Virus record (IMG/VR): IMGVR_UViG_3300037486_000366
Coordinates: 1-61,175 of that record
Source: a virus
Length of the DNA: 61,175 nt
Reading direction: 5' to 3' (one strand)
Positions 1 to 61,175 of this stretch are shown piece by piece; position 1 is the stretch's first letter, and the number at the start of each line of letters is the position of its first letter. Below the pieces are notes generated by a model that saw nothing but the letters and a program-made list of their open reading frames with translations, made no database searches and was not told where the DNA came from. Both the position numbers and the translations under genes were made by a program.

Positions 1-107
1 TCTATAGGTTTTTCTTCTATAGGGGTAAGATCAATTATTTCTTTGAATGCAACATCATAAGCCGCTTGATCTTGCTCATGGTTAACTATTCCTTGTCCTG
101 TTTGCAT
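1..107 (-). CDS. Scaffold-like protein, N-terminal fragment (cut by the window edge)
   Basis: This is the start of the gene seen complete at 60184-61131. The ATG is at 107 and the first 35 codons encode the same protein, beginning MQTGQGIVNHEQ. The rest lies at the other end of the window once the map is joined. It should not be counted as a separate gene. Confidence 0.85.
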   Translation of the reverse strand, partial: MQTGQGIVNHEQDQAAYDVAFKEIIDLTPIEEKPI

Positions 108-151
108 ATTTCCTCCATTTGTGGGCGGACGCCACCGTCTCCACCTTATAT
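1..151. repeat. Terminal direct repeat, left copy (assembly overlap)
   Basis: This stretch repeats at 61025-61175 in the same orientation with one mismatch (G at 81, A at 61105). It covers the first 35 codons of the scaffold-like gene plus its upstream region. The mismatch falls in an Asn codon (AAC versus AAT) and is silent. The simplest reading is a circular assembly overlap, or a circularly permuted or terminally redundant genome. The single difference then reflects population variation. A true short terminal repeat is less likely, because the ends fall inside a coding repeat tract. Confidence 0.9.
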
Positions 152-164
152 TTCATAAGTGTAT

Positions 165-446
165 CTAACTTTCGTTAGGCACTTTCTGATCAACTCCTGC
201 TTCGGCATTATATGCCCCTGTTTTAAATTCATTTCTCTCTTTTGTGGGGCGAGCAATATCAGCTAGAATATCGTCTCGCAGACCTCTTATTAACCCTTGA
301 AGTTCATCACGTCTTTCTCCCTTGGCTAATATGAGAGACTCTTTATACTCTTCTATATAACATTTCAATAGAGAAGTAAACAAAATTTTAACAGACCCGT
401 CAAGTAATTTAAACTGCTTTAATTTTTCTACCTTGTCGCTTCCCAT
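165..446 (-). CDS. Small hypothetical protein (93 aa) next to the portal gene
   Basis: The predicted protein is charged and probably helical. It has a lysine-rich start (MGSDKVEKLKQFK), an EEYKESL segment and no recognisable domain. Its start overlaps the end of the 140-residue gene upstream by 19 bp, which suggests translational coupling. It lies between the portal and scaffold genes of the leftward virion operon, so a minor head-assembly role is plausible but only inferred from position. Confidence 0.75.
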   Translation of the reverse strand: MGSDKVEKLKQFKLLDGSVKILFTSLLKCYIEEYKESLILAKGERRDELQGLIRGLRDDILADIARPTKERNEFKTGAYNAEAGVDQKVPNES

Positions 447-850
447 AAACCTTTACGAAACCCTCCAGCCGTAGGAGCCTCTGCTCCAAATAAAGCTTTA
501 TCTTTTTCAGCTTCTATTTCACTGAAAACTCTATTAAAAATTCCTTCGTCTCCACCAATATCGACACCCAAATCAGTAATTTGAATATCTAAGTTCTGAC
601 GAATTTGTTTATCATACTGGTCTTCTGAGACACTAACTCGAACAACTTCACCCTCAGCTTCTATATGAACCTTATCTCCAACTCGTAGTTGTGAAATATC
701 AATGTTGAGTTTTTTAATTATTTCTGTAGAAAAATCTAGCCTTAACCCATACGGATAACTAGGACCTTTATCTTCACTGGATTTTTCAGCAACTAGAGCA
801 GTAGGTTCACTATCACTTTTAGGTATTTCCATATTAACTAACTTAATCAT
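428..850 (-). CDS. Hypothetical protein (140 aa) downstream of portal
   Basis: Not recognised. The middle of the protein (about residues 35-75) reads like small beta strands, including VGDKVHIEAEGEVVRVSV, and recalls AbrB- or SH3-like barrels. The end, GGFRKGLWEATR, is basic and aromatic. The start at 850 is preceded by an AGGAGG-type site (GGAGGTACTA). It sits 10 bp after the portal gene in the same leftward operon, so a head-related function is the best guess. Confidence 0.75.
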   Translation of the reverse strand: MIKLVNMEIPKSDSEPTALVAEKSSEDKGPSYPYGLRLDFSTEIIKKLNIDISQLRVGDKVHIEAEGEVVRVSVSEDQYDKQIRQNLDIQITDLGVDIGGDEGIFNRVFSEIEAEKDKALFGAEAPTAGGFRKGLWEATR

Positions 851-860
851 TAGTACCTCC

Positions 861-2966
861 TTATTGAGTCATTGGACTAGAGATAGGCTCCTTTTCTGTA
901 GACCCAACTGTTTGTTCTAACCGTTTCAATCTCCCTGTTAAATTACGAACAGCAGATTCTATAGTATCTAAAGCTTGTTCTCTAGCATTTACTTCCATTT
1001 CAAGTTTTGCTTTCATGGTCTCTTCTTGCATGCGCATATTAAATTCTTCAGCTTGCTGAGCTTTTGCTGCTTCTTGTTGTGATTGAACTATTTGAGCATG
1101 TTCTTCAGGTGTACGTACAGCATCAACTTCAGCAATATCCGTTGACTTAGCCCATTCTTTAAGAAGATTTTCACGTTTAACCCAAGGAGCATCAAACTGA
1201 TTAAGAGTCATTTGTAAGAATAATTGAATCTGTTGTGCACGTAACTCTTTTGCCATAAGGGCTGTAGAACCACGTGCTTCAATTTCCATATCACCTTTAA
1301 TACTAGTATCAGGATTAAATTGCATATTCCAGTGATACATGTTAGAAATAAACGGTTTTGTGATACACTCATCAAACATTCTTACGATGTCAGTTAACCC
1401 TACATTAGCTTGCCCCATCAACATTGAAAGACCAGAGGCTGTTCTACCTGCACCAGAAACTCTGGCATCACCTTGCAAGTATCTTGGTATTAAGGTAACT
1501 TCATCTCCTGCTCTACTGAATGCTCCCCATAACTGCATAAATTCAGGAGTATAGGATGAAATTTGTTTTATACGAACAACTTCTTTTCCTGCAACATCAG
1601 CATCTCTACCTGTACGTAACCAGACTTTAAATGCCCCAGTCTCGGTAGGATCTTCGTTTGCATCTAACAGGTCAACATTAACTTCATATTGTGGTCCAGC
1701 ACAATGGGCAGCATTATCAATCATCCCACGTACAGAGGCATTAACAAGGCGTTGTGGGTCACGCATAACAGTAGGAATACCTTCAGCATAAATGCTTGTT
1801 TCATCTTTATCAAAGTAATAAGGATAATAGATAAACTCTACCCCTTCAATTGGCTGCTGTGCAATCTTAATGATACTATCACCGAGGACCCAAGCATTGA
1901 CAAAAATATCTATAATATCCTCATCAAGTTGTAGCATAATTATTTCTGGTTTCTGTTTATCTTCGTCATTTAAACTATTGACAAGGTCTACGACTGGAAT
2001 ATACCCCCAGAATTCTAGGACTTGATATTTACCTGTAGAAGAAGCTGGTACTTGATCAAAGGCTTTTAAGTTAAAAAGCTCCTGTTCAAAAAGTTCAAAG
2101 TTACAGTCACCAGCAGGATGGTCAGTTAAATAATTAGTAATTTCTTCCCCGTTAAAATCAGGTCGTTTAGCTAACTCCATAACTTTGTGACGTTGCAAAG
2201 TATGGCGTTCAATCATATAGCGACAATTTTCTATTTCCGTAACAGACATATCTAGATAAAGATTCCAGATATGCTTAAACTCGATATATGGTTTTAATAT
2301 AGGAACATTTTTTATGTTCCATTGACCCTCAGTATTCTGGGTCCATTTCTTTCTATATGTTTGATCAACTAAGGGTCCTTTCAGAAAACCAGTACCATAT
2401 AAGTGGCCTGAGTGCGCTACATCACGCATAAGTTTTCTATATTTCAGTTCAGTCAACTGGTCATTTATTGTGTTCTCCATTTTAGAAGCAATCACTTTAG
2501 AGGCTTCTAATCTAGCTATCTCTAACTCTTCTTCTGTTGGACTACGTGGAGTAGGTTTAGGTACAGTATTAGGGTCACCACCTTGTTGCTGTACCTGCTG
2601 TACTTGCTGTTGATACTGTGCTATTGAACTTTGTGCTATAGCTTGGGTTAGTCCTTGAATTAACTCTTGCTCAACATCTGGCGGGAACTCTGGCTCTGGC
2701 GTCGGTCTAATACCCCAGTTCTTTTCTCCGTTTGCCGGGAAGAGAAGATCCATGACTCTGGCGTCGACAGTCCTAACTTTTGTTCTTGTTTCTCTGATAA
2801 AGGCTTGTGACCGCTTTGGGTCCATGTTTTGCTTAATTTCCGGATCGTAGATGCCTTTATACTGCCTGAGGTCTTTGAGCCATAGATCTTCATAGCCTTT
2901 CCTCTTCCCCTTAGCTTCAGTAAAATATCCTTTAATCGTTTGTGATAAATCATAGCCTACAGTCAT
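861..2966 (-). CDS. Portal protein (head-tail connector)
   Basis: This is the dodecameric channel at the capsid vertex through which DNA enters and leaves. The N-terminal region has the RTKVRTVDARVMDLLFPANG and NWGIRPTPEP motifs typical of about 700-residue podovirus portals. The protein ends in a long helical, Gln/Glu-rich tail, as expected for a barrel or crown. A Gln-rich insert (QYQQQVQQVQQQGG) lies near residue 130. I chose the ATG at 2966 (MTVGYDLSQTIKGYF), 1 bp after the terminase stop, because a GGGGT precedes it. An upstream start at 3002 would add 12 residues but has no ribosome binding site and overlaps the terminase. Confidence 0.88.
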   Translation of the reverse strand: MTVGYDLSQTIKGYFTEAKGKRKGYEDLWLKDLRQYKGIYDPEIKQNMDPKRSQAFIRETRTKVRTVDARVMDLLFPANGEKNWGIRPTPEPEFPPDVEQELIQGLTQAIAQSSIAQYQQQVQQVQQQGGDPNTVPKPTPRSPTEEELEIARLEASKVIASKMENTINDQLTELKYRKLMRDVAHSGHLYGTGFLKGPLVDQTYRKKWTQNTEGQWNIKNVPILKPYIEFKHIWNLYLDMSVTEIENCRYMIERHTLQRHKVMELAKRPDFNGEEITNYLTDHPAGDCNFELFEQELFNLKAFDQVPASSTGKYQVLEFWGYIPVVDLVNSLNDEDKQKPEIIMLQLDEDIIDIFVNAWVLGDSIIKIAQQPIEGVEFIYYPYYFDKDETSIYAEGIPTVMRDPQRLVNASVRGMIDNAAHCAGPQYEVNVDLLDANEDPTETGAFKVWLRTGRDADVAGKEVVRIKQISSYTPEFMQLWGAFSRAGDEVTLIPRYLQGDARVSGAGRTASGLSMLMGQANVGLTDIVRMFDECITKPFISNMYHWNMQFNPDTSIKGDMEIEARGSTALMAKELRAQQIQLFLQMTLNQFDAPWVKRENLLKEWAKSTDIAEVDAVRTPEEHAQIVQSQQEAAKAQQAEEFNMRMQEETMKAKLEMEVNAREQALDTIESAVRNLTGRLKRLEQTVGSTEKEPISSPMTQ

Positions 2967-2967
2967 A

Positions 2968-4314
2968 TTAATACCCCGCAACTCTATCAATTGCCCCAAC
3001 ACGTATACTACGTCGTCCAGGCTGTTGTGTTGTATTCGGATACCATTTCCGCATACCTAAGAACTCATGCTTTTGTGCAAGTGTTTGAAAAGCATCAGCC
3101 CCATGACGAGACCAGTCTTTTACTGGATGCTCTTTAAATGTCCCCGTCGCTTCATCAAATTCCTTACGATAATTTTCAAGACAGTCAACTAATCTAGAAC
3201 AGCGAACAGCATCTATCCAAACATGTGGAAAGAATGTTCTTGCCATTTCAATGGAGTCTTCCTTATATTTCACTTTCTTCGCTATATCAAACTTAATGCC
3301 TACACGACGGGCAGATTCTAACCGGGAAATTCCTGGTCCTTGTTCTTTAACTTTAATATCGTGAGGAGCAACGTGGCGACCATAGATGTAAGGTTTCTCA
3401 CGTAATACTTTAGCGTAGTGAGCGAACCCCTCTCCAGAATTTTCATAGTAATCCATGATATGGACTTCACGACCAATGTCCTGTGTAAACACAATCGACA
3501 TCGAATCATCCATTCCAAGGTCCCACCATGTGTCTACTGGGACTCCTGTGTGTATAGGTACCCCAGAAATCCTCCCCTCTTTTCTAGCATTCACTAACTG
3601 AAGCGAGAAGTAAGCACCAGGAATACCTGCTTCCCAGGAACAATAATATTCCTGTTGAATCATTTCCTCAGAAATAATACCTTCCTGTCTTATCTGATCT
3701 ATCTGACTCTCTTTAAATACTCCAGTATCAGTGATTGTAAGTAACTGAGCAAACCAGGAACCATTCGCCTTACTCATACGTTGAGCCATGTTATAGAGTC
3801 TGTAACCATGGTTTTTACCGCGGGGAGTATATACAAAGATCGCCCAGCCCCCGTTCTCTAACAGAATTGGGGAAATGAGTTCCCAGGCTTTAGGGTCTTG
3901 TAGAGAGTATTCTGAAAAGATACAACCGACTGGATTTGGCCCGACCAGTCTATTAATGTAGTCAGTACCAACTATCTGATAAATAGAGCCATTCACAAAC
4001 TCTACTTGCATATCGGTCTTATTTTTGTTTTTGATTATTTCAGGTGGAAAGTGGTCAACGAAGGGTCTTCCAGTTTTGGTCATACCTTGCCAGGCAATTT
4101 TCCTACCTTGATTATATGTAGGAAATAAGTGCCAGTATAACCCTACGCGTTCCATAGCTGCTGTGGCGCAAAAGTTAATGGCAGTAAGATCTTTTCCTGT
4201 ACGTCTGTGCCATACCCATACTGCACGTAGACATCCAGCTTCTAATGCACGCCATCCTGGAAATTGATAATGGCGAGGGGTGAAATCGTATGGAAGAGTT
4301 ATTTCAGCAATCAT
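2968..4314 (-). CDS. terL: Terminase large subunit
   Basis: This is the packaging motor ATPase and nuclease. A deviant Walker A, HRRTGKD, sits at residues 36-42. A hydrophobic strand ending in an acidic residue (GCIFSEYSL) fits Walker B. The C-terminal RNase H-like nuclease region shows DTWWDLGMDDSMS, then HDIKVKEQGPG and RHGADAFQTLA, typical of terminases. At 448 residues it is near the usual length. It begins 3 bp after the small upstream gene and is followed 1 bp later by portal, the standard terminase-portal order. It is the second gene after the leftward promoter. Confidence 0.93.
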   Translation of the reverse strand: MIAEITLPYDFTPRHYQFPGWRALEAGCLRAVWVWHRRTGKDLTAINFCATAAMERVGLYWHLFPTYNQGRKIAWQGMTKTGRPFVDHFPPEIIKNKNKTDMQVEFVNGSIYQIVGTDYINRLVGPNPVGCIFSEYSLQDPKAWELISPILLENGGWAIFVYTPRGKNHGYRLYNMAQRMSKANGSWFAQLLTITDTGVFKESQIDQIRQEGIISEEMIQQEYYCSWEAGIPGAYFSLQLVNARKEGRISGVPIHTGVPVDTWWDLGMDDSMSIVFTQDIGREVHIMDYYENSGEGFAHYAKVLREKPYIYGRHVAPHDIKVKEQGPGISRLESARRVGIKFDIAKKVKYKEDSIEMARTFFPHVWIDAVRCSRLVDCLENYRKEFDEATGTFKEHPVKDWSRHGADAFQTLAQKHEFLGMRKWYPNTTQQPGRRSIRVGAIDRVAGY

Positions 4315-4317
4315 ATT

Positions 4318-4656
4318 TTATGTCTTGGTTTCTTCGTCAGGGTCTCCTAGTAATGCTTTACGCCCCTCATCTGTAAGCTTACTTTCTGCTGAATCATTCT
4401 CTGAGAACTTTTTAATCCGTATGACAAGGCCTTCATCGTCAGCATTACCAATTTCAACTGCTCGACGTTTAGGATGAAGATACTGGGCAAGGTCACGGAG
4501 AATTTTGATTCGTTCGGCAAGAGGGGTGTTAACATTTTTTGCTAGTTTGGCCATCTCGATAATCGGGTCAAGGTCCTCGGCATCTAGCTTGAATTGAAGA
4601 TCATATAAGGCTGCTTGGCCACGACGCTTCTTTAACTCTTTGTTCATCTCGGACAT
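4318..4656 (-). CDS. Putative terminase small subunit (112 aa)
   Basis: This is the first gene of the leftward operon, directly before the large terminase, where the small subunit normally lies. It is small, highly charged and mostly helical. The segment ERIKILRDLAQYLHPKRRAVE resembles proteins found beside terminases in other phages. I see no confident helix-turn-helix, so the assignment rests mainly on position and size. The start MSEMNKELKKRRG is preceded by AGAGGCCCT, a moderate ribosome binding site. Confidence 0.55.
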   Translation of the reverse strand: MSEMNKELKKRRGQAALYDLQFKLDAEDLDPIIEMAKLAKNVNTPLAERIKILRDLAQYLHPKRRAVEIGNADDEGLVIRIKKFSENDSAESKLTDEGRKALLGDPDEETKT

Positions 4657-4699
4657 AGGGCCTCTTTTCAGATAAAGATCTTTATAGACTATATAACAT

Positions 4700-4728
4700 A
4701 TTGTACACTGTTTTAGATAGTTTGTAAA
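4700..4728 (-). promoter_or_regulatory. Leftward promoter for the packaging/virion operon
   Basis: Read on the minus strand, TTTACA (4728-4723) and TACAAT (4705-4700) are separated by exactly 17 bp, a good sigma70-type match. It would start transcription about 35 bp before the first leftward gene (start 4656). It is placed back to back with the rightward promoter at 4916-4944. Confidence 0.55.
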
Positions 4729-4787
4729 TATATTTGTTACACTAGGATAAAAATATATTTGTGTGGAGTACTAGGGACTAGAATAAA

Positions 4788-4875
4788 AGGGGCTTTCACC
4801 GCGCCCCTCGGATTTTTCTAGCTCGTAAGCGGGCAAAGGGGAATGGCAGTTGGTCCATGTGGGCCGAAAATCATT
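4788..4875. other. GC-rich structured island in the divergent control region
   Basis: This is a GC-rich stretch inside very AT-rich DNA. AGGGGC (4788-4793) pairs with GCCCCT (4803-4808), followed shortly by five T, which resembles a terminator read on the plus strand. A second arm pairs GATTTTTC (about 4811-4818) with GAAAATC (about 4868-4874). A GGTCC/GGGCC hairpin lies within. It could be a small RNA, a terminator separating the divergent transcription units, or part of a replication origin. No open reading frame explains it. Confidence 0.4.
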
Positions 4876-4915
4876 TTAATATTTTCATAATTAATTAATC
4901 ATTTATATTTTTTTA

Positions 4916-4944
4916 TTGTACAAAATCATATTTTATTATATAAT
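4916..4944 (+). promoter_or_regulatory. Rightward early promoter
   Basis: TTGTAC (4916-4921) and a perfect TATAAT (4939-4944) are 17 bp apart. It points to the first rightward gene (start 5081). The leader of about 130 bases contains two copies of an 18-bp direct repeat. Confidence 0.55.
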
Positions 4945-4957
4945 GATATTAAATGAA

Positions 4958-5042
4958 ATTGAATATCGCGTGTGTATAACATCACACAATAATAAAAATG
5001 TTGTTCTAGTACCGTTCTTTGATAATTGAATATTGTGTGTGT
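4958..5042. repeat. 18-bp direct repeat pair in the early leader (possible operators)
   Basis: ATTGAATATCGCGTGTGT (4958-4975) recurs at 5025-5042 with two changes (TT and TG in place of TC and CG). The copies are 67 bp apart, between the early promoter and the first rightward gene. The position suits a regulator binding site or an origin iteron. No partner protein can be named from the sequence. Confidence 0.5.
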
Positions 5043-5466
5043 TTCTCGTACATAACAATCATCTTAAAGGAGGATTTGTAATGGACGAGAAATTGGCGAA
5101 GAGGTTCGAGGGATTTTGTGAAATGTTGGTGGAATGTGACGACACCCAAAAGGCAAAGATCCGTGAATTGCTGGGAGTGAAGGAAATTCCTATCGGCACA
5201 GTGGCAAAATCACGCATGACCGGTAAATTCATGCGTACCGACAAGGTGTATGAGGGAAATCTCAATAAGCAAATGACCGTGTTGATTAAATCTCTACCCT
5301 CTGACCGTGGTATCACCGTTGATGAATGGGCGACACTTGCAATTGAGAATAAGTTGGAAACACAACAGTCACCGGTTAGGATTGTTGCGTACTACAGAAA
5401 ACAGATCATCGAAATGGGATTCGCGAAACAGGTATAATGATCATAAACCTCGTACGAGAAACACAC
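5037..5466. repeat. 15-bp inverted repeat flanking the first rightward gene
   Basis: GTGTGTTTCTCGTAC at 5037-5051 is the exact reverse complement of 5452-5466. The two arms bracket the 119-residue gene at 5081-5437 almost symmetrically. The left arm overlaps the second 18-bp direct repeat. An autoregulatory site, a long-range RNA stem, or the ends of a small mobile unit are all possible. Confidence 0.5.
5081..5437 (+). CDS. Early protein with a C-terminal winged-helix-like module (119 aa)
   Basis: The N-terminal half (residues 1-40) is acidic and helical. The C-terminal half has TVDEWATLAIENK followed by VRIVAYYRKQIIEMGF. Similar ends occur in the proteins at 12951-13340 and 10763-11407, suggesting a shared winged-helix DNA- or protein-binding module. 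I chose the ATG at 5081 because a perfect AAAGGAGG lies 7 bp upstream; a longer frame from 5033 lacks a site. It is the first gene after the early promoter, is flanked by inverted repeats and is followed by a terminator. A regulator or host-takeover protein is likely but unproven. Confidence 0.7.
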   Translation: MDEKLAKRFEGFCEMLVECDDTQKAKIRELLGVKEIPIGTVAKSRMTGKFMRTDKVYEGNLNKQMTVLIKSLPSDRGITVDEWATLAIENKLETQQSPVRIVAYYRKQIIEMGFAKQV

Positions 5467-5476
5467 CAAATGAAAG

Positions 5477-5499
5477 AGACGCTTAATTGCGTCTTTTTT
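5477..5499 (+). terminator. Rho-independent terminator after the first early gene
   Basis: AGACGC (5477-5482) pairs with GCGTCT (5489-5494) around a TTAATT loop, followed by a run of T. It ends the transcript of the 5081-5437 gene and makes that gene a separate unit. Confidence 0.85.
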
Positions 5500-5593
5500 A
5501 TTATATTAAATAAGAGAATAAGGGGTCGCAAGAAAGTAACGCTTTTCAGTTGGATTTGTTTTTGGTGCTTATACATCGGTGATCGTAGATATT

Positions 5594-5643
5594 AATCTTC
5601 GGTAATCTTCGGGGTTTACTTTTAATTAAATGCATGATATAAT
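5594..5643 (+). promoter_or_regulatory. Middle promoter P1 of the repeated CTTCG-box family
   Basis: TTTACT (5615-5620), 17 bp, TATAAT (5638-5643), with TGA just before the -10 (extended -10). Two tandem TAATCTTCGG boxes (from 5593 and 5603) sit immediately upstream of the -35. The same arrangement recurs at 7421, 11781 and 18117. It drives the zinc-ribbon gene at 5672 and the genes after it. Confidence 0.75.
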
Positions 5644-5671
5644 AAAAATAAAGAAAGGAGAATGGAACTAA

Positions 5672-5806
5672 ATGAAAGTATTGTTTAAATGTAACTTTTG
5701 TGGAAAGACTTGGAAAAAGAAGTTTGGACCTAAAAGCTCAATTGAACAAAGGTGCCCAAAATGTAAAGAGTATGATGTAGAACTTATTCAAACCAATGTT
5801 AAATAA
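5672..5806 (+). CDS. Zinc-ribbon microprotein (44 aa)
   Basis: Residues 7-10 (CNFC) and 28-31 (CPKC) form two CxxC knuckles separated by 17 residues, a classic zinc ribbon of the rubredoxin/RPB9-like type. The rest is lysine-rich (KTWKKKFGPK). The gene lies just after promoter P1, with AAAGGAG 11 bp before the ATG. Small zinc ribbons of this kind often bind nucleic acids or RNA polymerase, but no specific function can be assigned. Confidence 0.75.
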   Translation: MKVLFKCNFCGKTWKKKFGPKSSIEQRCPKCKEYDVELIQTNVK

Positions 5807-5820
5807 GAAAGGAGAATGAA

Positions 5821-6243
5821 ATGAAGCACATCGATTCTTTAAGAGTTATTGGCGAACGAGGTTGCGCAACCAAGGATAAAGCAAGGCTTAGTCTTATCAA
5901 CCATCCAATGTCGTATTTAGACATGATTAAATTCTACGACCACGTTAAAACACTCTTCCCTAATATGCCTGAAATCTATATTAGAAATATGAACAAGGGA
6001 AATGCTAGATTGCACGGCACCTTCTTTTTTGAAAGAAAAGAGATCCGAATAAATCGCTCTTGTGTACTAGTTCTACTTCATGAGCTCTCCCATGTGATAC
6101 AACGCTACCATTATAAAGATTGCGGCACATCTCACTCAAGCGTTTTCTGTAATGTACTTGATCATCTTATTTACGATTGGGTAAAACTTAATAAGGAAGA
6201 AGCATTGAGTATCGGTCTTATACTGAAAGGAGAACAATCATGA
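5821..6243 (+). CDS. SprT/zincin-like metalloprotease (140 aa)
   Basis: HELSH at residues 87-91 is an HExxH zinc-protease motif in a hydrophobic helix (VLVLLHELSHVIQ). A downstream segment, CGTSHSSVFCNVLDHLI, supplies a candidate third ligand as in SprT-like proteases (H..xxF). The upstream strand MPEIYIRN and the ERKEIRINRS strand fit the small zincin fold. It is preceded by the common GAAAGGAGAATGAA leader and overlaps the next gene by 4 bp. Its target is unknown. Phage SprT-like proteins may act on DNA-protein adducts or host proteins. Confidence 0.65.
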   Translation: MKHIDSLRVIGERGCATKDKARLSLINHPMSYLDMIKFYDHVKTLFPNMPEIYIRNMNKGNARLHGTFFFERKEIRINRSCVLVLLHELSHVIQRYHYKDCGTSHSSVFCNVLDHLIYDWVKLNKEEALSIGLILKGEQS

Positions 6244-6488
6244 GGTTAAAAAGTGTAGAAACATATGTTCAATATACTTACTTCGATGCTCCTGATGCCT
6301 TCGTTAACCTTTACATTGGTTGGAAACACTCAACTAACCCAGCACTCAGAAGTATTGCTTTTCAGCTTGCTGACTACATTCTCGAACTTGCTGCCTTCTG
6401 TGAGGACAAAGAATTTGTTTCTCCTCTTGACTGGGTTGAAACAAGGGTTCAGACTTTGGACGGAGTTGAGTTGATCGAAGATTGTTAA
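6240..6488 (+). CDS. Hypothetical protein (82 aa)
   Basis: Overlaps the preceding protease gene by ATGA, so the two are probably translated together. The protein is mostly helical, acidic at the C-terminus (DGVELIEDC) and has no recognisable domain. The segment ALRSIAFQLADYILELAAF is amphipathic. It is the last gene before a 496-bp non-coding stretch. Confidence 0.65.
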   Translation: MRLKSVETYVQYTYFDAPDAFVNLYIGWKHSTNPALRSIAFQLADYILELAAFCEDKEFVSPLDWVETRVQTLDGVELIEDC

Positions 6489-6984
6489 TCGTGATAAAAA
6501 TATATTCTATCTGAAATATATTGGCTCTGAAGAATATCATATTCTACCATGTTATTAACATGATTAAACAATGTTAATCATATCAGAGATATTATTGACA
6601 CGGTAAAAAATTGACTTTTTTCTTCTCAATAATATTCAGATATATTTAAGTTATTAATATGATTAAACAATGTTCTTTGATAAAGAGACATAATGACAAA
6701 GGGGATTAATTCGCCAATAAATTTACTCATCACCCTTGTTATTAATATTATTCAACATATGGTTTATATATTAGACTGTTATTGGCAAAGGAGGTCAAAA
6801 TTTTAGATTTAGAAAATTTTATTTTTTTTTTTTTAAACCTCTATATATAGTCAGTATATATCTTTTATAGAATAAAATGTTGTACAAAGTTAATAACTTA
6901 TGTTAAAATAATTATATCTGAATATTATTGGTGATATAAAACGCCAATATAAATTAAACTTTTTCCACATAGAAAGGAGCACCG
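6489..6984. other. Non-coding AT-rich region with direct and inverted repeats
   Basis: No convincing gene is seen. It holds a 25-bp direct repeat (6551-6575 and 6650-6674), an 8-bp inverted repeat ATGATTAA/TTAATCAT (6560-6567 and 6574-6581), and CGCCAATA at 6712 and 6942. A hairpin pairs TATTGGTG (6926-6933) with CGCCAATA (6942-6949). A perfect AAAGGAGGT (about 6786-6794) has no start codon after it and is followed by a long T run. Repeats plus extreme AT content suit an origin of replication or a regulatory hub. Confidence 0.5.
6551..6674. repeat. 25-bp direct repeat pair
   Basis: The segment beginning GTTATTAACATGATTAAACA at 6551-6575 recurs at 6650-6674 with one change (C to T), at a 99-bp period. 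The first copy is part of an inverted repeat. Candidate iterons or operators. Confidence 0.6.
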
Positions 6985-7410
6985 ATGTCCAAGAAACTCA
7001 TTAAGCAACTCATCGAAATAGGTACTCGTATCATTCCCGATGATTATGACACCCCTCAACAAAAATCTTTCTGCTTAAAACTAACCTACCCATGCTGTGG
7101 TAAACGTTCATGGAAATACATCCGTCCTCTCTACACAAGCCCCTGTTCTGCCCTTCCACTCACACTTGTAATTCACCACAGAAACTGTATTTATAGTATC
7201 TTGTGTTTTCGAATCACGGTTTCTTTTCAACCAAACCACAATAATACTGATGTTATTGCGATGATTGATGATTGGTTTGAATTAAAGAAAGAAAACAGTT
7301 ACATTCTCGACTATAAACAAAAGCGCCTTTGTAAACGCCGTTGCAACCATTACAAATATTGTAAATACTGTGAACCATGCGAATGCTTAAAACGAGGAAC
7401 AAACAATTAA
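6985..7410 (+). CDS. Cysteine-rich hypothetical protein (141 aa)
   Basis: Fifteen or so cysteines are spread along the chain. They include PCCGKRSW near residue 37 and a dense C-terminal group (CKRRCNHYKYCKYCEPCEC), suggesting one or more zinc sites. The N-terminus is a basic helix. A GAAAGGAGCACCG leader precedes the ATG. It ends just before promoter P2, closing this transcription unit. No family recognised. Confidence 0.65.
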   Translation: MSKKLIKQLIEIGTRIIPDDYDTPQQKSFCLKLTYPCCGKRSWKYIRPLYTSPCSALPLTLVIHHRNCIYSILCFRITVSFQPNHNNTDVIAMIDDWFELKKENSYILDYKQKRLCKRRCNHYKYCKYCEPCECLKRGTNN

Positions 7411-7417
7411 CACCGAT

Positions 7418-7457
7418 AATCTTCGTTATTTACTTTTAAATTTACCCGTGATATAAT
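7418..7457 (+). promoter_or_regulatory. Middle promoter P2 of the CTTCG-box family
   Basis: AATCTTCG upstream of TTTACT (7429-7434), then 17 bp and TATAAT (7452-7457), with CCGTGA before the -10 as in the 11781 copy. It drives the small-gene cluster starting at 7503. Confidence 0.75.
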
Positions 7458-7502
7458 AATTATAATGTAAAGATTTTCAATAGTATCTGTAAGGAGAAAA
7501 TT

Positions 7503-7715
7503 ATGAGCGGACCTGAAAGAACTCCAATGGCCGAGGACATGGCAACGATACTCAAAGGGACAATTAAAGTCCTTGAAATCTATGAAGCTATTGTTAAACA
7601 TGTAGCTTACAGCCCACAAATGATCATTAATCAAATGGACCTGGAAGATTTCGAGGAGAAGATAAGCTCTCGCGATGTCCAATTCAAAGAACCTATTTTT
7701 AAGAAAGGAGAATGA
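7503..7715 (+). CDS. Hypothetical protein (70 aa)
   Basis: Acidic and helical, with no known domain (DMATILKGTIKVLEIYEAI, then MDLEDFEEKIS). It is the first gene after promoter P2, preceded by AAGGAGAAAATT. Its end contains the ribosome binding site of the next gene (AAGAAAGGAGAATG). Confidence 0.65.
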   Translation: MSGPERTPMAEDMATILKGTIKVLEIYEAIVKHVAYSPQMIINQMDLEDFEEKISSRDVQFKEPIFKKGE

Positions 7716-7718
7716 AAG

Positions 7719-7922
7719 ATGGGAGAAAAAATGAGTAAAGAGGAAATGATGCAGGCAATGGACCAGGCAGCTATACAAGCTGAACAGTTTCTTCGCTCAA
7801 TTCTTGGGGCTGATTGTTCAGCGGAAGACGTGTTGCGATGGTTTAAAAACTGGTACCTTCAGGCCGGTCACAAGCGGTTAGGACGCATCATGGTAAAACT
7901 TTCAAAGGAGTACCAACTGTAA
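7719..7922 (+). CDS. Hypothetical protein (67 aa)
   Basis: A short helical protein beginning MGEKMSKEEMMQAMDQAA, with a Trp/Tyr-containing centre (RWFKNWYLQAGHKRLG). It follows the preceding gene after 3 bp and overlaps the next by one base (TAATG). No family recognised. Confidence 0.65.
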   Translation: MGEKMSKEEMMQAMDQAAIQAEQFLRSILGADCSAEDVLRWFKNWYLQAGHKRLGRIMVKLSKEYQL

Positions 7923-8044
7923 TGGACATTTTAATTGCAGCAATAGCAGGTAAGGTAGTCGCGATAGCTGGGTGTCTTCTGATACTGTCTGGCATCTGTC
8001 ATTTGATCCGGAAGATACGCCATAAGATTGCAAGGGTGAAATAA
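7922..8044 (+). CDS. Single-pass membrane microprotein (40 aa)
   Basis: Residues 2-27 form one hydrophobic segment (ILIAAIAGKVVAIAGCLLIL), followed by a basic tail (RKIRHKIARVK) that should stay in the cytoplasm. Start and stop overlap the neighbouring genes in TAATG junctions and an AAAGGAG lies 10 bp upstream, so translation is credible. Early phage membrane microproteins can inhibit host functions or other phages, but nothing specific can be said. Confidence 0.6.
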   Translation: MDILIAAIAGKVVAIAGCLLILSGICHLIRKIRHKIARVK

Positions 8045-8139
8045 TGAGTAACGATGATCTGACATGGCCAGAGGTCGTGGTTATTTTAATCATTACTGTG
8101 TTTGTTGCTTTTATGGTATTAATCTTAAAGGCACCTTGA
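8044..8139 (+). CDS. Single-pass membrane microprotein (31 aa)
   Basis: A short acidic start (MSNDDLTWPE) precedes one transmembrane segment (VVVILIITVFVAFMVLILK). It begins in a TAATG overlap with the previous membrane microprotein, so the two may be made together. The ribosome binding site is weak (AAGGGTG). Function unknown. Confidence 0.5.
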   Translation: MSNDDLTWPEVVVILIITVFVAFMVLILKAP

Positions 8140-8233
8140 CTATGTAAGAACTATTCTTTTAGTTATGCGCTGGGGTAGCGCGACGGTGAAGTGTAGCAGG
8201 GTGCCTCTTAACAACAGAAAGGAGAATGCAGTT

Positions 8234-8698
8234 ATGGCAAAGCGAAAGATTTTAATTCAGACTGTCGAGACCATTTGGTCATCAGCCGAAGTAGATTTAC
8301 CTGATGAAGCCTTTGAAACTGACCTTCATGAATGGATTCAGTTACACCCCAATGAATGTATGAAAACCACCCTTCATATCCAGAACGTTATTAATTCCAC
8401 AACGAATGCCTTCTATCTCGCGCTTGAAGATGTACAGGCAATAATTTATTCTGAAGATTGCCGCACTCTCGGTCGCATTGAAGACCAAATAATGGAGGAT
8501 TCACGCGATTTGACAATTGACTTGATGGAGAAACTGGAACTAATTCCAACTACTATAGTTACATTCATTGAGGACGTAGATGAGGACCTATTTGCAAAGT
8601 GGAACACTAAGGCAGTTGATGCACTTAACTTTCACTTAGGTCGCCATCAAATACCACCGATAGTTAGGGCATTTGTCCGGGAGAAGGGGGTACTTTAA
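8234..8698 (+). CDS. Hypothetical protein (154 aa)
   Basis: No domain recognised. The sequence is acidic and soluble. The beginning MAKRKILIQTVETIW and the strand-rich start suggest an alpha/beta fold, and the end is IPPIVRAFVREKGVL. I chose the ATG at 8234, which has GAAAGGAGAATGCAGTT before it, over a longer frame from 8165 that lacks a site. It sits in the small-gene cluster after P2, one base before the next ATG. Confidence 0.7.
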   Translation: MAKRKILIQTVETIWSSAEVDLPDEAFETDLHEWIQLHPNECMKTTLHIQNVINSTTNAFYLALEDVQAIIYSEDCRTLGRIEDQIMEDSRDLTIDLMEKLELIPTTIVTFIEDVDEDLFAKWNTKAVDALNFHLGRHQIPPIVRAFVREKGVL

Positions 8699-8875
8699 AT
8701 GGCATTAACATCACATGATGAGGAAGAGAGGGGCGGGGTATCTTGTTTCACTTGCAGTGACGCCCAGTGTAGGGAAACTCAAATCAATATCTACAACATT
8801 TCTCGTGGTATAAGTACGAACATCCCTGTTGATACTTATTTAAAAACTACCGGTTGTGATGAGTGGAGGGAATGA
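8699..8875 (+). CDS. Small cysteine-containing protein (58 aa)
   Basis: Cysteines at 16, 19, 24 and 53 (CFTC, then QCRETQ and GCDEW) could bind a metal. It starts directly after the previous stop and ends in a TGATG overlap with the next gene. Function unknown. Confidence 0.55.
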   Translation: MALTSHDEEERGGVSCFTCSDAQCRETQINIYNISRGISTNIPVDTYLKTTGCDEWRE

Positions 8876-9003
8876 TGACTATGTTTCTTAATCTCCTTGA
8901 AGGATATATTATGTGCTTTGTATACGCCTTCTTTGTGTTTGGCGCGGTGGCAGTGATTGCTCTAGTGACGTGGCTTTATATGCTTATCTTTGAGGCTGAT
9001 TAA
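8875..9003 (+). CDS. Single-pass membrane microprotein (42 aa)
   Basis: A long hydrophobic segment (about residues 11-38, with CFVYAFFVFGAVAVIALVTW) is flanked by an acidic C-terminus (FEAD). GGAGGG precedes the ATG, and both ends overlap neighbours (TGATG, TAATG). It is the third membrane microprotein within 1.1 kb. Function unknown. Confidence 0.55.
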   Translation: MTMFLNLLEGYIMCFVYAFFVFGAVAVIALVTWLYMLIFEAD

Positions 9004-9707
9004 TGGACCGCTGTCTTCAATGCAATTGCACACGAACTGAAGTTACTACTGCTTGTGTTCACATGTCTATTTGTAATAGAGAGGGTGTTCCTCTTGATGG
9101 GTTTAACTGTCCATTTCGCTGGTCAAAAGATAGGTGGGGCAGGCGGGCTCAATGTAGTTTATATAGCAACTGTAATAGAGAAACAGGTAACTTTTTTATA
9201 GGAGGACACAGTTTTATGAGTGAGGAAGAGATTGAACGCACTAGTTCACCGTTCGAATTACCGGGAATAAAAATTCCAACTCCATGGATTATGGCAGTTG
9301 CTGACCTATTAAATCATGGGGCTAACCTTTGTCATGCCATGGGTTTACCGAACAGTACTGCACAGTTAGAGACTATGGCGAAGGTTGTCATGGAAACTAT
9401 TGAATTGGAGGTCGAGCAGACGGGACAGGATCCATTGCTCATCTTAATGCAAAGACTACTAGATACGGGGAACGAGCGGAAAGATACACGTACCTTGATG
9501 GAGGTTTCACCTATTCGTTCTGTAATGTCTGACCGCATTTGGCGGACTACCATGTTACTACATTCACAGATACTTAAGGCAAACCAGTATGGTTGGACAT
9601 TTTATGAGAACATTCACTTGATGCTAGAACAGCGTGAAGCATGGTCACAAGGAGATGTGCTTTGGTTAATTGCTGTAGCCGTAGACTACATTGAAGGAAG
9701 GGTATGA
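9003..9707 (+). CDS. Hypothetical protein with Cys-rich N-terminus (234 aa)
   Basis: The first about 70 residues are Cys/His-rich (RCLQCNC, ACVHMSIC, FNCPF, CSLYSNC), fitting a zinc-binding domain. The remaining about 160 residues are helical and acidic. An AGGAGG-type site lies before an internal ATG at 9216 (MSEEEIERTSS, residue 72), so a shorter product containing only the helical domain may also be made. The helical part has segments such as QLETMAKVVMETIELEVEQ. No family recognised. Confidence 0.65.
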   Translation: MDRCLQCNCTRTEVTTACVHMSICNREGVPLDGFNCPFRWSKDRWGRRAQCSLYSNCNRETGNFFIGGHSFMSEEEIERTSSPFELPGIKIPTPWIMAVADLLNHGANLCHAMGLPNSTAQLETMAKVVMETIELEVEQTGQDPLLILMQRLLDTGNERKDTRTLMEVSPIRSVMSDRIWRTTMLLHSQILKANQYGWTFYENIHLMLEQREAWSQGDVLWLIAVAVDYIEGRV

Positions 9708-9710
9708 TAT

Positions 9711-9827
9711 ATGAAGATACCTAAAGAAGAGTTTAATGAAGAAGAAAAGAGGGAAGAAGAAGAGTGGGAGGAGACAGAGCGGGATGATTCATTCCAACTT
9801 CTTGAGGACAGGGATAGAGAGAATTAG
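9711..9827 (+). CDS. Highly acidic microprotein (38 aa)
   Basis: About half of the residues are Glu or Asp (FNEEEKREEEEWEETERDD). GGAAGGG lies just upstream of the ATG. Very acidic small phage proteins can mimic DNA or bind basic host proteins, but this is only a possibility here. Confidence 0.5.
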   Translation: MKIPKEEFNEEEKREEEEWEETERDDSFQLLEDRDREN

Positions 9828-9839
9828 GGAGGAGAAGTG

Positions 9840-10130
9840 ATGATAAAGACTGCGCAGTTTATAAAACCATGTGTGTGTCGTTCGGTTGGTGAGTGTTGGC
9901 ATAATACCTTCGCAGAACTGACAGCTCTTGATAAAATGGTTGATTCTTTTGCAGAAGAAGTAAAAAGCAAGCTCCGTTCAAAGTGTCTAATGGGATATAC
10001 GGGATGGGACAACCCAGAGCTACAACCACTACTTTTGCAAAAGCTAAAAGAACACATTGAAAGAGAAGGGCAGGAAATAGACGTGGGGGCATTGGCTGCA
10101 ATGTTGTGGAACATGAAGGAGGAGAAGTAA
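9840..10130 (+). CDS. Small phage protein of the GWDNP...VDVGALAAMLWN type (96 aa)
   Basis: The C-terminal half has GYTGWDNPELQPLLLQKLKE and then IDVGALAAMLWNMKEEK. From memory, this signature recurs in many small phage and prophage proteins, where it also appears next to nucleotide-related domains. No function is established for the isolated module. The N-terminus contains a CVCRSVGEC cysteine group. I chose the ATG at 9840; a GTG at 9837 is one codon earlier. It overlaps the next gene by TAATG. Confidence 0.65.
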   Translation: MIKTAQFIKPCVCRSVGECWHNTFAELTALDKMVDSFAEEVKSKLRSKCLMGYTGWDNPELQPLLLQKLKEHIEREGQEIDVGALAAMLWNMKEEK

Positions 10131-10333
10131 TGCCGAAATTCATGATAACCTTCGGACAAAGGCATCCACTAAGAGATAACTGGATAGAGATTGAAGCTCC
10201 TGATGAAGCCTTAGCACGTTTAGAAATTATTTCTGTTATTGGTAAGTATTGGGCGTTTAGTTATGAGGAAGCTTTATTTGAACCAAAATATTTTCCAGGT
10301 GGACGTGTAGGAAAAGTTATTGAGGTAAAATAA
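10130..10333 (+). CDS. Hypothetical protein (67 aa)
   Basis: A compact protein beginning MPKFMITFGQRHPLRDNW, with strands and a central helix (DEALARLEIISVIG). It looks like a small ferredoxin-like alpha/beta fold, as often seen in phage proteins of this size. The start at 10130 has GGAGGAG upstream and overlaps the preceding stop. Function unknown. Confidence 0.65.
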   Translation: MPKFMITFGQRHPLRDNWIEIEAPDEALARLEIISVIGKYWAFSYEEALFEPKYFPGGRVGKVIEVK

Positions 10334-10605
10334 TGACTAGAGTAAATGACCGACGCATAGGAAAAAAGAAGATCTTCAAATTTACCTTTAACTATAAAGG
10401 TGAGATACACGATGTTTATACTCATGGCCTTAATGAGGACGTGGGCTTTGGACAGGCAACATTTAAACTCGCTCAAAAGTTAGGTATTACTGGTTATGCA
10501 TTGCGCTGTTATTTTTTAGGGAAACAGAATTCATACTCGAGTGTTGAGGTTAAGCAAGACGATACTAGAGACAAAAGTAAAGGAACAGGTAATAGAGCTT
10601 GTTAG
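10333..10605 (+). CDS. Hypothetical protein (90 aa)
   Basis: The protein is basic (RRIGKKKIFKFTFNYKG) with an alternating strand pattern in the first 60 residues and a polar tail. It overlaps the previous gene by TAATG and may be coupled to it. No family recognised. Confidence 0.6.
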   Translation: MTRVNDRRIGKKKIFKFTFNYKGEIHDVYTHGLNEDVGFGQATFKLAQKLGITGYALRCYFLGKQNSYSSVEVKQDDTRDKSKGTGNRAC

Positions 10606-10625
10606 CAAAGGAGGTGAAAACGAGA

Positions 10626-10766
10626 ATGAAAGATTGGGTGTGCACTAAATGTGGGCACGAGGTCATGGCTACAGAAAGACCGTCACCTATAAAGTGGTCA
10701 GATGGCCATGTATGTTCATTTGTTGAAGATAAAAAATACACGTTTATTAAACAGGAGGGTAGATGA
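10626..10766 (+). CDS. Rubredoxin-like zinc-ribbon microprotein (46 aa)
   Basis: WVCTKCGHEV (residues 4-13) is a standard zinc knuckle, and Cys30 after DGHV could complete the site, though a fourth Cys is not obvious. A perfect AAAGGAGGTG lies upstream of the ATG, and the gene overlaps the next by ATGA. A nucleic-acid or RNA polymerase-binding role is possible. Nothing more can be said. Confidence 0.65.
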   Translation: MKDWVCTKCGHEVMATERPSPIKWSDGHVCSFVEDKKYTFIKQEGR

Positions 10767-11407
10767 CTAGTTATATTACACAAGAAGTTATCTCAATAAC
10801 TCCAGATAGGCAAGTTCTTGCATTTAAAAATTTACGTAGTGCCCATGCTTCTCTTCTTCAGGAGTACCATAGCTACATTATTGAAAATGAAATTGATTTA
10901 GCAAACAAGTTTTCTAATGATGAATTATGTTCATGGTATCTAAGCCTGAAAGTGAGTCAACGTGAATTCAGTACAACAGAAGACCCACGTAGACTTCCAC
11001 TTGAAATGAGAACAAGTCATGTTCATACTGCACGATATATGTGGCCTATCTTAATAATGCAAGGAAGAAAAACAGTGGAAAAGATACGTCGTGGGGAAAA
11101 GGTTACATCAATAACTGATACAAGTAGACGAAAAAAAGCTGGTCCATGTGTCTATTTCTGTAACTATGAACCTGGTGTAGACAAGGTACTCGACACCATT
11201 TATGTTAAAATGAACCCACAAATAAAGGCTCTCATAAACTTAGCAATAGATAATATTCCCAGCTCTGGATTAGTAGACTTTAAGTTTTATGAGATGATAA
11301 TGAAGTCAGCAGATAAACTAAAAACGCGGCAAAGGCCATGGCTTATATGGCTATACTATAGAACCAAAATATTAAAGTTAGGCTTTATCGAAGAAAGGAG
11401 AGTGTAA
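10763..11407 (+). CDS. Hypothetical protein with C-terminal winged-helix-like module (214 aa)
   Basis: The first about 150 residues are unrecognised. The C-terminal about 45 residues (VDFKFYEMIMKSADKLKTR, then PWLIWLYYRTKILKLGF) resemble the ends of the proteins at 5081-5437 and 12951-13340. The shared pattern is a helix, then I-x2-YYR-x-KI-x3-GF. A DNA- or protein-interaction module is inferred. It is preceded by AACAGGAGGGTAG, overlaps the previous gene by ATGA and the next by one base. Confidence 0.65.
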   Translation: MTSYITQEVISITPDRQVLAFKNLRSAHASLLQEYHSYIIENEIDLANKFSNDELCSWYLSLKVSQREFSTTEDPRRLPLEMRTSHVHTARYMWPILIMQGRKTVEKIRRGEKVTSITDTSRRKKAGPCVYFCNYEPGVDKVLDTIYVKMNPQIKALINLAIDNIPSSGLVDFKFYEMIMKSADKLKTRQRPWLIWLYYRTKILKLGFIEERRV

Positions 11408-11751
11408 TGCCTGAACAGATGTTAGGTGATAAAAAAGTAGAGGTCTCATATCTAAGGTTGCTTGGAATTTATGAAGGTGATGTTCTCGTTGACCCGGAAA
11501 AGAAAAAATATGTTCATGCATTCCTTATTCATTGTGAAACTGTAGAGAAACAAAGGTATATTTGCCCAGTTTATACACAACCAAATCATTATGAGTCAAC
11601 TAAGAAAGCAATAGGCAGGTTAATTCCTTTATTATTTGCAGCATTTGACAAGACTATCGGCCTTGTTAAGGATGAGCATCAGGAAGGGGGAGCAGAAGTT
11701 TCTCCTGTTGTTGAACATGTCTATCAAGAAGAAAATGAGAAGACACATTAA
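11407..11751 (+). CDS. Hypothetical protein (114 aa)
   Basis: No domain recognised. It has a strand-rich first half (YVHAFLIHCETVEKQRYIC) and a polar acidic tail (HVYQEENEKTH). It is the last gene of the P2 transcription unit, followed by promoter P3. GAAAGGAGAGTGTA precedes the ATG. Confidence 0.6.
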   Translation: MPEQMLGDKKVEVSYLRLLGIYEGDVLVDPEKKKYVHAFLIHCETVEKQRYICPVYTQPNHYESTKKAIGRLIPLLFAAFDKTIGLVKDEHQEGGAEVSPVVEHVYQEENEKTH

Positions 11752-11769
11752 GTTCATGCAAAAAAGATT

Positions 11770-11819
11770 GACCTTCGTTAAACTTCGAGGTTTACTTTTT
11801 AAATTATCCGTGATATAAA
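11770..11819 (+). promoter_or_regulatory. Middle promoter P3 of the CTTCG-box family
   Basis: Two CTTCG boxes (from 11772 and 11783) precede TTTACT (11791-11796). After 17 bp comes TATAAA (11814-11819), with CCGTGA before it. It drives the DUF932-like gene at 11876 and probably the following genes. Confidence 0.7.
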
Positions 11820-11875
11820 GGAATTAAATGATAATTTTGATCTATCAACTAAAATGAGAAAGGAGAATGAAGAAG

Positions 11876-12844
11876 ATGGCAGCAAATGTTGAAAGTATGG
11901 CGTACAATGGAGCAGTTCCTTGGCATGGTTTAGGTGTGCCTGTTAAGGAAAACTTAACCCCTGCTGAAATTCTTGTGGCAGCTTCTCTTAACTGGTCGGT
12001 ACGGCGTGAAGGTATAGTTACTTCCGTATCAGGGCAGACGATGCTTGATCATTACGCATTAGTAAGAGATGTAGACAACCAGATTCTTGGTATCTGTGGC
12101 AAAGAATATCAGCCCTTCCAAAACAGTGAGGTGTTTGATTTCTTCACTAAATTCGTTGAGGCCGGTAAAATGGAAATGCATATTGCCGGTTCACTTCTTA
12201 ATGGCAAGTACATTTGGGCACTTGCTAAAATCAAAGATGGACAGTTTAATCTGATGGGCGATGATCCTAATTACTCTTACTTACTTATGGTTTCTCCTCA
12301 CGTATGGGGTAAAGCCATGACGCTTCTATTTACCTCAGTACGAGTGGTATGCTGGAACACTATGAACATGGCATTAAGTAGGATAATTGCTGAACGTTTC
12401 AGGATCCTTCACAATCGTACCTTTCCGGAATTAAAAGCAGCCGCTCAAGATACCATTGAACAGGTGTTAGTTGTGAAAGAGAAATACGCGCAGCAAGCAT
12501 TACTACTTGCACAAGCTAAAGCCGAGAAAGACCAAGCACTTGAATACTTCGCTCGCCTTGTAAGCCCAAAAGCACTTGACAGTTTCAGTAAGATTAGTGA
12601 CCTTAATGAGCTCAATGATAATGCTCGCAGAATTATTTACAACTTTGAAAAAGGTCCGGGGGCAGAGCTTGTATCAGCAAAGGGAACATGGTGGGGCGCA
12701 TTCAATGCAGTCACACGATTTGTCGATCATCAGCAAGGACGATCAGGTCAAGACAAACGTTTGTATGATTCTTGGTTGGGTATAAAGAGCAAGTTGAAAC
12801 ATCAGGCTCTTGATCTTGCAATTGAGTATGCCGAAGCAGCTTAA
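11876..12844 (+). CDS. DUF932-family phage/plasmid-like protein (322 aa)
   Basis: The start MAANVESMAYNGAVPWHGLG is the typical beginning of DUF932 proteins, which are common on phages and plasmids. The central strands and AMTLLFTSVRVVCWNTMNMAL also match the family pattern as I remember it. The biochemical role is unknown; some relatives lie near recombination genes. I start at 11876 (spacing 10 to AAAGGAG) instead of 11867, which is too close to the site. It follows promoter P3 as the first gene, suggesting high expression. Confidence 0.8.
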   Translation: MAANVESMAYNGAVPWHGLGVPVKENLTPAEILVAASLNWSVRREGIVTSVSGQTMLDHYALVRDVDNQILGICGKEYQPFQNSEVFDFFTKFVEAGKMEMHIAGSLLNGKYIWALAKIKDGQFNLMGDDPNYSYLLMVSPHVWGKAMTLLFTSVRVVCWNTMNMALSRIIAERFRILHNRTFPELKAAAQDTIEQVLVVKEKYAQQALLLAQAKAEKDQALEYFARLVSPKALDSFSKISDLNELNDNARRIIYNFEKGPGAELVSAKGTWWGAFNAVTRFVDHQQGRSGQDKRLYDSWLGIKSKLKHQALDLAIEYAEAA

Positions 12845-12950
12845 AGAAAAGGAGGGAAATGACGTAAGTAAAAGATTCGTCATCTTAGCGGCGCGAGGAT
12901 ATGGACTAATAACGCAACATAACAATCTAAAAAAATGGAGGATGTTTAAT

Positions 12951-13340
12951 ATGACAGAAGCAAAGAGCGAGGCAAAGAAGGTTCCTGAGATTCCTAAGAA
13001 AACCAAGGCAGCACCTGATGTTCCTAAAAAGGAAGTGGCAGAAAAACCTAAAAAGGAAAAGGTAGTTAAACCCGTTAAGACAGGCACGAAGTACACCCTG
13101 CTTAAGAATTTTGACCCTGCCGGCGCCGAGAAAATGCCTTTGCAGTGTCGTCAGATTCTTACAATAATTGACGAGGCACCTGGAAAAGCTATCACTAAGG
13201 TTGATTTGCTCGAAAAAATGAAAACCGCCGTAATCACGAGACAGCCGATTGAAAGAATCTTGGCCTTCTATCAGCCAAGAATTATCAGTGGAAAATATGT
13301 TGCAATGGAAGCTATTACCTCTGTTGTAGCACCTGCCTAA
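12951..13340 (+). CDS. Lys/Pro-rich protein with winged-helix-like C-terminus (129 aa)
   Basis: Residues 1-45 are a disordered basic Lys/Pro/Glu tract (VPEIPKKTKAAPDVPKKEV). The C-terminal about 70 residues contain QCRQILTIIDEAPGKAITK and IERILAFYQPRIISG, a winged-helix-like pattern shared with 5081-5437 and 10763-11407. A basic tail plus winged helix suggests a DNA-binding, histone-like or regulatory protein. I chose the ATG at 12951 with GGAGG upstream; the longer frame from 12810 overlaps the previous gene and lacks a site. Confidence 0.7.
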   Translation: MTEAKSEAKKVPEIPKKTKAAPDVPKKEVAEKPKKEKVVKPVKTGTKYTLLKNFDPAGAEKMPLQCRQILTIIDEAPGKAITKVDLLEKMKTAVITRQPIERILAFYQPRIISGKYVAMEAITSVVAPA

Positions 13341-13370
13341 TTAACTTAATAAAATGTTTGTTATATCAAT

Positions 13371-13400
13371 GGCAGGGGGAAAATAAAAATTCTCCCTGCC
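13371..13400 (+). terminator. Hairpin between genes (possible attenuator)
   Basis: GGCAGGGGGA (13371-13380) pairs with TCTCCCTGCC (13391-13400), ten pairs including one G-T, around an A/T-only loop. There is no clear T run after it, so termination may be partial, or it may protect the upstream mRNA. Confidence 0.5.
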
Positions 13401-13423
13401 ACTTGCTTAGAAAGGAGAATGAA

Positions 13424-13876
13424 ATGCAACAATTCCTTCAAAAAGAAATTGACTCCCACCTTGGATATATTGAAAAATTAACCGCCATGGATGATACTGC
13501 AAGGGTAATAGCACAAATAAAAGAAGAAATTGATCCTTCATTAAGCGTCTCATTACACGCTGGTGTTACCCTTACACAAATTCAAGGAATTATGGTAATG
13601 ATTTACCCAAAACATTTTGATGAAGTTAAATCAGTTCTCAAACTATTTGCTTTAAATGGTTTTTATATTAATGGTAAACCAGAGGATTATGCAGAAATAA
13701 GTAGACGTACATGGAGATTAAAATCAAAAGAACATTCTACTCCAGTTAGTATATGTGCTTTTTTCTCTGACTATAAAGAGGGGCAGGGTTGTAAATTTGT
13801 TAAGGTTGGAGTTAAAGAAGCGCCAGTCTATAAGCTCATGTGTGATACAGAGGAGGTGAAAGAAGATGCCGAATAA
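13424..13876 (+). CDS. Hypothetical protein (150 aa)
   Basis: No family recognised. The sequence has a helical start, a strand pair (SVSLHAGVTLTQIQGIMVMIY) and a C-terminal strand region (GQGCKFVKVGVKEAPVYKLM). The ATG at 13424 is preceded by the recurrent GAAAGGAGAATGAA leader. It overlaps the methyltransferase gene by 11 bp. Confidence 0.65.
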   Translation: MQQFLQKEIDSHLGYIEKLTAMDDTARVIAQIKEEIDPSLSVSLHAGVTLTQIQGIMVMIYPKHFDEVKSVLKLFALNGFYINGKPEDYAEISRRTWRLKSKEHSTPVSICAFFSDYKEGQGCKFVKVGVKEAPVYKLMCDTEEVKEDAE

Positions 13877-14666
13877 GTTTGGCAAATCAACAGATAAAAC
13901 ATATCTGTCTTTAGATAATGCCGAGGAGCGAGGTTTTATACACCGTGATTATATTGCTCATTGCTTACGCTGGACTCATATTGTTAAATTTCTCCAGGAA
14001 AAACAACGATATAAGACTGCATATGTAATGGACATAGGTTGTGGACAAGAAGCTCCGTTACTTAAAACACTTTACACCTCTCGTCTTTTACCTTATGTCT
14101 ATTGTGGTGTAGATGTTGGACCTATTAAGATTTTCAATACAATGCCGGCGTTACGGAAATTTGCTTTTAGTGAAGATCATATGGAAGGTATCTTATTAAT
14201 TCCTGAATGTAATATTCTAGAATTAGAACCTCCACCAACATACCAACATGCTCCTGATGTAATTGTAATGTTTGAGGTACTAGAACACAATGAAAAGGAA
14301 ACAGGGGTCAAGATTCTAGAAACCCTGAAAAAATTTGGTGGCCCACAAACAACCTTATTTATATCTACTCCATGTTATGATGGTAAAAACCTTGCTGCAA
14401 ACCATGTATATGAGTGGAGCTATAATGAGTTAGCAGCAGAACTTACAAAACACTTTATTATTGAAAATGTCTGGGGAACGTTTGCATCTATAAGAGATTA
14501 TGATCATAGGTTAGACCAAATATCTATCGACGGTTTATCTGAAATTTTCAGAAGAATGCGAGAATACTATGATGTTAACTACCTTGCGACGATTTTTGCT
14601 CCTCTGTTTCCTGAGCTTAGTCGTAATTGTCTTTGGCAATTGCATTACAAGCACCAGCTTGCTTGA
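13866..14666 (+). CDS. SAM-dependent methyltransferase, class I (266 aa)
   Basis: A Rossmann methyltransferase with the glycine motif VMDIGCGQEAPL near residue 55, an acidic strand end (YCGVDVG) for ribose binding, and the motif IV region DVIVMFEVLEHNEKE. I see no DPPY or PCQ-type DNA methylase motif, so it is more like small-molecule, protein or RNA methyltransferases than a restriction-type enzyme. The substrate is unknown. GGAGGTGAAAGAAG precedes the ATG. Its last 98 bp also encode the signal peptide of the next gene in another frame. Confidence 0.75.
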   Translation: MPNKFGKSTDKTYLSLDNAEERGFIHRDYIAHCLRWTHIVKFLQEKQRYKTAYVMDIGCGQEAPLLKTLYTSRLLPYVYCGVDVGPIKIFNTMPALRKFAFSEDHMEGILLIPECNILELEPPPTYQHAPDVIVMFEVLEHNEKETGVKILETLKKFGGPQTTLFISTPCYDGKNLAANHVYEWSYNELAAELTKHFIIENVWGTFASIRDYDHRLDQISIDGLSEIFRRMREYYDVNYLATIFAPLFPELSRNCLWQLHYKHQLA

Positions 14667-15018
14667 TTTTAAACAGCATAAGTCGCCTACACTTGTAGCT
14701 TCGTGGTATGATTATAGTATCAACAACAGGATGATTAGTAAAACAAGGGCTACCTGTGCTAGTCGTGATTTCCCACGTTATTCTTATTTAATAGTAACTA
14801 ACCTAGATAATGGTAAAAGTGTTAGGTGCTTTGTAAACGATTATATAGAGCATCCTGATCGACACGTTGATCTATCAAGTCATGCCTTTAAACAAATAGC
14901 AAATTTAAAATTAGGATTAATTCAAGTAAAAATAACTGGAGGTAGTGATGCGGGAACTAACACCAATTCAAGAAGTAAAAATAAAACTATTGTATCAGGA
15001 CTCAATAATTCCAACTAA
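14569..15018 (+). CDS. RlpA-like double-psi beta-barrel protein, secreted (149 aa)
   Basis: A basic start and hydrophobic stretch (LRRFLLLCFLSLVVIVFGNC) form a signal peptide. The Cys could be lipidated, although the lipobox is imperfect. The mature part matches RlpA-type barrels: LVASWYDYSINNR, RATCASRDFP, YLIVTNLDNGKSVRCFVND and RHVDLSSHAFKQIA. RlpA-like proteins are peptidoglycan lytic transglycosylases or cell-wall binders. Its place in the nucleotide-metabolism operon is odd. It may act during lysis, weaken the wall, or exclude other phages. The start overlaps the methyltransferase by 98 bp. Confidence 0.75.
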   Translation: MMLTTLRRFLLLCFLSLVVIVFGNCITSTSLLDFKQHKSPTLVASWYDYSINNRMISKTRATCASRDFPRYSYLIVTNLDNGKSVRCFVNDYIEHPDRHVDLSSHAFKQIANLKLGLIQVKITGGSDAGTNTNSRSKNKTIVSGLNNSN

Positions 15019-15409
15019 GTCACGGGAAGGGGATGCGGGGTTTGATGTGTATGCTCTCAAATCAGTGTTGATTTGGCCACAACGATGGTATAAGTTTCCA
15101 TTAGGTTTTGCTATGGAAATTCCACAAGGATGGGTAGCAATGGTAAGTGAACGTTCAGGAATGGCAGCTAATAAAGCATTATTTACTATAGGCAACATCA
15201 TCGACTCAACTTATCGTGGAGAAGTACACGCAATAGTTTATAATGGGGATGAAGCGAATAGATGGCAAATAAATGTAGGAGATAAGATAGCTCAAATCCT
15301 AGTAATCCCCTGTTATACTGGAATTAATTTACGCGTAATGAAACGTTTATCTGAGACAGATCGTGGGGATAAAGGTTTCGGTTCAAGTGATGTGGAGGAT
15401 AAACGATGA
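14948..15409 (+). CDS. dut: dUTP diphosphatase (trimeric dUTPase)
   Basis: Hydrolyses dUTP to dUMP, keeping uracil out of phage DNA. All five family motifs are present: GDAGFDVYAL (1), SERSGMA (2), GNIIDSTYRGEVHAIVYN (3), GDKIAQILVIP (4) and RGDKGFGSSD (5). At about 153 residues it has the standard length. I start at the ATG at 14948, with GGAGGT before it; a GTG one codon earlier is possible. It overlaps the RlpA-like gene by 71 bp and the kinase gene by ATGA. Confidence 0.95.
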   Translation: MRELTPIQEVKIKLLYQDSIIPTKSREGDAGFDVYALKSVLIWPQRWYKFPLGFAMEIPQGWVAMVSERSGMAANKALFTIGNIIDSTYRGEVHAIVYNGDEANRWQINVGDKIAQILVIPCYTGINLRVMKRLSETDRGDKGFGSSDVEDKR

Positions 15410-16407
15410 AAGATCAAACTGGAATTATTGTTCTTGATGGCCCTGATGCATGTGGCAAAACAACTTTACAACAAGCCTTTGTTGAACAAGCTGGTGCTAT
15501 ACCAATTCATTTAACTTACCCAGCTCCAAATGGTCTTAGTATGTTTGAGTATCAGACAAGAGAAATGGTTAATGCTATTAAGTTATCAGATGCTAACCTT
15601 GTTATAGTTGACCGTCATTGGATTAGTGAAAAATTATATGCTAAAGTTTTTCGTGATGGTAGTCCATGGCCTTTAATGGGACAGATGATGCATTATATCT
15701 TGTTAAAACAAGCAGCCCTGTATATCCTTTGTTTACCACATACAATTCCTTTGACATTAAAACGTCACAATGAAAACATTGACCAGAAGCATCCTTATCC
15801 AGATGATAAATTTACAGAGTTACTCAATGAATATCTTGATTTCTGGGAAGAACGAGCATATAACTTCTTTTTTATGCGGTATAGAATAGAGTTTGAAGGG
15901 GCTGATATGCGGTTTTTTATTTCCCAAGCACTGGAAAGATTACGAACAAATATTAGATCGCAGTATTCTCCAGCTCTTAATGTCAATGAACGTAATATTT
16001 CAGGTCACTTACTCAAAGCAAAATGTTTACTTGTTGGTTTGCAATTAAACCCTAAATATTTTCATGAACAGTTTGATGCGAACTATCCATTTTATGAGTA
16101 CGGAAACTCAAGTTTGTTTTTACATCAAACATTAAATAAGGTAATGAAGCGAGGGAAAATAGATCCAGAGTATTTTATGTGGACGAATGTCTATCAACTG
16201 GATTTTTTAACATCAGCACACTTATCACCATTACATGAAAAAGGATTAAAGATAATTACCCTTGGTAAAGAAGCTGAGAAGGTTGTTAAGCGAATTAATT
16301 TACCTTATAATGCTATACCTCACCCACAATATATCAAAAGATTTGGTGAAGGTGTGACAGATTATGAGAAACTATTATGGGAGGCAACGGAGCATGTTTT
16401 CTACTAA
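15406..16407 (+). CDS. dNMP kinase (thymidylate-kinase-like) fused to a UDG-like C-terminal domain
   Basis: The N-terminal about 190 residues are a thymidylate-kinase-type P-loop enzyme: IIVLDGPDACGKTT (Walker A at about 10-16), VIVDRHWISEKLYAK (DRH region) and the lid region LKRHNENIDQKHP. The C-terminal about 135 residues form another domain, with KCLLVGLQLNPKYF, YGNSSLFLHQTL, MWTNVYQLDFLT and AIPHPQYIKRF. This arrangement (early catalytic loop, late HP-x-Y) resembles the uracil-DNA-glycosylase superfamily. It could sense or process nucleotides instead of repairing DNA. The gene lies between dUTPase and the thymidylate-synthase-like gene. A kinase for a modified dCMP is an attractive inference. 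Confidence 0.75.
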   Translation: MKDQTGIIVLDGPDACGKTTLQQAFVEQAGAIPIHLTYPAPNGLSMFEYQTREMVNAIKLSDANLVIVDRHWISEKLYAKVFRDGSPWPLMGQMMHYILLKQAALYILCLPHTIPLTLKRHNENIDQKHPYPDDKFTELLNEYLDFWEERAYNFFFMRYRIEFEGADMRFFISQALERLRTNIRSQYSPALNVNERNISGHLLKAKCLLVGLQLNPKYFHEQFDANYPFYEYGNSSLFLHQTLNKVMKRGKIDPEYFMWTNVYQLDFLTSAHLSPLHEKGLKIITLGKEAEKVVKRINLPYNAIPHPQYIKRFGEGVTDYEKLLWEATEHVFY

Positions 16408-17233
16408 TCCTATTTTTGCTCCAACAGCAAATATTGCTTGGGTAACTTTACTGGAGCATGTTTTAAGTAGTGGGGGGACAACTTCTCCTCGTGGTCTTAA
16501 GTCTCAAGAACTAATAAATATGACTACCTGTTGTGCTATGCATAAACCTATAGTCACTATTAAAGATAGGAAGTTAGGGTATAGGTTTCTATTTGCAGAG
16601 GCATACTGGATTTTATCTGGTGATAATCGTGTGCAGACAATTGCTCCTTATTCAAAACATATTCAGAAATTTTCAGATGATGGGCATACCTTTTTTGGGG
16701 CATATGGGCCCAAGATTGTTGAACAAATACCTTATGTTATTAGCAGTTTAATGCGTGATAAAGATACGAGGCAAGCTGTGTTAACTATATGGCGAGAGAA
16801 TCCACCACAAAGTAAAGACATTCCTTGTACTATATCAGTTCAATGGTTAATCCGAAACAATAACCTTCATTGTATTGATAATATGCGTAGTTCTGACATC
16901 TGGCTTGGTTGGCCTTATGATGTGTTTAATTTTTCAATGATAAGTTCTTATGTTCTTTTAATGCTTAAAGACCATTATCCTACATTGGAATTAGGTAATA
17001 TCAGTATGAACCTTGGGAGTGCTCATTTATACGAAAAGAATTTCAATGATGCTCAGTTATGTATAACTAATTTGAATGATTATAAGTTTCGTTATGGTAT
17101 ACTTGAGCCAAAAAAAGAATTCATTTATCCATCTGATTTATTGTATCATCTTAAGTGTGTTGCTGAGAATAGGCATTCAGAACTTAAATCACAATGGTGT
17201 TGCTGTATTGCAAGAGGCGACCATAATAAATAA
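16394..17233 (+). CDS. Thymidylate-synthase-fold enzyme, probable dCMP hydroxymethylase/methylase
   Basis: This is a ThyA-superfamily enzyme of 279 residues. The catalytic Cys is Cys145 in IPCTISVQW. The pyrimidine-binding segment is NMRSSDIWLGWPYDVF, and GSAHLYEKN closes the active site. At the residue equivalent to Asn177 of E. coli ThyA, which recognises dUMP, this protein has Asp176. In T4 dCMP hydroxymethylase and in engineered dCMP methylases that position is Asp, so a dCMP substrate is predicted. I start at 16394 with GGGAGG upstream; it overlaps the kinase by 14 bp. A true thymidylate synthase remains possible. Confidence 0.75.
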   Translation: MFSTNPIFAPTANIAWVTLLEHVLSSGGTTSPRGLKSQELINMTTCCAMHKPIVTIKDRKLGYRFLFAEAYWILSGDNRVQTIAPYSKHIQKFSDDGHTFFGAYGPKIVEQIPYVISSLMRDKDTRQAVLTIWRENPPQSKDIPCTISVQWLIRNNNLHCIDNMRSSDIWLGWPYDVFNFSMISSYVLLMLKDHYPTLELGNISMNLGSAHLYEKNFNDAQLCITNLNDYKFRYGILEPKKEFIYPSDLLYHLKCVAENRHSELKSQWCCCIARGDHNK

Positions 17234-17247
17234 ACAAGGAGAAAGAT

Positions 17248-17973
17248 ATGTTAAAGCCAAAGGAACTAGACATTGAAGGACTAAAGACACTAATCATTAC
17301 TGAATTAGCTTCTATCGAACGTGTGGGTATTGATAAGTTACTTGTTTATCTTACTAAAGACACAGATTATTTTACAGCTCCATCATCAGCTTCGTTTCAT
17401 TATGCTTTTCCTGGTGGTCTTGCTGCCCATTCATGGAATGTTTTTAATTTACTAACAGCTAAAATAGAAATGTTTAATATCCCTGTTCAGACTGATAGCA
17501 TTTCTATTGTAGCTTTACTTCATGACCTCTGTAAAGTAAACTTTTATGAGGTAGATAATGATCCACCGAGTGATGCTCAAATAAAATATCTACGTGATCT
17601 AGCGAAACGAGAATATTATCAGATTCCCCCTGATCATATGACAAAGGGGTATGTTAGTTCCTTAATAAATTTCTATAAGAATGGAGGAGAGAAACCTGAA
17701 TTCAAAACTACGTATAAGTTTAATGATCAGTTTCCTATGGGACATGGAGAAAAAAGTGTTATCCTTGCACAAAACTATATCCAATTACGTGATGAAGAAG
17801 CCATTGCTATACGTTGGCATATGGTTGCTTTTGACGCTGGTATTCATTTTAATTACCCAAGTGGTTTTCCATTCAGACAAGCTGTTGAAAAATATGCACT
17901 GGTTACTCTCCTCGCCACTGCAGACATGGAAGCTTCTAATATCTTAGAAAGTGAGAGAGAATATAAGGAATAA
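17248..17973 (+). CDS. HD-domain phosphohydrolase (241 aa)
   Basis: Metal-binding HD signatures are spaced as in HD hydrolases: FPGGLAAHSWNV, then LLHDLCK, then MGHGEKSV and IRWHM. The family includes nucleotidases, (d)NTPases and the YhaM-type exoribonucleases, which share GGL-x2-HS. Being in the nucleotide operon, it probably trims or supplies nucleotides, for example by removing an unmodified dNTP. That is an inference. AAGGAGAAAGAT precedes the ATG. The gene ends at the base of a structured non-coding element. Confidence 0.75.
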   Translation: MLKPKELDIEGLKTLIITELASIERVGIDKLLVYLTKDTDYFTAPSSASFHYAFPGGLAAHSWNVFNLLTAKIEMFNIPVQTDSISIVALLHDLCKVNFYEVDNDPPSDAQIKYLRDLAKREYYQIPPDHMTKGYVSSLINFYKNGGEKPEFKTTYKFNDQFPMGHGEKSVILAQNYIQLRDEEAIAIRWHMVAFDAGIHFNYPSGFPFRQAVEKYALVTLLATADMEASNILESEREYKE

Positions 17974-18078
17974 TTTTTAGCGGTCTATCAAGGCCTGGGG
18001 CATGGGAGCCGGTGATCTAAGTTCGTCCTCGCACTGTGGTAGAAAGCGAAACAGGAGTCAGGAGCCGGTGCTAAAAAT
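17973..18078 (+). ncRNA. Candidate structured RNA upstream of the DNA polymerase gene
   Basis: A GC-rich stretch in AT-rich DNA is closed by a perfect 9-bp stem: ATTTTTAGC (17973-17981) with GCTAAAAAT (18070-18078). Inside, GGAGCCGGT occurs twice (18005-18013 and 18061-18069), and CTGT/ACAG can pair around GGTAGAAAGCGAA. It has no reading frame and no terminator-like T run. It precedes promoter P4, so it belongs to the upstream transcript. I cannot match it to a known class. Strand is inferred from the surrounding operon. Confidence 0.5.
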
Positions 18079-18113
18079 AAATAGTTAAGTAATATATCAT
18101 AATTTATTTTTGT

Positions 18114-18154
18114 GTAACTTCTAGGTTTACTTATGGTAAAACATATGATATATT
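18114..18154 (+). promoter_or_regulatory. Middle promoter P4 of the CTTCG-box family (variant)
   Basis: AACTTCTAGG, then TTTACT (18126-18131), 17 bp, and TATATT (18149-18154) with ATGA before it. It drives the DNA polymerase gene at 18188. The box and the -10 are weaker than in the other copies. Confidence 0.65.
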
Positions 18155-18187
18155 ATTTATATTAGAAAGAAGAATGAAAGGCATATT

Positions 18188-20035
18188 ATGTGGTTACCAC
18201 CAACTGAATTACCTAGTCTTGAGTCAGCTAAAAAAATATCTATTGATATAGAAACCCGTGACCCTCATCTTAAAGAAAAGGGACCTGGTACCTTTCGCAA
18301 AGATGGCTATATCGTTGGTATTGCTGTTAATACAGGTGATGGGTATAAACAGTACTTTCCTGTTGGCCATGATAATGGGGGAAACTTAGATAAGCAGGTT
18401 GTTTATTCCTGGTTAAATGATGAGTTATCACGTGATTGGCAACCAAAAGTAGGGGCTCGTATATCTTATGATATGGAATGGTTATGGCAAGCAGGGGTAC
18501 AAATTAAAGGTCCTAAGTATGATGTAACAATTGCCGAAGCCCTATTAAATGAAAATAAGTTTAGGTATAACTTAGATAGTATTGCTGCAGAGCGTTTAGG
18601 TAAGCATAAATTTAATCAAGAATTAATTCAAGTCGCTTCTCGATACAAAATAAAACCAGACAAAGTTAAACAGCACATGAATATCTATACCCCACAGGAG
18701 GTTGCTCCTTATGCAATTGAAGACACAGAATTACCTCTTGAAATTTTTGCACAGCAGGAAATTGAACTTAAAGATCAGGAATTATGGCCTTTATTTATTC
18801 TGGAAACTAATCTCCTTGACTGTCTTCTTGCAATGCGTCTTCGTGGAGTTCCTATTGACGTCAGAAGAGCTGAGCAATTACAAGAAGAATTTATTCTTCG
18901 TGAAAAAACGATGCAAGAATATCTCAATTCTTTTGCCGGTTGCTCTATCCAAATCTGGGCTGCTGACTCGATTTCAAGAGCGTTTGATATTGCAAATATT
19001 CCATACCCTAGAACACCAAAGACTAATAAACCGTCTTTTACAAAGGACTGGCTTGAAAACCATCAATCAGAACTTGCCAGATTAATACTAGAACTTCGTC
19101 AAGTTCATAGATTACGAAACTCGTTTATTGAAAAAATGATTCTTGAACATAGTATCAATGGTCGTATTCATCCAGAGTTTCATCCTGTTAAACATGATGA
19201 AGGTGGAACTGTAAGTGGTAGGTTTAGCTCAAGTAATCCTAACCTTCAACAAGTTCCTATACGTCACCCAGTTTATGGGCCATTGATTCGTAGTTTATTT
19301 ATTCCTGAACATGGGGGTGAGTGGAACAAGAATGACTATAGTCAGCAAGAACCAAGGTTAACAGTTCACTATGCTTATTTAAGAGGTTATCCTGGTGCTC
19401 AAGAAGCTAGAGATCGTTATATCGCTGATCCAAATACCGATTATCATACGTTCACAGCAGAGCTTTGTAATTGTGAAAGACGTCTTGCAAAAGATATTAA
19501 CCTTGGTCTAGCATATGGTATGGGTATCGAGAAAATGGCAGCAAAATTAAATTTGCCTATTGATACTACAAAAACCTTGTACCAAATGTATCATAAAAAA
19601 ATTAGGTATATGAAACCACTTGCTATTGATTTAATGAATCTTGCTGCTACTAGAGGATACATTAAAACAATTTTAAATAGACGTAGACGCTTTGATTCAT
19701 GGGTTCCACCTGGGAAGCATGAAGAAAAAATAATTCCTTTGCCTTATGAAGAAGCAAAAGAAAAATGGGGACTTCCACTTAAACGTGCATTTACACATAA
19801 AGCACTAAATGGTTTGATACAAGGGTCTGCTGCTGATATGATTAAAAAAGCAATGTTAGATTGTTATCATGCAGGATACGTCCCACATTTAACTGTACAT
19901 GATGAGCTTGATCTTACAACTAATAGTCCAAAAGAAAGACTTATGATAAAAGATATTATGCTTAATGCATTAAAATTAGAAGTTCCTTTGAAAGTAGATT
20001 CCTTTGTTGCTAAGAATTGGGGGGAATGTAAATGA
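18188..20035 (+). CDS. DNA polymerase, family A, with 3'-5' exonuclease
   Basis: The replicative polymerase (615 residues). Exonuclease motifs: SIDIETRD (Asp20, Glu22), a middle ISYDMEW and YAIEDTE. Polymerase motifs: SGRFSSSNPNLQQVP, motif A NDYSQQEPRL (Asp383), the O-helix R431-x3-K435-x3-L439-x3-Y443 in ERRLAKDINLGLAYG, and motif C VHDEL (Asp572). The usual Ile-Glu in motif A is changed to Gln-Glu, and the position equal to Phe762 of E. coli Pol I is Leu. It has no 5' nuclease domain, as usual for phages. It overlaps the next gene by ATGA. Confidence 0.95.
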   Translation: MWLPPTELPSLESAKKISIDIETRDPHLKEKGPGTFRKDGYIVGIAVNTGDGYKQYFPVGHDNGGNLDKQVVYSWLNDELSRDWQPKVGARISYDMEWLWQAGVQIKGPKYDVTIAEALLNENKFRYNLDSIAAERLGKHKFNQELIQVASRYKIKPDKVKQHMNIYTPQEVAPYAIEDTELPLEIFAQQEIELKDQELWPLFILETNLLDCLLAMRLRGVPIDVRRAEQLQEEFILREKTMQEYLNSFAGCSIQIWAADSISRAFDIANIPYPRTPKTNKPSFTKDWLENHQSELARLILELRQVHRLRNSFIEKMILEHSINGRIHPEFHPVKHDEGGTVSGRFSSSNPNLQQVPIRHPVYGPLIRSLFIPEHGGEWNKNDYSQQEPRLTVHYAYLRGYPGAQEARDRYIADPNTDYHTFTAELCNCERRLAKDINLGLAYGMGIEKMAAKLNLPIDTTKTLYQMYHKKIRYMKPLAIDLMNLAATRGYIKTILNRRRRFDSWVPPGKHEEKIIPLPYEEAKEKWGLPLKRAFTHKALNGLIQGSAADMIKKAMLDCYHAGYVPHLTVHDELDLTTNSPKERLMIKDIMLNALKLEVPLKVDSFVAKNWGECK

Positions 20036-20181
20036 AATACTATAGGACAGAAGGTAACTATTGTCTTGCTTGTGGTAGATTATTTATAGGTACACAACAA
20101 GGTTATATATATGATTTCTATTGTTTAAGGCCGTGTTTGCCAGTAATAGATGACTGTTTCGTTTTAACAAGTGGAATATAA
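20032..20181 (+). CDS. Cys-rich zinc-ribbon-like microprotein (49 aa)
   Basis: CLACGR (residues 11-16) is a zinc knuckle, and CLRPC (31-35) is a second pair with CxxxC spacing. It overlaps the polymerase stop by ATGA, and GGGGGGA lies upstream, so it is probably translated with the polymerase. Function unknown. Confidence 0.6.
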   Translation: MKYYRTEGNYCLACGRLFIGTQQGYIYDFYCLRPCLPVIDDCFVLTSGI

Positions 20182-20184
20182 ATA

Positions 20185-20439
20185 ATGGAAAATATAACAA
20201 AACAAATAGAAGTTCCTGAATACGAAGTTATTAGTAATGGAAACTATATTTTAAGCTATGAAACTGCTTACCTTTTAGCCCTTGATAAACTAAAAACTAT
20301 GCTTGAAGAAGAAGGATACATACTTATAAAAGCAAAAAATTCTGCCGTACAATATGAAATTTTTGCTAAAAATTTTATTGTTAAGTTTGAATGTTTAGTT
20401 GACAGCATACCTTATTTTAATGTATGGGGGGTTATATGA
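20185..20439 (+). CDS. Hypothetical protein (84 aa)
   Basis: A small alpha/beta-looking protein with a central helix (YETAYLLALDKLKTMLEEE) and C-terminal strands (YEIFAKNFIVKFECL). No family recognised. The ribosome binding site is weak. It overlaps the nuclease gene by ATGA and may be coupled to it. Confidence 0.6.
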   Translation: MENITKQIEVPEYEVISNGNYILSYETAYLLALDKLKTMLEEEGYILIKAKNSAVQYEIFAKNFIVKFECLVDSIPYFNVWGVI

Positions 20440-20879
20440 CAGAAAAAGAAATGTGGGCAACACTATATACTCAATTAAAAAAAGATTGTTCAATGACAAG
20501 ATTAGAAAATGCTGTATCTTTTGGTATACCTGATTTAATTATTGGTTATATGAACAGATCTTTTTGGGTAGAAACTAAAATTGATAAAGGTGGTTTCTTT
20601 CTAATTCGTCCGAGTCAGATAGCATGGCACATAAAACATATACAGTGCAATTGTCTGGATGCTTATTTTCTAGTCTATATGAAAAACGAAGCATATAGAC
20701 TTTACTTAGCAAAAGATTTATTGCAATTTGAAAATTTAGAATCTTATGGAAATGTAACGCGAGTTTTACTACGTGATTATATTACATGGTTTCAAACATT
20801 AGACCCGCGTGGGTTAAAAGGAATATTAAATTATATGTTTATTTGTACAAAAGAATTTGATGGGAAAGGAAGTGATTAA
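20436..20879 (+). CDS. PD-(D/E)XK nuclease, VRR-NUC/resolvase-like (147 aa)
   Basis: The active-site pattern is clear: AVSFGIPDLIIGY (Asp of the PD motif) followed by SFWVETKID (E-x-K). The N-terminal helix with ENAVSFG also matches VRR-NUC and phage Holliday-junction-resolvase-like enzymes. It likely cleaves branched or recombination DNA during replication or packaging. I start at 20436 (MTEKEMWATL), which overlaps the upstream gene by ATGA. It lies between polymerase and single-strand binding genes. Confidence 0.75.
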   Translation: MTEKEMWATLYTQLKKDCSMTRLENAVSFGIPDLIIGYMNRSFWVETKIDKGGFFLIRPSQIAWHIKHIQCNCLDAYFLVYMKNEAYRLYLAKDLLQFENLESYGNVTRVLLRDYITWFQTLDPRGLKGILNYMFICTKEFDGKGSD

Positions 20880-20880
20880 T

Positions 20881-21207
20881 TTGGTTTTTGTCATCCAGGA
20901 AAATGCAACAAAGAATATCTCACCAGCACTAGAATATGGTGAACTAAAAATTCTTTTACCACCAGGTCAGGTGACCTTTTCTCCCGGTCCTAGTATCGCT
21001 AGGTTACGACGTGGGTTAAAGAATTTTAGTGATAATGATTATTTACTCTGTATTGGAGACCCAATAGCGATAGGTATGGCTTCAATTATTGCGGCAGAAA
21101 ATAATGCTGGTAGAGTAAAATATCTGAAGTGGGATAATCAGGAACACCGTTACTTACCTATTACAGTTGATGTAAATTTCGCTAGAAAGGAGATTGATAA
21201 TGACTGA
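20881..21207 (+). CDS. Hypothetical phage protein near the SSB gene (about 108 aa)
   Basis: It contains GQVTFSPGPSIARLRRGLKNF, DYLLCIGDPIAIGMASIIAAE and VKYLKWDNQEHRYLPI. The last motif recurs, as I remember, in small phage proteins of unknown function. The start is uncertain. A TTG at 20881 has AAAGGAAG at good spacing, while an ATG at 20857 overlaps the nuclease gene by 23 bp and has no site. It overlaps the next gene by 8 bp. Confidence 0.6.
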   Translation: MVFVIQENATKNISPALEYGELKILLPPGQVTFSPGPSIARLRRGLKNFSDNDYLLCIGDPIAIGMASIIAAENNAGRVKYLKWDNQEHRYLPITVDVNFARKEIDND

Positions 21208-21778
21208 TTTTATAGATGAGCTTGCAGCTGATTCATTAAATATACCAGAAGTAGATGATCTTTCACTTTTAACTGAATTAGTTAAAAAGCATCTTACAAT
21301 AGAAAATGAAATTGAAATGATGGTATATGAACTAGCAATAAAGCAAGGGGAACTTCGAAACTTATCTGAAAAAATAATTCCTGAAATTTTTGAACGGTTA
21401 AATCTTGAAGAAATCAAACTTAATAATGGCGTAAAAGTTAATGTAAAACCATTTTATGCTGGGACTATTACCGCAGAAAATCAACCTGCTGCGTTTACTT
21501 GGTTAAAGGAAAATGAGCATGATGATTTAATTAAGAACGAATTAAAGTTAACGTTCGGAAAGGGGGAAGAGGAAACTTGTTTAGGTCTAATGGAATCATT
21601 AGAAGTAGCAGGGTATAACTTTGTTAATAAGAAATCAGTCCACCCACAAACATTAAAAGCATTTATTAAAGAACAAATTGAAGCGGGTAATAAGGAATTT
21701 TCAAGCGCAATGGACCTTTTTAGTGTTCATATTGGGAAACAAACAAAGATTAAAATTCCAAAAGGAGGAATAGTTTAA
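21200..21778 (+). CDS. Conserved phage protein upstream of SSB (192 aa)
   Basis: It has a long N-terminal coiled-coil-like helix (LLTELVKKHLTIENEIEMM to LRNLSEKIIPEIFERLNL), then a strand domain (VKVNVKPFYAGTI) and helices (DDLIKNELKLTFGKGEEE, HPQTLKAFIKEQIEAG). This pattern is shared by proteins encoded near single-strand binding proteins in other podoviruses, as far as I recall, but has no defined function. AAAGGAG lies 7 bp before the ATG at 21200. It overlaps the next gene by one base. Confidence 0.65.
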   Translation: MTDFIDELAADSLNIPEVDDLSLLTELVKKHLTIENEIEMMVYELAIKQGELRNLSEKIIPEIFERLNLEEIKLNNGVKVNVKPFYAGTITAENQPAAFTWLKENEHDDLIKNELKLTFGKGEEETCLGLMESLEVAGYNFVNKKSVHPQTLKAFIKEQIEAGNKEFSSAMDLFSVHIGKQTKIKIPKGGIV

Positions 21779-22569
21779 TGGCCAAAGTAAAAGATAAAGA
21801 AGTATTGGTAAAAGAAACTTATAGTAGTCAAGCGTTAGTAATTGAAGATATGGTTACTGATGCAGAATTAGGACTAGAGGACATTGGTGCTGGTGATGTA
21901 GCTCTTCCTTTTCTATCTATTTTACAATCAGGAAGTCCACAAGTAAAACGTGGTGAACAACAAGTTGAAGGAGCAGTTGAAGGTGACGTCTTTAACACTG
22001 TTACTCTTGATGTTTACAATGGTGAAGAAGGTATTTTCGTTGTCCCTTGTATGTATAAGAAAGCATATGTTGAATGGAAACCAAGAGAAGCAGGTGGTGG
22101 TTTTGTAATGCAACATGAAAGTGAACATGTAATGCAGCAAACAAGAAAAGATGCAAAGGGCAGAGACATGCTTGAAAATGGAAACATTATAGTTCCTACT
22201 GCTTATCACTATGTTTTACTTATTAATCCAGTTTCAGGAGATTCAACTCGTACAGTAATAGGTATGAGTAGTACACAGTTAAAGAAATCTAGACGCTGGA
22301 ATGCAGTAATGACAACCTTAAAACTTCAACGTAATGATGGGACCAAGTTTACACCAGCAATGTTTTCTCACATGTATAAATTAACAACTGAAGCTGAGTC
22401 AAATGAACTTGGTGCTTGGTCAGGGTGGAAAATAGAAATTGCTGGTTTAGTTCCTTCTAAAGAAATATATGCTTCTGCTAAAAAATATTCAGCAGATCTA
22501 AAATCAGGAGCTATCAGAGAAGCTGCTCCCCCGCGAACTGACTTTCAGGACAGCGATGCGCCGTACTAA
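21778..22569 (+). CDS. Putative single-stranded DNA-binding protein (263 aa)
   Basis: Central strands (FNTVTLDVYNGEEGIFVVPC, YHYVLLINPVSGDSTRTVIG) suggest an OB-like beta core. The C-terminus is short, acidic and ends in an aromatic (DFQDSDAPY), like the protein-interaction tip of SSB proteins. It lies between nuclease and primase genes in the replication block, which fits. I cannot confirm the fold from sequence alone. A strong hairpin follows the stop. Confidence 0.55.
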   Translation: MAKVKDKEVLVKETYSSQALVIEDMVTDAELGLEDIGAGDVALPFLSILQSGSPQVKRGEQQVEGAVEGDVFNTVTLDVYNGEEGIFVVPCMYKKAYVEWKPREAGGGFVMQHESEHVMQQTRKDAKGRDMLENGNIIVPTAYHYVLLINPVSGDSTRTVIGMSSTQLKKSRRWNAVMTTLKLQRNDGTKFTPAMFSHMYKLTTEAESNELGAWSGWKIEIAGLVPSKEIYASAKKYSADLKSGAIREAAPPRTDFQDSDAPY

Positions 22570-22583
22570 AGTCAGTGTATATA

Positions 22584-22610
22584 GGGCTCCAGTAATAAAA
22601 GCTGGAGCCC
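22584..22610 (+). terminator. Strong hairpin after the SSB-like gene (attenuator/terminator)
   Basis: GGGCTCCAG (22584-22592) pairs perfectly with CTGGAGCCC (22602-22610) around a 9-base loop. It is followed by ATTTGCTTAT, not a pure T run, so it may allow partial read-through into the primase gene while stabilising the SSB-like mRNA. Confidence 0.65.
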
Positions 22611-22635
22611 ATTTGCTTATCATAAGGGGAGAACA

Positions 22636-24150
22636 ATGTACGAGATTGCGACTGGATTTCTTGAGCTATTTAACGGTTATGATAAAGCTTATGGTATATA
22701 TAAAGTTGAACAAACAACTTCTTCTGGTAAAGCAAAGGGACAAGCTTCCACAATTGTTGCGGACGTAACACCTGAATTATGGGTTAAACATTTAACAGGT
22801 AAACAAGGTATAGGAATAATTCCTATCAAGAATGATAATACCTGTTACTTTGGGGCCATTGATATAGACATAATCGGTGTTAATTTCGTAGAAATAATAA
22901 AAAAGCTTAAGCGCCATAACTTTCCATTTGTCCCCTGTCGTTCTAAGTCAGGTGGATGTCACCTATTTATCTTTTTAGCTTCACCTGTATCTGCTAAAAT
23001 AATGCAAACAAAGCTTCGTGAAATGGCAGCTACCCTTGGTTATGGTAACTCTGAAATATTCCCAAAGCAAATAGAAGTTTTAACTGAACGTGGTGATCTG
23101 GGTCAGTGGATTAACATGCCTTATTTTAATGATCTACGTGGGTTACGATATGCAGTCAATGAAATAGGTGAAGCATTATCAATCGCGGATTTTCTTTCTT
23201 TAGCGTATAAATCAAGAATAACAGTAGATGAATTTGCCGCGATACAAGTAGAAATTATAAGTGATGAAATTACAGATGGTCCACCTTGTCTTCAATATCT
23301 TATAACACAAGGTTTTCAAGAAGGTATGCGTAACAACGGACTATTTAATATAGGTGTGTATGCAAGAAAAGCTTTTCCAGATGAATGGGAAAAGAAAACA
23401 GAGGAATATAACCAGATGTTTATGATTCCTGCCTTACTTTCCTCTGAAGTTCAGCAAGTATTAAAATCAGTAAAAAAGAAAACTTACATCTATACATGTA
23501 ACCAAGCACCAATAAATGCTTTTTGTAATAAGGCTTTATGCATCACTAGAAAATATGGTATTGGCCCTGATATGTCTTTACCTAATCTAAGCAACTTAAC
23601 AAAGTTTAATTCAAATCCACCTATTTGGTTTATTGACGTTGAAGGTGCTGGAAGAATGGAATTAACAACAGAAGATTTACAGACACAAGAAAGATTTCAA
23701 CGACGCTGTATAGAAGCCTTGAACATGATGCCCCCAATAATCAATAAAATGACGTGGCAACAAATTGTTCAGAGGTTATTAGATACAGTAGTATTAATTA
23801 TTGCTCCAGCTGATGCTTCACCTTCAGGACAATTAATAGAACACTTAGAAAGATTTTGTACTTCACGTGTACATGCAAGAGATAAGAATGAAATTTTACT
23901 AGGTAAACCATATTCAGAAAACACTCATCATTATTTTAGAATGTCTGATTTTATTTCTTATTTAGATCGTCATCATTTTAAAGAATTTAAGGTGCATAAA
24001 ATTTCTTCAATCATAAAAGAACAACTTAAAGCAGAGCATACTTTTTTAGTTCTTAAAGGGAAGGGGGTGAACGTTTGGAAGGTTCCTGAATTTCAGTTAC
24101 AAGATAGCGACCATGATGTTCCTGATATTAATGATAAGATACCCTTTTAA
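22636..24150 (+). CDS. Archaeo-eukaryotic-type primase (TOTE/PrimPol-like, 504 aa)
   Basis: Synthesises primers for the polymerase. The AEP catalytic signatures are clear: FGAIDIDI with Asp76 and Asp78, the second motif RSKSGGCHLFIF with His109, and LGQWINMPYFN as third motif region. The N-terminal layout (WVKHLTGKQGIGIIPI before the DxD strand) matches the primase part of TOTE-conflict-like systems. The C-terminal about 250 residues are helical, with a CNQAPINAFCNKALC cysteine cluster that could bind zinc or an iron-sulfur cluster, as in primase C-domains. GGGGAG precedes the ATG. Confidence 0.8.
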   Translation: MYEIATGFLELFNGYDKAYGIYKVEQTTSSGKAKGQASTIVADVTPELWVKHLTGKQGIGIIPIKNDNTCYFGAIDIDIIGVNFVEIIKKLKRHNFPFVPCRSKSGGCHLFIFLASPVSAKIMQTKLREMAATLGYGNSEIFPKQIEVLTERGDLGQWINMPYFNDLRGLRYAVNEIGEALSIADFLSLAYKSRITVDEFAAIQVEIISDEITDGPPCLQYLITQGFQEGMRNNGLFNIGVYARKAFPDEWEKKTEEYNQMFMIPALLSSEVQQVLKSVKKKTYIYTCNQAPINAFCNKALCITRKYGIGPDMSLPNLSNLTKFNSNPPIWFIDVEGAGRMELTTEDLQTQERFQRRCIEALNMMPPIINKMTWQQIVQRLLDTVVLIIAPADASPSGQLIEHLERFCTSRVHARDKNEILLGKPYSENTHHYFRMSDFISYLDRHHFKEFKVHKISSIIKEQLKAEHTFLVLKGKGVNVWKVPEFQLQDSDHDVPDINDKIPF

Positions 24151-24161
24151 GGAGATGATTA

Positions 24162-24359
24162 ATGTTAACTACTCGTGATATACAATGGCTAGATAAATTC
24201 CGAGGTGCAGCTGACGAGGCTTGGAGCTCCTTAACTACCTGGGAAAAAAGATTTTGTGAAGACGTGCTTGAAAAATATAGGGTACATAAGGAACTTCTTA
24301 CATTGTCTAAGAAACAATGGGAAGTAATTTCTAACATTAGTGAAAAACTAGGTTTATAG
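24162..24359 (+). CDS. Hypothetical protein (65 aa)
   Basis: A small helical, Trp-rich protein (RGAADEAWSSLTTWEKRF, KKQWEVISNISEKLG). Similar short proteins sit beside primase and helicase genes in other phages, in my recollection. It could be a replication accessory factor, but no activity can be assigned. AAGGAGATGATTA precedes the ATG. Confidence 0.65.
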   Translation: MLTTRDIQWLDKFRGAADEAWSSLTTWEKRFCEDVLEKYRVHKELLTLSKKQWEVISNISEKLGL

Positions 24360-24365
24360 GAGGAA

Positions 24366-24635
24366 ATGATGTCATCATTAGATAAAGGCTTCAATCCACT
24401 AGACAATATTAATGTAGAAGCATTAAAACCGATTATATGTGATTGTGGAAACGATTTATTTATACAAAGTTCTATCTTAAGAGATATACCAGTAATACAA
24501 TCACCAACAGGACAACGTACATTAGCTAATATTATAATGGGCTATATGTGTATAGCATGTCACAATGTAGTTACATTTACTGTGGATGCTAAAACAGATC
24601 AATATGTGTGGAAGAAAAAGAAAGAAGCCTCATGA
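24366..24635 (+). CDS. Zinc-ribbon-like protein (89 aa)
   Basis: Two cysteine pairs, IICDCGNDLF and MCIACHNVV, about 35 residues apart, indicate a zinc ribbon with an inserted loop. The rest is unrecognised. Two adjacent ATGs (24366, 24369) follow GGAGG; the second has better spacing. It overlaps the helicase gene by ATGA, so it may be made together with it. Confidence 0.65.
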   Translation: MMSSLDKGFNPLDNINVEALKPIICDCGNDLFIQSSILRDIPVIQSPTGQRTLANIIMGYMCIACHNVVTFTVDAKTDQYVWKKKKEAS

Positions 24636-26047
24636 ATATAATCTTAGGTCCACCAGGTACAGGAAAAACTACAAGGTTACTAAACCTAGTAGAAGATTAT
24701 CTTGCTAAAGGAGTTCTACCGAAACAAATAGGTTTCTTAGCGTTTACTCGTAAAGCTGCTGATGAAGCAAAAACAAGGGCTAAAGAAAAATTTGGGGTAA
24801 GTGACTCTGGTTTTATGTTCTTTCGTACTATTCATTCTCTAGTTTTTCGTCAACTTGGATTATCTAAGACGCAGATAATGCAGAAGGAACATTATAGAGA
24901 AATTGGAGAATTACTTGGACTAGAAATTAATTGTTATATTGATTTGGAAGAAGGAAACTTAGGTACTGGTACAGCAGAAGGAGACCAGTTAATATTTATT
25001 GATAATCTCGCAAGAGTAAAGATGATACCGTTACGTGATCTATATGATCAAACTACTTATGATGTTGATTGGCAACGTTTACTTCAGTTATCACAAACAA
25101 TTAAAAAATATAAGGAGGCGAAAGGATTAATTGATTTTACGGACATGTTAGAGCTGTTTCTTAAACATGGGGAAATTCCAAAGTTTGATGTTCTGTTTAT
25201 TGATGAAGCCCAAGACTTGAGTATACTACAATGGAAGGTAATCGAGGCAATCATGAAAAATACACCGGAGGTTTACATTTGTGGAGATGATGATCAATCT
25301 ATTTTTCGTTGGGCTGGGGCTGCTACTGACTATTTCATTACTCTTTTGGGGGATATTACGGTGCTTGAGCACTCATGGAGAGTACCACGGAATATACAGC
25401 AAGTTGCTCATGAAATCATTAATCAGGTTAAGTTTCGTCGACCTAAGACGTGGCGACCTCGTTCCGATGGCGGGGAGGTTTTTTATTGGAATGATTTGGA
25501 TTCTATACCTATTGACAGTGGGCATTGGTTATTACTTGGTAGGAACGCTTATTTACTTAAAAGATTGGAAGAGCATTGTATGCGCAATGGTTATTCTTTT
25601 GAAGGTGCTAGGTTTTCCCCCCTCAAGTCTCCTGCATTAAAAGCCATTAAATCGTGGGAAACACTACGTGCTAGTGGAAGTATAACTACTGAAGAAGAAA
25701 AGAGAATGTTTCAATATCGTACTTCTAAAGTTATTCCGAAACATATGGACATATGGCATGTTGAACTAGATAAAATATCTCCTTATGAACGTGAGTATTT
25801 TATTGCAGCAAGACGACGTGGAGAAACCTTGTTAAAGATTCCTCGTATAAAAATTAGTACGATACATGGGGCAAAGGGTGGAGAAGCTCAGAACGTATTA
25901 CTCTTAACAGACATGGCATATAGAACCTACCAGGAAATGCAGCAAAATTATGATGACGAAGCAAGGGTCTTTTATGTAGGAGTAACAAGGGCTAAAGAGA
26001 CTTTACACATTATGGAACCGAGTACGAATTTATATTTCCAATTATAG
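24632..26047 (+). CDS. UvrD/Rep-like SF1 DNA helicase (471 aa)
   Basis: A full set of SF1A motifs is visible: I GPPGTGKTT (residues 6-14), Ia GFLAFTRKAADEA, II VLFIDEAQDLS, III YICGDDDQSIFRWAG, IV LEHSWRVPRNIQQ, V STIHGAKGGEAQNV and VI RVFYVGVTRAKE. At 471 residues it is short for UvrD, which suits phage helicases. It probably unwinds at the fork or in recombination. I start at 24632, where the Walker A motif begins at once, as in other Dda/UvrD-like phage proteins. Confidence 0.92.
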   Translation: MNIILGPPGTGKTTRLLNLVEDYLAKGVLPKQIGFLAFTRKAADEAKTRAKEKFGVSDSGFMFFRTIHSLVFRQLGLSKTQIMQKEHYREIGELLGLEINCYIDLEEGNLGTGTAEGDQLIFIDNLARVKMIPLRDLYDQTTYDVDWQRLLQLSQTIKKYKEAKGLIDFTDMLELFLKHGEIPKFDVLFIDEAQDLSILQWKVIEAIMKNTPEVYICGDDDQSIFRWAGAATDYFITLLGDITVLEHSWRVPRNIQQVAHEIINQVKFRRPKTWRPRSDGGEVFYWNDLDSIPIDSGHWLLLGRNAYLLKRLEEHCMRNGYSFEGARFSPLKSPALKAIKSWETLRASGSITTEEEKRMFQYRTSKVIPKHMDIWHVELDKISPYEREYFIAARRRGETLLKIPRIKISTIHGAKGGEAQNVLLLTDMAYRTYQEMQQNYDDEARVFYVGVTRAKETLHIMEPSTNLYFQL

Positions 26048-26081
26048 ATTAGTATAAGGTGGTAAAAACGGATGAAAAAAT

Positions 26082-26131
26082 GAGTCCACAGGACTCCACA
26101 AGTGGTACTTAAAATAAATAATTGATATAGT
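26082..26131 (+). promoter_or_regulatory. Hairpin and possible weak promoter before the SF2 helicase
   Basis: GAGTCC (26082-26087) pairs with GGACTC (26091-26096) around a 3-base loop. Downstream, GGTACT (26104-26109) and TATAGT (26126-26131, preceded by TTGA) are 16 bp apart. This looks like a degenerate member of the TTTACT...TGATATAAT promoter family without the CTTCG box. No gene lies between 26047 and 26148. Confidence 0.4.
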
Positions 26132-26147
26132 ATATGGGTGAAATTTT

Positions 26148-27629
26148 ATGGGGACATTACAATATCCTTTCAAGTTAAAGCCATTTGAACACCAGTTAAA
26201 AGTGTGGAATATTAGTTGTGATTTACAAAGTTATGCTTTATTTATGGACATGGGAACTGGTAAAAGTAAAGTTATAATTGATAGCGCCGCCTTTTTATAC
26301 GACAAAGGAAAGATAGATGGTTTACTTGTTCTAGCTCCAAAGGGAGTATATCGAACTTGGTATGATATAGATCCTGATACCAATGACCCTATCGGTGAGA
26401 TACCTACTCACTTACCTACACATATCAAGTATTATGCTACATGGTGGTCAGCTTATAAAACGAAAGAAAAACTTCTTTCCTATAAACCATTTTGGGAAGT
26501 GTCTGAGGACTTACATATTCTTTTAATGAACATAGAAGCCTTGTCAAATAAAGGTGAAGCAAATGTACTTGCCCGTAGGTTCTTATCAAGTCATCGTTGC
26601 ATGATGGTTATTGATGAATCGACTACAATAAAAAATTTAAAAGCACAACGTACTATTTCAAGTATTAATCTTGGTAGATTTGCTATTGCAAAACGTATAG
26701 CTACAGGTATGCCAACAACAAGGTCACCAATGGATTTATATGCTCAATGCTATTTTTTAGACCCACACCTACTTGGTTTCTCAAGTTATTATGCATTTAG
26801 AGCACGGTATGCTATCATGCAAAAAATGCACCTTGGAAAAAGATCATTTGATAAGGTTGTAGGTTATCAAAGACTTGATGAGTTAACTGAAAAACTTAAG
26901 GAGTTTAGTTTCAGAATAACAAAAGAAGAGTGCCTTGATTTACCTCCCAAGCTTTATCAATATCGAGAAGTGGAACTTTCACATGAGCAAAGCCTTGTCT
27001 ATAAGCAAATGAAACAATTAGCGATGGCTCAATTAGATGCTGCAACAGTGGTAACAGCTACTATGGTAATGGTTAAGATACAGAAACTCCATGAAATTAC
27101 TTGTGGGTTTTTAAAAGATCCTGTAACAGGAAAAATACGCCCATTAAAAAATGATAGACTAGAAAACTTAATGGAAATACTCGATGAAACATCTGGTAAA
27201 ATTATTATCTGGGCAACATATACTTATAATATAGAAGAGATATATACTGCAATTGCTAAGGAATATGGTACTGAAACAGTAATGCATTTTTATGGTAGTA
27301 CAAGTGATGATGATAGAGAACTAGCAAAACGTAGATTTCAGAATCCAACTGATTCGTTAAGATTTCTTGTAGCAAACCCATCAACAGGTCGGTTCGGGAT
27401 GACTCTTACTGAAGCAAAAACATTTATTTATTATAGTAATAATCATGATTTAGAGCATCGCGTTCAGTCAGAGGACAGAGCACATAGAATCGGGCAAACT
27501 AAAAATCTATTAATTATTGACCTTATAACTCGTGGTACGGTTGATGAAAAAATTATCAAGAACCTACGGGAAAAGAAAACCATTGCGGATAAGATAATGG
27601 GTGATGGGTATAGGGAGTGGTTAAAATGA
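26148..27629 (+). CDS. SNF2-like SF2 helicase/translocase (493 aa)
   Basis: SF2 motifs of the SNF2 type: FEHQLKVW (Q-motif-like), MDMGTGKSKV (Walker A), LLVLAPKGVYRTW (Ia), MMVIDESTTIKN (II, DEST), ATGMPTTRSPMDLY (III), IIIWATYTYNIEEI (IV), LVANPSTGRFGMTLTEAKTF (V) and SEDRAHRIGQTKNLLIIDL (VI). Relatives in phages act as replication or recombination helicases or as translocases. With the AEP primase and SF1 helicase it completes a replication block that lacks a DnaB-type helicase. It overlaps the last gene by ATGA. Confidence 0.9.
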   Translation: MGTLQYPFKLKPFEHQLKVWNISCDLQSYALFMDMGTGKSKVIIDSAAFLYDKGKIDGLLVLAPKGVYRTWYDIDPDTNDPIGEIPTHLPTHIKYYATWWSAYKTKEKLLSYKPFWEVSEDLHILLMNIEALSNKGEANVLARRFLSSHRCMMVIDESTTIKNLKAQRTISSINLGRFAIAKRIATGMPTTRSPMDLYAQCYFLDPHLLGFSSYYAFRARYAIMQKMHLGKRSFDKVVGYQRLDELTEKLKEFSFRITKEECLDLPPKLYQYREVELSHEQSLVYKQMKQLAMAQLDAATVVTATMVMVKIQKLHEITCGFLKDPVTGKIRPLKNDRLENLMEILDETSGKIIIWATYTYNIEEIYTAIAKEYGTETVMHFYGSTSDDDRELAKRRFQNPTDSLRFLVANPSTGRFGMTLTEAKTFIYYSNNHDLEHRVQSEDRAHRIGQTKNLLIIDLITRGTVDEKIIKNLREKKTIADKIMGDGYREWLK

Positions 27630-27889
27630 TACTAGATCAATTTGGTAGACCTGTAAGAAATAAGTGGGATGACTGGGGATCTATTGCCCTGGAGAGAGCT
27701 GCAATTGCAATAACTAATATTTGTAAGGAAAAAACTTTTCCAGGTCAAAGTCTTATTTTAGATCAGCATGGGAAACCAATCACATCTAAGAAAGGTGAAA
27801 TGATTAAGTTTAGAAGATACACTCCTTTTAAAATTGACCAAGATACTTTTAGGCGAGAGTATATGGGTGATTGGAACGTTGACGAATAA
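27626..27889 (+). CDS. Hypothetical protein with duplicated ILDQxGxP motif (87 aa)
   Basis: The start MILDQFGRPVR is echoed by LILDQHGKPIT at about residue 46, suggesting an internal duplication. ILDQ-x-GRP also begins many Mu-like portal proteins, but nothing else here supports that. It is the last gene of the rightward block and overlaps the helicase stop by ATGA. Function unknown. Confidence 0.6.
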   Translation: MILDQFGRPVRNKWDDWGSIALERAAIAITNICKEKTFPGQSLILDQHGKPITSKKGEMIKFRRYTPFKIDQDTFRREYMGDWNVDE

Positions 27890-28122
27890 TTATCTTTAGC
27901 CTTTTTCTTCTAAATAAACATCGAAAAATATTATGATACCGGCTCCCACAGTAATCACATTTTAAATTTATGCTAAGCTTTGACAACTTTACCGGTCTCG
28001 GCCGTGTACCCCTCAACTTTGCCATCCGAACCAGCTCCAAGACCATAAGTGTGGGGCAAGGAACCGAAGTCCCTTACCCCACCGCACCAAGACAAGGAGC
28101 CAAGGCACGAGGCACGTATGTA
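27890..28122. other. Convergent intergenic region with GC-rich structured segment
   Basis: This lies between the last rightward and last leftward genes. The left part (27890-27965) is AT-rich. The right part (27973-28122) is unusually GC-rich and can fold strongly on the minus strand. It carries GGGAGCCGGT on the minus strand (27947-27938), matching 18004-18013. No canonical terminator with a T run was found for either direction. A 49-codon minus-strand frame continues past the stop of the 28123 gene. Reading frames on both strands look protein-like, but I call none of them a gene. Confidence 0.5.
28051..28082 (-). other. 14-bp UUCG-tetraloop hairpin at the end of the leftward operon
   Basis: On the minus strand, GTGGGGTAAGGGAC pairs with GTTCCTTGCCCCAC over 14 positions (two G-T pairs) around a TTCG loop closed by C-G, the exceptionally stable cUUCGg form. 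It lies about 40 bases after the last leftward gene. It lacks a following T run, so it may protect the 3' end or act as an unusual terminator or RNA element. Confidence 0.6.
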
Positions 28123-28404
28123 CTACATGTTAGGTTTCCATTTAGGAGCAGGAGGTTTTTTAATAAATACCGGCTTAACTGTTAAATCTTTTGCTGGCAT
28201 TATAAATGTACAAGTTTTACTTGTATTCCCTTCCTGACATATAACACCTTCCCAACGAATAAACCTACTGTCTGGGCACGCTTTCACAGTAAGAACTTCT
28301 TTAGTCCCTTCAAGTAATTTCGCTGAACATTGTGCATATGCTAACGTGGTAAGGGACAGGGCCCAAATAACTGCAACCACCAGCATAATAACTTTCTTAA
28401 CCAT
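28123..28404 (-). CDS. Secreted small protein with InlB-B-repeat-like domain (93 aa)
   Basis: A signal peptide (MVKKVIMLVVAVIWALSLTTLAYA) is followed by a short beta domain with CPDSRFIRWEGVICQEG and CTFIMPAKDLTVKPVF. This is the pattern of divergent InlB B-repeats found in surface proteins. Cysteines could form disulfides in the periplasm. The C-terminus PPAPKWKPNM matches the end of the preceding gene product. I start at 28404; a longer frame to 28527 overlaps the upstream gene. It is the last gene of the virion/lysis operon. Confidence 0.65.
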   Translation of the reverse strand: MVKKVIMLVVAVIWALSLTTLAYAQCSAKLLEGTKEVLTVKACPDSRFIRWEGVICQEGNTSKTCTFIMPAKDLTVKPVFIKKPPAPKWKPNM

Positions 28405-28405
28405 T

Positions 28406-28744
28406 CTATTTTTTCCATTTTGGCGCAGGTGGAGCAGTGAAATCGAAAAAATTTGTGAGTACATCCACGTCACTAGTATTTCCTTCTTTGTCGATAGATG
28501 CAACACCAAGTACCCAGTCCCCTTCAACAGTAATAGGCACTTGAGCAGGAATATTTACTCCATACAAAAGTACTCCCTGCTCATACACAATATCAACAGA
28601 CGGTACTTCTGGTAGAGCATTTAAGTCCGCATCAATTATAGGTCCTGGAGCAGGAGCATAATACACTCTGATATTTTCAACATCTGCTAATGCGGGAACA
28701 TCTGGAAGAACGAAAAACCTTGTCTTGCTTACTATTTTAGCCAT
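28406..28744 (-). CDS. FN3-like small protein (112 aa)
   Basis: The sequence looks like one fibronectin-type-III or similar Ig-like beta domain: VENIRVYYAPAPG, VDIVYEQGVLLYGVN, VEGDWVLGVASIDKEGNTS. Such domains decorate phage tails and may bind surface carbohydrates. It ends in APPAPKWKK, shared with the next gene product. It follows the endolysin gene by 2 bp in the late operon. Whether it is in the virion is unknown. Confidence 0.6.
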   Translation of the reverse strand: MAKIVSKTRFFVLPDVPALADVENIRVYYAPAPGPIIDADLNALPEVPSVDIVYEQGVLLYGVNIPAQVPITVEGDWVLGVASIDKEGNTSDVDVLTNFFDFTAPPAPKWKK

Positions 28745-28746
28745 TT

Positions 28747-29142
28747 TTAACCTCCAATTAATTGAATATGACCTGCGTCATAAGTAAATTTATATTTGCC
28801 ACCCCACTCTAAACCTAGTTTTTCTGCAAGTAAACCAAGTTCTTTATAGTCTGCCATTTCATCATGATCAAAATCAACTGTAGTGTCCCAACAAATTTTA
28901 CCGTCATGTAATAAAACAAAATCACAGGCTTTAGAAGCTGGTTTACCATTAACAACAAAGTTATGTGGCCCGACGCGTCGTTTAGATTTCTTAGCCAAAT
29001 AAAGAGCTTCTTGTTCTATAGAATTTCGCCATGTACAAATAAGCAAAATATCATGACCAAGTATTTTAGCTTCTTTTTCAAATGCAAACCACAAAGCTCG
29101 CATCTCAGGGCAAAGATGTTTTATATCTCTACTAGCCACCAC
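28747..29142 (-). CDS. Endolysin, M15-type peptidase (131 aa)
   Basis: The sequence follows the VanY/M15 L,D- or D,D-peptidase pattern: ICTWRNSIEQEALYL, GPHNFVVNGKPASKACDFVL (His and Asp zinc ligands), LGLEWGGKYKFTYDAGHIQL (last His ligand). At 131 residues it is a one-domain endolysin that cuts peptidoglycan stem peptides. It has no signal peptide, so it needs a holin; the candidate is at 46201-46698. It lies at the end of the late operon with tail genes upstream. Confidence 0.85.
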   Translation of the reverse strand: MVASRDIKHLCPEMRALWFAFEKEAKILGHDILLICTWRNSIEQEALYLAKKSKRRVGPHNFVVNGKPASKACDFVLLHDGKICWDTTVDFDHDEMADYKELGLLAEKLGLEWGGKYKFTYDAGHIQLIGG

Positions 29143-29151
29143 AAGACCTCC

Positions 29152-29568
29152 TTACATAATATAAGGAGTAAAATCAACGTTACCCCCACCTGCACCGGGG
29201 TCACCTGAACAAGTTAATGTTACTGTAACCTCTCCACCAGCAAGGGGTAAACCTGGAGCCATATTAGTGGACTGAGGATATAGTGGATAGGTTGCATTGC
29301 GTGCTTTAGCACCACTATTATAAATCTCAAGTCCATCTGGATCCGTAATTTTAATTGTAATAGTAACGGCATTTGTAAAGTTAGGAACCTTTAAGACACA
29401 GAACGGCATAAAGAAGCCATCAGCACAGTCCATTGTAAATGATGGTGTTAACTGGGCCCCTGCTGCACCATTCGGAACGTTCTCTGTTTGTTTCGGACAT
29501 TTGAAAATTACATGAGGGGATTTCGGGTTTCCTAAAAGTCTTGCTCTGTTTAAATTAATATCTGCCAT
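29152..29568 (-). CDS. Small tail-associated hypothetical protein (138 aa)
   Basis: Probably an all-beta domain (VTITIKITDPDGLEIYNSG, GGEVTVTLTCSGD). Nothing matches a known family. It begins with an AGGA-type site and is co-transcribed with tail proteins, so a structural or fibre accessory role is inferred from position. Confidence 0.65.
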   Translation of the reverse strand: MADINLNRARLLGNPKSPHVIFKCPKQTENVPNGAAGAQLTPSFTMDCADGFFMPFCVLKVPNFTNAVTITIKITDPDGLEIYNSGAKARNATYPLYPQSTNMAPGLPLAGGEVTVTLTCSGDPGAGGGNVDFTPYIM

Positions 29569-29580
29569 AAGTATCCTCCA

Positions 29581-30081
29581 TTATTTAAGTCCTAAAAATT
29601 TTGCCACTGTTAATGTCTTCATTAGTTGAGCTGCTTGTTCAGTAGTTAAACTACCTGTTAAAGGTATCTCCATTAGCTGGTCATGTTCTTCTGTGGTTAA
29701 TCCACCACTACCACCTGAATCAAAACTGATTGCTTGTACTGGTTGCTGATAATTAATTCGCACAACATAACTACCTGTAGTATTATTAAATGGGTCACCA
29801 CCGCCATTTACCAATAGAATGCCATCTCCTATTGTAAGCGTATGATGTGCTTCTTGCGGCTTTATCCTCCAACCATTCATAAGAAAGGCATAGATGGGTA
29901 TCTTAGTTCCTGTGGAGATATCTATATCGTCACCACCTACCTGCATAAATGCAGGTAAATATTTTGAATTATCTCCTGTAAGAAACCAATCTACCCATCT
30001 ACTCCATATATCACGCACCGACAGGGCAACCGTCCCTGCCGATAACGTCATCACTTTTGTTGCTCCATCGAAAGAAATCAT
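29581..30081 (-). CDS. Tail protein (166 aa)
   Basis: Sequence features MISFDGATKVMTLSAGTVAL, DIWSRWVDWFLTGDNSKYL and a C-terminal GGLTTEEHDQLMEIP helix. These occur in a group of small phage tail proteins, as I remember. It overlaps the end of the 549-residue tail protein by one base. It is probably a tail or fibre attachment component. Confidence 0.65.
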   Translation of the reverse strand: MISFDGATKVMTLSAGTVALSVRDIWSRWVDWFLTGDNSKYLPAFMQVGGDDIDISTGTKIPIYAFLMNGWRIKPQEAHHTLTIGDGILLVNGGGDPFNNTTGSYVVRINYQQPVQAISFDSGGSGGLTTEEHDQLMEIPLTGSLTTEQAAQLMKTLTVAKFLGLK

Positions 30082-31730
30082 TATGCAATATAACCTCTAT
30101 CTTGTTCAGCTGTAAGCGTAATAGAAATAGATTTGCTTTCAGTAATAAGACCTGTTGCAACAACTGGTTTCGCTGAGCCTGCATTTCCTGCAACAACTGT
30201 TACGGCTGCATCTGTGTCAGGGGTTCGACCTCCCTGATTATTACCAGTATAATCAAAACTAAACGAGATTGCCCCAGCAGTAATTGTTCCTTGTATTGGG
30301 TTGCCATCTTTATCATTTACTGTTACAGCAGTCGCAGTACCATAGTTACCTGTCGGGTTTGTAGTGAAATACATTCGATAGTAACCAGTACTTCCAGCAG
30401 TTAAGAATGAGTTAAAGTTTAAATTACCAGCTGATGAATACGGGTATTCTCTCGTAACATAACTATTATCATAAAATACTATACTGTTAAGATCTGCATC
30501 CTGAAGACCCTGTACAAGGACTCCTGTACCACCCCCTGCTGGATTTGTTGGTGTATAAAAACCACACTTCAAGGATGCGCCAACAAAATTAAGCAACATA
30601 GAAGCTGTTTTACCATTAACACTTGTTACTGCAGCATTTATATTACTGTCTTGCCGTAACTGGTACTGAATTTTTGTATATATCTCTGCTAATGTTGCAA
30701 CGGTTGGAGAAGCGAGTTTTGCTGTGAAAGAAAGATTTGAGCCAGCAGCAATTGTTCCTGTAACTGTAATTGTTGTAGCAGTATTACCGGTAATTGGGAA
30801 AGAAACATTTTTATCTGTGCCTTCATAAATTGTAAGTGTTCCTCCAACAAAGGCAGCAGCTGTCATTCCCCCTTCAGCACTTGTAAGTACTGAAGCACCA
30901 CCAGGAGCTGAACCATCAATACCTGAATGAGTACCAACATCAACTACTATCCCAAAGTTTCGTAATGTAGTATCATTAATGTCTCTTGAAAATGCGCCAG
31001 TAAAATATCTTATTTTAATTGCTGTGTATGGGGAAATAGTTCCGACATTAGTGTCATTATCTGTAATATTTAAGTCTGCCCCAACCGCAATTGGCAATGC
31101 GACTTTATACGCACCAGTTCCAGATTCACCAACATCGCCAAGAGCAGCATCATCATAAGTATAATTATATTCTCGGCAAAACAATTTAAAATAGGCATTC
31201 TCAGCAGGGTCTGGTGTTCCACCATCTTCGAAAATTTTAATTGCTTCATTTGGGGCATCATCGTAGGTAAAGTCTGCTGCTATCCCAGTTGTTGTGGTCT
31301 GATAATAGAACTGTGCACCAGTAGGATACCCAGAGGCAAGAGCAACCATACCAACGTATGTGCGGTCAAGTGTACCATTGGCAAGATATTCTTGCCATCC
31401 AGCATCACGTATCATTTGCCTACTTGTGTCATCAAGTGGAACCCAGCCATTATAAGTACCACCAGGATCCTGTCCAAAGATATACTGACCAGAACGAGCA
31501 TCAATAATATTCATCGGAAATGGGTACTTATTATATGCTGATGTCGTCCATAGATCGACCATTTTCGCCCAGATAGCATTACCCGATACTCCATCCTTAG
31601 CAACAAGTGAACCATAAGGTTCAAGGGCAATAGTTTTATTAGTAGTGTTCAACCATATGTTTCCATCAATACCTAAATTACCTTCAGTTGAAGATACTAC
31701 CAAATCATCAGGATCAATTATTTTTGCCAT
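30081..31730 (-). CDS. Tail/fibre structural protein (549 aa)
   Basis: Mostly beta, Gly/Thr/Ala-rich, with domains suggesting a phage tail appendage. An N-terminal region (IDGNIWLNTTNKTIALEPYG) is followed by YIFGQDPGGTYNGWVPLDD and several Ig-like parts near the end (TAVTVNDKDGNPIQGTITAG). The C-terminus ITLTAEQDRGYIA resembles the end of the 530-residue neighbour (IAQEIDRYYLA). GGGAGG lies before the start. Confidence 0.75.
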   Translation of the reverse strand: MAKIIDPDDLVVSSTEGNLGIDGNIWLNTTNKTIALEPYGSLVAKDGVSGNAIWAKMVDLWTTSAYNKYPFPMNIIDARSGQYIFGQDPGGTYNGWVPLDDTSRQMIRDAGWQEYLANGTLDRTYVGMVALASGYPTGAQFYYQTTTTGIAADFTYDDAPNEAIKIFEDGGTPDPAENAYFKLFCREYNYTYDDAALGDVGESGTGAYKVALPIAVGADLNITDNDTNVGTISPYTAIKIRYFTGAFSRDINDTTLRNFGIVVDVGTHSGIDGSAPGGASVLTSAEGGMTAAAFVGGTLTIYEGTDKNVSFPITGNTATTITVTGTIAAGSNLSFTAKLASPTVATLAEIYTKIQYQLRQDSNINAAVTSVNGKTASMLLNFVGASLKCGFYTPTNPAGGGTGVLVQGLQDADLNSIVFYDNSYVTREYPYSSAGNLNFNSFLTAGSTGYYRMYFTTNPTGNYGTATAVTVNDKDGNPIQGTITAGAISFSFDYTGNNQGGRTPDTDAAVTVVAGNAGSAKPVVATGLITESKSISITLTAEQDRGYIA

Positions 31731-31840
31731 CGTAAACCTCCCTTAATATTTGAGACTTTAATTACACGTACTGTTATTTCTAATTCTTTTTTATTTTCTT
31801 CTTCAGAGGGTTCCTTTTTTTCTTCTTCTTTTTCACTCAT
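31718..31840 (-). CDS. Acidic microprotein between tail genes (40 aa)
   Basis: Starts at 31840 with AGGGG upstream: MSEKEEEKKEPSEEENKKE, then a short strand (LEITVRVIKV). Its 3' end carries the ribosome binding site of the next gene and overlaps its start, so it may mainly serve translational coupling. Real but of unknown function. Confidence 0.45.
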   Translation of the reverse strand: MSEKEEEKKEPSEEENKKELEITVRVIKVSNIKGGLRWQK

Positions 31841-31848
31841 TTTTACCC

Positions 31849-33441
31849 CTATGCTAAATAATATCTATCAATCTCTTGTGCAATTGGTAGACTCACTGCA
31901 TCAGCAGAAAGTTCATATGAACGAGAATAATATGGAACATACCCAGCTTTAAATACTCCTATATCTACAAGTTCTCCAGCATCAGCACCATCATACCCAT
32001 ACACATATGTTGTTCCAGGGTTTGCATCTACATTAACTCTTTCAGTTGATGTTCCTGCATCAAGAATAACTATATCAGAACCAGTAATAAGACCTGTTAG
32101 TGTCAGATTGACTGTATTAACTACAGAAACAGTTGCTCCATCTGTCCTATAACTTATTGTTCCAGTACATCCACTAACATTAATAGTTACTGTTCCAGTT
32201 GTCCTTTTAATATGTAACGCACTACTATTAACATTATTTGACGCACTAAATCCAGAAAACGTTATGCCACTTAAGTTTAACGTTGTTGGTGAGGATGTGC
32301 CAAACTCTATTGCATGATGATCATTAGTCCCCTTTACAAAGGTCATATCATCTAAAAGTCCAGATGGGTCTGTAGCTACATTCCATACTACTGCGGAAGC
32401 ATTAGCAGCTACAGTAGAAGCATCTACAGTACTTCCTGTTAAATTGCTACCAGGAGCAGTAATTGCAGCGCACCTTCTAAAGGTACAATCAAGAGCAGCA
32501 GTTCCTGCCAATAGGGTAAAGGTAGACATGTCGGTAAACACACATGTTTGAAGATTAACATCCGCATTATCTGTTACTACAAATGTTCCTTTAGATACTG
32601 TACCTAATGCCGTAACATTTATATTTGTCCAGTCTACTCGAGTTGATACGTTGCGTATTTCAAAACCATTAAATGAAGCTGCTACTTTTCTTGTATTTTG
32701 GATAACTATGTTTCTATTAGAATCACGGAAGTCACATACAGCTCCGTACCCAATGATAAATAATCCTTTCATTAAATACCCAGCTGTAACCGCTTGAAAC
32801 TGCCCCCACCTATTATACCCAGCCGTTGCATCATTTGCATCGTTTTTAGCAGCAGCCCCAACAAAGGTTGCATAATTAGCTGTTTCTCCACCAGATACTC
32901 GGAACTCTCTACCATATCTAAAGGCATCAACAAGACATGGGCTGCCTTTAGTAATAGCATCTGAATTATAAAATGCCGCTCCAAACCATTGTTTAGTCGT
33001 TGAAGGACTTCCTACAGTATCATCTGGTGTAACAACAGTATTGTCAACATCCACCGCTTCATTTATCCAACCTCCATATGTATAAAGGTCTTTTCCACCC
33101 ACATCCCAGCTATAAAACACGTTCTGAGCACTGCCACGCATAAGGCGGATACCACCATCTACATAGTCATATAACGTTTTCGGTGATGCCCAATAGAACC
33201 ATGCAAATACTGCTGCCGGAGAAGTAATAGTAAGACCACCAGCAGCATCAAATATCATACCACCAATGCCAGTAGCATTAAATGCTTTAGAAACTGCCCC
33301 TGTACCCTGAACAAAGTTTTCAGTGTCTGCTCCAGGTGTGGCTCCATATGTCCAGCCCGTAGCGGTAGGTTCGACCCATGTACCTATTGCATCACAAAGA
33401 CTTATTGTTTGTAAATCTGTTGCATATGTCGGTGCTGCCAT
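31849..33441 (-). CDS. Receptor-binding/tail-spike-like protein (530 aa)
   Basis: The first about 190 residues look like a lectin-type jelly roll (FNATGIGGMIFDAAGGLTI, FAWFYWASPKTLYDYVDGGI). From about 230 on, strands repeat in a beta-helix manner with turns such as GFEIRNVSTRVDWTNINV and ALDCTFRRCAAI. Together this is a typical adhesin or spike architecture for binding host surface glycans. The C-terminus (SLPIAQEIDRYYLA) is shared with the neighbouring tail protein. It lies downstream of the giant ejection protein. Confidence 0.7.
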   Translation of the reverse strand: MAAPTYATDLQTISLCDAIGTWVEPTATGWTYGATPGADTENFVQGTGAVSKAFNATGIGGMIFDAAGGLTITSPAAVFAWFYWASPKTLYDYVDGGIRLMRGSAQNVFYSWDVGGKDLYTYGGWINEAVDVDNTVVTPDDTVGSPSTTKQWFGAAFYNSDAITKGSPCLVDAFRYGREFRVSGGETANYATFVGAAAKNDANDATAGYNRWGQFQAVTAGYLMKGLFIIGYGAVCDFRDSNRNIVIQNTRKVAASFNGFEIRNVSTRVDWTNINVTALGTVSKGTFVVTDNADVNLQTCVFTDMSTFTLLAGTAALDCTFRRCAAITAPGSNLTGSTVDASTVAANASAVVWNVATDPSGLLDDMTFVKGTNDHHAIEFGTSSPTTLNLSGITFSGFSASNNVNSSALHIKRTTGTVTINVSGCTGTISYRTDGATVSVVNTVNLTLTGLITGSDIVILDAGTSTERVNVDANPGTTYVYGYDGADAGELVDIGVFKAGYVPYYSRSYELSADAVSLPIAQEIDRYYLA

Positions 33442-33460
33442 ACATCTTCCCTATTAAAAA

Positions 33461-33700
33461 TTATATATAAGACAACGTTAAGTAATCAGACCAACGCTGA
33501 TTAAACCTATCATCACCATCAGGATATTTTATAATTAAGCTTGATGTTTCATCGAGACGTTTAATTTGCCAAACATATTCAGAATCAAGTGCTCCTGGTT
33601 TAGCTTTACCAATATATGTAATTGGGGCAACTTCAACCATTCTTAATGTATATTCTTGACTTATTATCCTAACTACTTCATGTCCAGCAAAAATTTCCAT
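33461..33700 (-). CDS. Small hypothetical virion-operon protein (79 aa)
   Basis: A compact strand-rich protein (MEIFAGHEVVRIISQEY, YVWQIKRLDETSSLII). It starts one base inside the end of the 2,884-residue protein and precedes the spike-like gene. No family recognised. It could join internal and tail components. Confidence 0.6.
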   Translation of the reverse strand: MEIFAGHEVVRIISQEYTLRMVEVAPITYIGKAKPGALDSEYVWQIKRLDETSSLIIKYPDGDDRFNQRWSDYLTLSYI

Positions 33701-36700
33701 TATTCAAGTAACCTTACACGTTCTGCTTTATTAGGAACATATAGTGCTTTAGCTTGACGTTTAAGTGATTCTTTAGTAATCACTGGAACTTGTCCACCCA
33801 GATTATATCTTACCACAAGATTATTATATTGTACAACTTTATCCATCGTCTTCTGTAACATTTTAGAATCATTTGACATTAATGAATTACGATACTGCTC
33901 ATAAATGTCATCACGCATTTGAGTAAAGTTTTCCCGTTCCATGAGGGCTTCTGATCGTCTCTCTACCATAGTAGCTTGCTGAGCAGATCTAAATCCTAGA
34001 ACCCGTGCCCCAGTCTCAAATGCACTTGCTTTATAAGGCATTCCTTGATTATTAAATACTGGTGTACCTTTGGTTGTAGTTACACCAGAAAGTTCTCTAT
34101 ATGCCTTAAATAAATTACCAATACCAGTTGGTAAAGTCTTTTCCGCAGCTCTACCATATTCTCCTAACTTAGTATAATGTAAAGCATCGCCCACATCTTT
34201 CACTAGTCCACCACCTACACCAAGTAACTCATACATATTTCGTGGTAGTCCAGCATTAATGTTTAATGATCCAGACACATCTAATCCAAGGGCTCCAATG
34301 AGTCCGTGTCTCAAGATAGTTTCTGATGATTTCCCCATGGATTTACGTGTCTTGTCCCAGAACCATTTTTCAGCATCAACCTTTATTCCTAGCAATCTTA
34401 ACAGGGCATTAAAGATACCTACCCAAATATCTTTAAGTGGGGCTACAGCCATACCTGCTAAGAAAATAGGAGACATTAAACCATATAAGAAGCCTTTAAC
34501 ATTCTTCTTTTTGAAACCAACATCATAAAGCATCTGTAAATAATTATGGGGAAACTTCTGGAATGTATACAGCATCTGAAATAATTTAGCTGCTGGATTT
34601 TTCCCTAACGCATACGAAGGTAATGTTGCCTTACCATACACAGCATGTGCTTTATTAGAAGCATCATATGCTTTTGCTACAGCTTCATCATGAGTAAGGT
34701 CAGGATTATTTTTCTTTGCTAATCTATATGCTGCAAGTATTGTTGAACCTCTAATCCATTGTTCTGATTTCTTAAACCCAAACAAGGCTAAACCAAGGGA
34801 CTGGTTCCAAATACGGCCATGGGTTCTTTGTAACGTGCCCATAGCGTCTTGCATATATTGAGGCATATCATAGCCTTTTTCATGTATCTCATCAACAAGT
34901 TTCTGTTCATTAGCATTAGGTAATTCTTGTCCACGCATAACACCGATGTAGTCTTTACTTGAACGAGTAATTTCTGCTCCAATACTTGCTAAACTACCTT
35001 TACCGCCCATAACATATTGATGAATAGCAGTAGGAACAGTGGTTCCAAGGGCAAGCACATTGACAAATAATGTTCGGGGGTTAAACCCGAGATATTTAAA
35101 AGAAGCTACAGATTTAGCATAACCAATTAATCTATCAGTATTATCTGCATTACGTAATTGTTCTTCAACATATTTAGTAGCTACTTCATAAGCACGTCTT
35201 TCTTTTTGTTCGTCAATTCCACCGACTTTCTTTTTACTACCCTCTTCGTCAGTAACATACTTACCAGTAATTGTGCTGAACATATTTTTAGCTGCTTCAG
35301 CTTTAGCTAGTCCAGCAGAAATATTTCCCACATACCTAACAAACCGTTCGCCTGGATCTACGATATAACCTCGGACTATTTTATCCTTACGTCGACGAAT
35401 CATCGACCCTCTAAATCCTCGAGCTTTAATTATATCTGCAATATTATCAAGCAGTTCATTTTCAAACTTCATCCTTAGTTCAGGAGCTTCAAGTTTAGTT
35501 CCTTTCATTGCTAGATTAATTGCTTGATGTATACTAACAAGGCGTAAGTTACCATAAACATCTTCATGAAGTCGTTCACGTTCTTTTATCGGTTCAATAG
35601 TAAAACCTTGACGGGTAAGTGATGCAGCTAAACGTTCTGCAGCTAACCTATTCGATTTATGATAACGAACTTCTTCTTCTTCACCACGTTTACCTACTAC
35701 TTCCCATTCACCTACTTCACGTAAACGAGGAGCATAGGAACCTTTTAATTGTCCCATTGTGTGAAGAACTTCTTTAAGATTAACAGTAGTTATTTTTCCT
35801 TCTTCATCGTATGTTTGAAACTGAGGATATTGTGGTTTTTTATTTTTTGCTTTAGCTTCATCTTCTACCTCAGTTACTGTTTTAACTAAGGGCTCCATAA
35901 GTAAATCTAAAGCCTTGTCATATGCTACTCTATGTGCCTTATATAACTCAAGTACATCTTGTGGAATATTTTGATTCTCAAGATATTGCAAATATGACAT
36001 ATCAGGATTATCTACTTTCTCTCTCCATTCACCTGTATCACCTTCATCAACTATACGAGAAAATAGCTTATAATCATCTGATGTTTCCCCTCTAACTATT
36101 TGCCACCGTGTAAGACCTTTATTTCTAAGAGCAGTTGTTCGCTGAGAAACAGTCTCATCAGAATTTTCAATTTCATCAAGGGTATGAAATAATTCATAGT
36201 AACGATCATGCCGTTTAATGGCAAGGTCAACAAGTTTACGTAGTACTGGATGACTGTACCATTCAGGAGAACGTAAAAGTCTTTCCATAAATGTCAAGGC
36301 TGGAAGATTTCGTGGACGCTGAGCTGAAATTGTTTTTAATAAAGCTTTCGCCTCTTCTCCCCAGAAGTTTTTAAGAACTGCTGGATCAAGCTCATTGAGA
36401 TTTGGGTCTAGCGTACCTTGCTTAGAAACCTTAGCATACTTAATTGGTTGTTTTGCTTTCTCTACTTGAACATTTTGCTTACGATACATTTCCTGAAATT
36501 CTGTGTTTGAGAAAGATCTCGAAGACCCGTCTGTAAACTCAATAACGAAAGTGTTAGTTGCCTCATTCTTGAAAACTTTATCTACTTTACGTAAACCTAT
36601 GATCTTATCAACACGTAACCTATTAGGTTGGATGAAGCCTTTCTTTTCGTTATATTCTCCAGCTCTAGGATTAGGTATCATTACTTTACCATAATCTTTT

Positions 36701-39700
36701 ACTATATAACCTTTCATCTTTTTAGAAGTAGATTCTAGTTCACGCAAACCTTCTTTAGAAACTCTAGAAAATTTCCCAGGTTTATCATATCTAGCCGCAG
36801 TAAAACGTTTACTAAAGTTACCTGTATAAAATGAAGGGGGTACTTTTTCTCCTTCATTAAGTCTAACTACGTCATCAATATAATTAGCTAAGTTTACCTG
36901 ATCTTCTGAAGATATTGTTGCTTTATCTTTTCCAAGAACTGGGACATTTTCAAGTTTAAATGATGGAACCAGCTCTAATAGTTCTGCTTTATCTGCCTCA
37001 TTACTAAACACATCATCAAAGAATTTTTGTTCAGTTGGCGTAAGATATGTTCTAATTTCCTTTTTAGTTGGCTCTAATTCTTCTAACATAGACTTTATTT
37101 CATTCTTATACAAATTAATTGTTTCTATGTCAGGAATATCTTTACTCTTCTCAACCACAATCTTTTTTTCAAGAAGGTCAATTACACTATTGGTTCTTAA
37201 TAAATGATTTTCTTCTGCAGATCTTTTTCCTGGGATAATGTTTGCTACTCTATCTTTAAAATTATCATAAAGAACCTTATCTTCTTTAGAGATAAAATCT
37301 ATTACATTAGTTTTTTCAGTATAAAGATTTTGTAAATCTTTAAAAGATAAAATTTCTTCCTGCCCATCAATAATAAATTTAAGGTCAGTTACTTTTGTAG
37401 CAGGGTCTATCTTAACTTCATTATCTTGAACCCCTTCACTTTCAATGGCTTTAGTGGGAAAAATGATAGCCACAGAAATTTTATCATTAGCCCCATAAGC
37501 AACTATCGGGGAAATATTACTGATTAATTGTGCAGATATTCCAGGGTAGCCTTCAAAATCTTCCCCAACAAATAACTCATTATTCTCTACAATTGAACGA
37601 AGTTCATCGATCGTAGTTATCCTTGTAGCTGTATTAGGTTTAATTGTTCCTACATAAAGTTTATTTTTTAAATTGTCTTTTAAAGCAATCTTCGTACCAA
37701 CTGATTTTTCTATTGAAATAGGAGTTGCTTTATTAAAAGCTTCCTTAATTTCTTCCATTGTAACTATTACTTTAGGATATGTAACGATTGCCTTACGCCC
37801 TACTAAATTATCGAGAGCTTCAAATTCATGACTAGGTTTTTCTGCAAGAAAACGTTGGCTTCGAGCTAACAAGGCTTTGATGTCACCATCCGTATAAGTT
37901 TTTACTATTCCCCAATCACGAAACTTATTGCGAACAAAGGCTATAATCTTTTCCCATAATGTTTCAGATAATTGATTTTTAGGGTCTTGTGCTTGAAATG
38001 CTAAAAATTCTTCAGCAGCTAATAATTGACCACGATTACCACTAGTGCCTGATGAATCACCTTCAATAGACTCATCTATTTCGTATTCTTTCACAACTGT
38101 CTTCATTAAAGGTGTATCTTTATAACTACTATATATTTGGCGCAAAATAGGTTTAAATTCTTCTACACCTAGCATTTCCCACATGCCATGATGAACTAAT
38201 GCTTCATGTAAAAGAGTGCCAAGTGCTTCATCTAAATCTGCAATCTGATCTGCAAAAAGATGAATAGCAATATACCCATCATTATTTGGCCAATATACTC
38301 CAGGAATAAATTGCGTCTCAAGGTCAGCGTTTAAAAGAATATCAACAGGGACGTCTGGATGATAAATAGAATCATAGATCGTGACTATAGGTAAACCTGG
38401 ATGTTCTTCAACAAACTTGTCAATATGGGTCGCAATATCTTTTGCTTTTAAGTTCCCTGCTTTTTCATGTGTTCTTGGTTGTTTGACCTTAGCAAATTTT
38501 TTAGGAATAGCAGTTAATTTATCTTTTTGAAGAATTTCAATATTATTTTCATCAAAATCTATTCCTGTACCATGTTTACCAACTTTAGCTGCCTTAACTC
38601 CAACAAGAGTAGTTGCTACCTTATTAAAGTAATCTATTAAACCATCAATTTGTCGATCAAACTGACTCTTTTCTTCTGAAGTTGCAAAATGAGTGTTTAA
38701 TAAGCCATCATCAAATGATGCTGATAATTGGCCTAGGTAATCAGACAAATGAACCAGGTTGACTTTACTTTCGTCACCAAGATGCCATCGATTATTAATC
38801 ATAGTAGACAATGCGTTTAATAAAGAGGGTAAATCTCCCGTTGTCTTGGGGACTAACGTATTTGTCTTTTTATTAAGGGTTAATACTCGAGTTGAAAGGT
38901 CTTTGTTTTCTTGAGCCGTTTGAAACAAGGGATTTAAGGCTATAAGCTTATGCTTCTTTGCAACAGGTTTCTCTTTTGCAATCTCAGCACGAAGAGCCAT
39001 TTCTTCACGTTTCTCTTCTTCAATTCTATCATCAACCATTTCCTGAATTTCTTTTTCACTTAATTCAGAAAAGTCAGTAGAGAACATATCATATAAATCA
39101 GCTCGACGTTCTTTTTCTTCTTGTTCAGTCATTAAAGGAACTTCAAGCGGGGCAATTTCTTCTTCAGGTTCTTCGACTTTTTCTTCTGTTATTTTTGCCA
39201 TTGCACGTTGATCTGCTGCTTCCTCACGTTCCTCTTCAGTCATCGTGCCTTTTTCTTTCCAAGTACCTTCAGTAGTCTGTTTCCATTGTTTAACAAGGGT
39301 TTTATGCTCAGCAACTTCTTCAGTTGGAACAGCTTCACCTTGCTGTAGTCTTGCTAGAACGTTACGATAACGGGCTTTCTTTTTTAGTGTCTTCTTTACT
39401 TCTGGTAAAGTTTTAATAGAAGGTTCACCTACATAAACATAAGATAAAGTAACCCCACCTTTAATATCTTTTTCAATTTGAGATATATTAGAAAAATCAG
39501 GTTTATTTTTTTCACCAACAAACTCAAATGTATGTTGTGAATATGTTTTATTTTTTAAGACACTTGAAATAGCTTCAGGTAAAGTGTTATAGGTTTCTTG
39601 CCTAATTAACTCTTGATTAGGTTCTATACTTTCTTGTTTATGTTCAACTATATACTTTCCATCCTCCTCTGAAATATCTGCATAAGCTTTATCAAAGGTA

Positions 39701-42354
39701 GTAGAACGTTCAGAAAAATCACTTGCATTGACAAGTTGAGTTTTAAGGTTTTTAATCTCAGTCATTACTTCTGGTAAAGTTTTGCCAGTCTCTGTGGTAC
39801 TAGTACCTGTATCGACTTTACCTTGCTCGATAACCCCTGTAACCACTGCTCCAGTGACTGGCTTGGGAGGACGTCCAGGTTTTCGCTTAGGTCCTGGTTC
39901 AACTGCAGGTCTTTCTTTCTTAGGTCTTCCAACCTTTTTCTTAATCGCTTCTTCAAGGATTGCATCTCCTTTCGCTTCAACCTTTGTGCCATTTTCAAGT
40001 TCAACTTTTACAGTAACATCTTTTAAATCTTCTTTTGCTATTCTATCAAGAATACGTTTAGAAGAAACTATATCTGAAGCAATAATTATTGTGGACGTTT
40101 TTTCTTGAGCTTGCTTAGCTTTTCTTTTAAGCTCTCCTTTTTTGGTTGCTCGTTTTTCTTCTTTAGAAAGGGGTGTTTCGCGTTGTTCTTGAACATTTCC
40201 ACTTGCTGTAATCTTTCCTTCGCCTGTTCCTGTGACAGGTCCGGTTTTGACAGGTTTTTCCCCTTGCTGGACTTTACTTGATAGCCTTGCGATGTTTGTA
40301 CGATCACTTGTAATCTCCTTTCGTTTCGCAATCCACTGTTCCTTGCCTTCTTCTGTATGACCTATTTTTGTAGGTTCATACATATTAAAAATACCAGGCA
40401 TCTTCTGCTCAAGTTTACGTAAAGTAAGTAAAACACTCCCTTTTGAAGTAAAAGCATTTCCCTTAGCTGTCCTAATTTCCGCAGGCACTTCACCAGTAGC
40501 AGTTGGGGTAATTTTCTTTAGCCGTTGTGTTTCTAATCCTCGCTGAATAAGATCAGAAAAAACTTTAGGAACAGCAATCCAGGCTTTAGTATTTAATCTG
40601 AAAGGTACTAGTTCTTTTTCTTTATTAGCTTCTTTTATTGCTTTCTTTGTAACTGCTTCTGAAACAAAGGGTATTTCTTCTCCAGCTTTGTTTTGACTTG
40701 TTAATGATACTTTACGAATTAATTCTGGTAAAGACATTAACGTTCCAATATTCTTTTCATGAGTAAAAGAGTCGGGAGTATGCGCTTCAGAAATAGGCCG
40801 CATGACTGGGTTGCCCTGCTCATCTACGATATGAGAAGATTGAACCATCATAGGAGAAGGAACAATAGGTCCCCGCGCCCCCATAATGGTCTGAGCTAAT
40901 TGAGTCGCACGATTTTCATCAAAACCACGTTTAATGAAATCATCTTTGAAAAAATTAAACAGTTCATACCCAATAATTCGTCTACCAGTTTTTTCATTTT
41001 CTGGGTGAAGTTCTTCTTGCTGAGTAACTTCTTTTGGTGTTTCAATTCCACGTTCCTCAAACTTTTTGACATCTTCAGAAAGTTGTTGTTCAAGGAAACG
41101 TTCCTTAGTCATCTCTTGAAATGTTCTTAATGACTCAAGGTTCTTGTTTAACTCCATTGGTTCTTGATTAACTATCTTATATGCCGCATACTCTTGCCAT
41201 TTAGAAGCAAGATCAGTATCATTAGTTCCATCTAGTTTCTTAAGTTCATTAAAGACTATTTCTGCAGCACGATGTCTATCAGATACATCAGCCTCAGCAT
41301 CTTCTAAAACCTTTGTTACTTGCCCCCGCATCTTTGCCCCACGACCATGACCTACTCCAGCAAATAATAGTGAGGCAAAAAATGTAGGACCTATTGCTTG
41401 TAAAGCCTGTTCTTCAGGAGAAGTCTCTTGAGGTAAACCTGCTTCTTCACGAAACCTTCCTTCAAGATAGCTCTGAGCCATTTCAGTTGGAATTTCAACA
41501 GCTGATAATTTTCCGACTGTAGCCGCATAATCTTTTACACCAGCCGTAGTTCCACGTTCAAGTAACTGTTTAACTGTTTTTGTTGCTGCACGACCGACAC
41601 CTAACCTATCAAGAAACGACCCAATAACAAGGTCACCTGTAAATTCAAGGCCAGCTTCCTGAATAGCAGAAGCAGCTGCCCATGGTTTCCATTCATTATC
41701 TGTTATTGCAAATTGAGGATTTTTCTGATTAAACTTATAGACGTCTTCTGCGAATTGATCATATTCTTGAAGACCAAATGCAATACCACCACCAAGTGCT
41801 CCGGTAGCAATACCTCCTACTCGTCTACCTAATTCAGCTGCTTGTGGAGTTTTACCTATTGCCATACCTAGTGCAGCACCTAACGCTTGACCTGGTTCTG
41901 AGGCAATCAGAATAGGCATAATAGACTGCACAAAACTACGAGAACCCTCAAATACAGAGGTACGAAAAACATTTCCTGCTGACCATGGATCACCTGTTAA
42001 TGTTGGTTGTTTAAAAACACTTGGGAGAGCATTTTCTATCTCTGGTTTTTTCTCAATAAACCAAGTAGCAACAACATCTTTCAGTCCCTGATCTTCATCT
42101 TTAACATTACCGAGACGAATATCGCGTGCTAACATTTCAATTGAACTCAATAAACCAGCAGCAAGACCAGCTGGTAAATCACCGATGACCCCCATCCAAC
42201 TGCTTCGTACAGGAGTAGGTGGTTCTGGTGGATTTATGCTAGCAAGATCTTGTTGTACTTCAGTTAAGCCTTGGTAAATATTTGTAGGTTCAGCACCAGG
42301 AGTACCTACAGAACCAGCCATGTCACGAGCAAATTGTTCAAGGTCAAACGCCAT
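33700..42354 (-). CDS. Giant polyvalent virion/ejection protein with metallopeptidase-like domain (2,884 aa)
   Basis: By far the largest gene. The first about 330 residues have glycine/alanine-rich, membrane-prone segments (LPAGLAAGLLSSIEML; LGAALGMAIGKTPQAAELG). Lys/Pro/Glu-rich linkers follow at about 730-860 and 1080-1180. Around residue 1383, LLHEALVHHGMWEML is an HExxH-like zinc motif following IPGVYWPNNDGYIAIHLFAD, as in metallopeptidase domains of polyvalent proteins. The last 900 residues are helical and include YTFQKFPHNYLQMLYD near 2,595, typical of DNA-ejection or polyvalent proteins. It is probably packaged in the capsid and injected with DNA to build a channel or process host targets. 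No RNA polymerase motifs were seen. Confidence 0.8.
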   Translation of the reverse strand: MAFDLEQFARDMAGSVGTPGAEPTNIYQGLTEVQQDLASINPPEPPTPVRSSWMGVIGDLPAGLAAGLLSSIEMLARDIRLGNVKDEDQGLKDVVATWFIEKKPEIENALPSVFKQPTLTGDPWSAGNVFRTSVFEGSRSFVQSIMPILIASEPGQALGAALGMAIGKTPQAAELGRRVGGIATGALGGGIAFGLQEYDQFAEDVYKFNQKNPQFAITDNEWKPWAAASAIQEAGLEFTGDLVIGSFLDRLGVGRAATKTVKQLLERGTTAGVKDYAATVGKLSAVEIPTEMAQSYLEGRFREEAGLPQETSPEEQALQAIGPTFFASLLFAGVGHGRGAKMRGQVTKVLEDAEADVSDRHRAAEIVFNELKKLDGTNDTDLASKWQEYAAYKIVNQEPMELNKNLESLRTFQEMTKERFLEQQLSEDVKKFEERGIETPKEVTQQEELHPENEKTGRRIIGYELFNFFKDDFIKRGFDENRATQLAQTIMGARGPIVPSPMMVQSSHIVDEQGNPVMRPISEAHTPDSFTHEKNIGTLMSLPELIRKVSLTSQNKAGEEIPFVSEAVTKKAIKEANKEKELVPFRLNTKAWIAVPKVFSDLIQRGLETQRLKKITPTATGEVPAEIRTAKGNAFTSKGSVLLTLRKLEQKMPGIFNMYEPTKIGHTEEGKEQWIAKRKEITSDRTNIARLSSKVQQGEKPVKTGPVTGTGEGKITASGNVQEQRETPLSKEEKRATKKGELKRKAKQAQEKTSTIIIASDIVSSKRILDRIAKEDLKDVTVKVELENGTKVEAKGDAILEEAIKKKVGRPKKERPAVEPGPKRKPGRPPKPVTGAVVTGVIEQGKVDTGTSTTETGKTLPEVMTEIKNLKTQLVNASDFSERSTTFDKAYADISEEDGKYIVEHKQESIEPNQELIRQETYNTLPEAISSVLKNKTYSQHTFEFVGEKNKPDFSNISQIEKDIKGGVTLSYVYVGEPSIKTLPEVKKTLKKKARYRNVLARLQQGEAVPTEEVAEHKTLVKQWKQTTEGTWKEKGTMTEEEREEAADQRAMAKITEEKVEEPEEEIAPLEVPLMTEQEEKERRADLYDMFSTDFSELSEKEIQEMVDDRIEEEKREEMALRAEIAKEKPVAKKHKLIALNPLFQTAQENKDLSTRVLTLNKKTNTLVPKTTGDLPSLLNALSTMINNRWHLGDESKVNLVHLSDYLGQLSASFDDGLLNTHFATSEEKSQFDRQIDGLIDYFNKVATTLVGVKAAKVGKHGTGIDFDENNIEILQKDKLTAIPKKFAKVKQPRTHEKAGNLKAKDIATHIDKFVEEHPGLPIVTIYDSIYHPDVPVDILLNADLETQFIPGVYWPNNDGYIAIHLFADQIADLDEALGTLLHEALVHHGMWEMLGVEEFKPILRQIYSSYKDTPLMKTVVKEYEIDESIEGDSSGTSGNRGQLLAAEEFLAFQAQDPKNQLSETLWEKIIAFVRNKFRDWGIVKTYTDGDIKALLARSQRFLAEKPSHEFEALDNLVGRKAIVTYPKVIVTMEEIKEAFNKATPISIEKSVGTKIALKDNLKNKLYVGTIKPNTATRITTIDELRSIVENNELFVGEDFEGYPGISAQLISNISPIVAYGANDKISVAIIFPTKAIESEGVQDNEVKIDPATKVTDLKFIIDGQEEILSFKDLQNLYTEKTNVIDFISKEDKVLYDNFKDRVANIIPGKRSAEENHLLRTNSVIDLLEKKIVVEKSKDIPDIETINLYKNEIKSMLEELEPTKKEIRTYLTPTEQKFFDDVFSNEADKAELLELVPSFKLENVPVLGKDKATISSEDQVNLANYIDDVVRLNEGEKVPPSFYTGNFSKRFTAARYDKPGKFSRVSKEGLRELESTSKKMKGYIVKDYGKVMIPNPRAGEYNEKKGFIQPNRLRVDKIIGLRKVDKVFKNEATNTFVIEFTDGSSRSFSNTEFQEMYRKQNVQVEKAKQPIKYAKVSKQGTLDPNLNELDPAVLKNFWGEEAKALLKTISAQRPRNLPALTFMERLLRSPEWYSHPVLRKLVDLAIKRHDRYYELFHTLDEIENSDETVSQRTTALRNKGLTRWQIVRGETSDDYKLFSRIVDEGDTGEWREKVDNPDMSYLQYLENQNIPQDVLELYKAHRVAYDKALDLLMEPLVKTVTEVEDEAKAKNKKPQYPQFQTYDEEGKITTVNLKEVLHTMGQLKGSYAPRLREVGEWEVVGKRGEEEEVRYHKSNRLAAERLAASLTRQGFTIEPIKERERLHEDVYGNLRLVSIHQAINLAMKGTKLEAPELRMKFENELLDNIADIIKARGFRGSMIRRRKDKIVRGYIVDPGERFVRYVGNISAGLAKAEAAKNMFSTITGKYVTDEEGSKKKVGGIDEQKERRAYEVATKYVEEQLRNADNTDRLIGYAKSVASFKYLGFNPRTLFVNVLALGTTVPTAIHQYVMGGKGSLASIGAEITRSSKDYIGVMRGQELPNANEQKLVDEIHEKGYDMPQYMQDAMGTLQRTHGRIWNQSLGLALFGFKKSEQWIRGSTILAAYRLAKKNNPDLTHDEAVAKAYDASNKAHAVYGKATLPSYALGKNPAAKLFQMLYTFQKFPHNYLQMLYDVGFKKKNVKGFLYGLMSPIFLAGMAVAPLKDIWVGIFNALLRLLGIKVDAEKWFWDKTRKSMGKSSETILRHGLIGALGLDVSGSLNINAGLPRNMYELLGVGGGLVKDVGDALHYTKLGEYGRAAEKTLPTGIGNLFKAYRELSGVTTTKGTPVFNNQGMPYKASAFETGARVLGFRSAQQATMVERRSEALMERENFTQMRDDIYEQYRNSLMSNDSKMLQKTMDKVVQYNNLVVRYNLGGQVPVITKESLKRQAKALYVPNKAERVRLLE

Positions 42355-42362
42355 TTTAACAC

Positions 42363-43733
42363 CTAAAATGCTATTGCAGCAGAATCAGTTTCATCTTTCA
42401 TTCTAAGACCAGGACCTTTTGATGCTTTCTTTTCTTTTAATGCAGCAATAACCTGATTAATGGTACCAACTGCTGCTGCAGGATTAGTACTGAAACGCTG
42501 TTTAGCGGCAGAAAGTCTTCTACCAAGGTTCATACTTTCTTTCGGAGTTAATTTATCTCCAAGTTCTGCTACTAAATTTGCTACCTCAGTCGCCTTAGTT
42601 TGATATTCTTTATGAAATTCGGCCTTCATAGGAGACTTAGGTTGAGTTGGAGTAGTAGGAGTTCCACCACCTCCTCCACCAAGCATCTTTTTACCAGCAA
42701 CTGTACTTACTAGCTGCTGATTATAAGTTGCAAGAGCCTCATTAACTGCCGCTTGTTTTCCTGTATTAAATGCCTCTTCTGTAATTATCTTAGTATTTCC
42801 CTCAGCATCGTAAATGACTGGTTGCTGATTTGCATTACGATGAGATTTTTCATACTCTGACCCAACTTTCTCGATAATACCAGCCCATGCAGCAAACACC
42901 TGACCTTGACCCATAATCTCTTTTTGTTTTTCAGCGGTAATATTAGCTGCCCCTAAATGACCTTTCATATTTATAACAGCTTGTCCAAGGTGACCTAATG
43001 TATCTGCTGGTACCTTTGTTCCTTCTTTAAGACCAGAATACTTAGCTACTTCTTTAGTTATTGGTTGCCAATTCTCTTTAACAGCACGTTGCTCAAGAAA
43101 CTTATCAAGAGATTTGTGAGTATCGGTAATTAATGTATCAACAATACTTGTGTCACCACCAGCTGTCTTTACTATTCCTCGTAAAGAATTTAATGACTTA
43201 GTTCGCCCTAATAAAAACTCCTCTGGTCGTTCCTGATAGTACTTCATCCCCTGATCTAACTTTGCTATATCTGCTTTTTTCTTTTCAGGAGGATCATTTG
43301 ATGCTTCTATTTCAGCACGTTTCTCAGTCATATAAGACATTGGATTTGTTGCATTAATAGCAAAACCTATAAAAACAGGGGCAGCTTGACCAAAATCAAA
43401 TAAAGTTAACTGCTGTCCTTTACTATCAAGATAATGTTTACCATCATCACTTATTTTCCATCCAAGAGTTTTAAATGCTCCACCTGTTCCAGCAACAGCC
43501 TGTTGTTTAACACCAGGAGGCAAATGTTTAGTTTGTTCATCTACAACATTTGACACAAAATCTACAGTTAAAGGTTGATCATACATTGCTTGTTTTGCTC
43601 GTTCTCGTTTCAACCCCATTCCCTGTGCTTCAAGTTCCATCATTTGTTTTGGAACTCCAAGGGTTACATTAAGATAATCTTGTGTTTGTCCTCTAATCGT
43701 GTCAGATAAATTTTTCCAATCTTCAGTTGCCAT
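42363..43733 (-). CDS. Internal virion protein (456 aa)
   Basis: Helical and Lys/Gln/Ala-rich, with LGWKISDDGKHYLDSKGQQL, a Gly run (KKMLGGGGGGTPTTPTQP) acting as linker, and a helical C-terminus (TKATEVANLVAELGDKL). I start at 43733 (MATEDWKNL), because AAGGAGAG lies just upstream. The longer frame overlaps the previous gene more. It lies between the 547- and 2,884-residue proteins, which suggests a core or ejection protein. Confidence 0.7.
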   Translation of the reverse strand: MATEDWKNLSDTIRGQTQDYLNVTLGVPKQMMELEAQGMGLKRERAKQAMYDQPLTVDFVSNVVDEQTKHLPPGVKQQAVAGTGGAFKTLGWKISDDGKHYLDSKGQQLTLFDFGQAAPVFIGFAINATNPMSYMTEKRAEIEASNDPPEKKKADIAKLDQGMKYYQERPEEFLLGRTKSLNSLRGIVKTAGGDTSIVDTLITDTHKSLDKFLEQRAVKENWQPITKEVAKYSGLKEGTKVPADTLGHLGQAVINMKGHLGAANITAEKQKEIMGQGQVFAAWAGIIEKVGSEYEKSHRNANQQPVIYDAEGNTKIITEEAFNTGKQAAVNEALATYNQQLVSTVAGKKMLGGGGGGTPTTPTQPKSPMKAEFHKEYQTKATEVANLVAELGDKLTPKESMNLGRRLSAAKQRFSTNPAAAVGTINQVIAALKEKKASKGPGLRMKDETDSAAIAF

Positions 43734-45366
43734 AGCACTCTCCTTCTTTTGCAATATACGGAAGCTTTATTTCTGGAGCGTATTTTAAAAACAAATCAAG
43801 CGCTGTTAAAAAGTAATGATCAACAGCCTCATCAATTTTACCTTGTTTTACTAACTCAACACATGGAGTAATAAATTTAGGTTTTAGTTCAGAATAAAAT
43901 TCTTTTAGGTTTGGTTCAGCCTTCTTAATTTTTCTTAAAAGTTTCAGCCCATTTATTGCATACCAAGTAAAATATTTTGGAGACCTTTTTAAAGCATGCC
44001 CTTGAATCATAAAAGTATACTTCAATTCATCTGGAGTCATTCCAACATACATAATTATAGCTACACAAAGCCAACCTTTACCAATGGCTTTATTAACTGG
44101 TTCCGGTAACAATGATTCTCTAATATCTTGCGCACCACCTTCAAGGTCACCTGCAAAAATTTTCTCTGCCCCTGCAAATCCTTTTTCCTGGGCATAACCA
44201 AGATTAGTTGATTCTATACTTTGTATTAAAAAATTATCGTCAGACATACCCGAATGTTCAAGACCTGCAGTGGCTAACGAGGTAGTAATCTCAGACATTG
44301 GGCGTGACATTACATCTCCCATAGCATGAGTATGTGATCCTGGCTCATGTTCCTCAGCCATTTGTGAGCCATATTTATAAGATTGTTGAACTACAATGGC
44401 TGCGAGCGCTGCAATACCAGCGGCAGATGATGCTGCTGCTCCCCCTTCTGCTGCTACACCAGTTTCTGCTGAAGCATTAGCAAAGGCCCCAGCTTCTTCA
44501 CCAGTAGACATCATAGCAGATTCAACTGACTCAGCATTAACAAAAGCCCCAGCTCCCTCACCAGTAGCTAAATTACTTGTTTGACTTGCTTCAGTAAACA
44601 TAGCCTCTGATTCAGTAAGAGGAGATATTGTGTCTGTTGGAGGTTTACCCCACGTAGAAAAATCTGGTACTTGACCTTGTACTGCCCCCTCTATTGGAAC
44701 TTCGCCAGGCACATTTGGAGTAATTGAAGCTTCACTTAATGGTACTGAAGAAGTTATTCCATCTACTCCAGCTTCTCCAGGTATTCCAGTTAGTTCGGTT
44801 GGTGCGCTAGATATTTCAGACACAGGTGGTGCTCCAGGAGCTGGTGGTGCTCCAGGAGCTGGTGATATAGGAGCACTTGGTGCTCCAGGAGCTGGTGATA
44901 TAGGAGCACCTGGCCCCATGATCTGTTCTTTTACCCAAGTTGCCCCCTGTTTAGCATAATCTCCAGCTGTACTAAGTATACCAGGACCTGAATCAGTTGT
45001 AGTAGCTCCTGGATTTACCATTTTATCTATAGCTGAACCTGTCTTATACGCTCCATAAACATTAGCCGCTAGTCCAAGTCCTCCTATAACTTCAGAGGTT
45101 GTTTGCGCTCTTTTAGCAGCATCAATTTGATCTTGAGCAATAGTTTTTTGATCTGCTACACTTTGCCTCTCAATAGCTAACCGTTCTTTTTGAAGAGCCA
45201 GGTCTTGCTTTACTAATTCTGCTTCAGCAGCTGCAGCGTCATCCCTCTGTTTTTGTGCATATATGGCAGGTAAATTATCAGCTTGCTGTTTTACCATTGC
45301 TTCATAATTAAGCCCTGGAAAACGTTTTCTAGTTAATGCACCATATTGTGAAGATACTCCAGGCAT
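43723..45366 (-). CDS. Internal virion/core protein with repeats (547 aa)
   Basis: The N-terminal about 110 residues form a charged coiled coil (LVKQDLALQKERLAIERQSV), then VIGGLGLAANVYGAYKTGSA, a likely membrane-active segment. A Pro/Ala/Gly repeat (PGAPISPAPGAPSAP and similar) lies at about 150-185. The Ala/Gly-rich middle has near-duplicate blocks (STGEEAGAFANA). A helical cysteine-containing C-terminus (WLCVAIIMYVGMTPDELKY) ends it. The N-terminal arrangement is shared with the 148-residue protein just upstream. DNA-ejection role inferred. Confidence 0.7.
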   Translation of the reverse strand: MPGVSSQYGALTRKRFPGLNYEAMVKQQADNLPAIYAQKQRDDAAAAEAELVKQDLALQKERLAIERQSVADQKTIAQDQIDAAKRAQTTSEVIGGLGLAANVYGAYKTGSAIDKMVNPGATTTDSGPGILSTAGDYAKQGATWVKEQIMGPGAPISPAPGAPSAPISPAPGAPPAPGAPPVSEISSAPTELTGIPGEAGVDGITSSVPLSEASITPNVPGEVPIEGAVQGQVPDFSTWGKPPTDTISPLTESEAMFTEASQTSNLATGEGAGAFVNAESVESAMMSTGEEAGAFANASAETGVAAEGGAAASSAAGIAALAAIVVQQSYKYGSQMAEEHEPGSHTHAMGDVMSRPMSEITTSLATAGLEHSGMSDDNFLIQSIESTNLGYAQEKGFAGAEKIFAGDLEGGAQDIRESLLPEPVNKAIGKGWLCVAIIMYVGMTPDELKYTFMIQGHALKRSPKYFTWYAINGLKLLRKIKKAEPNLKEFYSELKPKFITPCVELVKQGKIDEAVDHYFLTALDLFLKYAPEIKLPYIAKEGECYGN

Positions 45367-45369
45367 ATT

Positions 45370-45816
45370 TTACCTCCCTAAAAGATATTTTATACGCTCA
45401 TCTTTACTAAGTTTATCTGCCACTTTCATTTTTTGATACCCACTATATGCAGATACCCCAAGACCAACTGCTCCTAAAATATCAGATGTGTTCTGTTGAC
45501 GCTCTACTAAATTCAGCTTTTCTCTGTCTTTCCAATTACGTAAACCAGCGCTTTCTCGTAATAAAGCATTATAACCAGAACCTATTTCTTTATTAGCCAC
45601 TACTTTTTCTTTAGCAAGGTCAACTTTTTGCTTATCAAGGGCAAGATTGCTAAGCACAAGCGACTTATCAATACCAGCTTGTTCTGCTTTCTTTAAAACT
45701 TCATCACCAAAAATTCTACCAGCTAAAGCAGAAACTTCTGGTTGTGTTGACATGACCTTTCGCATTGCAGAAAAATAATCAGGTGCTGACGGATCAGAAT
45801 GATACCATGAAGACAT
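45370..45816 (-). CDS. Core/ejection-like protein, paralogue of the next gene's N-terminus (148 aa)
   Basis: A coiled coil (LALDKQKVDLAKEKVVANKE) is followed by SDILGAVGLGVSAYSGYQKM and KLSKDERIKYLLG. The order coiled coil, then TS-x3-G-x2-GL-x4-Y-x2-Y, then DK is the same as in residues 50-115 of the 547-residue protein. It is therefore probably a duplicated internal virion module. It is 3 bp from its neighbours on both sides. Confidence 0.7.
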   Translation of the reverse strand: MSSWYHSDPSAPDYFSAMRKVMSTQPEVSALAGRIFGDEVLKKAEQAGIDKSLVLSNLALDKQKVDLAKEKVVANKEIGSGYNALLRESAGLRNWKDREKLNLVERQQNTSDILGAVGLGVSAYSGYQKMKVADKLSKDERIKYLLGR

Positions 45817-45818
45817 AG

Positions 45819-45998
45819 CTACCTCCTTAATGCTCTAGCTTGTTTATATGAAACCATTTCTGGATTTACTTTCTTAGGCTCATGTTTTACTGGAACCTGG
45901 TCTTGTAAAAAATATTTTAAGGCTTCATTTTCAGTGTTTAAAGCAAAAACTTCATCTTTCAATTCATCAGTAACTTTTACGAATTTACTTACTTCCAT
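45819..45998 (-). CDS. Hypothetical small protein (59 aa)
   Basis: Acidic then basic (MEVSKFVKVTDELKDEVFAL, ending MVSYKQARALRR), with a short coiled coil that could pair with lysis or core proteins. I start at 45998, 2 bp after the upstream stop. A longer frame to 46073 overlaps the membrane protein. Function unknown. Confidence 0.6.
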   Translation of the reverse strand: MEVSKFVKVTDELKDEVFALNTENEALKYFLQDQVPVKHEPKKVNPEMVSYKQARALRR

Positions 45999-46000
45999 TT

Positions 46001-46204
46001 TTATAATTTTGGCCTCGATACAATTATAGCAATCATTGATCCTACTACTGAAAGTAAAGTTACAATAACCCACCCTAATATTTGATTAAACTTACTCGAT
46101 AAGCATGAGTGCAATAGTTCCTGTTTTTTAAATAAGTCAGCACACATCTTATCTATATTCTCATGTTTTTCGTCACAAAGTTCTTTGATATACTCCTTCG
46201 TCAT
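46001..46204 (-). CDS. Small membrane protein with coiled coil, lysis-region (67 aa)
   Basis: A charged helical N-terminus (EYIKELCDEKHENIDKM) is followed by one transmembrane segment (LGWVIVTLLSVVGSMIAIIV) and a short basic tail. The layout is like XhlA-type or holin-partner proteins. It overlaps the 3-TM holin gene by 4 bp, so it may modulate lysis timing. Confidence 0.65.
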   Translation of the reverse strand: MTKEYIKELCDEKHENIDKMCADLFKKQELLHSCLSSKFNQILGWVIVTLLSVVGSMIAIIVSRPKL

Positions 46205-46698
46205 TTACCATTCCTCGTTTTTTCCCAGCTTCGTAAACCACCCATTCCAAGTAAAGCTGCCACCAAACCAAGAATCTCCTCTGCGTGAAAAGTATTTGGA
46301 TAAGGAGGCATCACTGCCGCTGCAACATTAGTTGTATTGTAAAGAATCATAAAGCACTGAGTTATCCAAACGAAGGACGCAATTAGTGCTTGTGGAATAT
46401 AATAAGCTCCAAGAGAAATACCACAAACCCAACCTATAAATGGTCGCCAACCAGCAACAAACACATTCGCACTTGCCGCCTCTATCTTGTTTATTTCAAC
46501 CTGTCCCTGATCAATAAGCGCCTGTAATTCAGCCCCTCGTTGTATAAGCCTAGCTTCTTCTTCTGGACTTACTTTACCTCTGATTGCAGAGGCAATATCT
46601 TGAATGAAGCCGCCAATACCCTCAAAAACTTTCTTTACCCCTTCGCCAGCTTCTCTCACAACATTACCATCTATCTTAACATCAGAAATAAGCCCCAT
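46201..46698 (-). CDS. Holin, 3-TM GTA-type (165 aa)
   Basis: The segment NVFVAGWRPFIGWVCGISLG is the hallmark of the Holin_3TMs (GTA-holin) family. Further hydrophobic segments are YIPQALIASFVWITQCFMIL and EEILGLVAALLGMGGL. The N-terminal part is an amphipathic/coiled region (ARLIQRGAELQALIDQGQVE). It would form lesions letting the M15 endolysin reach the wall. It lies away from the endolysin (28747), which is unusual but seen in other phages. Confidence 0.82.
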   Translation of the reverse strand: MGLISDVKIDGNVVREAGEGVKKVFEGIGGFIQDIASAIRGKVSPEEEARLIQRGAELQALIDQGQVEINKIEAASANVFVAGWRPFIGWVCGISLGAYYIPQALIASFVWITQCFMILYNTTNVAAAVMPPYPNTFHAEEILGLVAALLGMGGLRSWEKTRNGK

Positions 46699-46710
46699 AA
46701 ATCTTTCTCC

Positions 46711-47412
46711 TTACGCAAAAATATCAGTTCCAATAAATGGTTTATCAAAACCTGACAATATACAGGCATGATTTGCAAAGTCTAATGCAACATTTAAATT
46801 TAATACAGGAACTTTATAAGCTTCATTATTAGTACAACATTGTCTATATCGTAAAAAATGAAGAGCAATTTTATCTTCATCTTCAGAAGTAAGTTCATCT
46901 TTATATTGCATTGACCTAAACATTATATGTATCTTACCAAATGACTTCGGGCTATGACAAAATCTTGCCTTCACATCAAGATTAGGGTAATACTGAGAAA
47001 GATAAGTATTAATATACTGTATATCTAATGGGCAAAACCAACAACGCATTTCATATGGCAATTCATTATCAATACAAATTTGTGCTGCTTTTAAACAGGG
47101 CACACTCCCTTTAAGTGCTTTTGCTGGTTCGGTAAACTCTGCCCCTAACTTCCCATCATAGAAATATCCTTCAAGATATTGTTTCCAATTAATATTCCAC
47201 CCAGTTAATAAAGCAAATCCTGGCCAATCATACATATAAGCAGTTTTATTAGCAATCATCCAAGTAAGACAATCAAGATGAGACTGTTTAACGTCACTCA
47301 TAGTTATACTCTGGACTATATTAACTGGATATGCCCACATTGCTCGTCCTAAAAGATATTGTTTAAGCACTGATAATTGTACAGTATCTGTTATTGTATA
47401 TGTCCAATTCAT
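46711..47412 (-). CDS. Unknown protein of the radical-SAM cassette (233 aa)
   Basis: No domain recognised. It is rich in Trp/Tyr/Cys (TYMYDWPGFALLTGWNINW is close to its pattern; RCWFCPLD at about 123; RYRQCCTNNEAY near 195). A WFC cluster could bind metal. It overlaps the glycosyltransferase gene by ATGA, so it belongs to the coupled string 51663-46711. It may be a modifying enzyme, a partner or a structural subunit. A GT-A or acyltransferase-like enzyme cannot be excluded. Confidence 0.6.
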   Translation of the reverse strand: MNWTYTITDTVQLSVLKQYLLGRAMWAYPVNIVQSITMSDVKQSHLDCLTWMIANKTAYMYDWPGFALLTGWNINWKQYLEGYFYDGKLGAEFTEPAKALKGSVPCLKAAQICIDNELPYEMRCWFCPLDIQYINTYLSQYYPNLDVKARFCHSPKSFGKIHIMFRSMQYKDELTSEDEDKIALHFLRYRQCCTNNEAYKVPVLNLNVALDFANHACILSGFDKPFIGTDIFA

Positions 47413-48398
47413 AATAATGCTATAAACTCCTGTTTAAATTGTTCATAGTTAAATCTTTCTTTACCTGCCAATGCTATTATATGGGCTTCTTTTTCAAAAC
47501 TGGAAAGATCAGCATTTTTTATTTCCAAAAGATTTGCTATCATAGTATCAACATCATTTGTTTCATAATGAAGACCATCACACCAATTTACCCAATTTCC
47601 ATCAAACGTTCCAGAGTTCCTATCATTTACAATTAATGGAATTGTCCCAGTAAAAATAGCTTGCATAATAGTTGCATTAAAAGGTTCATACCCATCATGT
47701 GGTAAAATAAAGAATTTATAGTTATTAAGTTCTTTAGGCACCTCTGACTGTTTAATAAAGCTATTTAACTTTAAATTACCTGAGGATTGTGCACTAAACA
47801 ATAGATCATAGTAATCATTTTTAGATATAGGAAAAGACCAAGTCCAAGAAGGTTCTTCAGCATTCCACATTTTCCCAAAACACTCAATAAACAAGTCAGT
47901 TTGTTTTATCTTCTGAATAAACTCAACAGAAAATTTATGAGGAAGAACATGCCCAAAATAACAGAATAAGTTACGTTTGTTCCATGGAATCACGTAAGAA
48001 AAAATATCTGCTGTTGGGTAAAAACGATTCAATATTTTTGAATCATACAGAGTAGTAACAGCAGCAGGTTTCTTATTCAATATAACTATATATTCTGCCT
48101 TATTAAATAGTGGAACATACTCAGGTAAAAATAATTCTTTCCAAACATGTGCAATAACAATTAAACGTGTTGATGGATTATCAGTAATATAATTAAGAAT
48201 ATGTGTTATGACATTCGGGTAAAGCTCATTTAAAATAATTAAATCAGGAGTAAGTAAACTAAATGCATCATAGTAATTAATTCCTTGTTGCTTTATTACT
48301 GATATATCTGGATTTGCTTCTTTTACCCATTCACCAATAATTGAACCATAGTATTCAATGGCTGAACCAACATTAAGATTTACAAATACTATTTTCAT
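47409..48398 (-). CDS. Glycosyltransferase, GT-B-like (329 aa)
   Basis: Two Rossmann halves are apparent: KIVFVNLNVGSAIEYYG with LIVIAHVWKELFLPEY in the first, and NLFCYFGHVLPHKFSVEFI with YKFFILPHDGYEPFNATIM and QAIFTGTIPLIVND in the second. The latter is the nucleotide-sugar-binding E-x-F-x6-A-x3-G-x-IP pattern of GT4-type enzymes. Being coupled to radical-SAM genes and near Thr/Ser-rich repeat proteins, it may glycosylate those Thr/Ser. That is an inference. DNA or host glycans are alternatives. Confidence 0.75.
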   Translation of the reverse strand: MKIVFVNLNVGSAIEYYGSIIGEWVKEANPDISVIKQQGINYYDAFSLLTPDLIILNELYPNVITHILNYITDNPSTRLIVIAHVWKELFLPEYVPLFNKAEYIVILNKKPAAVTTLYDSKILNRFYPTADIFSYVIPWNKRNLFCYFGHVLPHKFSVEFIQKIKQTDLFIECFGKMWNAEEPSWTWSFPISKNDYYDLLFSAQSSGNLKLNSFIKQSEVPKELNNYKFFILPHDGYEPFNATIMQAIFTGTIPLIVNDRNSGTFDGNWVNWCDGLHYETNDVDTMIANLLEIKNADLSSFEKEAHIIALAGKERFNYEQFKQEFIALL

Positions 48399-48874
48399 TC
48401 TTTACTCCTTAAGGAATCGAGATACATCTTTGTAAACTCAATTGTTGGAAGCATATAAATCTTTTCTAATGCTTCTATTCTATGAAACAGTCTTTTTGTC
48501 ATATAAAACAAATCTTCAAGTGAATGTCTCATTCGATAGATTGCCTCAACTCGGTTTATTGCGTCACTAATATATTTATCTTTAACGGAACTTTCATTCC
48601 AGCTTTTAATTAAAAAGCAATATTTTTCAATAAACATGGCAAATTCCTTGGTTATTGGAACCTCAAAAAACACCCCAAAAAATGTATCTAACCACTTTGA
48701 AACCATAGGAATTTGTTCTTGTGCTAACTTATCTTCCCCATCAACTAATTTAATACATGAAGTAGCAACATTATTAATCTGTGCTCTGATCTCATCAAGG
48801 TGAGGACCTTTAAATGGAGATAATTCTACTTCTTTTAAGAGCTCTAAACTAAGTTTTTCAATTTGATCTTTCAT
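48395..48874 (-). CDS. Helical protein of the radical-SAM cassette (159 aa)
   Basis: All-helical in appearance (KLSLELLKEVELSPFKG, INRVEAIYRMRHSLEDL, KRLFHRIEALEKIYML). No known family. It overlaps both neighbours by ATGA and lies between the SPASM protein and glycosyltransferase. It could be a precursor-binding or chaperone-like partner; an RRE-type (PqqD-like) fold is not apparent. Confidence 0.6.
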   Translation of the reverse strand: MKDQIEKLSLELLKEVELSPFKGPHLDEIRAQINNVATSCIKLVDGEDKLAQEQIPMVSKWLDTFFGVFFEVPITKEFAMFIEKYCFLIKSWNESSVKDKYISDAINRVEAIYRMRHSLEDLFYMTKRLFHRIEALEKIYMLPTIEFTKMYLDSLRSKE

Positions 48875-50043
48875 AAAGTATTCCTTAATGAGTCTATTAT
48901 TTCATGTTTATGGTGAATAAGTTGACACACAGAAGGAATTGGGGTAAACATATCCCCAGTTGATTCATACTGTGCCCCTAAACATTGCCCCATACACTTA
49001 TCTTTTATTCCACACATATTACAATATGGTTGATTCTTAAAATCACAATAATGAGTTGCTACATACAGAGTAAAATTCTTTTCATTTGTCCCAACAATCT
49101 TATTCTCTTCCACTTTCATATCAAATAATTCAAACTCTTTATACATTAACCTATGACAGGGAAAACTTTTTAAATCACCCAAACGAATATGATAATGAGG
49201 TTGAAGAGCACATGCCAAACCTTTATTTGTTTTAGCATAAATATTAGTTAAAATATTAAAACCTTTATGTTGGGCGAATAAATCATTAACATTTCCTTTG
49301 CTTGCTAAATACCCCATAAGATAAGTAATAAATTTTCCATATTGTTTTATTTGTTCTTCTGACCATTCTGCATTACGTACTTCTAATAAGTATAGAAAGA
49401 ACCATGGAAAATCATATAATTTAAGCATATCTTGGAACCAATTAAAGTTATCAATCCATCGTTCTATACCATTAGAATACACCATTGGGTGAAAACCAAC
49501 ATCTCCAGTTTTCTTAACAAATTCAAAGGCTGTATTATACCAGTATTGATCCCTATGACCATAAATACATGGGCGATTTTCATCATCCATGAACGGTCCA
49601 TCAAAAGAAGCGCTATTAAACAATATTGCTCCTTTATCTTTAAACTTTTTCTTATATGAAAATATCTTGTCCTCATTACCAGTAAAAATAAAATTAAAGT
49701 TTGTGGGAACAACACAACGCAACCCTGACCAGGCATAAGAAAGAATTAAATCAAGTAATTCAAACCCTATTTGTTGTGAGTAAAGTTCTCCTGAAAATAT
49801 CTCAAGATTAGGTTTCCAATTATTTTTTTTCAACCACTCAAATACTAATACTGCATTAGAAATAATTTTTTCTTCATCTTGTGTTCCTGAAGGAAATAAC
49901 TTATCTCTATGTCTATGAATATAACAGTAAGTGCACATATTATCACATTTACCATTAACAATAAGTTCAAGGGTAAAAAACGAATTTTCTTTCTCCCAAG
50001 CTTTATAGAATGTACGCGATAATAAATTATCAAGTAAAGTCAT
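48871..50043 (-). CDS. Radical SAM protein with SPASM domain (390 aa)
   Basis: The [4Fe-4S]-SAM motif CDNMCTYC is near residue 33. LEIFSGELYSQQ is the GGE-equivalent region, and FNSASFDGPF fits the next strand. The C-terminus has a full SPASM-like cysteine set: ACALQPHYHIRLGDLKSFPC, then YCNMCGIKDKCMGQC and a final Cys in PSVCQL (spacing C-x2-C-x5-C-x3-C). SPASM enzymes commonly modify ribosomal peptides or activate enzymes. It overlaps the other radical-SAM gene by 14 bp, so both are made together. Confidence 0.88.
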   Translation of the reverse strand: MTLLDNLLSRTFYKAWEKENSFFTLELIVNGKCDNMCTYCYIHRHRDKLFPSGTQDEEKIISNAVLVFEWLKKNNWKPNLEIFSGELYSQQIGFELLDLILSYAWSGLRCVVPTNFNFIFTGNEDKIFSYKKKFKDKGAILFNSASFDGPFMDDENRPCIYGHRDQYWYNTAFEFVKKTGDVGFHPMVYSNGIERWIDNFNWFQDMLKLYDFPWFFLYLLEVRNAEWSEEQIKQYGKFITYLMGYLASKGNVNDLFAQHKGFNILTNIYAKTNKGLACALQPHYHIRLGDLKSFPCHRLMYKEFELFDMKVEENKIVGTNEKNFTLYVATHYCDFKNQPYCNMCGIKDKCMGQCLGAQYESTGDMFTPIPSVCQLIHHKHEIIDSLRNTL

Positions 50044-51214
50044 TCATAACCTCAGCAATATATTTATCATATTCAGCATAACAAAAAAGTTGAATAAGGT
50101 TCAAATCAACTAAGTTGATAGATCCCATATTTATCAATTCAGCTTTACATGCTCCAGTAACCATGACCAATAATAAAGACATAAATGATCGACGTTGTGG
50201 ATCATTATAAACATCACTTATTTTATTTGCTAATAACAACTCAATCATTAACATATTAACTAATGCAAGACGAAAAGCATAATAACGATGAAAACCATTA
50301 ATAAGATATAAAAACCGTGAACTATCTTCCACAAATGAATATTCTTTCCTAAACTTTTGTTGTGGAAATAAGAAATATTGACACAGTGTTTTTTCCTTTA
50401 CTGTTGTAGCAATTGCAGATCTTCCAGCTGAACACTGGGCTCCATAATGATATGAAGAAAAATCAGACAAATTTAATATAGTATTTATAAACAAGGGCTC
50501 CATGGGATAAACTACATATGGAACAGTCTTTCTTAACTGCTTCATATGCTCAATAACTATTTTAAATGCTTGTATTTGCTCATCAGTATAGTTTCCAGGA
50601 TAACACGGTCCAGGAGCAAGACAAACATAATTATCTCTATATCCTGCTTTAATTAAAATATCAGTAACATTTTTCATATAACTATAGTATTCATATATCA
50701 TCTGAACGTTTTTAGCAAGATAAGTATAATGTTCTGGCCCCCATGTAACTTTATATCTCATAGTTAAATTTTTATACGTATGTTCTGTTACAAAATCAAG
50801 CAGCCCTTGTAATCCAGCATGTATTTGCTCATGTTTCTTTCTTCCTATTTTTGTGAGTTCTGGAGGGCCATCTATTGAAAACTGAACATCTAATTTAAAA
50901 TTATAAAGCTCTACTTTTTTAATAAATCTTTTTACTGGGGCAATATCTATAAGGTTTGTTGAGAACATAATCTTTTTTAAGTTTTTAAAACGATTAACAA
51001 TATAATCAAGATCATCAATTAAATAATCAAGATTAATAGTAGGTTCTCCTCCCCATAAACTTAGGTCTTCAATCTCTAATGGGACATTTTCCCATATTTT
51101 TCTACTTTTAATGCTATGTATAACTTCATCATTATTCATAGTTTTATCTAATAAACAATATGAACAATCGAGTTGACATTTAGATGATAATAATATTTGT
51201 GACCCTATAAACAT
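50030..51214 (-). CDS. Radical SAM protein (394 aa), likely peptide maturase
   Basis: CQLDCSYC near residue 13 is the radical-SAM cluster motif. LSLWGGEPTINLD has the GGEP that binds SAM, and QFSIDGPPELTK matches the following strand. C-terminal cysteines (QCSAGRSAIATTVKEKTLC) suggest a second, SPASM/twitch-type cluster, less complete than in its partner. It starts 2 bp after the repeat-protein gene, the usual distance for a precursor-maturase pair. Substrate inferred, not shown. Confidence 0.88.
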   Translation of the reverse strand: MFIGSQILLSSKCQLDCSYCLLDKTMNNDEVIHSIKSRKIWENVPLEIEDLSLWGGEPTINLDYLIDDLDYIVNRFKNLKKIMFSTNLIDIAPVKRFIKKVELYNFKLDVQFSIDGPPELTKIGRKKHEQIHAGLQGLLDFVTEHTYKNLTMRYKVTWGPEHYTYLAKNVQMIYEYYSYMKNVTDILIKAGYRDNYVCLAPGPCYPGNYTDEQIQAFKIVIEHMKQLRKTVPYVVYPMEPLFINTILNLSDFSSYHYGAQCSAGRSAIATTVKEKTLCQYFLFPQQKFRKEYSFVEDSSRFLYLINGFHRYYAFRLALVNMLMIELLLANKISDVYNDPQRRSFMSLLLVMVTGACKAELINMGSINLVDLNLIQLFCYAEYDKYIAEVMNDFT

Positions 51215-51216
51215 AA

Positions 51217-51663
51217 TTAAGAAATACCTGCATTATTATAAGTACCATTATAACCGGTATTATGTGTACTATAATGTGTTGTATAATGTGTAGCCCTATA
51301 AGTAGTAAGATTAGAAGATAAATGCGTAGTATAATGAGTAGCACAATAACTTGCATTATGTGTTGCTAAGTAAGTAACAAGATTAGAGGCTAAATGTGTT
51401 GCTAAATAAGTTGCATAATAAGTATGACAGTAATTATTAGTATGAGCTTCATCAAGGGCAGTTCGTAATTGAAGATAATCCATTGTACCTGTACCAGAAT
51501 CCTGTCTTGTAGGATCATATTGTGCTGGTGTTCTACTCCATGAATAGGCTCCTAAACCTGTTAATGAACGTAAAGTATCTATATTCGTCTGTAGTTCAGT
51601 AACATGAGAGGCTTTAGGTTTTGTTACATATTGTGTAAGTGCTTCAGCCCATGAAAAAGACAT
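51217..51663 (-). CDS. Tetrapeptide-repeat protein B (148 aa), candidate radical-SAM substrate
   Basis: Residues 1-75 form a leader-like helical region starting MSFSWAEALTQYV. From residue 78 to 142 there are 17 consecutive tetrads in which every fourth residue is His, Tyr or Asn. It is preceded by Thr or Ser in 15 of 17 (for example LATHLASNLVTYLATH). The end is NNAGIS. A GAGGAGAAAAACAAA leader supports the ATG at 51663 over a longer frame. It is followed after 2 bp by the radical-SAM genes. It may be a tail appendage, a metal-binding rod, or a precursor. Confidence 0.8.
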   Translation of the reverse strand: MSFSWAEALTQYVTKPKASHVTELQTNIDTLRSLTGLGAYSWSRTPAQYDPTRQDSGTGTMDYLQLRTALDEAHTNNYCHTYYATYLATHLASNLVTYLATHNASYCATHYTTHLSSNLTTYRATHYTTHYSTHNTGYNGTYNNAGIS

Positions 51664-51692
51664 TTTGTTTTTCTCCTCTTGAGTAGCGACCG

Positions 51693-52040
51693 CTACCCGC
51701 CAATTGCCCCACCGCAATCACCAGAAAGAAAACCATTCCAATGAGTCCCATAGTGAGCTCCTCTATTAGTAGCATAATGGGGGACTAAATTAGTAACAAG
51801 ATAGGTACCACAATAACTTGCATCATGAGTAGCTAAATAAGTAGTAAGATTAGAAGATAAGTGTGTAGTATAATGAGTGGGGCAATAACTTGCATTATAT
51901 GCAGTTAAATGAGTGGTATGGTGAGTTGCACAATAAGCAAGATTATTATGAAGCCAATCAGAATTATCTCGTATTTCTTGAACATCTACACGTTCATCGT
52001 TTAATCTTTGTGCAATAGTTTGTGCCCATGTAAAAGCCAT
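51693..52040 (-). CDS. Tetrapeptide-repeat protein A (115 aa), paralogue of B
   Basis: It has the same plan as protein B: a short helical N-terminus starting MAFTWAQTIAQRL, then 17 tetrads from residue 36 to 100 with His/Tyr/Asn in every fourth place (YCATHHTTHLTAYNAS). The end is Gly-rich (FLSGDCGGAIGG). Three Cys follow Tyr in the tetrads (positions 37, 53, 77). It starts 1 bp after the fibre gene. Its equal repeat number with protein B suggests a shared structure or partnership. Confidence 0.8.
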   Translation of the reverse strand: MAFTWAQTIAQRLNDERVDVQEIRDNSDWLHNNLAYCATHHTTHLTAYNASYCPTHYTTHLSSNLTTYLATHDASYCGTYLVTNLVPHYATNRGAHYGTHWNGFLSGDCGGAIGG

Positions 52041-52041
52041 C

Positions 52042-53265
52042 TTATTTCACCTTTACCCAATGTCGTTTTCGTACTTCTATACCATTCCAGATAGGGTTCA
52101 ATTCTTCCCTCAAAAAAGTAGCTATAATTCTTTCCGGGTAATTTTTACAAGATACTCTTGTCATTCTCGTAAGTTTACCATTTTTATCACTAGTTAAAGG
52201 TGTACCAGGAACATACACTCTATCAACACAGGCAAGAACATACCCAGCCACAGAAATAGGAATACTGTTCTTCTTAACCCCAACCCCGAAACCATAAGTA
52301 TCAGAAGCAATTCCAATTATTCCTACTTGACAGTATTGAGTTGATAAGGTAACTTCCCTGCCTTTCATTACGTATACTCTACCAAATTCAATTTTAAGTT
52401 TATGCTCTAACTCCAAGAAGTCAGCAATATCATTATAAACTGCATTATATATTTTTCCTGAAGAAAGTCTTCCATGTGTATCTGGAGTTTCTGATGGGGC
52501 TGATGCATCAGAATGCCAAATAATAGCGAGGTTTTGAGCACTTGCATTTTGAAAATAAAACTGTGCTGCTGCACCATCAGCTGCAGTATTTTTAAATGTT
52601 ATAGTAGTGCCACAAACTATGGTTGCACTATTTGCTGTAATTGTGCCCCCAGTACTAACTAAAGTAAGTCCAGAAATTGTACCAGAAGCAGCAGTAATAT
52701 TACCAGAACTTGTTAATGTAGCCCCAGATATTGTACCAGAAGAAGCAGTAATGTTGCCAGTACTAATAAGAGTAGCCCCAGAGATTGTACCAGCCGCTGC
52801 AGTAATATTACCAGTACTAACAAGAGTACCTGCAGAAATTGTACCAGAAGCAGCAGTAATATTGCCAGAGGCTGTTAGAGTAGTAACATCAAGTCTTTGT
52901 GCGCTACCCCACCAAGCTTGTTCTCTTGGAAGATTCGTAACTGTTGCGGTACCTGCACCTCCAAACACTTGATATGGTCCTGCTTCTACAGTACCATTAA
53001 TTGTCAGGGTTTTAAGAGCAGTAACAGTTAAAAGACAACCTTTAGGAAGTTTTAATGTTACATTTGCTGGAATAGTTAAATTATCAGTCACAGTCCATGT
53101 GCCTGGACGAAGAAGCAAAGTAACTGTATCACCACCAATTGCTGCTAATGCAGTATTTAATGTTGCTAAAGTAAAATTATTACTTGTCCCATATCTTACT
53201 AAAGCATCTACTTCATTAAGAACATGAAGACCACCAATTAAAGTTCCAGCAAGTAATTGTGCCAT
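52042..53265 (-). CDS. Tail fibre with beta-repeats and chaperone/peptidase_G2-like C-terminus (407 aa)
   Basis: The start reads like a right-handed beta-helix cap (GDTVTLLLRPGTWTVTDNL, ANVTLKLPKGCLL). Then come about five repeats of roughly 17 residues (SGNITAASGTISGATL...). The C-terminal 150 residues (VYNDIADFLELEHKL, YCQVGIIGIASDTYGFGVG, VAGYVLACVDRVYVPGTPL) resemble the intramolecular-chaperone/Peptidase_G2 domain that trims and trimerises tail proteins. It is probably a side fibre, and it directly precedes the tetrapeptide-repeat genes. Confidence 0.75.
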   Translation of the reverse strand: MAQLLAGTLIGGLHVLNEVDALVRYGTSNNFTLATLNTALAAIGGDTVTLLLRPGTWTVTDNLTIPANVTLKLPKGCLLTVTALKTLTINGTVEAGPYQVFGGAGTATVTNLPREQAWWGSAQRLDVTTLTASGNITAASGTISAGTLVSTGNITAAAGTISGATLISTGNITASSGTISGATLTSSGNITAASGTISGLTLVSTGGTITANSATIVCGTTITFKNTAADGAAAQFYFQNASAQNLAIIWHSDASAPSETPDTHGRLSSGKIYNAVYNDIADFLELEHKLKIEFGRVYVMKGREVTLSTQYCQVGIIGIASDTYGFGVGVKKNSIPISVAGYVLACVDRVYVPGTPLTSDKNGKLTRMTRVSCKNYPERIIATFLREELNPIWNGIEVRKRHWVKVK

Positions 53266-53266
53266 A

Positions 53267-56248
53267 TTATACCTCTATATCATCTCTTTCAATTAAGTAT
53301 TGATACCCCCATGCTAAGGGCCTTATTTTAGTAGTAGCATCTTTTGGTACAAAGGTAAATCTTACTTTATGTAAAAAAGCAGTAGAATTACATAATGAAA
53401 CAAATCGTTGGACTCGTTGAACTCCCTCTGCAAGAGCCACTGTAGTTAAAAGAGTATAAGAAGAATCCCCGTTTGCCGCATATTCTACTAAAACAGGAAT
53501 TGCAGTTAATGTACGATTAACTCCGGGGTTAACATACGCAGCACGAGTTGCTGGAAGAAAAGTTAACAAATCAGCTGTGACGGACTGAAGGATGTATTTT
53601 GAATTCCATAATGGTTCATCTGTTAAAATAACATACCCGGGTTGAAAACCGGCAACAACAAAATCACCCGCAGCAGTAGATATTGTTGTTTGTATACCTT
53701 CGAAAATTTCCCCATCTATTTGTAGAGCACCAGCTGTTTCTTTATAATGTGGTGGGTTAGGAACAAAGGTTGCTCCTTCTTCAATTGATTTACAATGTAA
53801 ATCATCACCAGAGAAATGAACTTCAGTAACTAATGGGTCTTCAATTACTTCATTATATACCCTACAATTACCATCTAAATAACCTGAACCAGTAAAAATA
53901 AAATCATTGCGGGTATACTTAAGGGCATCTAAAGGAGTTGTTTTAGTTAATAATTTAATGCGTCGCATTAATGTAGTATCAAATATATCCCCACTTGGTA
54001 AATGTTCTCCCATAGTTATAGAAGCTTGAATGTCTTCAGTATCATTCCACAACAACCCAGATTCTAACAAGGCCATATGACCATTATTAAATAAGGCGTA
54101 AATAAAGATATTGCCTTGAGTATCATTTACTTGAAACGTTGCTTGTGGTACAGGTTGTGTTCCTGGTTTTTTCTGTGACCATCGCTTAGAATTAAGATTA
54201 TACATTACCCAAACATTACATTCTGTTTGCCCAGTTCCTGATGGGAAGCATAAATTATACTCGTTATAGTTCGGATCAAACCAGGCATGTGCTCTATGAA
54301 TATAAGCAGAATTAATGCATTCTGTTTTTGTAGCATCAAAAAAATTATCTATTCCACGTAATGGGACAAGCACAGCAGCATCAAATAACATCGGCCCTCT
54401 GGCGCTTAACCATAAGGCAATATTACGAATATTCCCAGCTGATATTTCATAGGCAATTTCTGCTGTAACCATAGTACGAGGAGCAGGACAACCAATATGT
54501 GTAGACACAGTAAATAATTTAAATGTTGAAGGGCCATCACCATCAAGTAAAAATGTTGACCCTTTTTTTAATAGTAGTTCAGAATTATATAAATTTGAAC
54601 CAAATCTATTAAAAATGTTTACAGCCGTCATTAAATCATCACTGTCCCCAATATAAAGCTGTTTTTCCCCATCACTTGATTCATCGCCATTATAACAATC
54701 TATCGTGTCAATCGGCCCGTAATCAAGACGATTTGCTTCTTTACCTAATTTATAGTTCGCCAGAAAAACTCGATTTTTAAAAGAAAAACCAAAATCATAA
54801 ATAGGTAAAGGATCAGTAGCTGTAACACCAAACAAGGCATCGACTGATGTTCCATCATTAGATGTACCAGGAGTTAAAGTAGCATTTGGGACTAATTTAT
54901 AAGCATAACCAGTAGTATCAAACATTGTTACCGGAAATTCGAGCCCATCAGCTGGAGAGTCCCATGAGATATGACCACTTTGTCCAAGGGTTGCGCTACT
55001 AACCATAGTACCATCATATACTGTACCTGTAGTTACAAATGCAGAACCGTTCCAATAATAAACAGTAAAAGAGGCAGCAACAGCATTAACTTTTCCAGCA
55101 ATCATTATTACTTTTACTGCTGATGTTCTACGACTGAACATTAGAATTATCTGATCAGAACTTGTTAATCCACCCCATTTTGCAGCGATTGGATATGTAG
55201 AATTACTTATTTCTGCAAGTTCAGCAGTATAATTTTCCCAGTTTGCTCCTCGTTTATCTTGTGCTTGAATGCAATAACGATATTGACCATCCCAAAGGTT
55301 ACAAAGATTCTGTATTGGACAATCTACAGTAACATGATAAAGATCAGCAGTACCCGCAGAAATAGTAAAATAGTACCAGTATAGGGACATTCCCTCAATT
55401 AAAGCAGGCTTTACTGTACCAACCGTAGAAGTAAAAGAAACAGACCCCTGTCCACTTGGTATAGCTAATGTTTTTCCACCAGAAGATGTTCCATCAGTTA
55501 AAGTAAGAGCGCCCCAAGAAGTACCATTCCAAACATAACCAGACATACTTGAAGCTGAAGCATTTAAAGTTTTAATATAAGCTTTCCATGCTTTAATTGG
55601 ACGAGTAGTACCGAATAAGAAAACTTTACCAGTAGCAAAAGTAAAGATATTAAGAGAATCTTGTAAAACATTTCTAACACGGTCAGTTATATCTTTTCCA
55701 CCAGTTAAAGTTAAAGCAGAAATAGAGTCTGCAAGAAAAGCAGCTCCTATCGCTTGTTCTGCCCCAGCATATATCTTAGTTTCAACTCCATTACAATACA
55801 ACATATTGTTCAGAGGTAACTGGTTTATATTAGCTATACCAGCTCCAGCAGCATCAGTAAAAACTTCTGTTGCCTCAAAAGTTCCTGACCCTGGTGGCTC
55901 AACAATGTTCAAAAATACTTTTGATGCAGTTAAATCAGTATTAAAACATTGAGCAAAGATTAATGATTTAATAGTATAAGGGGTTCTTATTTGAAGACCA
56001 GTACGACCTTTAATATAGGTCGTAATAGCACTTGAAGTGACTTTTTCATAACCATCAACACTTTCTAGATCTTTATCAATGTATCTGAAATTTTCTATTT
56101 CTGAATAATTCTCTAGTGCAAGTTTTAATGGGTCAACATTTGGCTGCCACTCACCAGTAAAAGCAAATTGCTTCTGAAGAAACTTTTCAGTAGTTTCATC
56201 ACGTTTCTGGTAGTATGCTTGGTTATAATCAATTACTTGATTAGGCAT
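53267..56248 (-). CDS. Tail hub/nozzle-like structural protein (993 aa)
   Basis: A large beta-rich protein. The N-terminus DPLKLALENYSEIENFRYI with SVDGYEKV is characteristic of podoviral tail nozzle or stabilisation proteins of the T7 gp12 / P22 gp10 kind, as far as pattern memory allows. Repeating strand modules (YTIKSLIFAQCFNTDLTASK, SAFVTTGTVYDGTMV) suit a beta-propeller-like tube. I start at 56248 (MPNQVIDYNQAYY), which overlaps the upstream gene by 8 bp and has AGGAAC before it. Confidence 0.72.
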   Translation of the reverse strand: MPNQVIDYNQAYYQKRDETTEKFLQKQFAFTGEWQPNVDPLKLALENYSEIENFRYIDKDLESVDGYEKVTSSAITTYIKGRTGLQIRTPYTIKSLIFAQCFNTDLTASKVFLNIVEPPGSGTFEATEVFTDAAGAGIANINQLPLNNMLYCNGVETKIYAGAEQAIGAAFLADSISALTLTGGKDITDRVRNVLQDSLNIFTFATGKVFLFGTTRPIKAWKAYIKTLNASASSMSGYVWNGTSWGALTLTDGTSSGGKTLAIPSGQGSVSFTSTVGTVKPALIEGMSLYWYYFTISAGTADLYHVTVDCPIQNLCNLWDGQYRYCIQAQDKRGANWENYTAELAEISNSTYPIAAKWGGLTSSDQIILMFSRRTSAVKVIMIAGKVNAVAASFTVYYWNGSAFVTTGTVYDGTMVSSATLGQSGHISWDSPADGLEFPVTMFDTTGYAYKLVPNATLTPGTSNDGTSVDALFGVTATDPLPIYDFGFSFKNRVFLANYKLGKEANRLDYGPIDTIDCYNGDESSDGEKQLYIGDSDDLMTAVNIFNRFGSNLYNSELLLKKGSTFLLDGDGPSTFKLFTVSTHIGCPAPRTMVTAEIAYEISAGNIRNIALWLSARGPMLFDAAVLVPLRGIDNFFDATKTECINSAYIHRAHAWFDPNYNEYNLCFPSGTGQTECNVWVMYNLNSKRWSQKKPGTQPVPQATFQVNDTQGNIFIYALFNNGHMALLESGLLWNDTEDIQASITMGEHLPSGDIFDTTLMRRIKLLTKTTPLDALKYTRNDFIFTGSGYLDGNCRVYNEVIEDPLVTEVHFSGDDLHCKSIEEGATFVPNPPHYKETAGALQIDGEIFEGIQTTISTAAGDFVVAGFQPGYVILTDEPLWNSKYILQSVTADLLTFLPATRAAYVNPGVNRTLTAIPVLVEYAANGDSSYTLLTTVALAEGVQRVQRFVSLCNSTAFLHKVRFTFVPKDATTKIRPLAWGYQYLIERDDIEV

Positions 56249-56876
56249 TTGTTGTTCCTGGTTGTACTTCTGTTTGTTTAAGGTTATATGAATCAAGTGC
56301 CGGAGCACCAAATTTTTGAGTTAAAAGATTACTTATGTCTGTTGATAATGAAGCTATATAAAGATTAAACATTTGCAAAGCTTTTGTTGTTTGTCTCTCT
56401 TTTATCAGCCCCATTGCCACGACAAAAATAACTGCAGACATATAAAATCTACCTGAAATTAATGTTATATCATTAGTTTCTTTGGCAAAAAAAGCTGTAA
56501 GAATTTGCCCATTCTCTGCTAATGTTGGAGTTGGGAACAACCATATTTTTGAAGCATAATCATAAAAATATTCAGGTGGGCCAGTAGGTATAGCAGTTTG
56601 AAAGCCTCTCATTAAAGGCGTGGTCTTACGTAGTGTTTTTCCTGCAGCAGCATAATAAATATTATCGACTCGTAAAAATGCAGTTGCTGGTGTATATGAA
56701 TCAATTCCAGTTAACAATGAAATATAATCAACTGTTTCTACAGAATAAGTACGAGTAGATATATCATATGCAGCTTGAGTAACCCAATCTTCTAAATCAG
56801 TATCAAGCCAAAATGAGGCATATTGCTCATTCAATAATCTTCGTGCCGCTGTTTTTACTAATAGAACTGATGGCAT
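56241..56876 (-). CDS. Head-tail adaptor / tail-completion-like protein (211 aa)
   Basis: An N-terminal helical part (LLVKTAARRLLNEQYASFW) precedes a mixed fold. Residues 30-75 have DLEDWVTQAAYDISTRTYS, a pattern common in small phage connector proteins. It sits directly upstream of the tail hub gene, matching the adaptor position. The exact homologue (gp4/gp11-like) cannot be settled. Confidence 0.65.
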   Translation of the reverse strand: MPSVLLVKTAARRLLNEQYASFWLDTDLEDWVTQAAYDISTRTYSVETVDYISLLTGIDSYTPATAFLRVDNIYYAAAGKTLRKTTPLMRGFQTAIPTGPPEYFYDYASKIWLFPTPTLAENGQILTAFFAKETNDITLISGRFYMSAVIFVVAMGLIKERQTTKALQMFNLYIASLSTDISNLLTQKFGAPALDSYNLKQTEVQPGTTNA

Positions 56877-56884
56877 ATATTACC

Positions 56885-57538
56885 TCACCAATTTGAAAAT
56901 GGAGGTTGTTGAACTCTAAAAGATAAACGTGTTCTACCAGTCTTTTTTATCTTTTTAGCAGTTGACCTATCTGCCTGAAATAAATCTTCAAAATATTCTC
57001 CCTCACGAATATTTGTCCAGGCTTGTTTAGGTAACTTAAAAATACGCCCGAATACTCCATACTTAATACAATCAAACCAATCATCGTAGATATAATCAGG
57101 AATTACTGTTGCAGTCAACTTTGGTTTTAAAGAAGCCCAAATTTCAAGGCCACCAGCAACACTTTCAGTTGGGATATACCTGAAACGAAATATTTTCTCA
57201 ATATCTGCTAAATAAGTGATTTGACCAGAAGAGGTCTGTTGGCGCCAAGCATCTGCACTACTATCAAGGACTTCCATTGAATCTGGAGTAAGAAATCCTC
57301 CAGAGAATTCAGCTCGTTCTACATTAACAACTGATGCTTGTAAAGCTACTGGGGCAACTAAAGCATATTCTGCTACACCTATTGTTACATTAATTGCGTC
57401 TAGTTTTTCCTGCCATGTACCAGTCGTAGCACAGAAATCACGAATTGAATTCATTACTTCGCGATCAATTATGTCTTTTGGACAACCAGGAATACCCTCT
57501 GAAACATCAGCTAACCAATCATTAATAGAGTAAGGCAT
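56885..57538 (-). CDS. Head-tail adaptor / tail-tube-A-like protein (217 aa)
   Basis: The start YSINDWLADVSEGIPGCPKD is followed by MNSIRDFCATTGTWQEKLDA and IYDDWFDCIKYGVFGRIFKL. These features recur in T7 gp11-like tail tubular A or adaptor proteins, as I recall. It is the first gene after a strong leftward terminator. It therefore depends on read-through or another promoter, which would lower its expression relative to capsid. Confidence 0.68.
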   Translation of the reverse strand: MPYSINDWLADVSEGIPGCPKDIIDREVMNSIRDFCATTGTWQEKLDAINVTIGVAEYALVAPVALQASVVNVERAEFSGGFLTPDSMEVLDSSADAWRQQTSSGQITYLADIEKIFRFRYIPTESVAGGLEIWASLKPKLTATVIPDYIYDDWFDCIKYGVFGRIFKLPKQAWTNIREGEYFEDLFQADRSTAKKIKKTGRTRLSFRVQQPPFSNW

Positions 57539-57550
57539 AACAAACTCCTT

Positions 57551-57587
57551 AAAAAAGTGGGGGAGAAAGGAGGAGTAACTCCCCCAC
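57551..57587 (-). terminator. Strong leftward rho-independent terminator between head and tail genes
   Basis: On the minus strand GTGGGGGAG (57587-57579) pairs perfectly with CTCCCCCAC (57565-57557), followed by six T (57556-57551). It lies after the decoration-like gene ending at 57608 and before the adaptor gene, so it should reduce tail gene expression relative to capsid. Confidence 0.9.
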
Positions 57588-57607
57588 TAAGGTTAAAGGG
57601 TTAACAG

Positions 57608-58138
57608 TTATGCTAACACAGTTGAAGGTATTTCCCGCATATCTGAACACGTCCAAGTAACACCAGCAGCGTCACTATTAGTTGTTCCAAATGTGAACGG
57701 GTTAGTTGTATTCACCACCTTTATCTGCCCAAAGGCAATTTTTCCAGCCGGAGTTGGCGGTCTAACTGGAGTTGCAGATGAAATAACAGTTACACCTTCA
57801 TGCATTCCCCAAGTACCAGCATCAGTAATTGTTAACAAGAATATTCTGGCATACCCGGCTGCAAGAATTGTCGGGGTATAACCAGCAATTGTCGAAACAT
57901 CAATTGTTGCAGTAATTGCTACTGTACCTATAGTACCATCACTTTTGGCATAGTATGTAGCAGCCACTGTTTTAAGATCAGCATCCGCTGTAGCTTTAGC
58001 GACTAAACCTGGTGCCGGCCCAAGCATTTGACCCCTTACCATTTCAATCTGAATCTGGCTAAGGATCGCATAAAGTGCGCGTTTAGCTGCAGGGTCCTTA
58101 ATGTTCTGAAGAAACTGTTTAATTTTTACAACGGCCAT
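57608..58138 (-). CDS. Decoration-like virion protein (176 aa), paralogue of the upstream gene
   Basis: Shares TDADLKT near residue 50, TIDVS, and a C-terminal block (VVNTTNPFTFGTTNSDAAGV, then TCSDMREIP) with the neighbour at 58165-58704. The fold looks beta-rich. The duplication and position right after the capsid gene point to a head decoration or stabilising protein. I start at the ATG at 58138 with GGAGG upstream; a TTG lies two codons earlier. It ends before a strong terminator. Confidence 0.68.
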   Translation of the reverse strand: MAVVKIKQFLQNIKDPAAKRALYAILSQIQIEMVRGQMLGPAPGLVAKATADADLKTVAATYYAKSDGTIGTVAITATIDVSTIAGYTPTILAAGYARIFLLTITDAGTWGMHEGVTVISSATPVRPPTPAGKIAFGQIKVVNTTNPFTFGTTNSDAAGVTWTCSDMREIPSTVLA

Positions 58139-58164
58139 ACGCAAAATCCTCCTATAAGGAATTG

Positions 58165-58704
58165 TTACTGAGTAATTGTGTCAAGATAACAGGACCCCAG
58201 ACCGTTAACTATGTCAGACAAATCTGAACAAGTAAAGGTCACACCAGCAGCGTCACTATTAGTCGTACCGAAAATAAACGGATTTGTAGTGTTCGTAACT
58301 ACAACCATTCCTACTGGACACACATTTGCCGGACAGGCAGGCAAAAGCATAAGAGCTGCTGCTGACGTTGCCGCATCAAGTCCTTTAAGCAAATTCCAGG
58401 TTCCAGAAGCTAAAGTCAAAAGATAAGCTGCATATTTAGCAGCTGCCTGAGTCCAGGTTCCTGCTGCCACACCAGCTACACAACCTGCAAGACCTGAAAC
58501 ATCAATCGTCGCTGCTGCTGCCTGAATAATACATTTTCCATTCAGGGCATAATTGATCGTAGTTGTGGTTTTAAGATCTGCATCAGCTGTGGCTTTAGCA
58601 GCAAGCGTCCCACCTGAAAATGCACGTGTATTTGTACGTGCAAGCAAAAGGTTAAATAGAGATGCAATATCTGCATCACGCACATAATCGTATATTCTGG
58701 GCAT
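58165..58704 (-). CDS. Decoration-like virion protein (179 aa), paralogue of the downstream gene
   Basis: Ala/Thr-rich beta protein. It has LAAKATADADLKTTTTINY, an Ala-rich middle (LAGCVAGVAAGTWTQAAAKY) and VTNTTNPFIFGTTNSDAAGV near its end, almost identical to the neighbour. A recent tandem duplication is likely. Located just after the small capsid-region gene, so probably a head or neck component. Confidence 0.68.
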   Translation of the reverse strand: MPRIYDYVRDADIASLFNLLLARTNTRAFSGGTLAAKATADADLKTTTTINYALNGKCIIQAAAATIDVSGLAGCVAGVAAGTWTQAAAKYAAYLLTLASGTWNLLKGLDAATSAAALMLLPACPANVCPVGMVVVTNTTNPFIFGTTNSDAAGVTFTCSDLSDIVNGLGSCYLDTITQ

Positions 58705-58720
58705 AAGTTATGTCCTCCTC

Positions 58721-59122
58721 TTAGACAAGATAAAATGGGAACCGTCGTACCTGACGAGAAAGAATCGGTCCAAATTCCTTACCATCATCCATTTCACGAA
58801 AGTATCTCGTTTCAGTCGCATTTTCAAGAGCATGTATTACAGCTACTGGTACTGATACTTCTATTTCGCGAGGTATATTGTAACCGACACCATTAACAGC
58901 AACAAACACTGCATGATTACCACCAGGACCATCCTGATTATGAATAATAATCGACCGCCTTGTTTGTGCTACTACTTCTTCAGTTTTCTTTCCCTGCAAA
59001 TCTGTTTCGTGTTCCCTTAAATACTTAGTGATTTCTTCTTTACTAGACTCTTCATCCGCTTCAGGTTCCTGACCTTTAATAGGTTCAGGATCAACCACCT
59101 CGAGCTTTTTCTCCTTTACCAT
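58721..59122 (-). CDS. Capsid-region protein (133 aa), N4-gp57-like position
   Basis: The acidic N-terminus (VVDPEPIKGQEPEADEESS) is disordered. The rest contains IIIHNQDGPGGNHAVFVAVN and GVGYNIPREIEVSVPVAVIH. I recall this NQxGPGGN-x-VFVAVNGVGY signature downstream of N4-gp56-type capsid genes in other phages. Probably a structural or head-completion factor. It follows the capsid gene by about 40 bp. Confidence 0.7.
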   Translation of the reverse strand: MVKEKKLEVVDPEPIKGQEPEADEESSKEEITKYLREHETDLQGKKTEEVVAQTRRSIIIHNQDGPGGNHAVFVAVNGVGYNIPREIEVSVPVAVIHALENATETRYFREMDDGKEFGPILSRQVRRFPFYLV

Positions 59123-59164
59123 AGTACGGTTCTCCTTTTAGATTATTTTTAGCTACACTTCATA

Positions 59165-60166
59165 TTACGGATTGAGTGTAACAGAAGTCTCAGCTCGCAG
59201 CATCCAAGCATCATTAAGGATAACTGCTTTCTGCATTGACTTCCATGATACGTGGCCTCTCTGTGCTAACGGGTCACTATCACTTGGGGTTGGATTAACG
59301 ACCATAGGAACAATAGCATTGGGTCCTTTCAGAGGAACAATACCATATGCGTTTGAACCAAGATAAATGATCGGATATATATCAGCGTTTGTCCCAGCAG
59401 TAGAAATCATTTCTGTACCAGAACCTGATTTTGCCGCCCCACCATCTGCCCAAGGAACAAAAATAGTGGAGTAAATATACCGGACATCTTCAACCTTACC
59501 GATTTCAGACTCATACGGTGTAAGCTGTCCATACTCTTCCACAGGCACGAAACCAGGAAGATTACGAATGTCTGCTTCACAATCAGAGTGACAAAGGGCA
59601 ATAAAGGCCGGCGCAACGTTAGCAGTACCGAAAGCTGCAGTTGATCGAACAACTTTACTGATCTTCTTGGCCATCTGGCGTTTAAGATAACGAGTGATTC
59701 TTCGTTGCAGAGAAAGAGTAATAGGGGTATTGACATCAGTACGCTGCGTACCATTTGCATAATACACATTTGTTCCAGCTTTAATAACCCCGAAACGTGC
59801 TACTTCAACCATCTGAGCAGCTTGTTCTCCAAGGACTTCCTGAGCTTCTTTGAAAACTGGATCTTCGTGAGTGTCCTGGATAACGTCAGTAATAGTAATT
59901 CTATCACCAAGCTGTTCGAGGGTGACTGATACATCCGTAGAGGTAAGCTGTTTTCCAGTAGGCGTCACCCCTTCAACAAGCACATTAGGAGTATTGTCCA
60001 AGGAATTGTATCGCCTGAAATTCATGGTCTTTGAATTGTTTGCAGGTAATGGTTTTGCCTGCCCAAATTTTTCTATTACAAGATAAGGAAGAGCTCTTTC
60101 AAGAAATTCCTTAGCTGCAAATGCTGCAGTACGAGGAGATATATCTCCATATTTAGTTATAGCCAT
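59165..60166 (-). CDS. Major capsid protein, N4-gp56 family (333 aa)
   Basis: HK97-fold shell protein. Family features: the N-terminal AKEFLERALPYLVIEKFG, the conserved LVEGVTPTGKQLTSTDVSVT, LEQLGDRITITDVIQDTHED and LGEQAAQMVEVAR, and RYLKRQMAKKISK. At 333 residues its length is typical. AGGAGGTCTAACGT precedes the ATG. The upstream gene is scaffold-like, as expected. No N4-type virion RNA polymerase is encoded, so only the capsid lineage is shared. Confidence 0.92.
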   Translation of the reverse strand: MAITKYGDISPRTAAFAAKEFLERALPYLVIEKFGQAKPLPANNSKTMNFRRYNSLDNTPNVLVEGVTPTGKQLTSTDVSVTLEQLGDRITITDVIQDTHEDPVFKEAQEVLGEQAAQMVEVARFGVIKAGTNVYYANGTQRTDVNTPITLSLQRRITRYLKRQMAKKISKVVRSTAAFGTANVAPAFIALCHSDCEADIRNLPGFVPVEEYGQLTPYESEIGKVEDVRYIYSTIFVPWADGGAAKSGSGTEMISTAGTNADIYPIIYLGSNAYGIVPLKGPNAIVPMVVNPTPSDSDPLAQRGHVSWKSMQKAVILNDAWMLRAETSVTLNP

Positions 60167-60183
60167 ACGTTAGACCTCCTGAG

Positions 60184-61131
60184 TCATTTTTTTAGATTAT
60201 CTTTTGCAACTGCCTCATTAAAAGCGCCGACGAAATCATTCTTGTCAACTTCAGATTTTGGTAAAAGAACAGAACTACTTCCTGTCTTTACTGCAGCAGC
60301 TGCAATTATTTTTTCGTTAGGTTTTTCCTCTTTCTTTTCCTCTTTCTTTTCCTCTTTCTTTTCCTCTTTCTTTTCTTCTGCTTTAAGAGGAATGCCTCTT
60401 GCTACTTTGTATTCCTTAAGAAGTTTTAGAACTTGGGAAGTATTACCATGATCAATTATATTCAAGGTTGCTTTTGCTTGAGCGTAAGGTAATTCTTCAG
60501 CGTATTTAGTAAGATCACCTGAGGTAATTATCTTATTAATATCTGGATGTTGCTCTTCAATTGTCATAAAATGTTCGGCTGTTTTTTCTGCCTTAGCTTC
60601 TTCGAGAGTCTTTTTAACAGTAGTAGTTGCTTCAGTAGCAAAGGCTTTTGCTGCAGTAAGCTCTTTACCTACTACTTCTTTAATTAGTTTTCTAATTAAA
60701 ATATTGACGGGTTTTACAAACTCTTCTCCCATCTCCTCTTCGAAAGCTTTAAGAGAGATAGTTTCTGCTTCTGATAAACCTACTTGTAAGTCTGGGTCTT
60801 TTACTACTGGGGCTTTAGCTGACTGAAGTTCCTTAATAAGTTTATCTTGTGCAGCAAGTCTCCCATCCCAGGATTTCATTCGGTCTTCATTAGCTTTTGC
60901 TTTTTTCTCAGCCTCTTCCCATAAAACCCTATAGTCTGTAGACTTTTCTTCTATAGGTTTTTCTTCTATAGGTTTTGTCTCTATAGGTTTTTCTTCTATA
61001 GGTTTTTCTTCTATAGGTTTTTCTTCTATAGGTTTTTCTTCTATAGGGGTAAGATCAATTATTTCTTTGAATGCAACATCATAAGCCGCTTGATCTTGCT
61101 CATGATTAACTATTCCTTGTCCTGTTTGCAT
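60184..61131 (-). CDS. Scaffold-like protein with PIEEK and KKEE repeats (315 aa)
   Basis: Acidic, helical and disordered. After a short N-terminus it has seven five-residue repeats of the PIEEK type (one PIETK). A coiled region follows (LWEEAEKKAKANEDRMKSW), then a helical core and a KKEE tract near residue 255. The C-terminus (DKNDFVGAFNEAVAKDNLKK) would be a capsid-binding tail. It directly precedes the capsid gene. The map joins within its repeat tract, so the true repeat number may differ from seven. Confidence 0.75.
   Translation of the reverse strand: MQTGQGIVNHEQDQAAYDVAFKEIIDLTPIEEKPIEEKPIEEKPIEEKPIETKPIEEKPIEEKSTDYRVLWEEAEKKAKANEDRMKSWDGRLAAQDKLIKELQSAKAPVVKDPDLQVGLSEAETISLKAFEEEMGEEFVKPVNILIRKLIKEVVGKELTAAKAFATEATTTVKKTLEEAKAEKTAEHFMTIEEQHPDINKIITSGDLTKYAEELPYAQAKATLNIIDHGNTSQVLKLLKEYKVARGIPLKAEEKKEEKKEEKKEEKKEEKPNEKIIAAAAVKTGSSSVLLPKSEVDKNDFVGAFNEAVAKDNLKK
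60322..60379 (-). repeat. 12-bp tandem repeat encoding KKEE
   Basis: On the plus strand TTTCTTTTCCTC repeats about four and a half times, encoding (KKEE)n in the scaffold-like protein. Such simple tracts can vary in length by slippage. Confidence 0.75.
60946..61050 (-). repeat. 15-bp tandem repeat encoding PIEEK
   Basis: Seven copies of a 15-bp unit (plus-strand form TTCTTCTATAGGTTT) lie in frame, one of them variant (TGTCTCTATAGGTTT). They encode the five-residue PIEEK repeats of the scaffold-like protein. The tract is the likely cause of the assembly break. Confidence 0.85.
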
Positions 61132-61175
61132 ATTTCCTCCATTTGTGGGCGGACGCCACCGTCTCCACCTTATAT
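61025..61175. repeat. Terminal direct repeat, right copy (assembly overlap)
   Basis: Matches 1-151 with one silent difference (A at 61105, G at 81). See the left copy. Joining the two ends gives one continuous leftward operon from the portal region into scaffold and capsid. Confidence 0.9.

What the first reader, a model, noticed from the sequence alone, without database searches (positions are those of the whole stretch)
46711..52040. Phage cassette: tetrapeptide-repeat proteins + two radical-SAM enzymes + glycosyltransferase inside the virion operon
Two repeat proteins (51693-52040, 51217-51663) are followed 2 bp later by two radical-SAM proteins (50030-51214; 48871-50043, the latter with a complete SPASM cysteine set). 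Then come a helical protein, a GT-B-like glycosyltransferase and an unknown protein, with 4-14 bp overlaps between successive genes from the first radical-SAM gene on. Seen directly: order, overlaps, CxxxCxxC and SPASM motifs, repeats. Known: SPASM enzymes often mature ribosomal peptides encoded beside them. Inferred: the repeats are modified (cross-links, epimers or similar) and perhaps glycosylated to make an unusual tail appendage. This would be a RiPP-like maturation system serving a phage particle.
Basis: partly seen in the sequence, partly recalled or inferred. Interest (0 to 1): 0.93.

Follow-up and report, generated by a model that had tools for sequence, protein, structure and literature searches.

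The report
Phage enzymes modifying a repeat protein
Many uncultured viruses of bacteria and perhaps archaea carry, between their tail and lysis genes, two radical-SAM enzymes beside proteins built from strict four-residue repeats, which suggests that these phages chemically remodel one of their own late proteins the way microbes mature modified peptides.

Summary
Two tetrapeptide-repeat proteins lie 2 bp from a tightly overlapping rSAM1-rSAM2-helical protein-glycosyltransferase run, between a fibre-like gene and a holin gene. Searches with rSAM2 found the module in about 30 non-redundant viral or virus-like contigs. In 24 of 31 readable modules, four-residue-register proteins, nearly all sharing a ~45-residue N-terminal domain, lie directly upstream of or between the enzymes. 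Periodic proteins are 36 of 104 ORFs there and 1 of 498 elsewhere (P = 3e-29). A conserved N-domain, a junction Cys and a fast-changing but in-register core look like leader plus core. rSAM2 is a full SPASM enzyme whose predicted fold resembles peptide modifiers (anSME, CteB, ChlB, TigE). Best reading: a RiPP-like maturation system for a repeat protein of the virion. Modification, chemistry and virion location are not shown. The glycosyltransferase is optional (8 modules). An obligatory aromatic cross-link is unlikely family-wide, as some cores hold almost no aromatics at the third position. No phage or plasmid record searched holds a close relative, and no paper found describes it.

The parts
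52042..53265 (-). fibre-like protein directly upstream; its C-terminal domain is shared by the gene upstream of the module in several relatives
   Evidence: weak FapA beta-solenoid match; blastp 55% to L009, 41% to L003/L008, 44% to L019
51693..52040 (-). rep1: one N-terminal domain plus tetrad core (115 aa)
   Evidence: lag-4 z = 7.0; N-domain E = 5.1e-17
51217..51663 (-). rep2: N-terminal domain, a second divergent LRTALDEAH unit, then tetrad core (148 aa)
   Evidence: lag-4 z = 5.2; N-domain E = 2.2e-15
50030..51214 (-). rSAM1: radical-SAM enzyme with CxxxCxxC and two further invariant Cys
   Evidence: PF13353 6.2e-7 above cut-off; phrog_1802 4.5e-17; 20-member alignment A10
48871..50043 (-). 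rSAM2: radical-SAM enzyme with complete seven-Cys SPASM domain
   Evidence: SPASM domain TIGR04085 3.6e-5, 24.1 bits against a 27-bit cut-off; invariant Cys; AlphaFold model pLDDT 89.7, anSME/CteB/ChlB/TigE as best PDB folds
48395..48874 (-). conserved all-helical partner protein
   Evidence: homologues in the tetrad-type modules; model pLDDT 89.4, all helical; no assignable fold
47409..48398 (-). glycosyltransferase (GT-B / Glycos_transf_1-like), optional component
   Evidence: family in 8 non-redundant modules; L012 member hits PF00534 at 1.8e-8
46711..47412 (-). unknown protein, translationally coupled (4-bp overlap) but with no homologue in the other modules
   Evidence: no family match; blastp against ORFs of all loci finds only itself
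46201..46698 (-). holin, marks the downstream end (lysis region)
   Evidence: PF11351 2.3e-9; phrog_3427 7.5e-18

Best explanation
A virus-encoded, RiPP-like maturation module. The two repeat proteins are the substrates: the ~45-residue N-terminal domain is the recognition (and perhaps anchoring) part, and the tetrad core that starts near a conserved Cys is the modified part. rSAM1 and rSAM2, probably helped by the helical protein, act repeatedly along the core and install one small change per tetrad or per few tetrads (C-C or C-X cross-links, or another change at the alpha or beta carbon of the small Ser/Thr/Ala/Gly positions). In some phages a glycosyltransferase may decorate the Ser/Thr-rich core. 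The product is most likely a stiffened fibre or spike part of the particle, made just before lysis. Shown: gene order, shared register, N-domain, enzyme class, late-gene location, co-conservation. Inferred: that the repeats are the substrate, the chemistry, and the virion location.
For: Same module in about 30 non-redundant contigs found through the enzyme, not the repeats. Periodic proteins in 36 of 104 ORFs upstream of or between the enzymes against 1 of 498 elsewhere. Shared N-domain in repeat proteins of nearly all tetrad modules with W, E, R and a junction Cys invariant in 12 single-copy types. Cores change fast (34-49% identical) while N-domains (52-86%) and enzymes (53-81%) are kept, and the register persists. 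Rearranged modules L016 and L019 keep all members: rSAM1-helical-rep-rep-rSAM2-helical. rSAM2 fold is nearest to enzymes that modify peptides or proteins; rSAM1 profile neighbours include cyclophane formers. Tail or fibre genes lie upstream and lysis genes downstream in relatives.
Against: No modification has been seen. Some related modules lack tetrads: L047 has no recognisable repeat, and L029/L031/L032/L034/L035/L048 have other low-complexity neighbours. No leader peptidase or known recognition element was identified. Adjacency of late genes could in part reflect operon position alone.
Confidence: 0.7

Rival explanations
1. The modified repeat protein is not a particle part but a released RiPP-like effector, freed at lysis, that acts on neighbouring cells or competing phages.
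For: Leader/core anatomy and fast core evolution are also those of secreted RiPPs; lysis genes follow the module, so no exporter is needed.
Against: No protease, transporter or immunity gene recurs in the modules; the module sits beside tail or fibre genes in relatives, and a gene for a fibre-like protein with a shared C-terminal domain precedes it in several.
Confidence: 0.13
2. The rSAM enzymes act on another target (the upstream fibre, a host protein, or a sugar together with the glycosyltransferase), and the repeat proteins are late-operon neighbours with a purely structural role.
For: Virion location of the neighbourhood; two conserved gene groups in one operon can be co-inherited; L047 keeps the enzymes without recognisable repeats.
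Against: The enzymes stay with the repeats even when the order changes (L016, L019); the fibre gene types vary while the repeat proteins with their N-domain persist; rSAM2 is of the peptide-modifying fold type.
Confidence: 0.12
3. The tetrads form an unmodified metal-binding or beta-turn fibre (for example a His ladder), and the enzymes are unrelated accessory genes.
For: His or Tyr at 75% of third positions in the window would suit metal binding; iron-binding HxH motifs are known from phage needles (own knowledge, not tested here).
Against: Relatives keep the tetrad and the enzymes with almost no His or aromatic at that position (L019, L022, L038).
Confidence: 0.05

Closest known systems
His-Xaa-Ser system (HxsA repeat protein with paired radical-SAM maturases HxsB and HxsC, and HxsD)
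   Same: Two different paired radical-SAM enzymes beside a repetitive substrate; weak profile matches of rSAM1 to HxsC and rSAM2 to HxsB; window tetrads contain [H/Y]-x-[S/T/A]
   Different: Scores far below cut-off (19.0 of 267.9 and 22.4 of 370 bits); period 4, not His-Xaa-Ser; no HxsD match; virus late operon; extra helical protein
CXXX-repeat radical-SAM systems (TIGR04115) and Cys-every-fifth (CefB, NF038107)
   Same: Radical-SAM maturases named for substrates with a 4- or 5-residue period; some rSAM1 homologues match them weakly
   Different: Cys is rare in the phage tetrads (0-10 per module core); window rSAM1 scores 23.4 of 600 bits to CefB and does not match TIGR04115 at 0.001
TvgA/TvgB and TigE (enzymes on TVGG- or TIGSVS-type repeats forming cyclopropylglycine)
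   Same: One SPASM enzyme acting many times along a short repeat (PMC9062424); TigE (8vpo) is the top PDB sequence-profile match of rSAM2 and a close fold match
   Different: No conserved Val/Ile at one tetrad position; two enzymes; viral
Triceptides (three-residue cyclophane formers: XncB, OscB/GrrM, MscB, YhhB)
   Same: rSAM1 homologues match GrrM/OscB, YhhB and AmcB models; Phe-x-Ser linkages between residues i and i+2 are known (PMC11002830)
   Different: Third tetrad position is aromatic or His in only 0-6% in L019, L022, L038; matches are sub-threshold
Radical-SAM genes of Campylobacter phages CP220/CPt10 and of Thermus phages phiMa/Cumys
   Same: Radical-SAM genes carried by phages (PMC2853527, PMC11437467)
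   Different: CPt10 enzyme only ~24% identical and no tetrad protein beside it; the Thermus rSAM module pairs the enzyme with a DUF483 protein, per the paper

Membership tests
Radical SAM enzymes with SPASM domain (rSAM2) | CxxxCxxC plus the seven-Cys SPASM motif and matching fold | tested here: met
   20 of 20 homologues keep CxxxCxxC and CX2CX5CX3C...C, two more Cys invariant; PDB fold matches to SPASM enzymes
Radical SAM enzymes with SPASM domain (rSAM1) | full seven-Cys SPASM motif | tested here: not met
   CxxxCxxC in 20 of 20 but CX2CX5CX3C...C in 0 of 20; two invariant later Cys only
RiPP-type system | precursor with conserved leader and variable core encoded beside the maturase | tested here: met
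   N-domain shared across modules; core 34-49% against N-domain 52-86% identical in close pairs
RiPP-type system | enzymatic modification of the core | not testable with these tools
   needs expression and mass spectrometry
RiPP-type system | leader removal and release of a small product | tested here: inconclusive
   no recurring protease or exporter seen in module neighbourhoods; host proteases not excluded
His-Xaa-Ser (Hxs) system | maturases reach the HxsB/HxsC curated cut-offs | tested here: not met
   22.4 of 370 bits and 19.0 of 267.9 bits
His-Xaa-Ser (Hxs) system | HxsD partner present | tested here: not met
   no NCBIfam match for the helical, GT or unknown protein at E 0.1
CXXX-repeat system | Cys at every fourth residue of the substrate | tested here: not met
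   0-10 Cys per module core of 35-640 residues
Triceptide (three-residue cyclophane) system | aromatic residue at i in every modified motif | tested here: not met
   75% in the window but 0-6% in L019, L022, L038; not met as a family-wide rule, open for the window
PapB family ranthipeptide maturases | curated cut-off of NF047865 | tested here: not met
   34.8 and 34.7 of 340 bits for rSAM1 and rSAM2

The most novel reading that the evidence does not exclude
A widespread class of viruses, many of anoxic habitats, builds a post-translationally remodelled, repeat-based particle part (spike or fibre) with its own pair of radical-SAM maturases: RiPP-type chemistry used as virion architecture.
Probability: 0.5. 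Interest if true: 0.95.

Novelty: new variant of a known kind. Interest (0 to 1): 0.85.

Why it matters
If true, virus particles would contain a part made by radical peptide chemistry, which is known to me from natural products and a few cellular enzymes and proteins but not from virions. It would give a fibre whose sequence varies while its register, and presumably its chemistry, stay, which bears on host recognition in phages without cultured relatives. It also offers about 30 enzyme pairs with long repetitive substrates, good material for finding new radical-SAM chemistry. The claim is directly testable by co-expression and mass spectrometry.

Tried and rejected
Single-protein searches with the window enzymes found nothing; a DNA pattern for the repeat gave the first relative, and its other three matches (L002, L004, L005) are chance. 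The Vibrio phage JSF20 match to rep1 is an unannotated stretch at the end of the record, rejected. A viperin-like defence role for rSAM1 (PADLOC pVip 1.8e-6) is rejected: the NCBIfam viperin score is 18.6 of 180 bits. The helical protein has no trustworthy fold match in PDB or BFVD and only middling helical-bundle Z-scores. Phage isolates hold only Campylobacter phages with one distant rSAM, none for gut-type enzymes; plasmids none. Host chromosomes: no further carriers among 397 and 285 genomes of two host groups. The converse scan for the N-domain recovered only L033 and L012, both with the enzymes, but its sensitivity is low; a wider alignment could not be scanned. Exact-identity autocorrelation missed many relatives, so a small/large Fourier score was used. 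Core identities rest on alignments of low-complexity sequence and are rough.

Full report
WHAT IS THERE. The window is a 61,175-base virus record. On the minus strand the late operon runs from the major head protein (59165-60166, phrog_1357, 2.4e-53) and a virion protein (56885-57538, phrog_437) through a fibre-like gene (52042-53265) to the cassette and then to a holin (46201-46698; PF11351, phrog_3427). The portal is of the SU10 type and there is a family A DNA polymerase. The cassette is as described: rep1 51693-52040, rep2 51217-51663, rSAM1 50030-51214, rSAM2 48871-50043, a helical protein 48395-48874, a glycosyltransferase 47409-48398 and an unknown protein 46711-47412, with a 2-bp gap and then overlaps of 14, 4, 4 and 4 bp.

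THE REPEATS ARE REAL. Identity at lag 4 is 23% in rep1 (6.8% in shuffles, z = 7.0) and 20% in rep2 (8.5%, z = 5.2), above all 5000 shuffles; lags 2, 3, 5, 6 and 7 do not rise. Written in register the window cores read ATHY TTHL SSNL TTYL ATHD ASYC: small, Thr or small, His/Tyr/Asn, variable.

THE MODULE IS CONSERVED. Searches with the window proteins alone failed. A degenerate DNA pattern for the repeat found one true relative, L003, with fibre end, two repeat proteins, rSAM1, rSAM2, helical protein and GT in the same order (rSAM2 39% and GT 41% identical). With alignments of rSAM2, 29 viral contigs and 12 contigs from genome bins followed. The bins are called Thermoplasmata, Nanoarchaeia, Nanohalarchaeota, Diapherotrites, Thermoprotei, Omnitrophota, Ratteibacteria, Roseburia and Clostridium. 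Two of these contigs match IMG/VR contigs in length and match position (L037 and L012, L039 and L014), so the bins hold viral contigs and their names are weak host evidence. I screened 31 non-redundant modules with enough upstream sequence. In 24 of them tetrad proteins or proteins with the shared N-domain lie directly upstream of the enzymes or between them: 21 by the periodicity score and three more (L009, L013, L041) by the N-domain. Of the other seven, L031 and L034 have a 5-residue period (z 11.9 and 12.8), L029, L032, L035 and L048 have neighbours rich in Phe next to Asn, Asp, Gly, Ser or Thr, judged mostly by eye, and L047 has no recognisable repeat. A Fourier score for period 4 passes in 36 of 104 ORFs within 1.5 kb upstream of, or between, the rSAM genes, and in 1 of 498 other ORFs of the same loci (P = 3e-29); that one is a further repeat protein of L017. 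L008 (the L003 contig) was first found through its repeats and the window was given, so both are biased, but they contribute only four of the 36.

LEADER AND CORE. Repeat proteins of all tetrad modules except L017 and the truncated L043 share an N-terminal domain of about 45 residues, roughly M-x-[F/Y]-x-W...I...E-[I/V/L]-[R/K]-x-N-x-D, usually in a pair of genes, one with two copies of the domain and one with a single copy. In a 12-sequence alignment of single-copy types a Trp, a Glu, an Arg and a Cys near the start of the core are invariant. Between close relatives the N-domain is 52-86% identical and the two enzymes 53-81%, while the cores fall to 34-49% with indels, yet the register persists. 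This is the behaviour of leader plus core, and also of a structural anchor plus a fast-evolving exposed shaft; the two readings do not exclude each other.

THE ENZYMES. rSAM2 keeps CxxxCxxC and all seven SPASM Cys in 20 of 20. Its model (pLDDT 89.7) matches anSME, CteB, ChlB and TigE best, all enzymes acting on peptides or proteins (profile hits to TigE, CteB and ChlB). rSAM1 keeps CxxxCxxC and two invariant later Cys, without the CX2CX5CX3C half. Its NCBIfam neighbours are PapB and the cyclophane formers AmcB, YhhB and GrrM/OscB; those of rSAM2 are PapB, QhpD-type, nif11 and SCIFF maturases. For the window proteins all equivalog scores are far below the cut-offs, so the pair belongs to no named family in that library. 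The helical partner is found in most tetrad-type modules, once after each enzyme in L016 and L019, but has no clear fold relative. The GT family occurs in 8 non-redundant modules.

CHEMISTRY. Across 44 repeat proteins the tetrad is [S/G/A/T]-[T/G/S]-[Y/D/H/V/N]-[D/N/Y]. The two small positions are the constant feature; the third position is 75% aromatic or His in the window but 0-6% in L019, L022 and L038. A cross-link that needs an aromatic (three-residue cyclophanes, i to i+2, PMC11002830) may occur in the window but not as the family rule. A change on the small residues, or cross-links with varying partners, fits better. There is precedent for an rSAM enzyme acting many times along a short repeat (TvgB on TVGG, PMC9062424). 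This part is inference.

PHYLOGENY AND RECODED PHAGES. An rSAM2 tree sets the gut-type branch (L029, L031, L047, L048) apart from the tetrad branch with modest support (92/75 and 91/90). Two gut-type phages use altered codes: L032 needs TAG as Gln and L035 TGA as Trp; with these codes rSAM2 of L032 and rSAM1 of L035 read open.

LITERATURE. Ten searches of the held library found no description of phage tetrapeptide proteins with rSAM enzymes; reports of phage rSAM genes concern other genes (PMC2853527, PMC11437467). Most subscription journals are missing from the library, so novelty is provisional.

VERDICT. What remains unproven is the modification, its chemistry and the particle location.

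Noticed in passing
L032:9905-11299; L035:8490-9887: Module genes of two gut-type phages are broken in table 11 but open with TAG=Gln (L032, 2 codons) or TGA=Trp (L035, 4 codons), so recoded phages carry the module too.
   Followed up: partly
L016:304-4127 and L019:3201-5898: Upstream of these rearranged modules lie a transporter-like membrane protein and two further conserved genes; in L016 one of unknown type as well, function not assigned.
   Followed up: no
L009:6326-12787: A third radical-SAM-like gene (CxxxxCxxC variant) and a 1721-aa protein that looks like several fused glycosyltransferase/methyltransferase domains follow the module.
   Followed up: no
L010:15838-16047 (Campylobacter phage CPt10): A 69-aa protein made of CxNC-type repeats lies in a phage reported to carry 12 radical-SAM genes (PMC2853527); possibly another repetitive substrate.
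   Followed up: no
genome G002, contig C329 (source of L048): One Clostridium-binned contig of about 175 kb holds three rSAM2 copies at 48, 55 and 88 kb.
   Followed up: no
L013:2-4011: Long GYSG-repeat (collagen-like) proteins stand before the tetrad proteins in this contig.
   Followed up: no
window 33700-42354: A single ORF of 2884 aa in the late region, not identified here.
   Followed up: no
window 22636-24150: A primase-like protein matching the TOTE conflict-system primase domain (PF22548, 1.1e-13).
   Followed up: no

What the first reader, a model, noticed from the sequence alone, without database searches (positions are those of the whole stretch)
47409..48398. Glycosyltransferase coupled to radical-SAM genes in a late operon
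A GT-B fold enzyme with the EPF-x6-A...G-x-IP donor-site pattern sits inside the cassette, not in the DNA-modification region. The Thr/Ser before each His/Tyr/Asn in the repeats would make a dense O-glycosylation target, though phage-DNA or host-surface targets remain possible.
Basis: inference. Interest (0 to 1): 0.6.

Follow-up and report, generated by a model that had tools for sequence, protein, structure and literature searches.

The report
Glycosyltransferase in phage repeat-protein modification cassette
A virus of bacteria carries, beside its tail-fibre gene, a compact set of genes that probably makes short-repeat proteins and then decorates them with two radical enzymes and a sugar-adding enzyme, and the same set in the same order turned up in one otherwise different virus.

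Summary
The gene is real: 329 aa, minus strand, 47409-48398, with the stated EPF-x6-A...G-x-IP pattern. No curated family claims it. A two-sequence AlphaFold model (mean pLDDT only 52) matches GT-B glycosyltransferases along its whole length (best E 3.6e-5); a single-sequence model does not.

The main result is comparative. A repeat-pattern scan of viral contigs found a siphovirus-like record, G042, with the same five genes in the same order: tetrad-repeat protein, radical SAM 1, radical SAM/SPASM 2, a small protein, and this glycosyltransferase (36% identity). A related fibre C-terminus lies upstream in both. In the window these genes overlap or nearly abut, and the block is the lowest-GC stretch of its length. 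The nearest large relative, G003, lacks the cassette.

A DNA-modification role fits less well: G003 has the thymidylate-synthase-type gene without this glycosyltransferase; G042 has the glycosyltransferase without that gene.

So the coupling is supported. Glycosylation of the repeat proteins, probably on tetrad Thr/Ser, is the best inference but unproven; "each" His/Tyr/Asn is overstated. The evidence rests on two phages and no wet data. A new variant of a known kind.

The parts
47409..48398 (-). Glycosyltransferase, 329 aa, GT-B-like; motif EPFN-x4-Q...GTIPL
   Evidence: 36% identity to L317:6084-7118 over 348 alignment columns; Foldseek matches to GT-B enzymes
48395..48874 (-). Small protein, 159 aa, function unknown; weakly related protein in the same place in G042
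   Evidence: 27% over 86 columns, E 9e-8 in a single pairwise comparison
48871..50043 (-). Radical SAM 2 with SPASM-type cysteines, 390 aa
   Evidence: 38% identity to L317:4242-5585; ten invariant cysteines in the pair, including C33, C37, C40 and C341, C344, C350, C354; PapB model E 1.1e-8 and SPASM 24.1 bits, both under cut-off
50030..51214 (-). Radical SAM 1, 394 aa
   Evidence: Fer4_12 over cut-off E 6.2e-7; phrog_1802 E 4.5e-17; 23% identity to L317:2813-4228, E 4e-21
51217..51663 (-). Tetrad-repeat protein 2, 148 aa from the ATG at 51663 (listed from TTG at 51717)
   Evidence: period 4, none of 10,000 shuffles as high; AGGAG before the ATG
51693..52040 (-). Tetrad-repeat protein 1, 115 aa
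   Evidence: period 4, none of 10,000 shuffles as high
52042..53265 (-). Fibre-like protein, 407 aa; C-terminal part shared with the G042 fibre
   Evidence: 40.8% identity, residues 242-407, E 1.5e-38

Best explanation
The protein is a divergent GT-B-type glycosyltransferase and the last core enzyme of a transferable phage cassette: tetrad-repeat protein(s), radical SAM 1, radical SAM/SPASM 2, a small partner protein, and the glycosyltransferase. Most likely the repeat proteins are made late and sit on or near the tail fibre. The two radical SAM enzymes modify side chains in the tetrads, and the glycosyltransferase adds a host-supplied nucleotide sugar, most plausibly to the tetrad Thr/Ser. 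The result would be a chemically altered, sugar-bearing receptor-contact or shielding surface. Shown here: gene, motif, cassette, conserved order in a second phage, low GC of the block, absence from the tested relatives. Inferred: fold (low-confidence model), sugar donor, acceptor, order of steps, place in the virion, biological role.
For: Same five-gene order with homologues in siphovirus-like G042. Fibre C-terminal domain shared and close by. Overlapping genes. Block GC 0.311, lower than all 452 same-length windows that do not overlap it, of which the lowest is 0.337. G003 has homologues of the tail 1014-aa and 211-aa proteins on one side and of the 148-, 547- and 463-aa proteins on the other, but not the cassette; over the 41 records tested, 0 of 41 match the glycosyltransferase and 0 of 41 have Radical_SAM over cut-off. 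GT-B enzymes fill ranks 1-16 of the PDB search with the two-sequence model and most of the top VIA-align rows. The thymidylate-synthase-type gene does not track with the glycosyltransferase. Precedent: pelagimyophage host-recognition regions hold tail fibres, glycosyltransferases and radical SAM cassettes (PMC7029224, passages seen).
Against: Only two phages carry the cassette in my data. The model is poor (mean pLDDT 51.7, pTM 0.43) and TM-scores are about 0.3. The single-sequence model gives no GT-B hit and nothing at E 0.001. A profile of the pair finds no glycosyltransferase chain in the PDB by sequence. Nothing ties the sugar directly to the repeat proteins, and the tetrad Thr/Ser may be structural. 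The phage also has genes that look like a modified-nucleotide pathway.
Confidence: 0.52

Rival explanations
1. It glucosylates hydroxymethylated phage DNA, like T4 alpha- or beta-glucosyltransferase, protecting the genome from host nucleases.
For: The window has a thymidylate-synthase-family gene with Asp in its GWPYD segment (that Asp there marks the dCMP-hydroxymethylase type is recalled), plus a kinase-like gene and an HD gene. T4 AGT structures are among the matches (Z 9.7), and the best BFVD match is named DNA alpha-glucosyltransferase.
Against: G042 has the glycosyltransferase and no PF00303 match; G003 has the synthase, a kinase-like and an HD-like ORF without this glycosyltransferase. 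The gene lies in the late fibre block, not with the nucleotide genes. A shared fold does not show an acceptor. Caveat: G042 may be incomplete.
Confidence: 0.13
2. It modifies the host cell surface (LPS or capsule) during infection to block superinfection or free the progeny from receptor, and merely travels with the fibre block.
For: PMC7029224 (passages) proposes O-chain modification for the glycosyltransferases of pelagimyophage host-recognition regions. Fibre-linked position in both phages.
Against: The tight overlap with radical SAM and small-protein genes and the conserved order in two phages point to a shared substrate. No flippase, polymerase or membrane partner was noted among the cassette genes.
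Confidence: 0.17
3. The cassette makes and decorates a released RiPP-like product (toxin, signal or inhibitor) rather than a virion part.
For: Two radical SAM enzymes whose best, sub-threshold, matches are RiPP maturases, beside short repeat proteins.
Against: No dedicated peptidase or exporter is conserved: the gene after the glycosyltransferase differs between the phages. In G042 one tract is fused to a LamG domain of a 594-aa protein, which suits a virion part.
Confidence: 0.1

Closest known systems
Virion glycosylation of mycobacteriophages (Che8, Rita; Freeman et al. 2023, seen only as cited in PMC11256854)
   Same: Phage-encoded glycosyltransferases thought to put sugar on virion proteins
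   Different: That those systems lack radical SAM and tetrad-repeat genes is recalled, not tested; this enzyme has no tblastn match at E 0.1 in the phages collection
Pelagimyophage host-recognition regions (PMC7029224, passages)
   Same: Tail fibres, glycosyltransferases and radical SAM cassettes in one variable region
   Different: Large T4-like genomes, mostly GT8 glycosyltransferases, host O-chain proposed as target; no tetrad-repeat protein mentioned in the passages seen
Radical SAM/SPASM RiPP maturases with repeat precursors (PapB, TvgAB of PMC9062424, passages)
   Same: SPASM radical SAM enzyme next to a short-repeat substrate
   Different: NCBIfam scores far under the cut-offs; substrate beside a phage fibre; a glycosyltransferase in the set
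Bacterial serine-rich repeat O-glycosyltransferases (GtfA/B, GtfC)
   Same: GT-B fold enzymes among the structural matches (GtfA/B 5e9t, GtfC 9hua); that they glycosylate Ser/Thr of repeat proteins is recalled
   Different: About 12% identity; no sequence relation; not phage

Membership tests
GT-B fold glycosyltransferases | Two Rossmann-like domains facing a cleft | tested here: inconclusive
   Foldseek ranks 1-16 are GT-B enzymes, best E 3.6e-5, but model pLDDT 51.7 and TM about 0.3; single-sequence model gives none
GT-B fold glycosyltransferases | Curated family score | tested here: not met
   Best is Exostosin_GT47, 14.6 of 33.4 bits; the G042 homologue has no glycosyltransferase match in Pfam
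GT4-type retaining glycosyltransferases | E-x7-E in the donor site (motif recalled) | tested here: not met
   E-x7-Q in 2 of 2 sequences
Phage DNA glucosyltransferase (T4 AGT/BGT kind) | Genome also makes a hydroxymethylated base | tested here: inconclusive
   Synthase-type gene in the window, absent from G042, present in G003, which lacks this glycosyltransferase
Phage DNA glucosyltransferase (T4 AGT/BGT kind) | Sugar transfer to DNA | not testable with these tools
   needs an enzyme assay
Radical SAM/SPASM peptide-modifying enzymes (radical SAM 2) | CxxxCxxC plus SPASM-type CxxC-x5-C-x3-C | tested here: met
   C33, C37, C40 and C341, C344, C350, C354 invariant in both homologues
Radical SAM/SPASM peptide-modifying enzymes (radical SAM 2) | NCBIfam SPASM domain score (TIGR04085) | tested here: not met
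   24.1 bits in both homologues against a cut-off of 27: close, but under
His-Xaa-Ser (Hxs) system | HxsB/HxsC equivalog scores | tested here: not met
   HxsB 22.4 of 370 bits, HxsC 19 of 267.9 bits
Virion protein glycosylation system | Sugar on a virion protein | not testable with these tools
   metagenomic virus record; needs virions or expressed protein and glycoproteomics

The most novel reading that the evidence does not exclude
A mobile phage cassette installs two layers of modification, radical SAM chemistry and glycosylation, on the same period-4 x-small-[TS]-[HYND] repeat of fibre-associated proteins, making a 'glyco-RiPP-like' virion surface that passes between phages of different morphotype along with the fibre tip.
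Probability: 0.38. Interest if true: 0.8.

Novelty: new variant of a known kind. Interest (0 to 1): 0.57.

Why it matters
If true, phages carry RiPP-like maturation pathways not to make free peptides but to build chemically altered, glycosylated parts of the virion. That would add a route to receptor-surface diversity that the genome sequence alone does not show, and would give enzymologists a compact five-gene system with a simple four-residue substrate repeat. It also makes an orphan glycosyltransferase family testable against a defined substrate.

Tried and rejected
Homologue searches that gave nothing: glycosyltransferase in viral contigs by single sequence; single-sequence viral scans for radical SAM 1 and 2; phages tblastn for the window's glycosyltransferase, radical SAM 1, repeat protein 2 and fibre C-terminus, and for the G042 glycosyltransferase, radical SAM 1, repeat protein and second glycosyltransferase, and for the L264 repeat. 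Genome-contig scans with the radical SAM 2 and glycosyltransferase alignments found no relative. G042 radical SAM 2 reached only Campylobacter phages at about 24% identity (15 of 15 records); the annotated neighbourhood of one, CP220, shows other radical SAM and sugar genes but not this cassette.

Repeat-pattern scans: one search gave 8 loci, all judged chance on translation. One search also stopped at 120 rows. In one search I re-scanned all 323 loci then held and printed only ORFs of 70 aa or more; I read three loci in full, of which L317 carried the cassette, L264 a possibly similar repeat cut off at a contig end, and L232 nothing relevant. As both scans stopped at their limit, more cassettes may exist.

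Scan with the glycosyltransferase pair: 244 stretches matched a pattern, 1 encoded a relative, the same record as L317. Profiles of four core proteins over all 328 loci then held found no third cassette.

N-glycosylation sequons (N-x-S/T) are not enriched: 2, 3, 4 and 4 in the four repeat proteins, with shuffle fractions of 0.14 or more. The glycosyltransferase pair against the GT4-type glycosyltransferase of G042: hhalign probability 0.2. PF00534 and PF00535 gave no match in G000, G003 or G042 (0 of 3 each), although G042 holds a PF13439 match. PDB profile hits of radical SAM 2 to a ribosomal protein and of the glycosyltransferase pair to an RNA polymerase subunit were set aside as chance. 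Promoter-like sites in the block show no excess (33 against 39.5 in shuffles).

Against my reading: His/Tyr/Asn lag-4 periodicity is not significant in the LamG-linked tract of G042 (5 against 4.4, fraction 0.46), where position 4 is often Asp, although its Thr/Ser periodicity is.

Full report
What is there. The ORF at 47409-48398 on the minus strand is open, starts with ATG and codes for 329 aa. It sits in a co-directional run: fibre-like 407 aa, repeat protein 1, repeat protein 2, radical SAM 1, radical SAM 2, 159 aa, this gene, 233 aa, holin. The genes from radical SAM 1 to the 233-aa ORF overlap by 14, 4, 4 and 4 bases. Repeat protein 2 most likely starts at the ATG at 51663, with AGGAG upstream, rather than at the TTG at 51717. 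The window is a virus record of 61175 bases; its capsid relatives include Pseudoalteromonas phage vB_Pun_Y3 at 42%, and it has an SU10-type portal match.

Is it a glycosyltransferase? No curated family accepts it: Pfam offers only Exostosin_GT47 far under its cut-off, PHROGs and NCBIfam nothing. A sequence search of the PDB gives only glycogen synthase at E about 0.7, aligned at residues 204-303. The second Glu of the GT4 E-x7-E motif (recalled) is Gln in both. AlphaFold on one sequence was poor (pLDDT 40.5), and a search with that model gave receiver-like and other Rossmann folds, none at E 0.001. With two sequences the model rose to 51.7, and the PDB search then put GT-B enzymes at ranks 1-16: SenB, LpxB, GtfA/B. 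VIA-align gives SenB Z 11.7 over 244 residues at a large rmsd of 14.5, and T4 AGT 9.7; the viral library gives mostly glycosyltransferases among its best rows. I take the fold as likely, not shown.

The second phage. After chance and low-complexity scans, a pattern built on the tetrads found L317, part of a 40,612-base viral contig (G042). Downstream of a fibre whose C-terminus matches the window's fibre at 41% lie a LamG protein ending in tetrads, a 134-aa tetrad protein, radical SAM 1 (23% identity, E 4e-21), radical SAM 2 (38%), a 174-aa protein (27% over 86 columns) and the glycosyltransferase (36%), in that order. G042 has tape-measure-type and gpJ-type proteins, so it is siphovirus-like, and the window's capsid protein finds no match in it. 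The 233-aa gene is not conserved; an M15-like peptidase takes its place. The core is therefore repeat protein(s), two radical SAM enzymes, a small protein and the glycosyltransferase.

The cassette looks acquired. Its GC is 0.311, below every one of 452 equally long windows that do not overlap it (lowest 0.337). Among 41 records of capsid relatives, 0 of 41 match the glycosyltransferase (the same tool does find it in the window's own record) and 0 of 41 have Radical_SAM over cut-off, one giving a weak 12-bit hit. I gave these of the 80 loci, mainly the longer ones; several are short fragments. G003, the most informative at 58 kb, has homologues of window proteins on both sides of the site and fibre-like ORFs between them, but no cassette.

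What does it act on? Three lines favour the repeat proteins or their virion neighbours. First, conserved order with the repeat and radical SAM genes in two phages. Second, position 3 of the tetrads is Thr or Ser in 42 of 48 while position 4 varies among His, Tyr, Asn and Asp (the tetrads were selected by a pattern allowing T, S, G or A at position 3 and H, Y, N or D at position 4, so the figure is descriptive). Third, poor fit with DNA modification: the thymidylate-synthase-type gene is in the window and G003 but not in G042, while the glycosyltransferase is in the window and G042 but not in G003. That is a comparison of three records and could be upset by incomplete contigs. The DNA alternative stays open because the window does carry a synthase with Asp in its GWPYD segment, a P-loop kinase-like gene and an HD gene.

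Mechanism. Radical SAM 2 keeps the CxxxCxxC and SPASM-type cysteines in both phages, and such enzymes mostly modify peptides (established knowledge), though its SPASM score is just under the curated cut-off. Both radical SAM proteins score best, under cut-off, against peptide-maturase models. All four repeat proteins begin M-[ASG]-[FY]-x-W; I read this as a docking or attachment segment, which is inference. I propose that radical SAM chemistry and glycosylation both fall on the tetrads of a late virion protein. What chemistry the radical SAM enzymes do, which sugar is used, and which step comes first are unknown.

Relation to the known. Phage virion glycosylation has precedent: PMC11256854 (passages) says that phages Che8 and Rita carry glycans on capsid proteins, citing Freeman et al. 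2023, which I did not read. Radical SAM cassettes with glycosyltransferases and tail fibres in pelagimyophage host-recognition regions are described in PMC7029224 (passages). Repeat precursors of radical SAM enzymes are described in PMC9062424 (passages). My searches of the paper library listed no paper that, by title and start of abstract, describes this five-gene cassette; the library lacks most subscription papers. I rate it a new variant of a known kind.

Noticed in passing
window 15406-17973 (+): P-loop kinase-like gene, thymidylate-synthase-family gene with Asp in GWPYD, and HD gene in a row; a kinase-like ORF, a GWPYD synthase and an HD-like ORF also occur together in G003 (L328). Possible modified-cytosine nucleotide pathway.
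   Followed up: partly
L326:150-1235: A second glycosyltransferase (Glyco_transf_4, over cut-off) at the head of the tail genes of G042; no homologue in the phages collection.
   Followed up: partly
L317:614-2395: A LamG-domain protein that ends in the same tetrad repeat, so the repeat tract can be fused to a lectin-type domain.
   Followed up: partly
L264:2-664: 221-aa ORF rich in [HYN][ST] repeats, cut at the contig start; the next ORF (1209 aa) looks like a portal interrupted by an intein (by eye). Upstream genes unknown.
   Followed up: partly
window 33700-42354 (-): A 2884-aa protein in the late region; G003 has a 2376-aa ORF in the same relative place.
   Followed up: no
window 46711-47412 (-): 233-aa ORF, translationally overlapped with the glycosyltransferase, no family match and no counterpart in G042.
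   Followed up: partly
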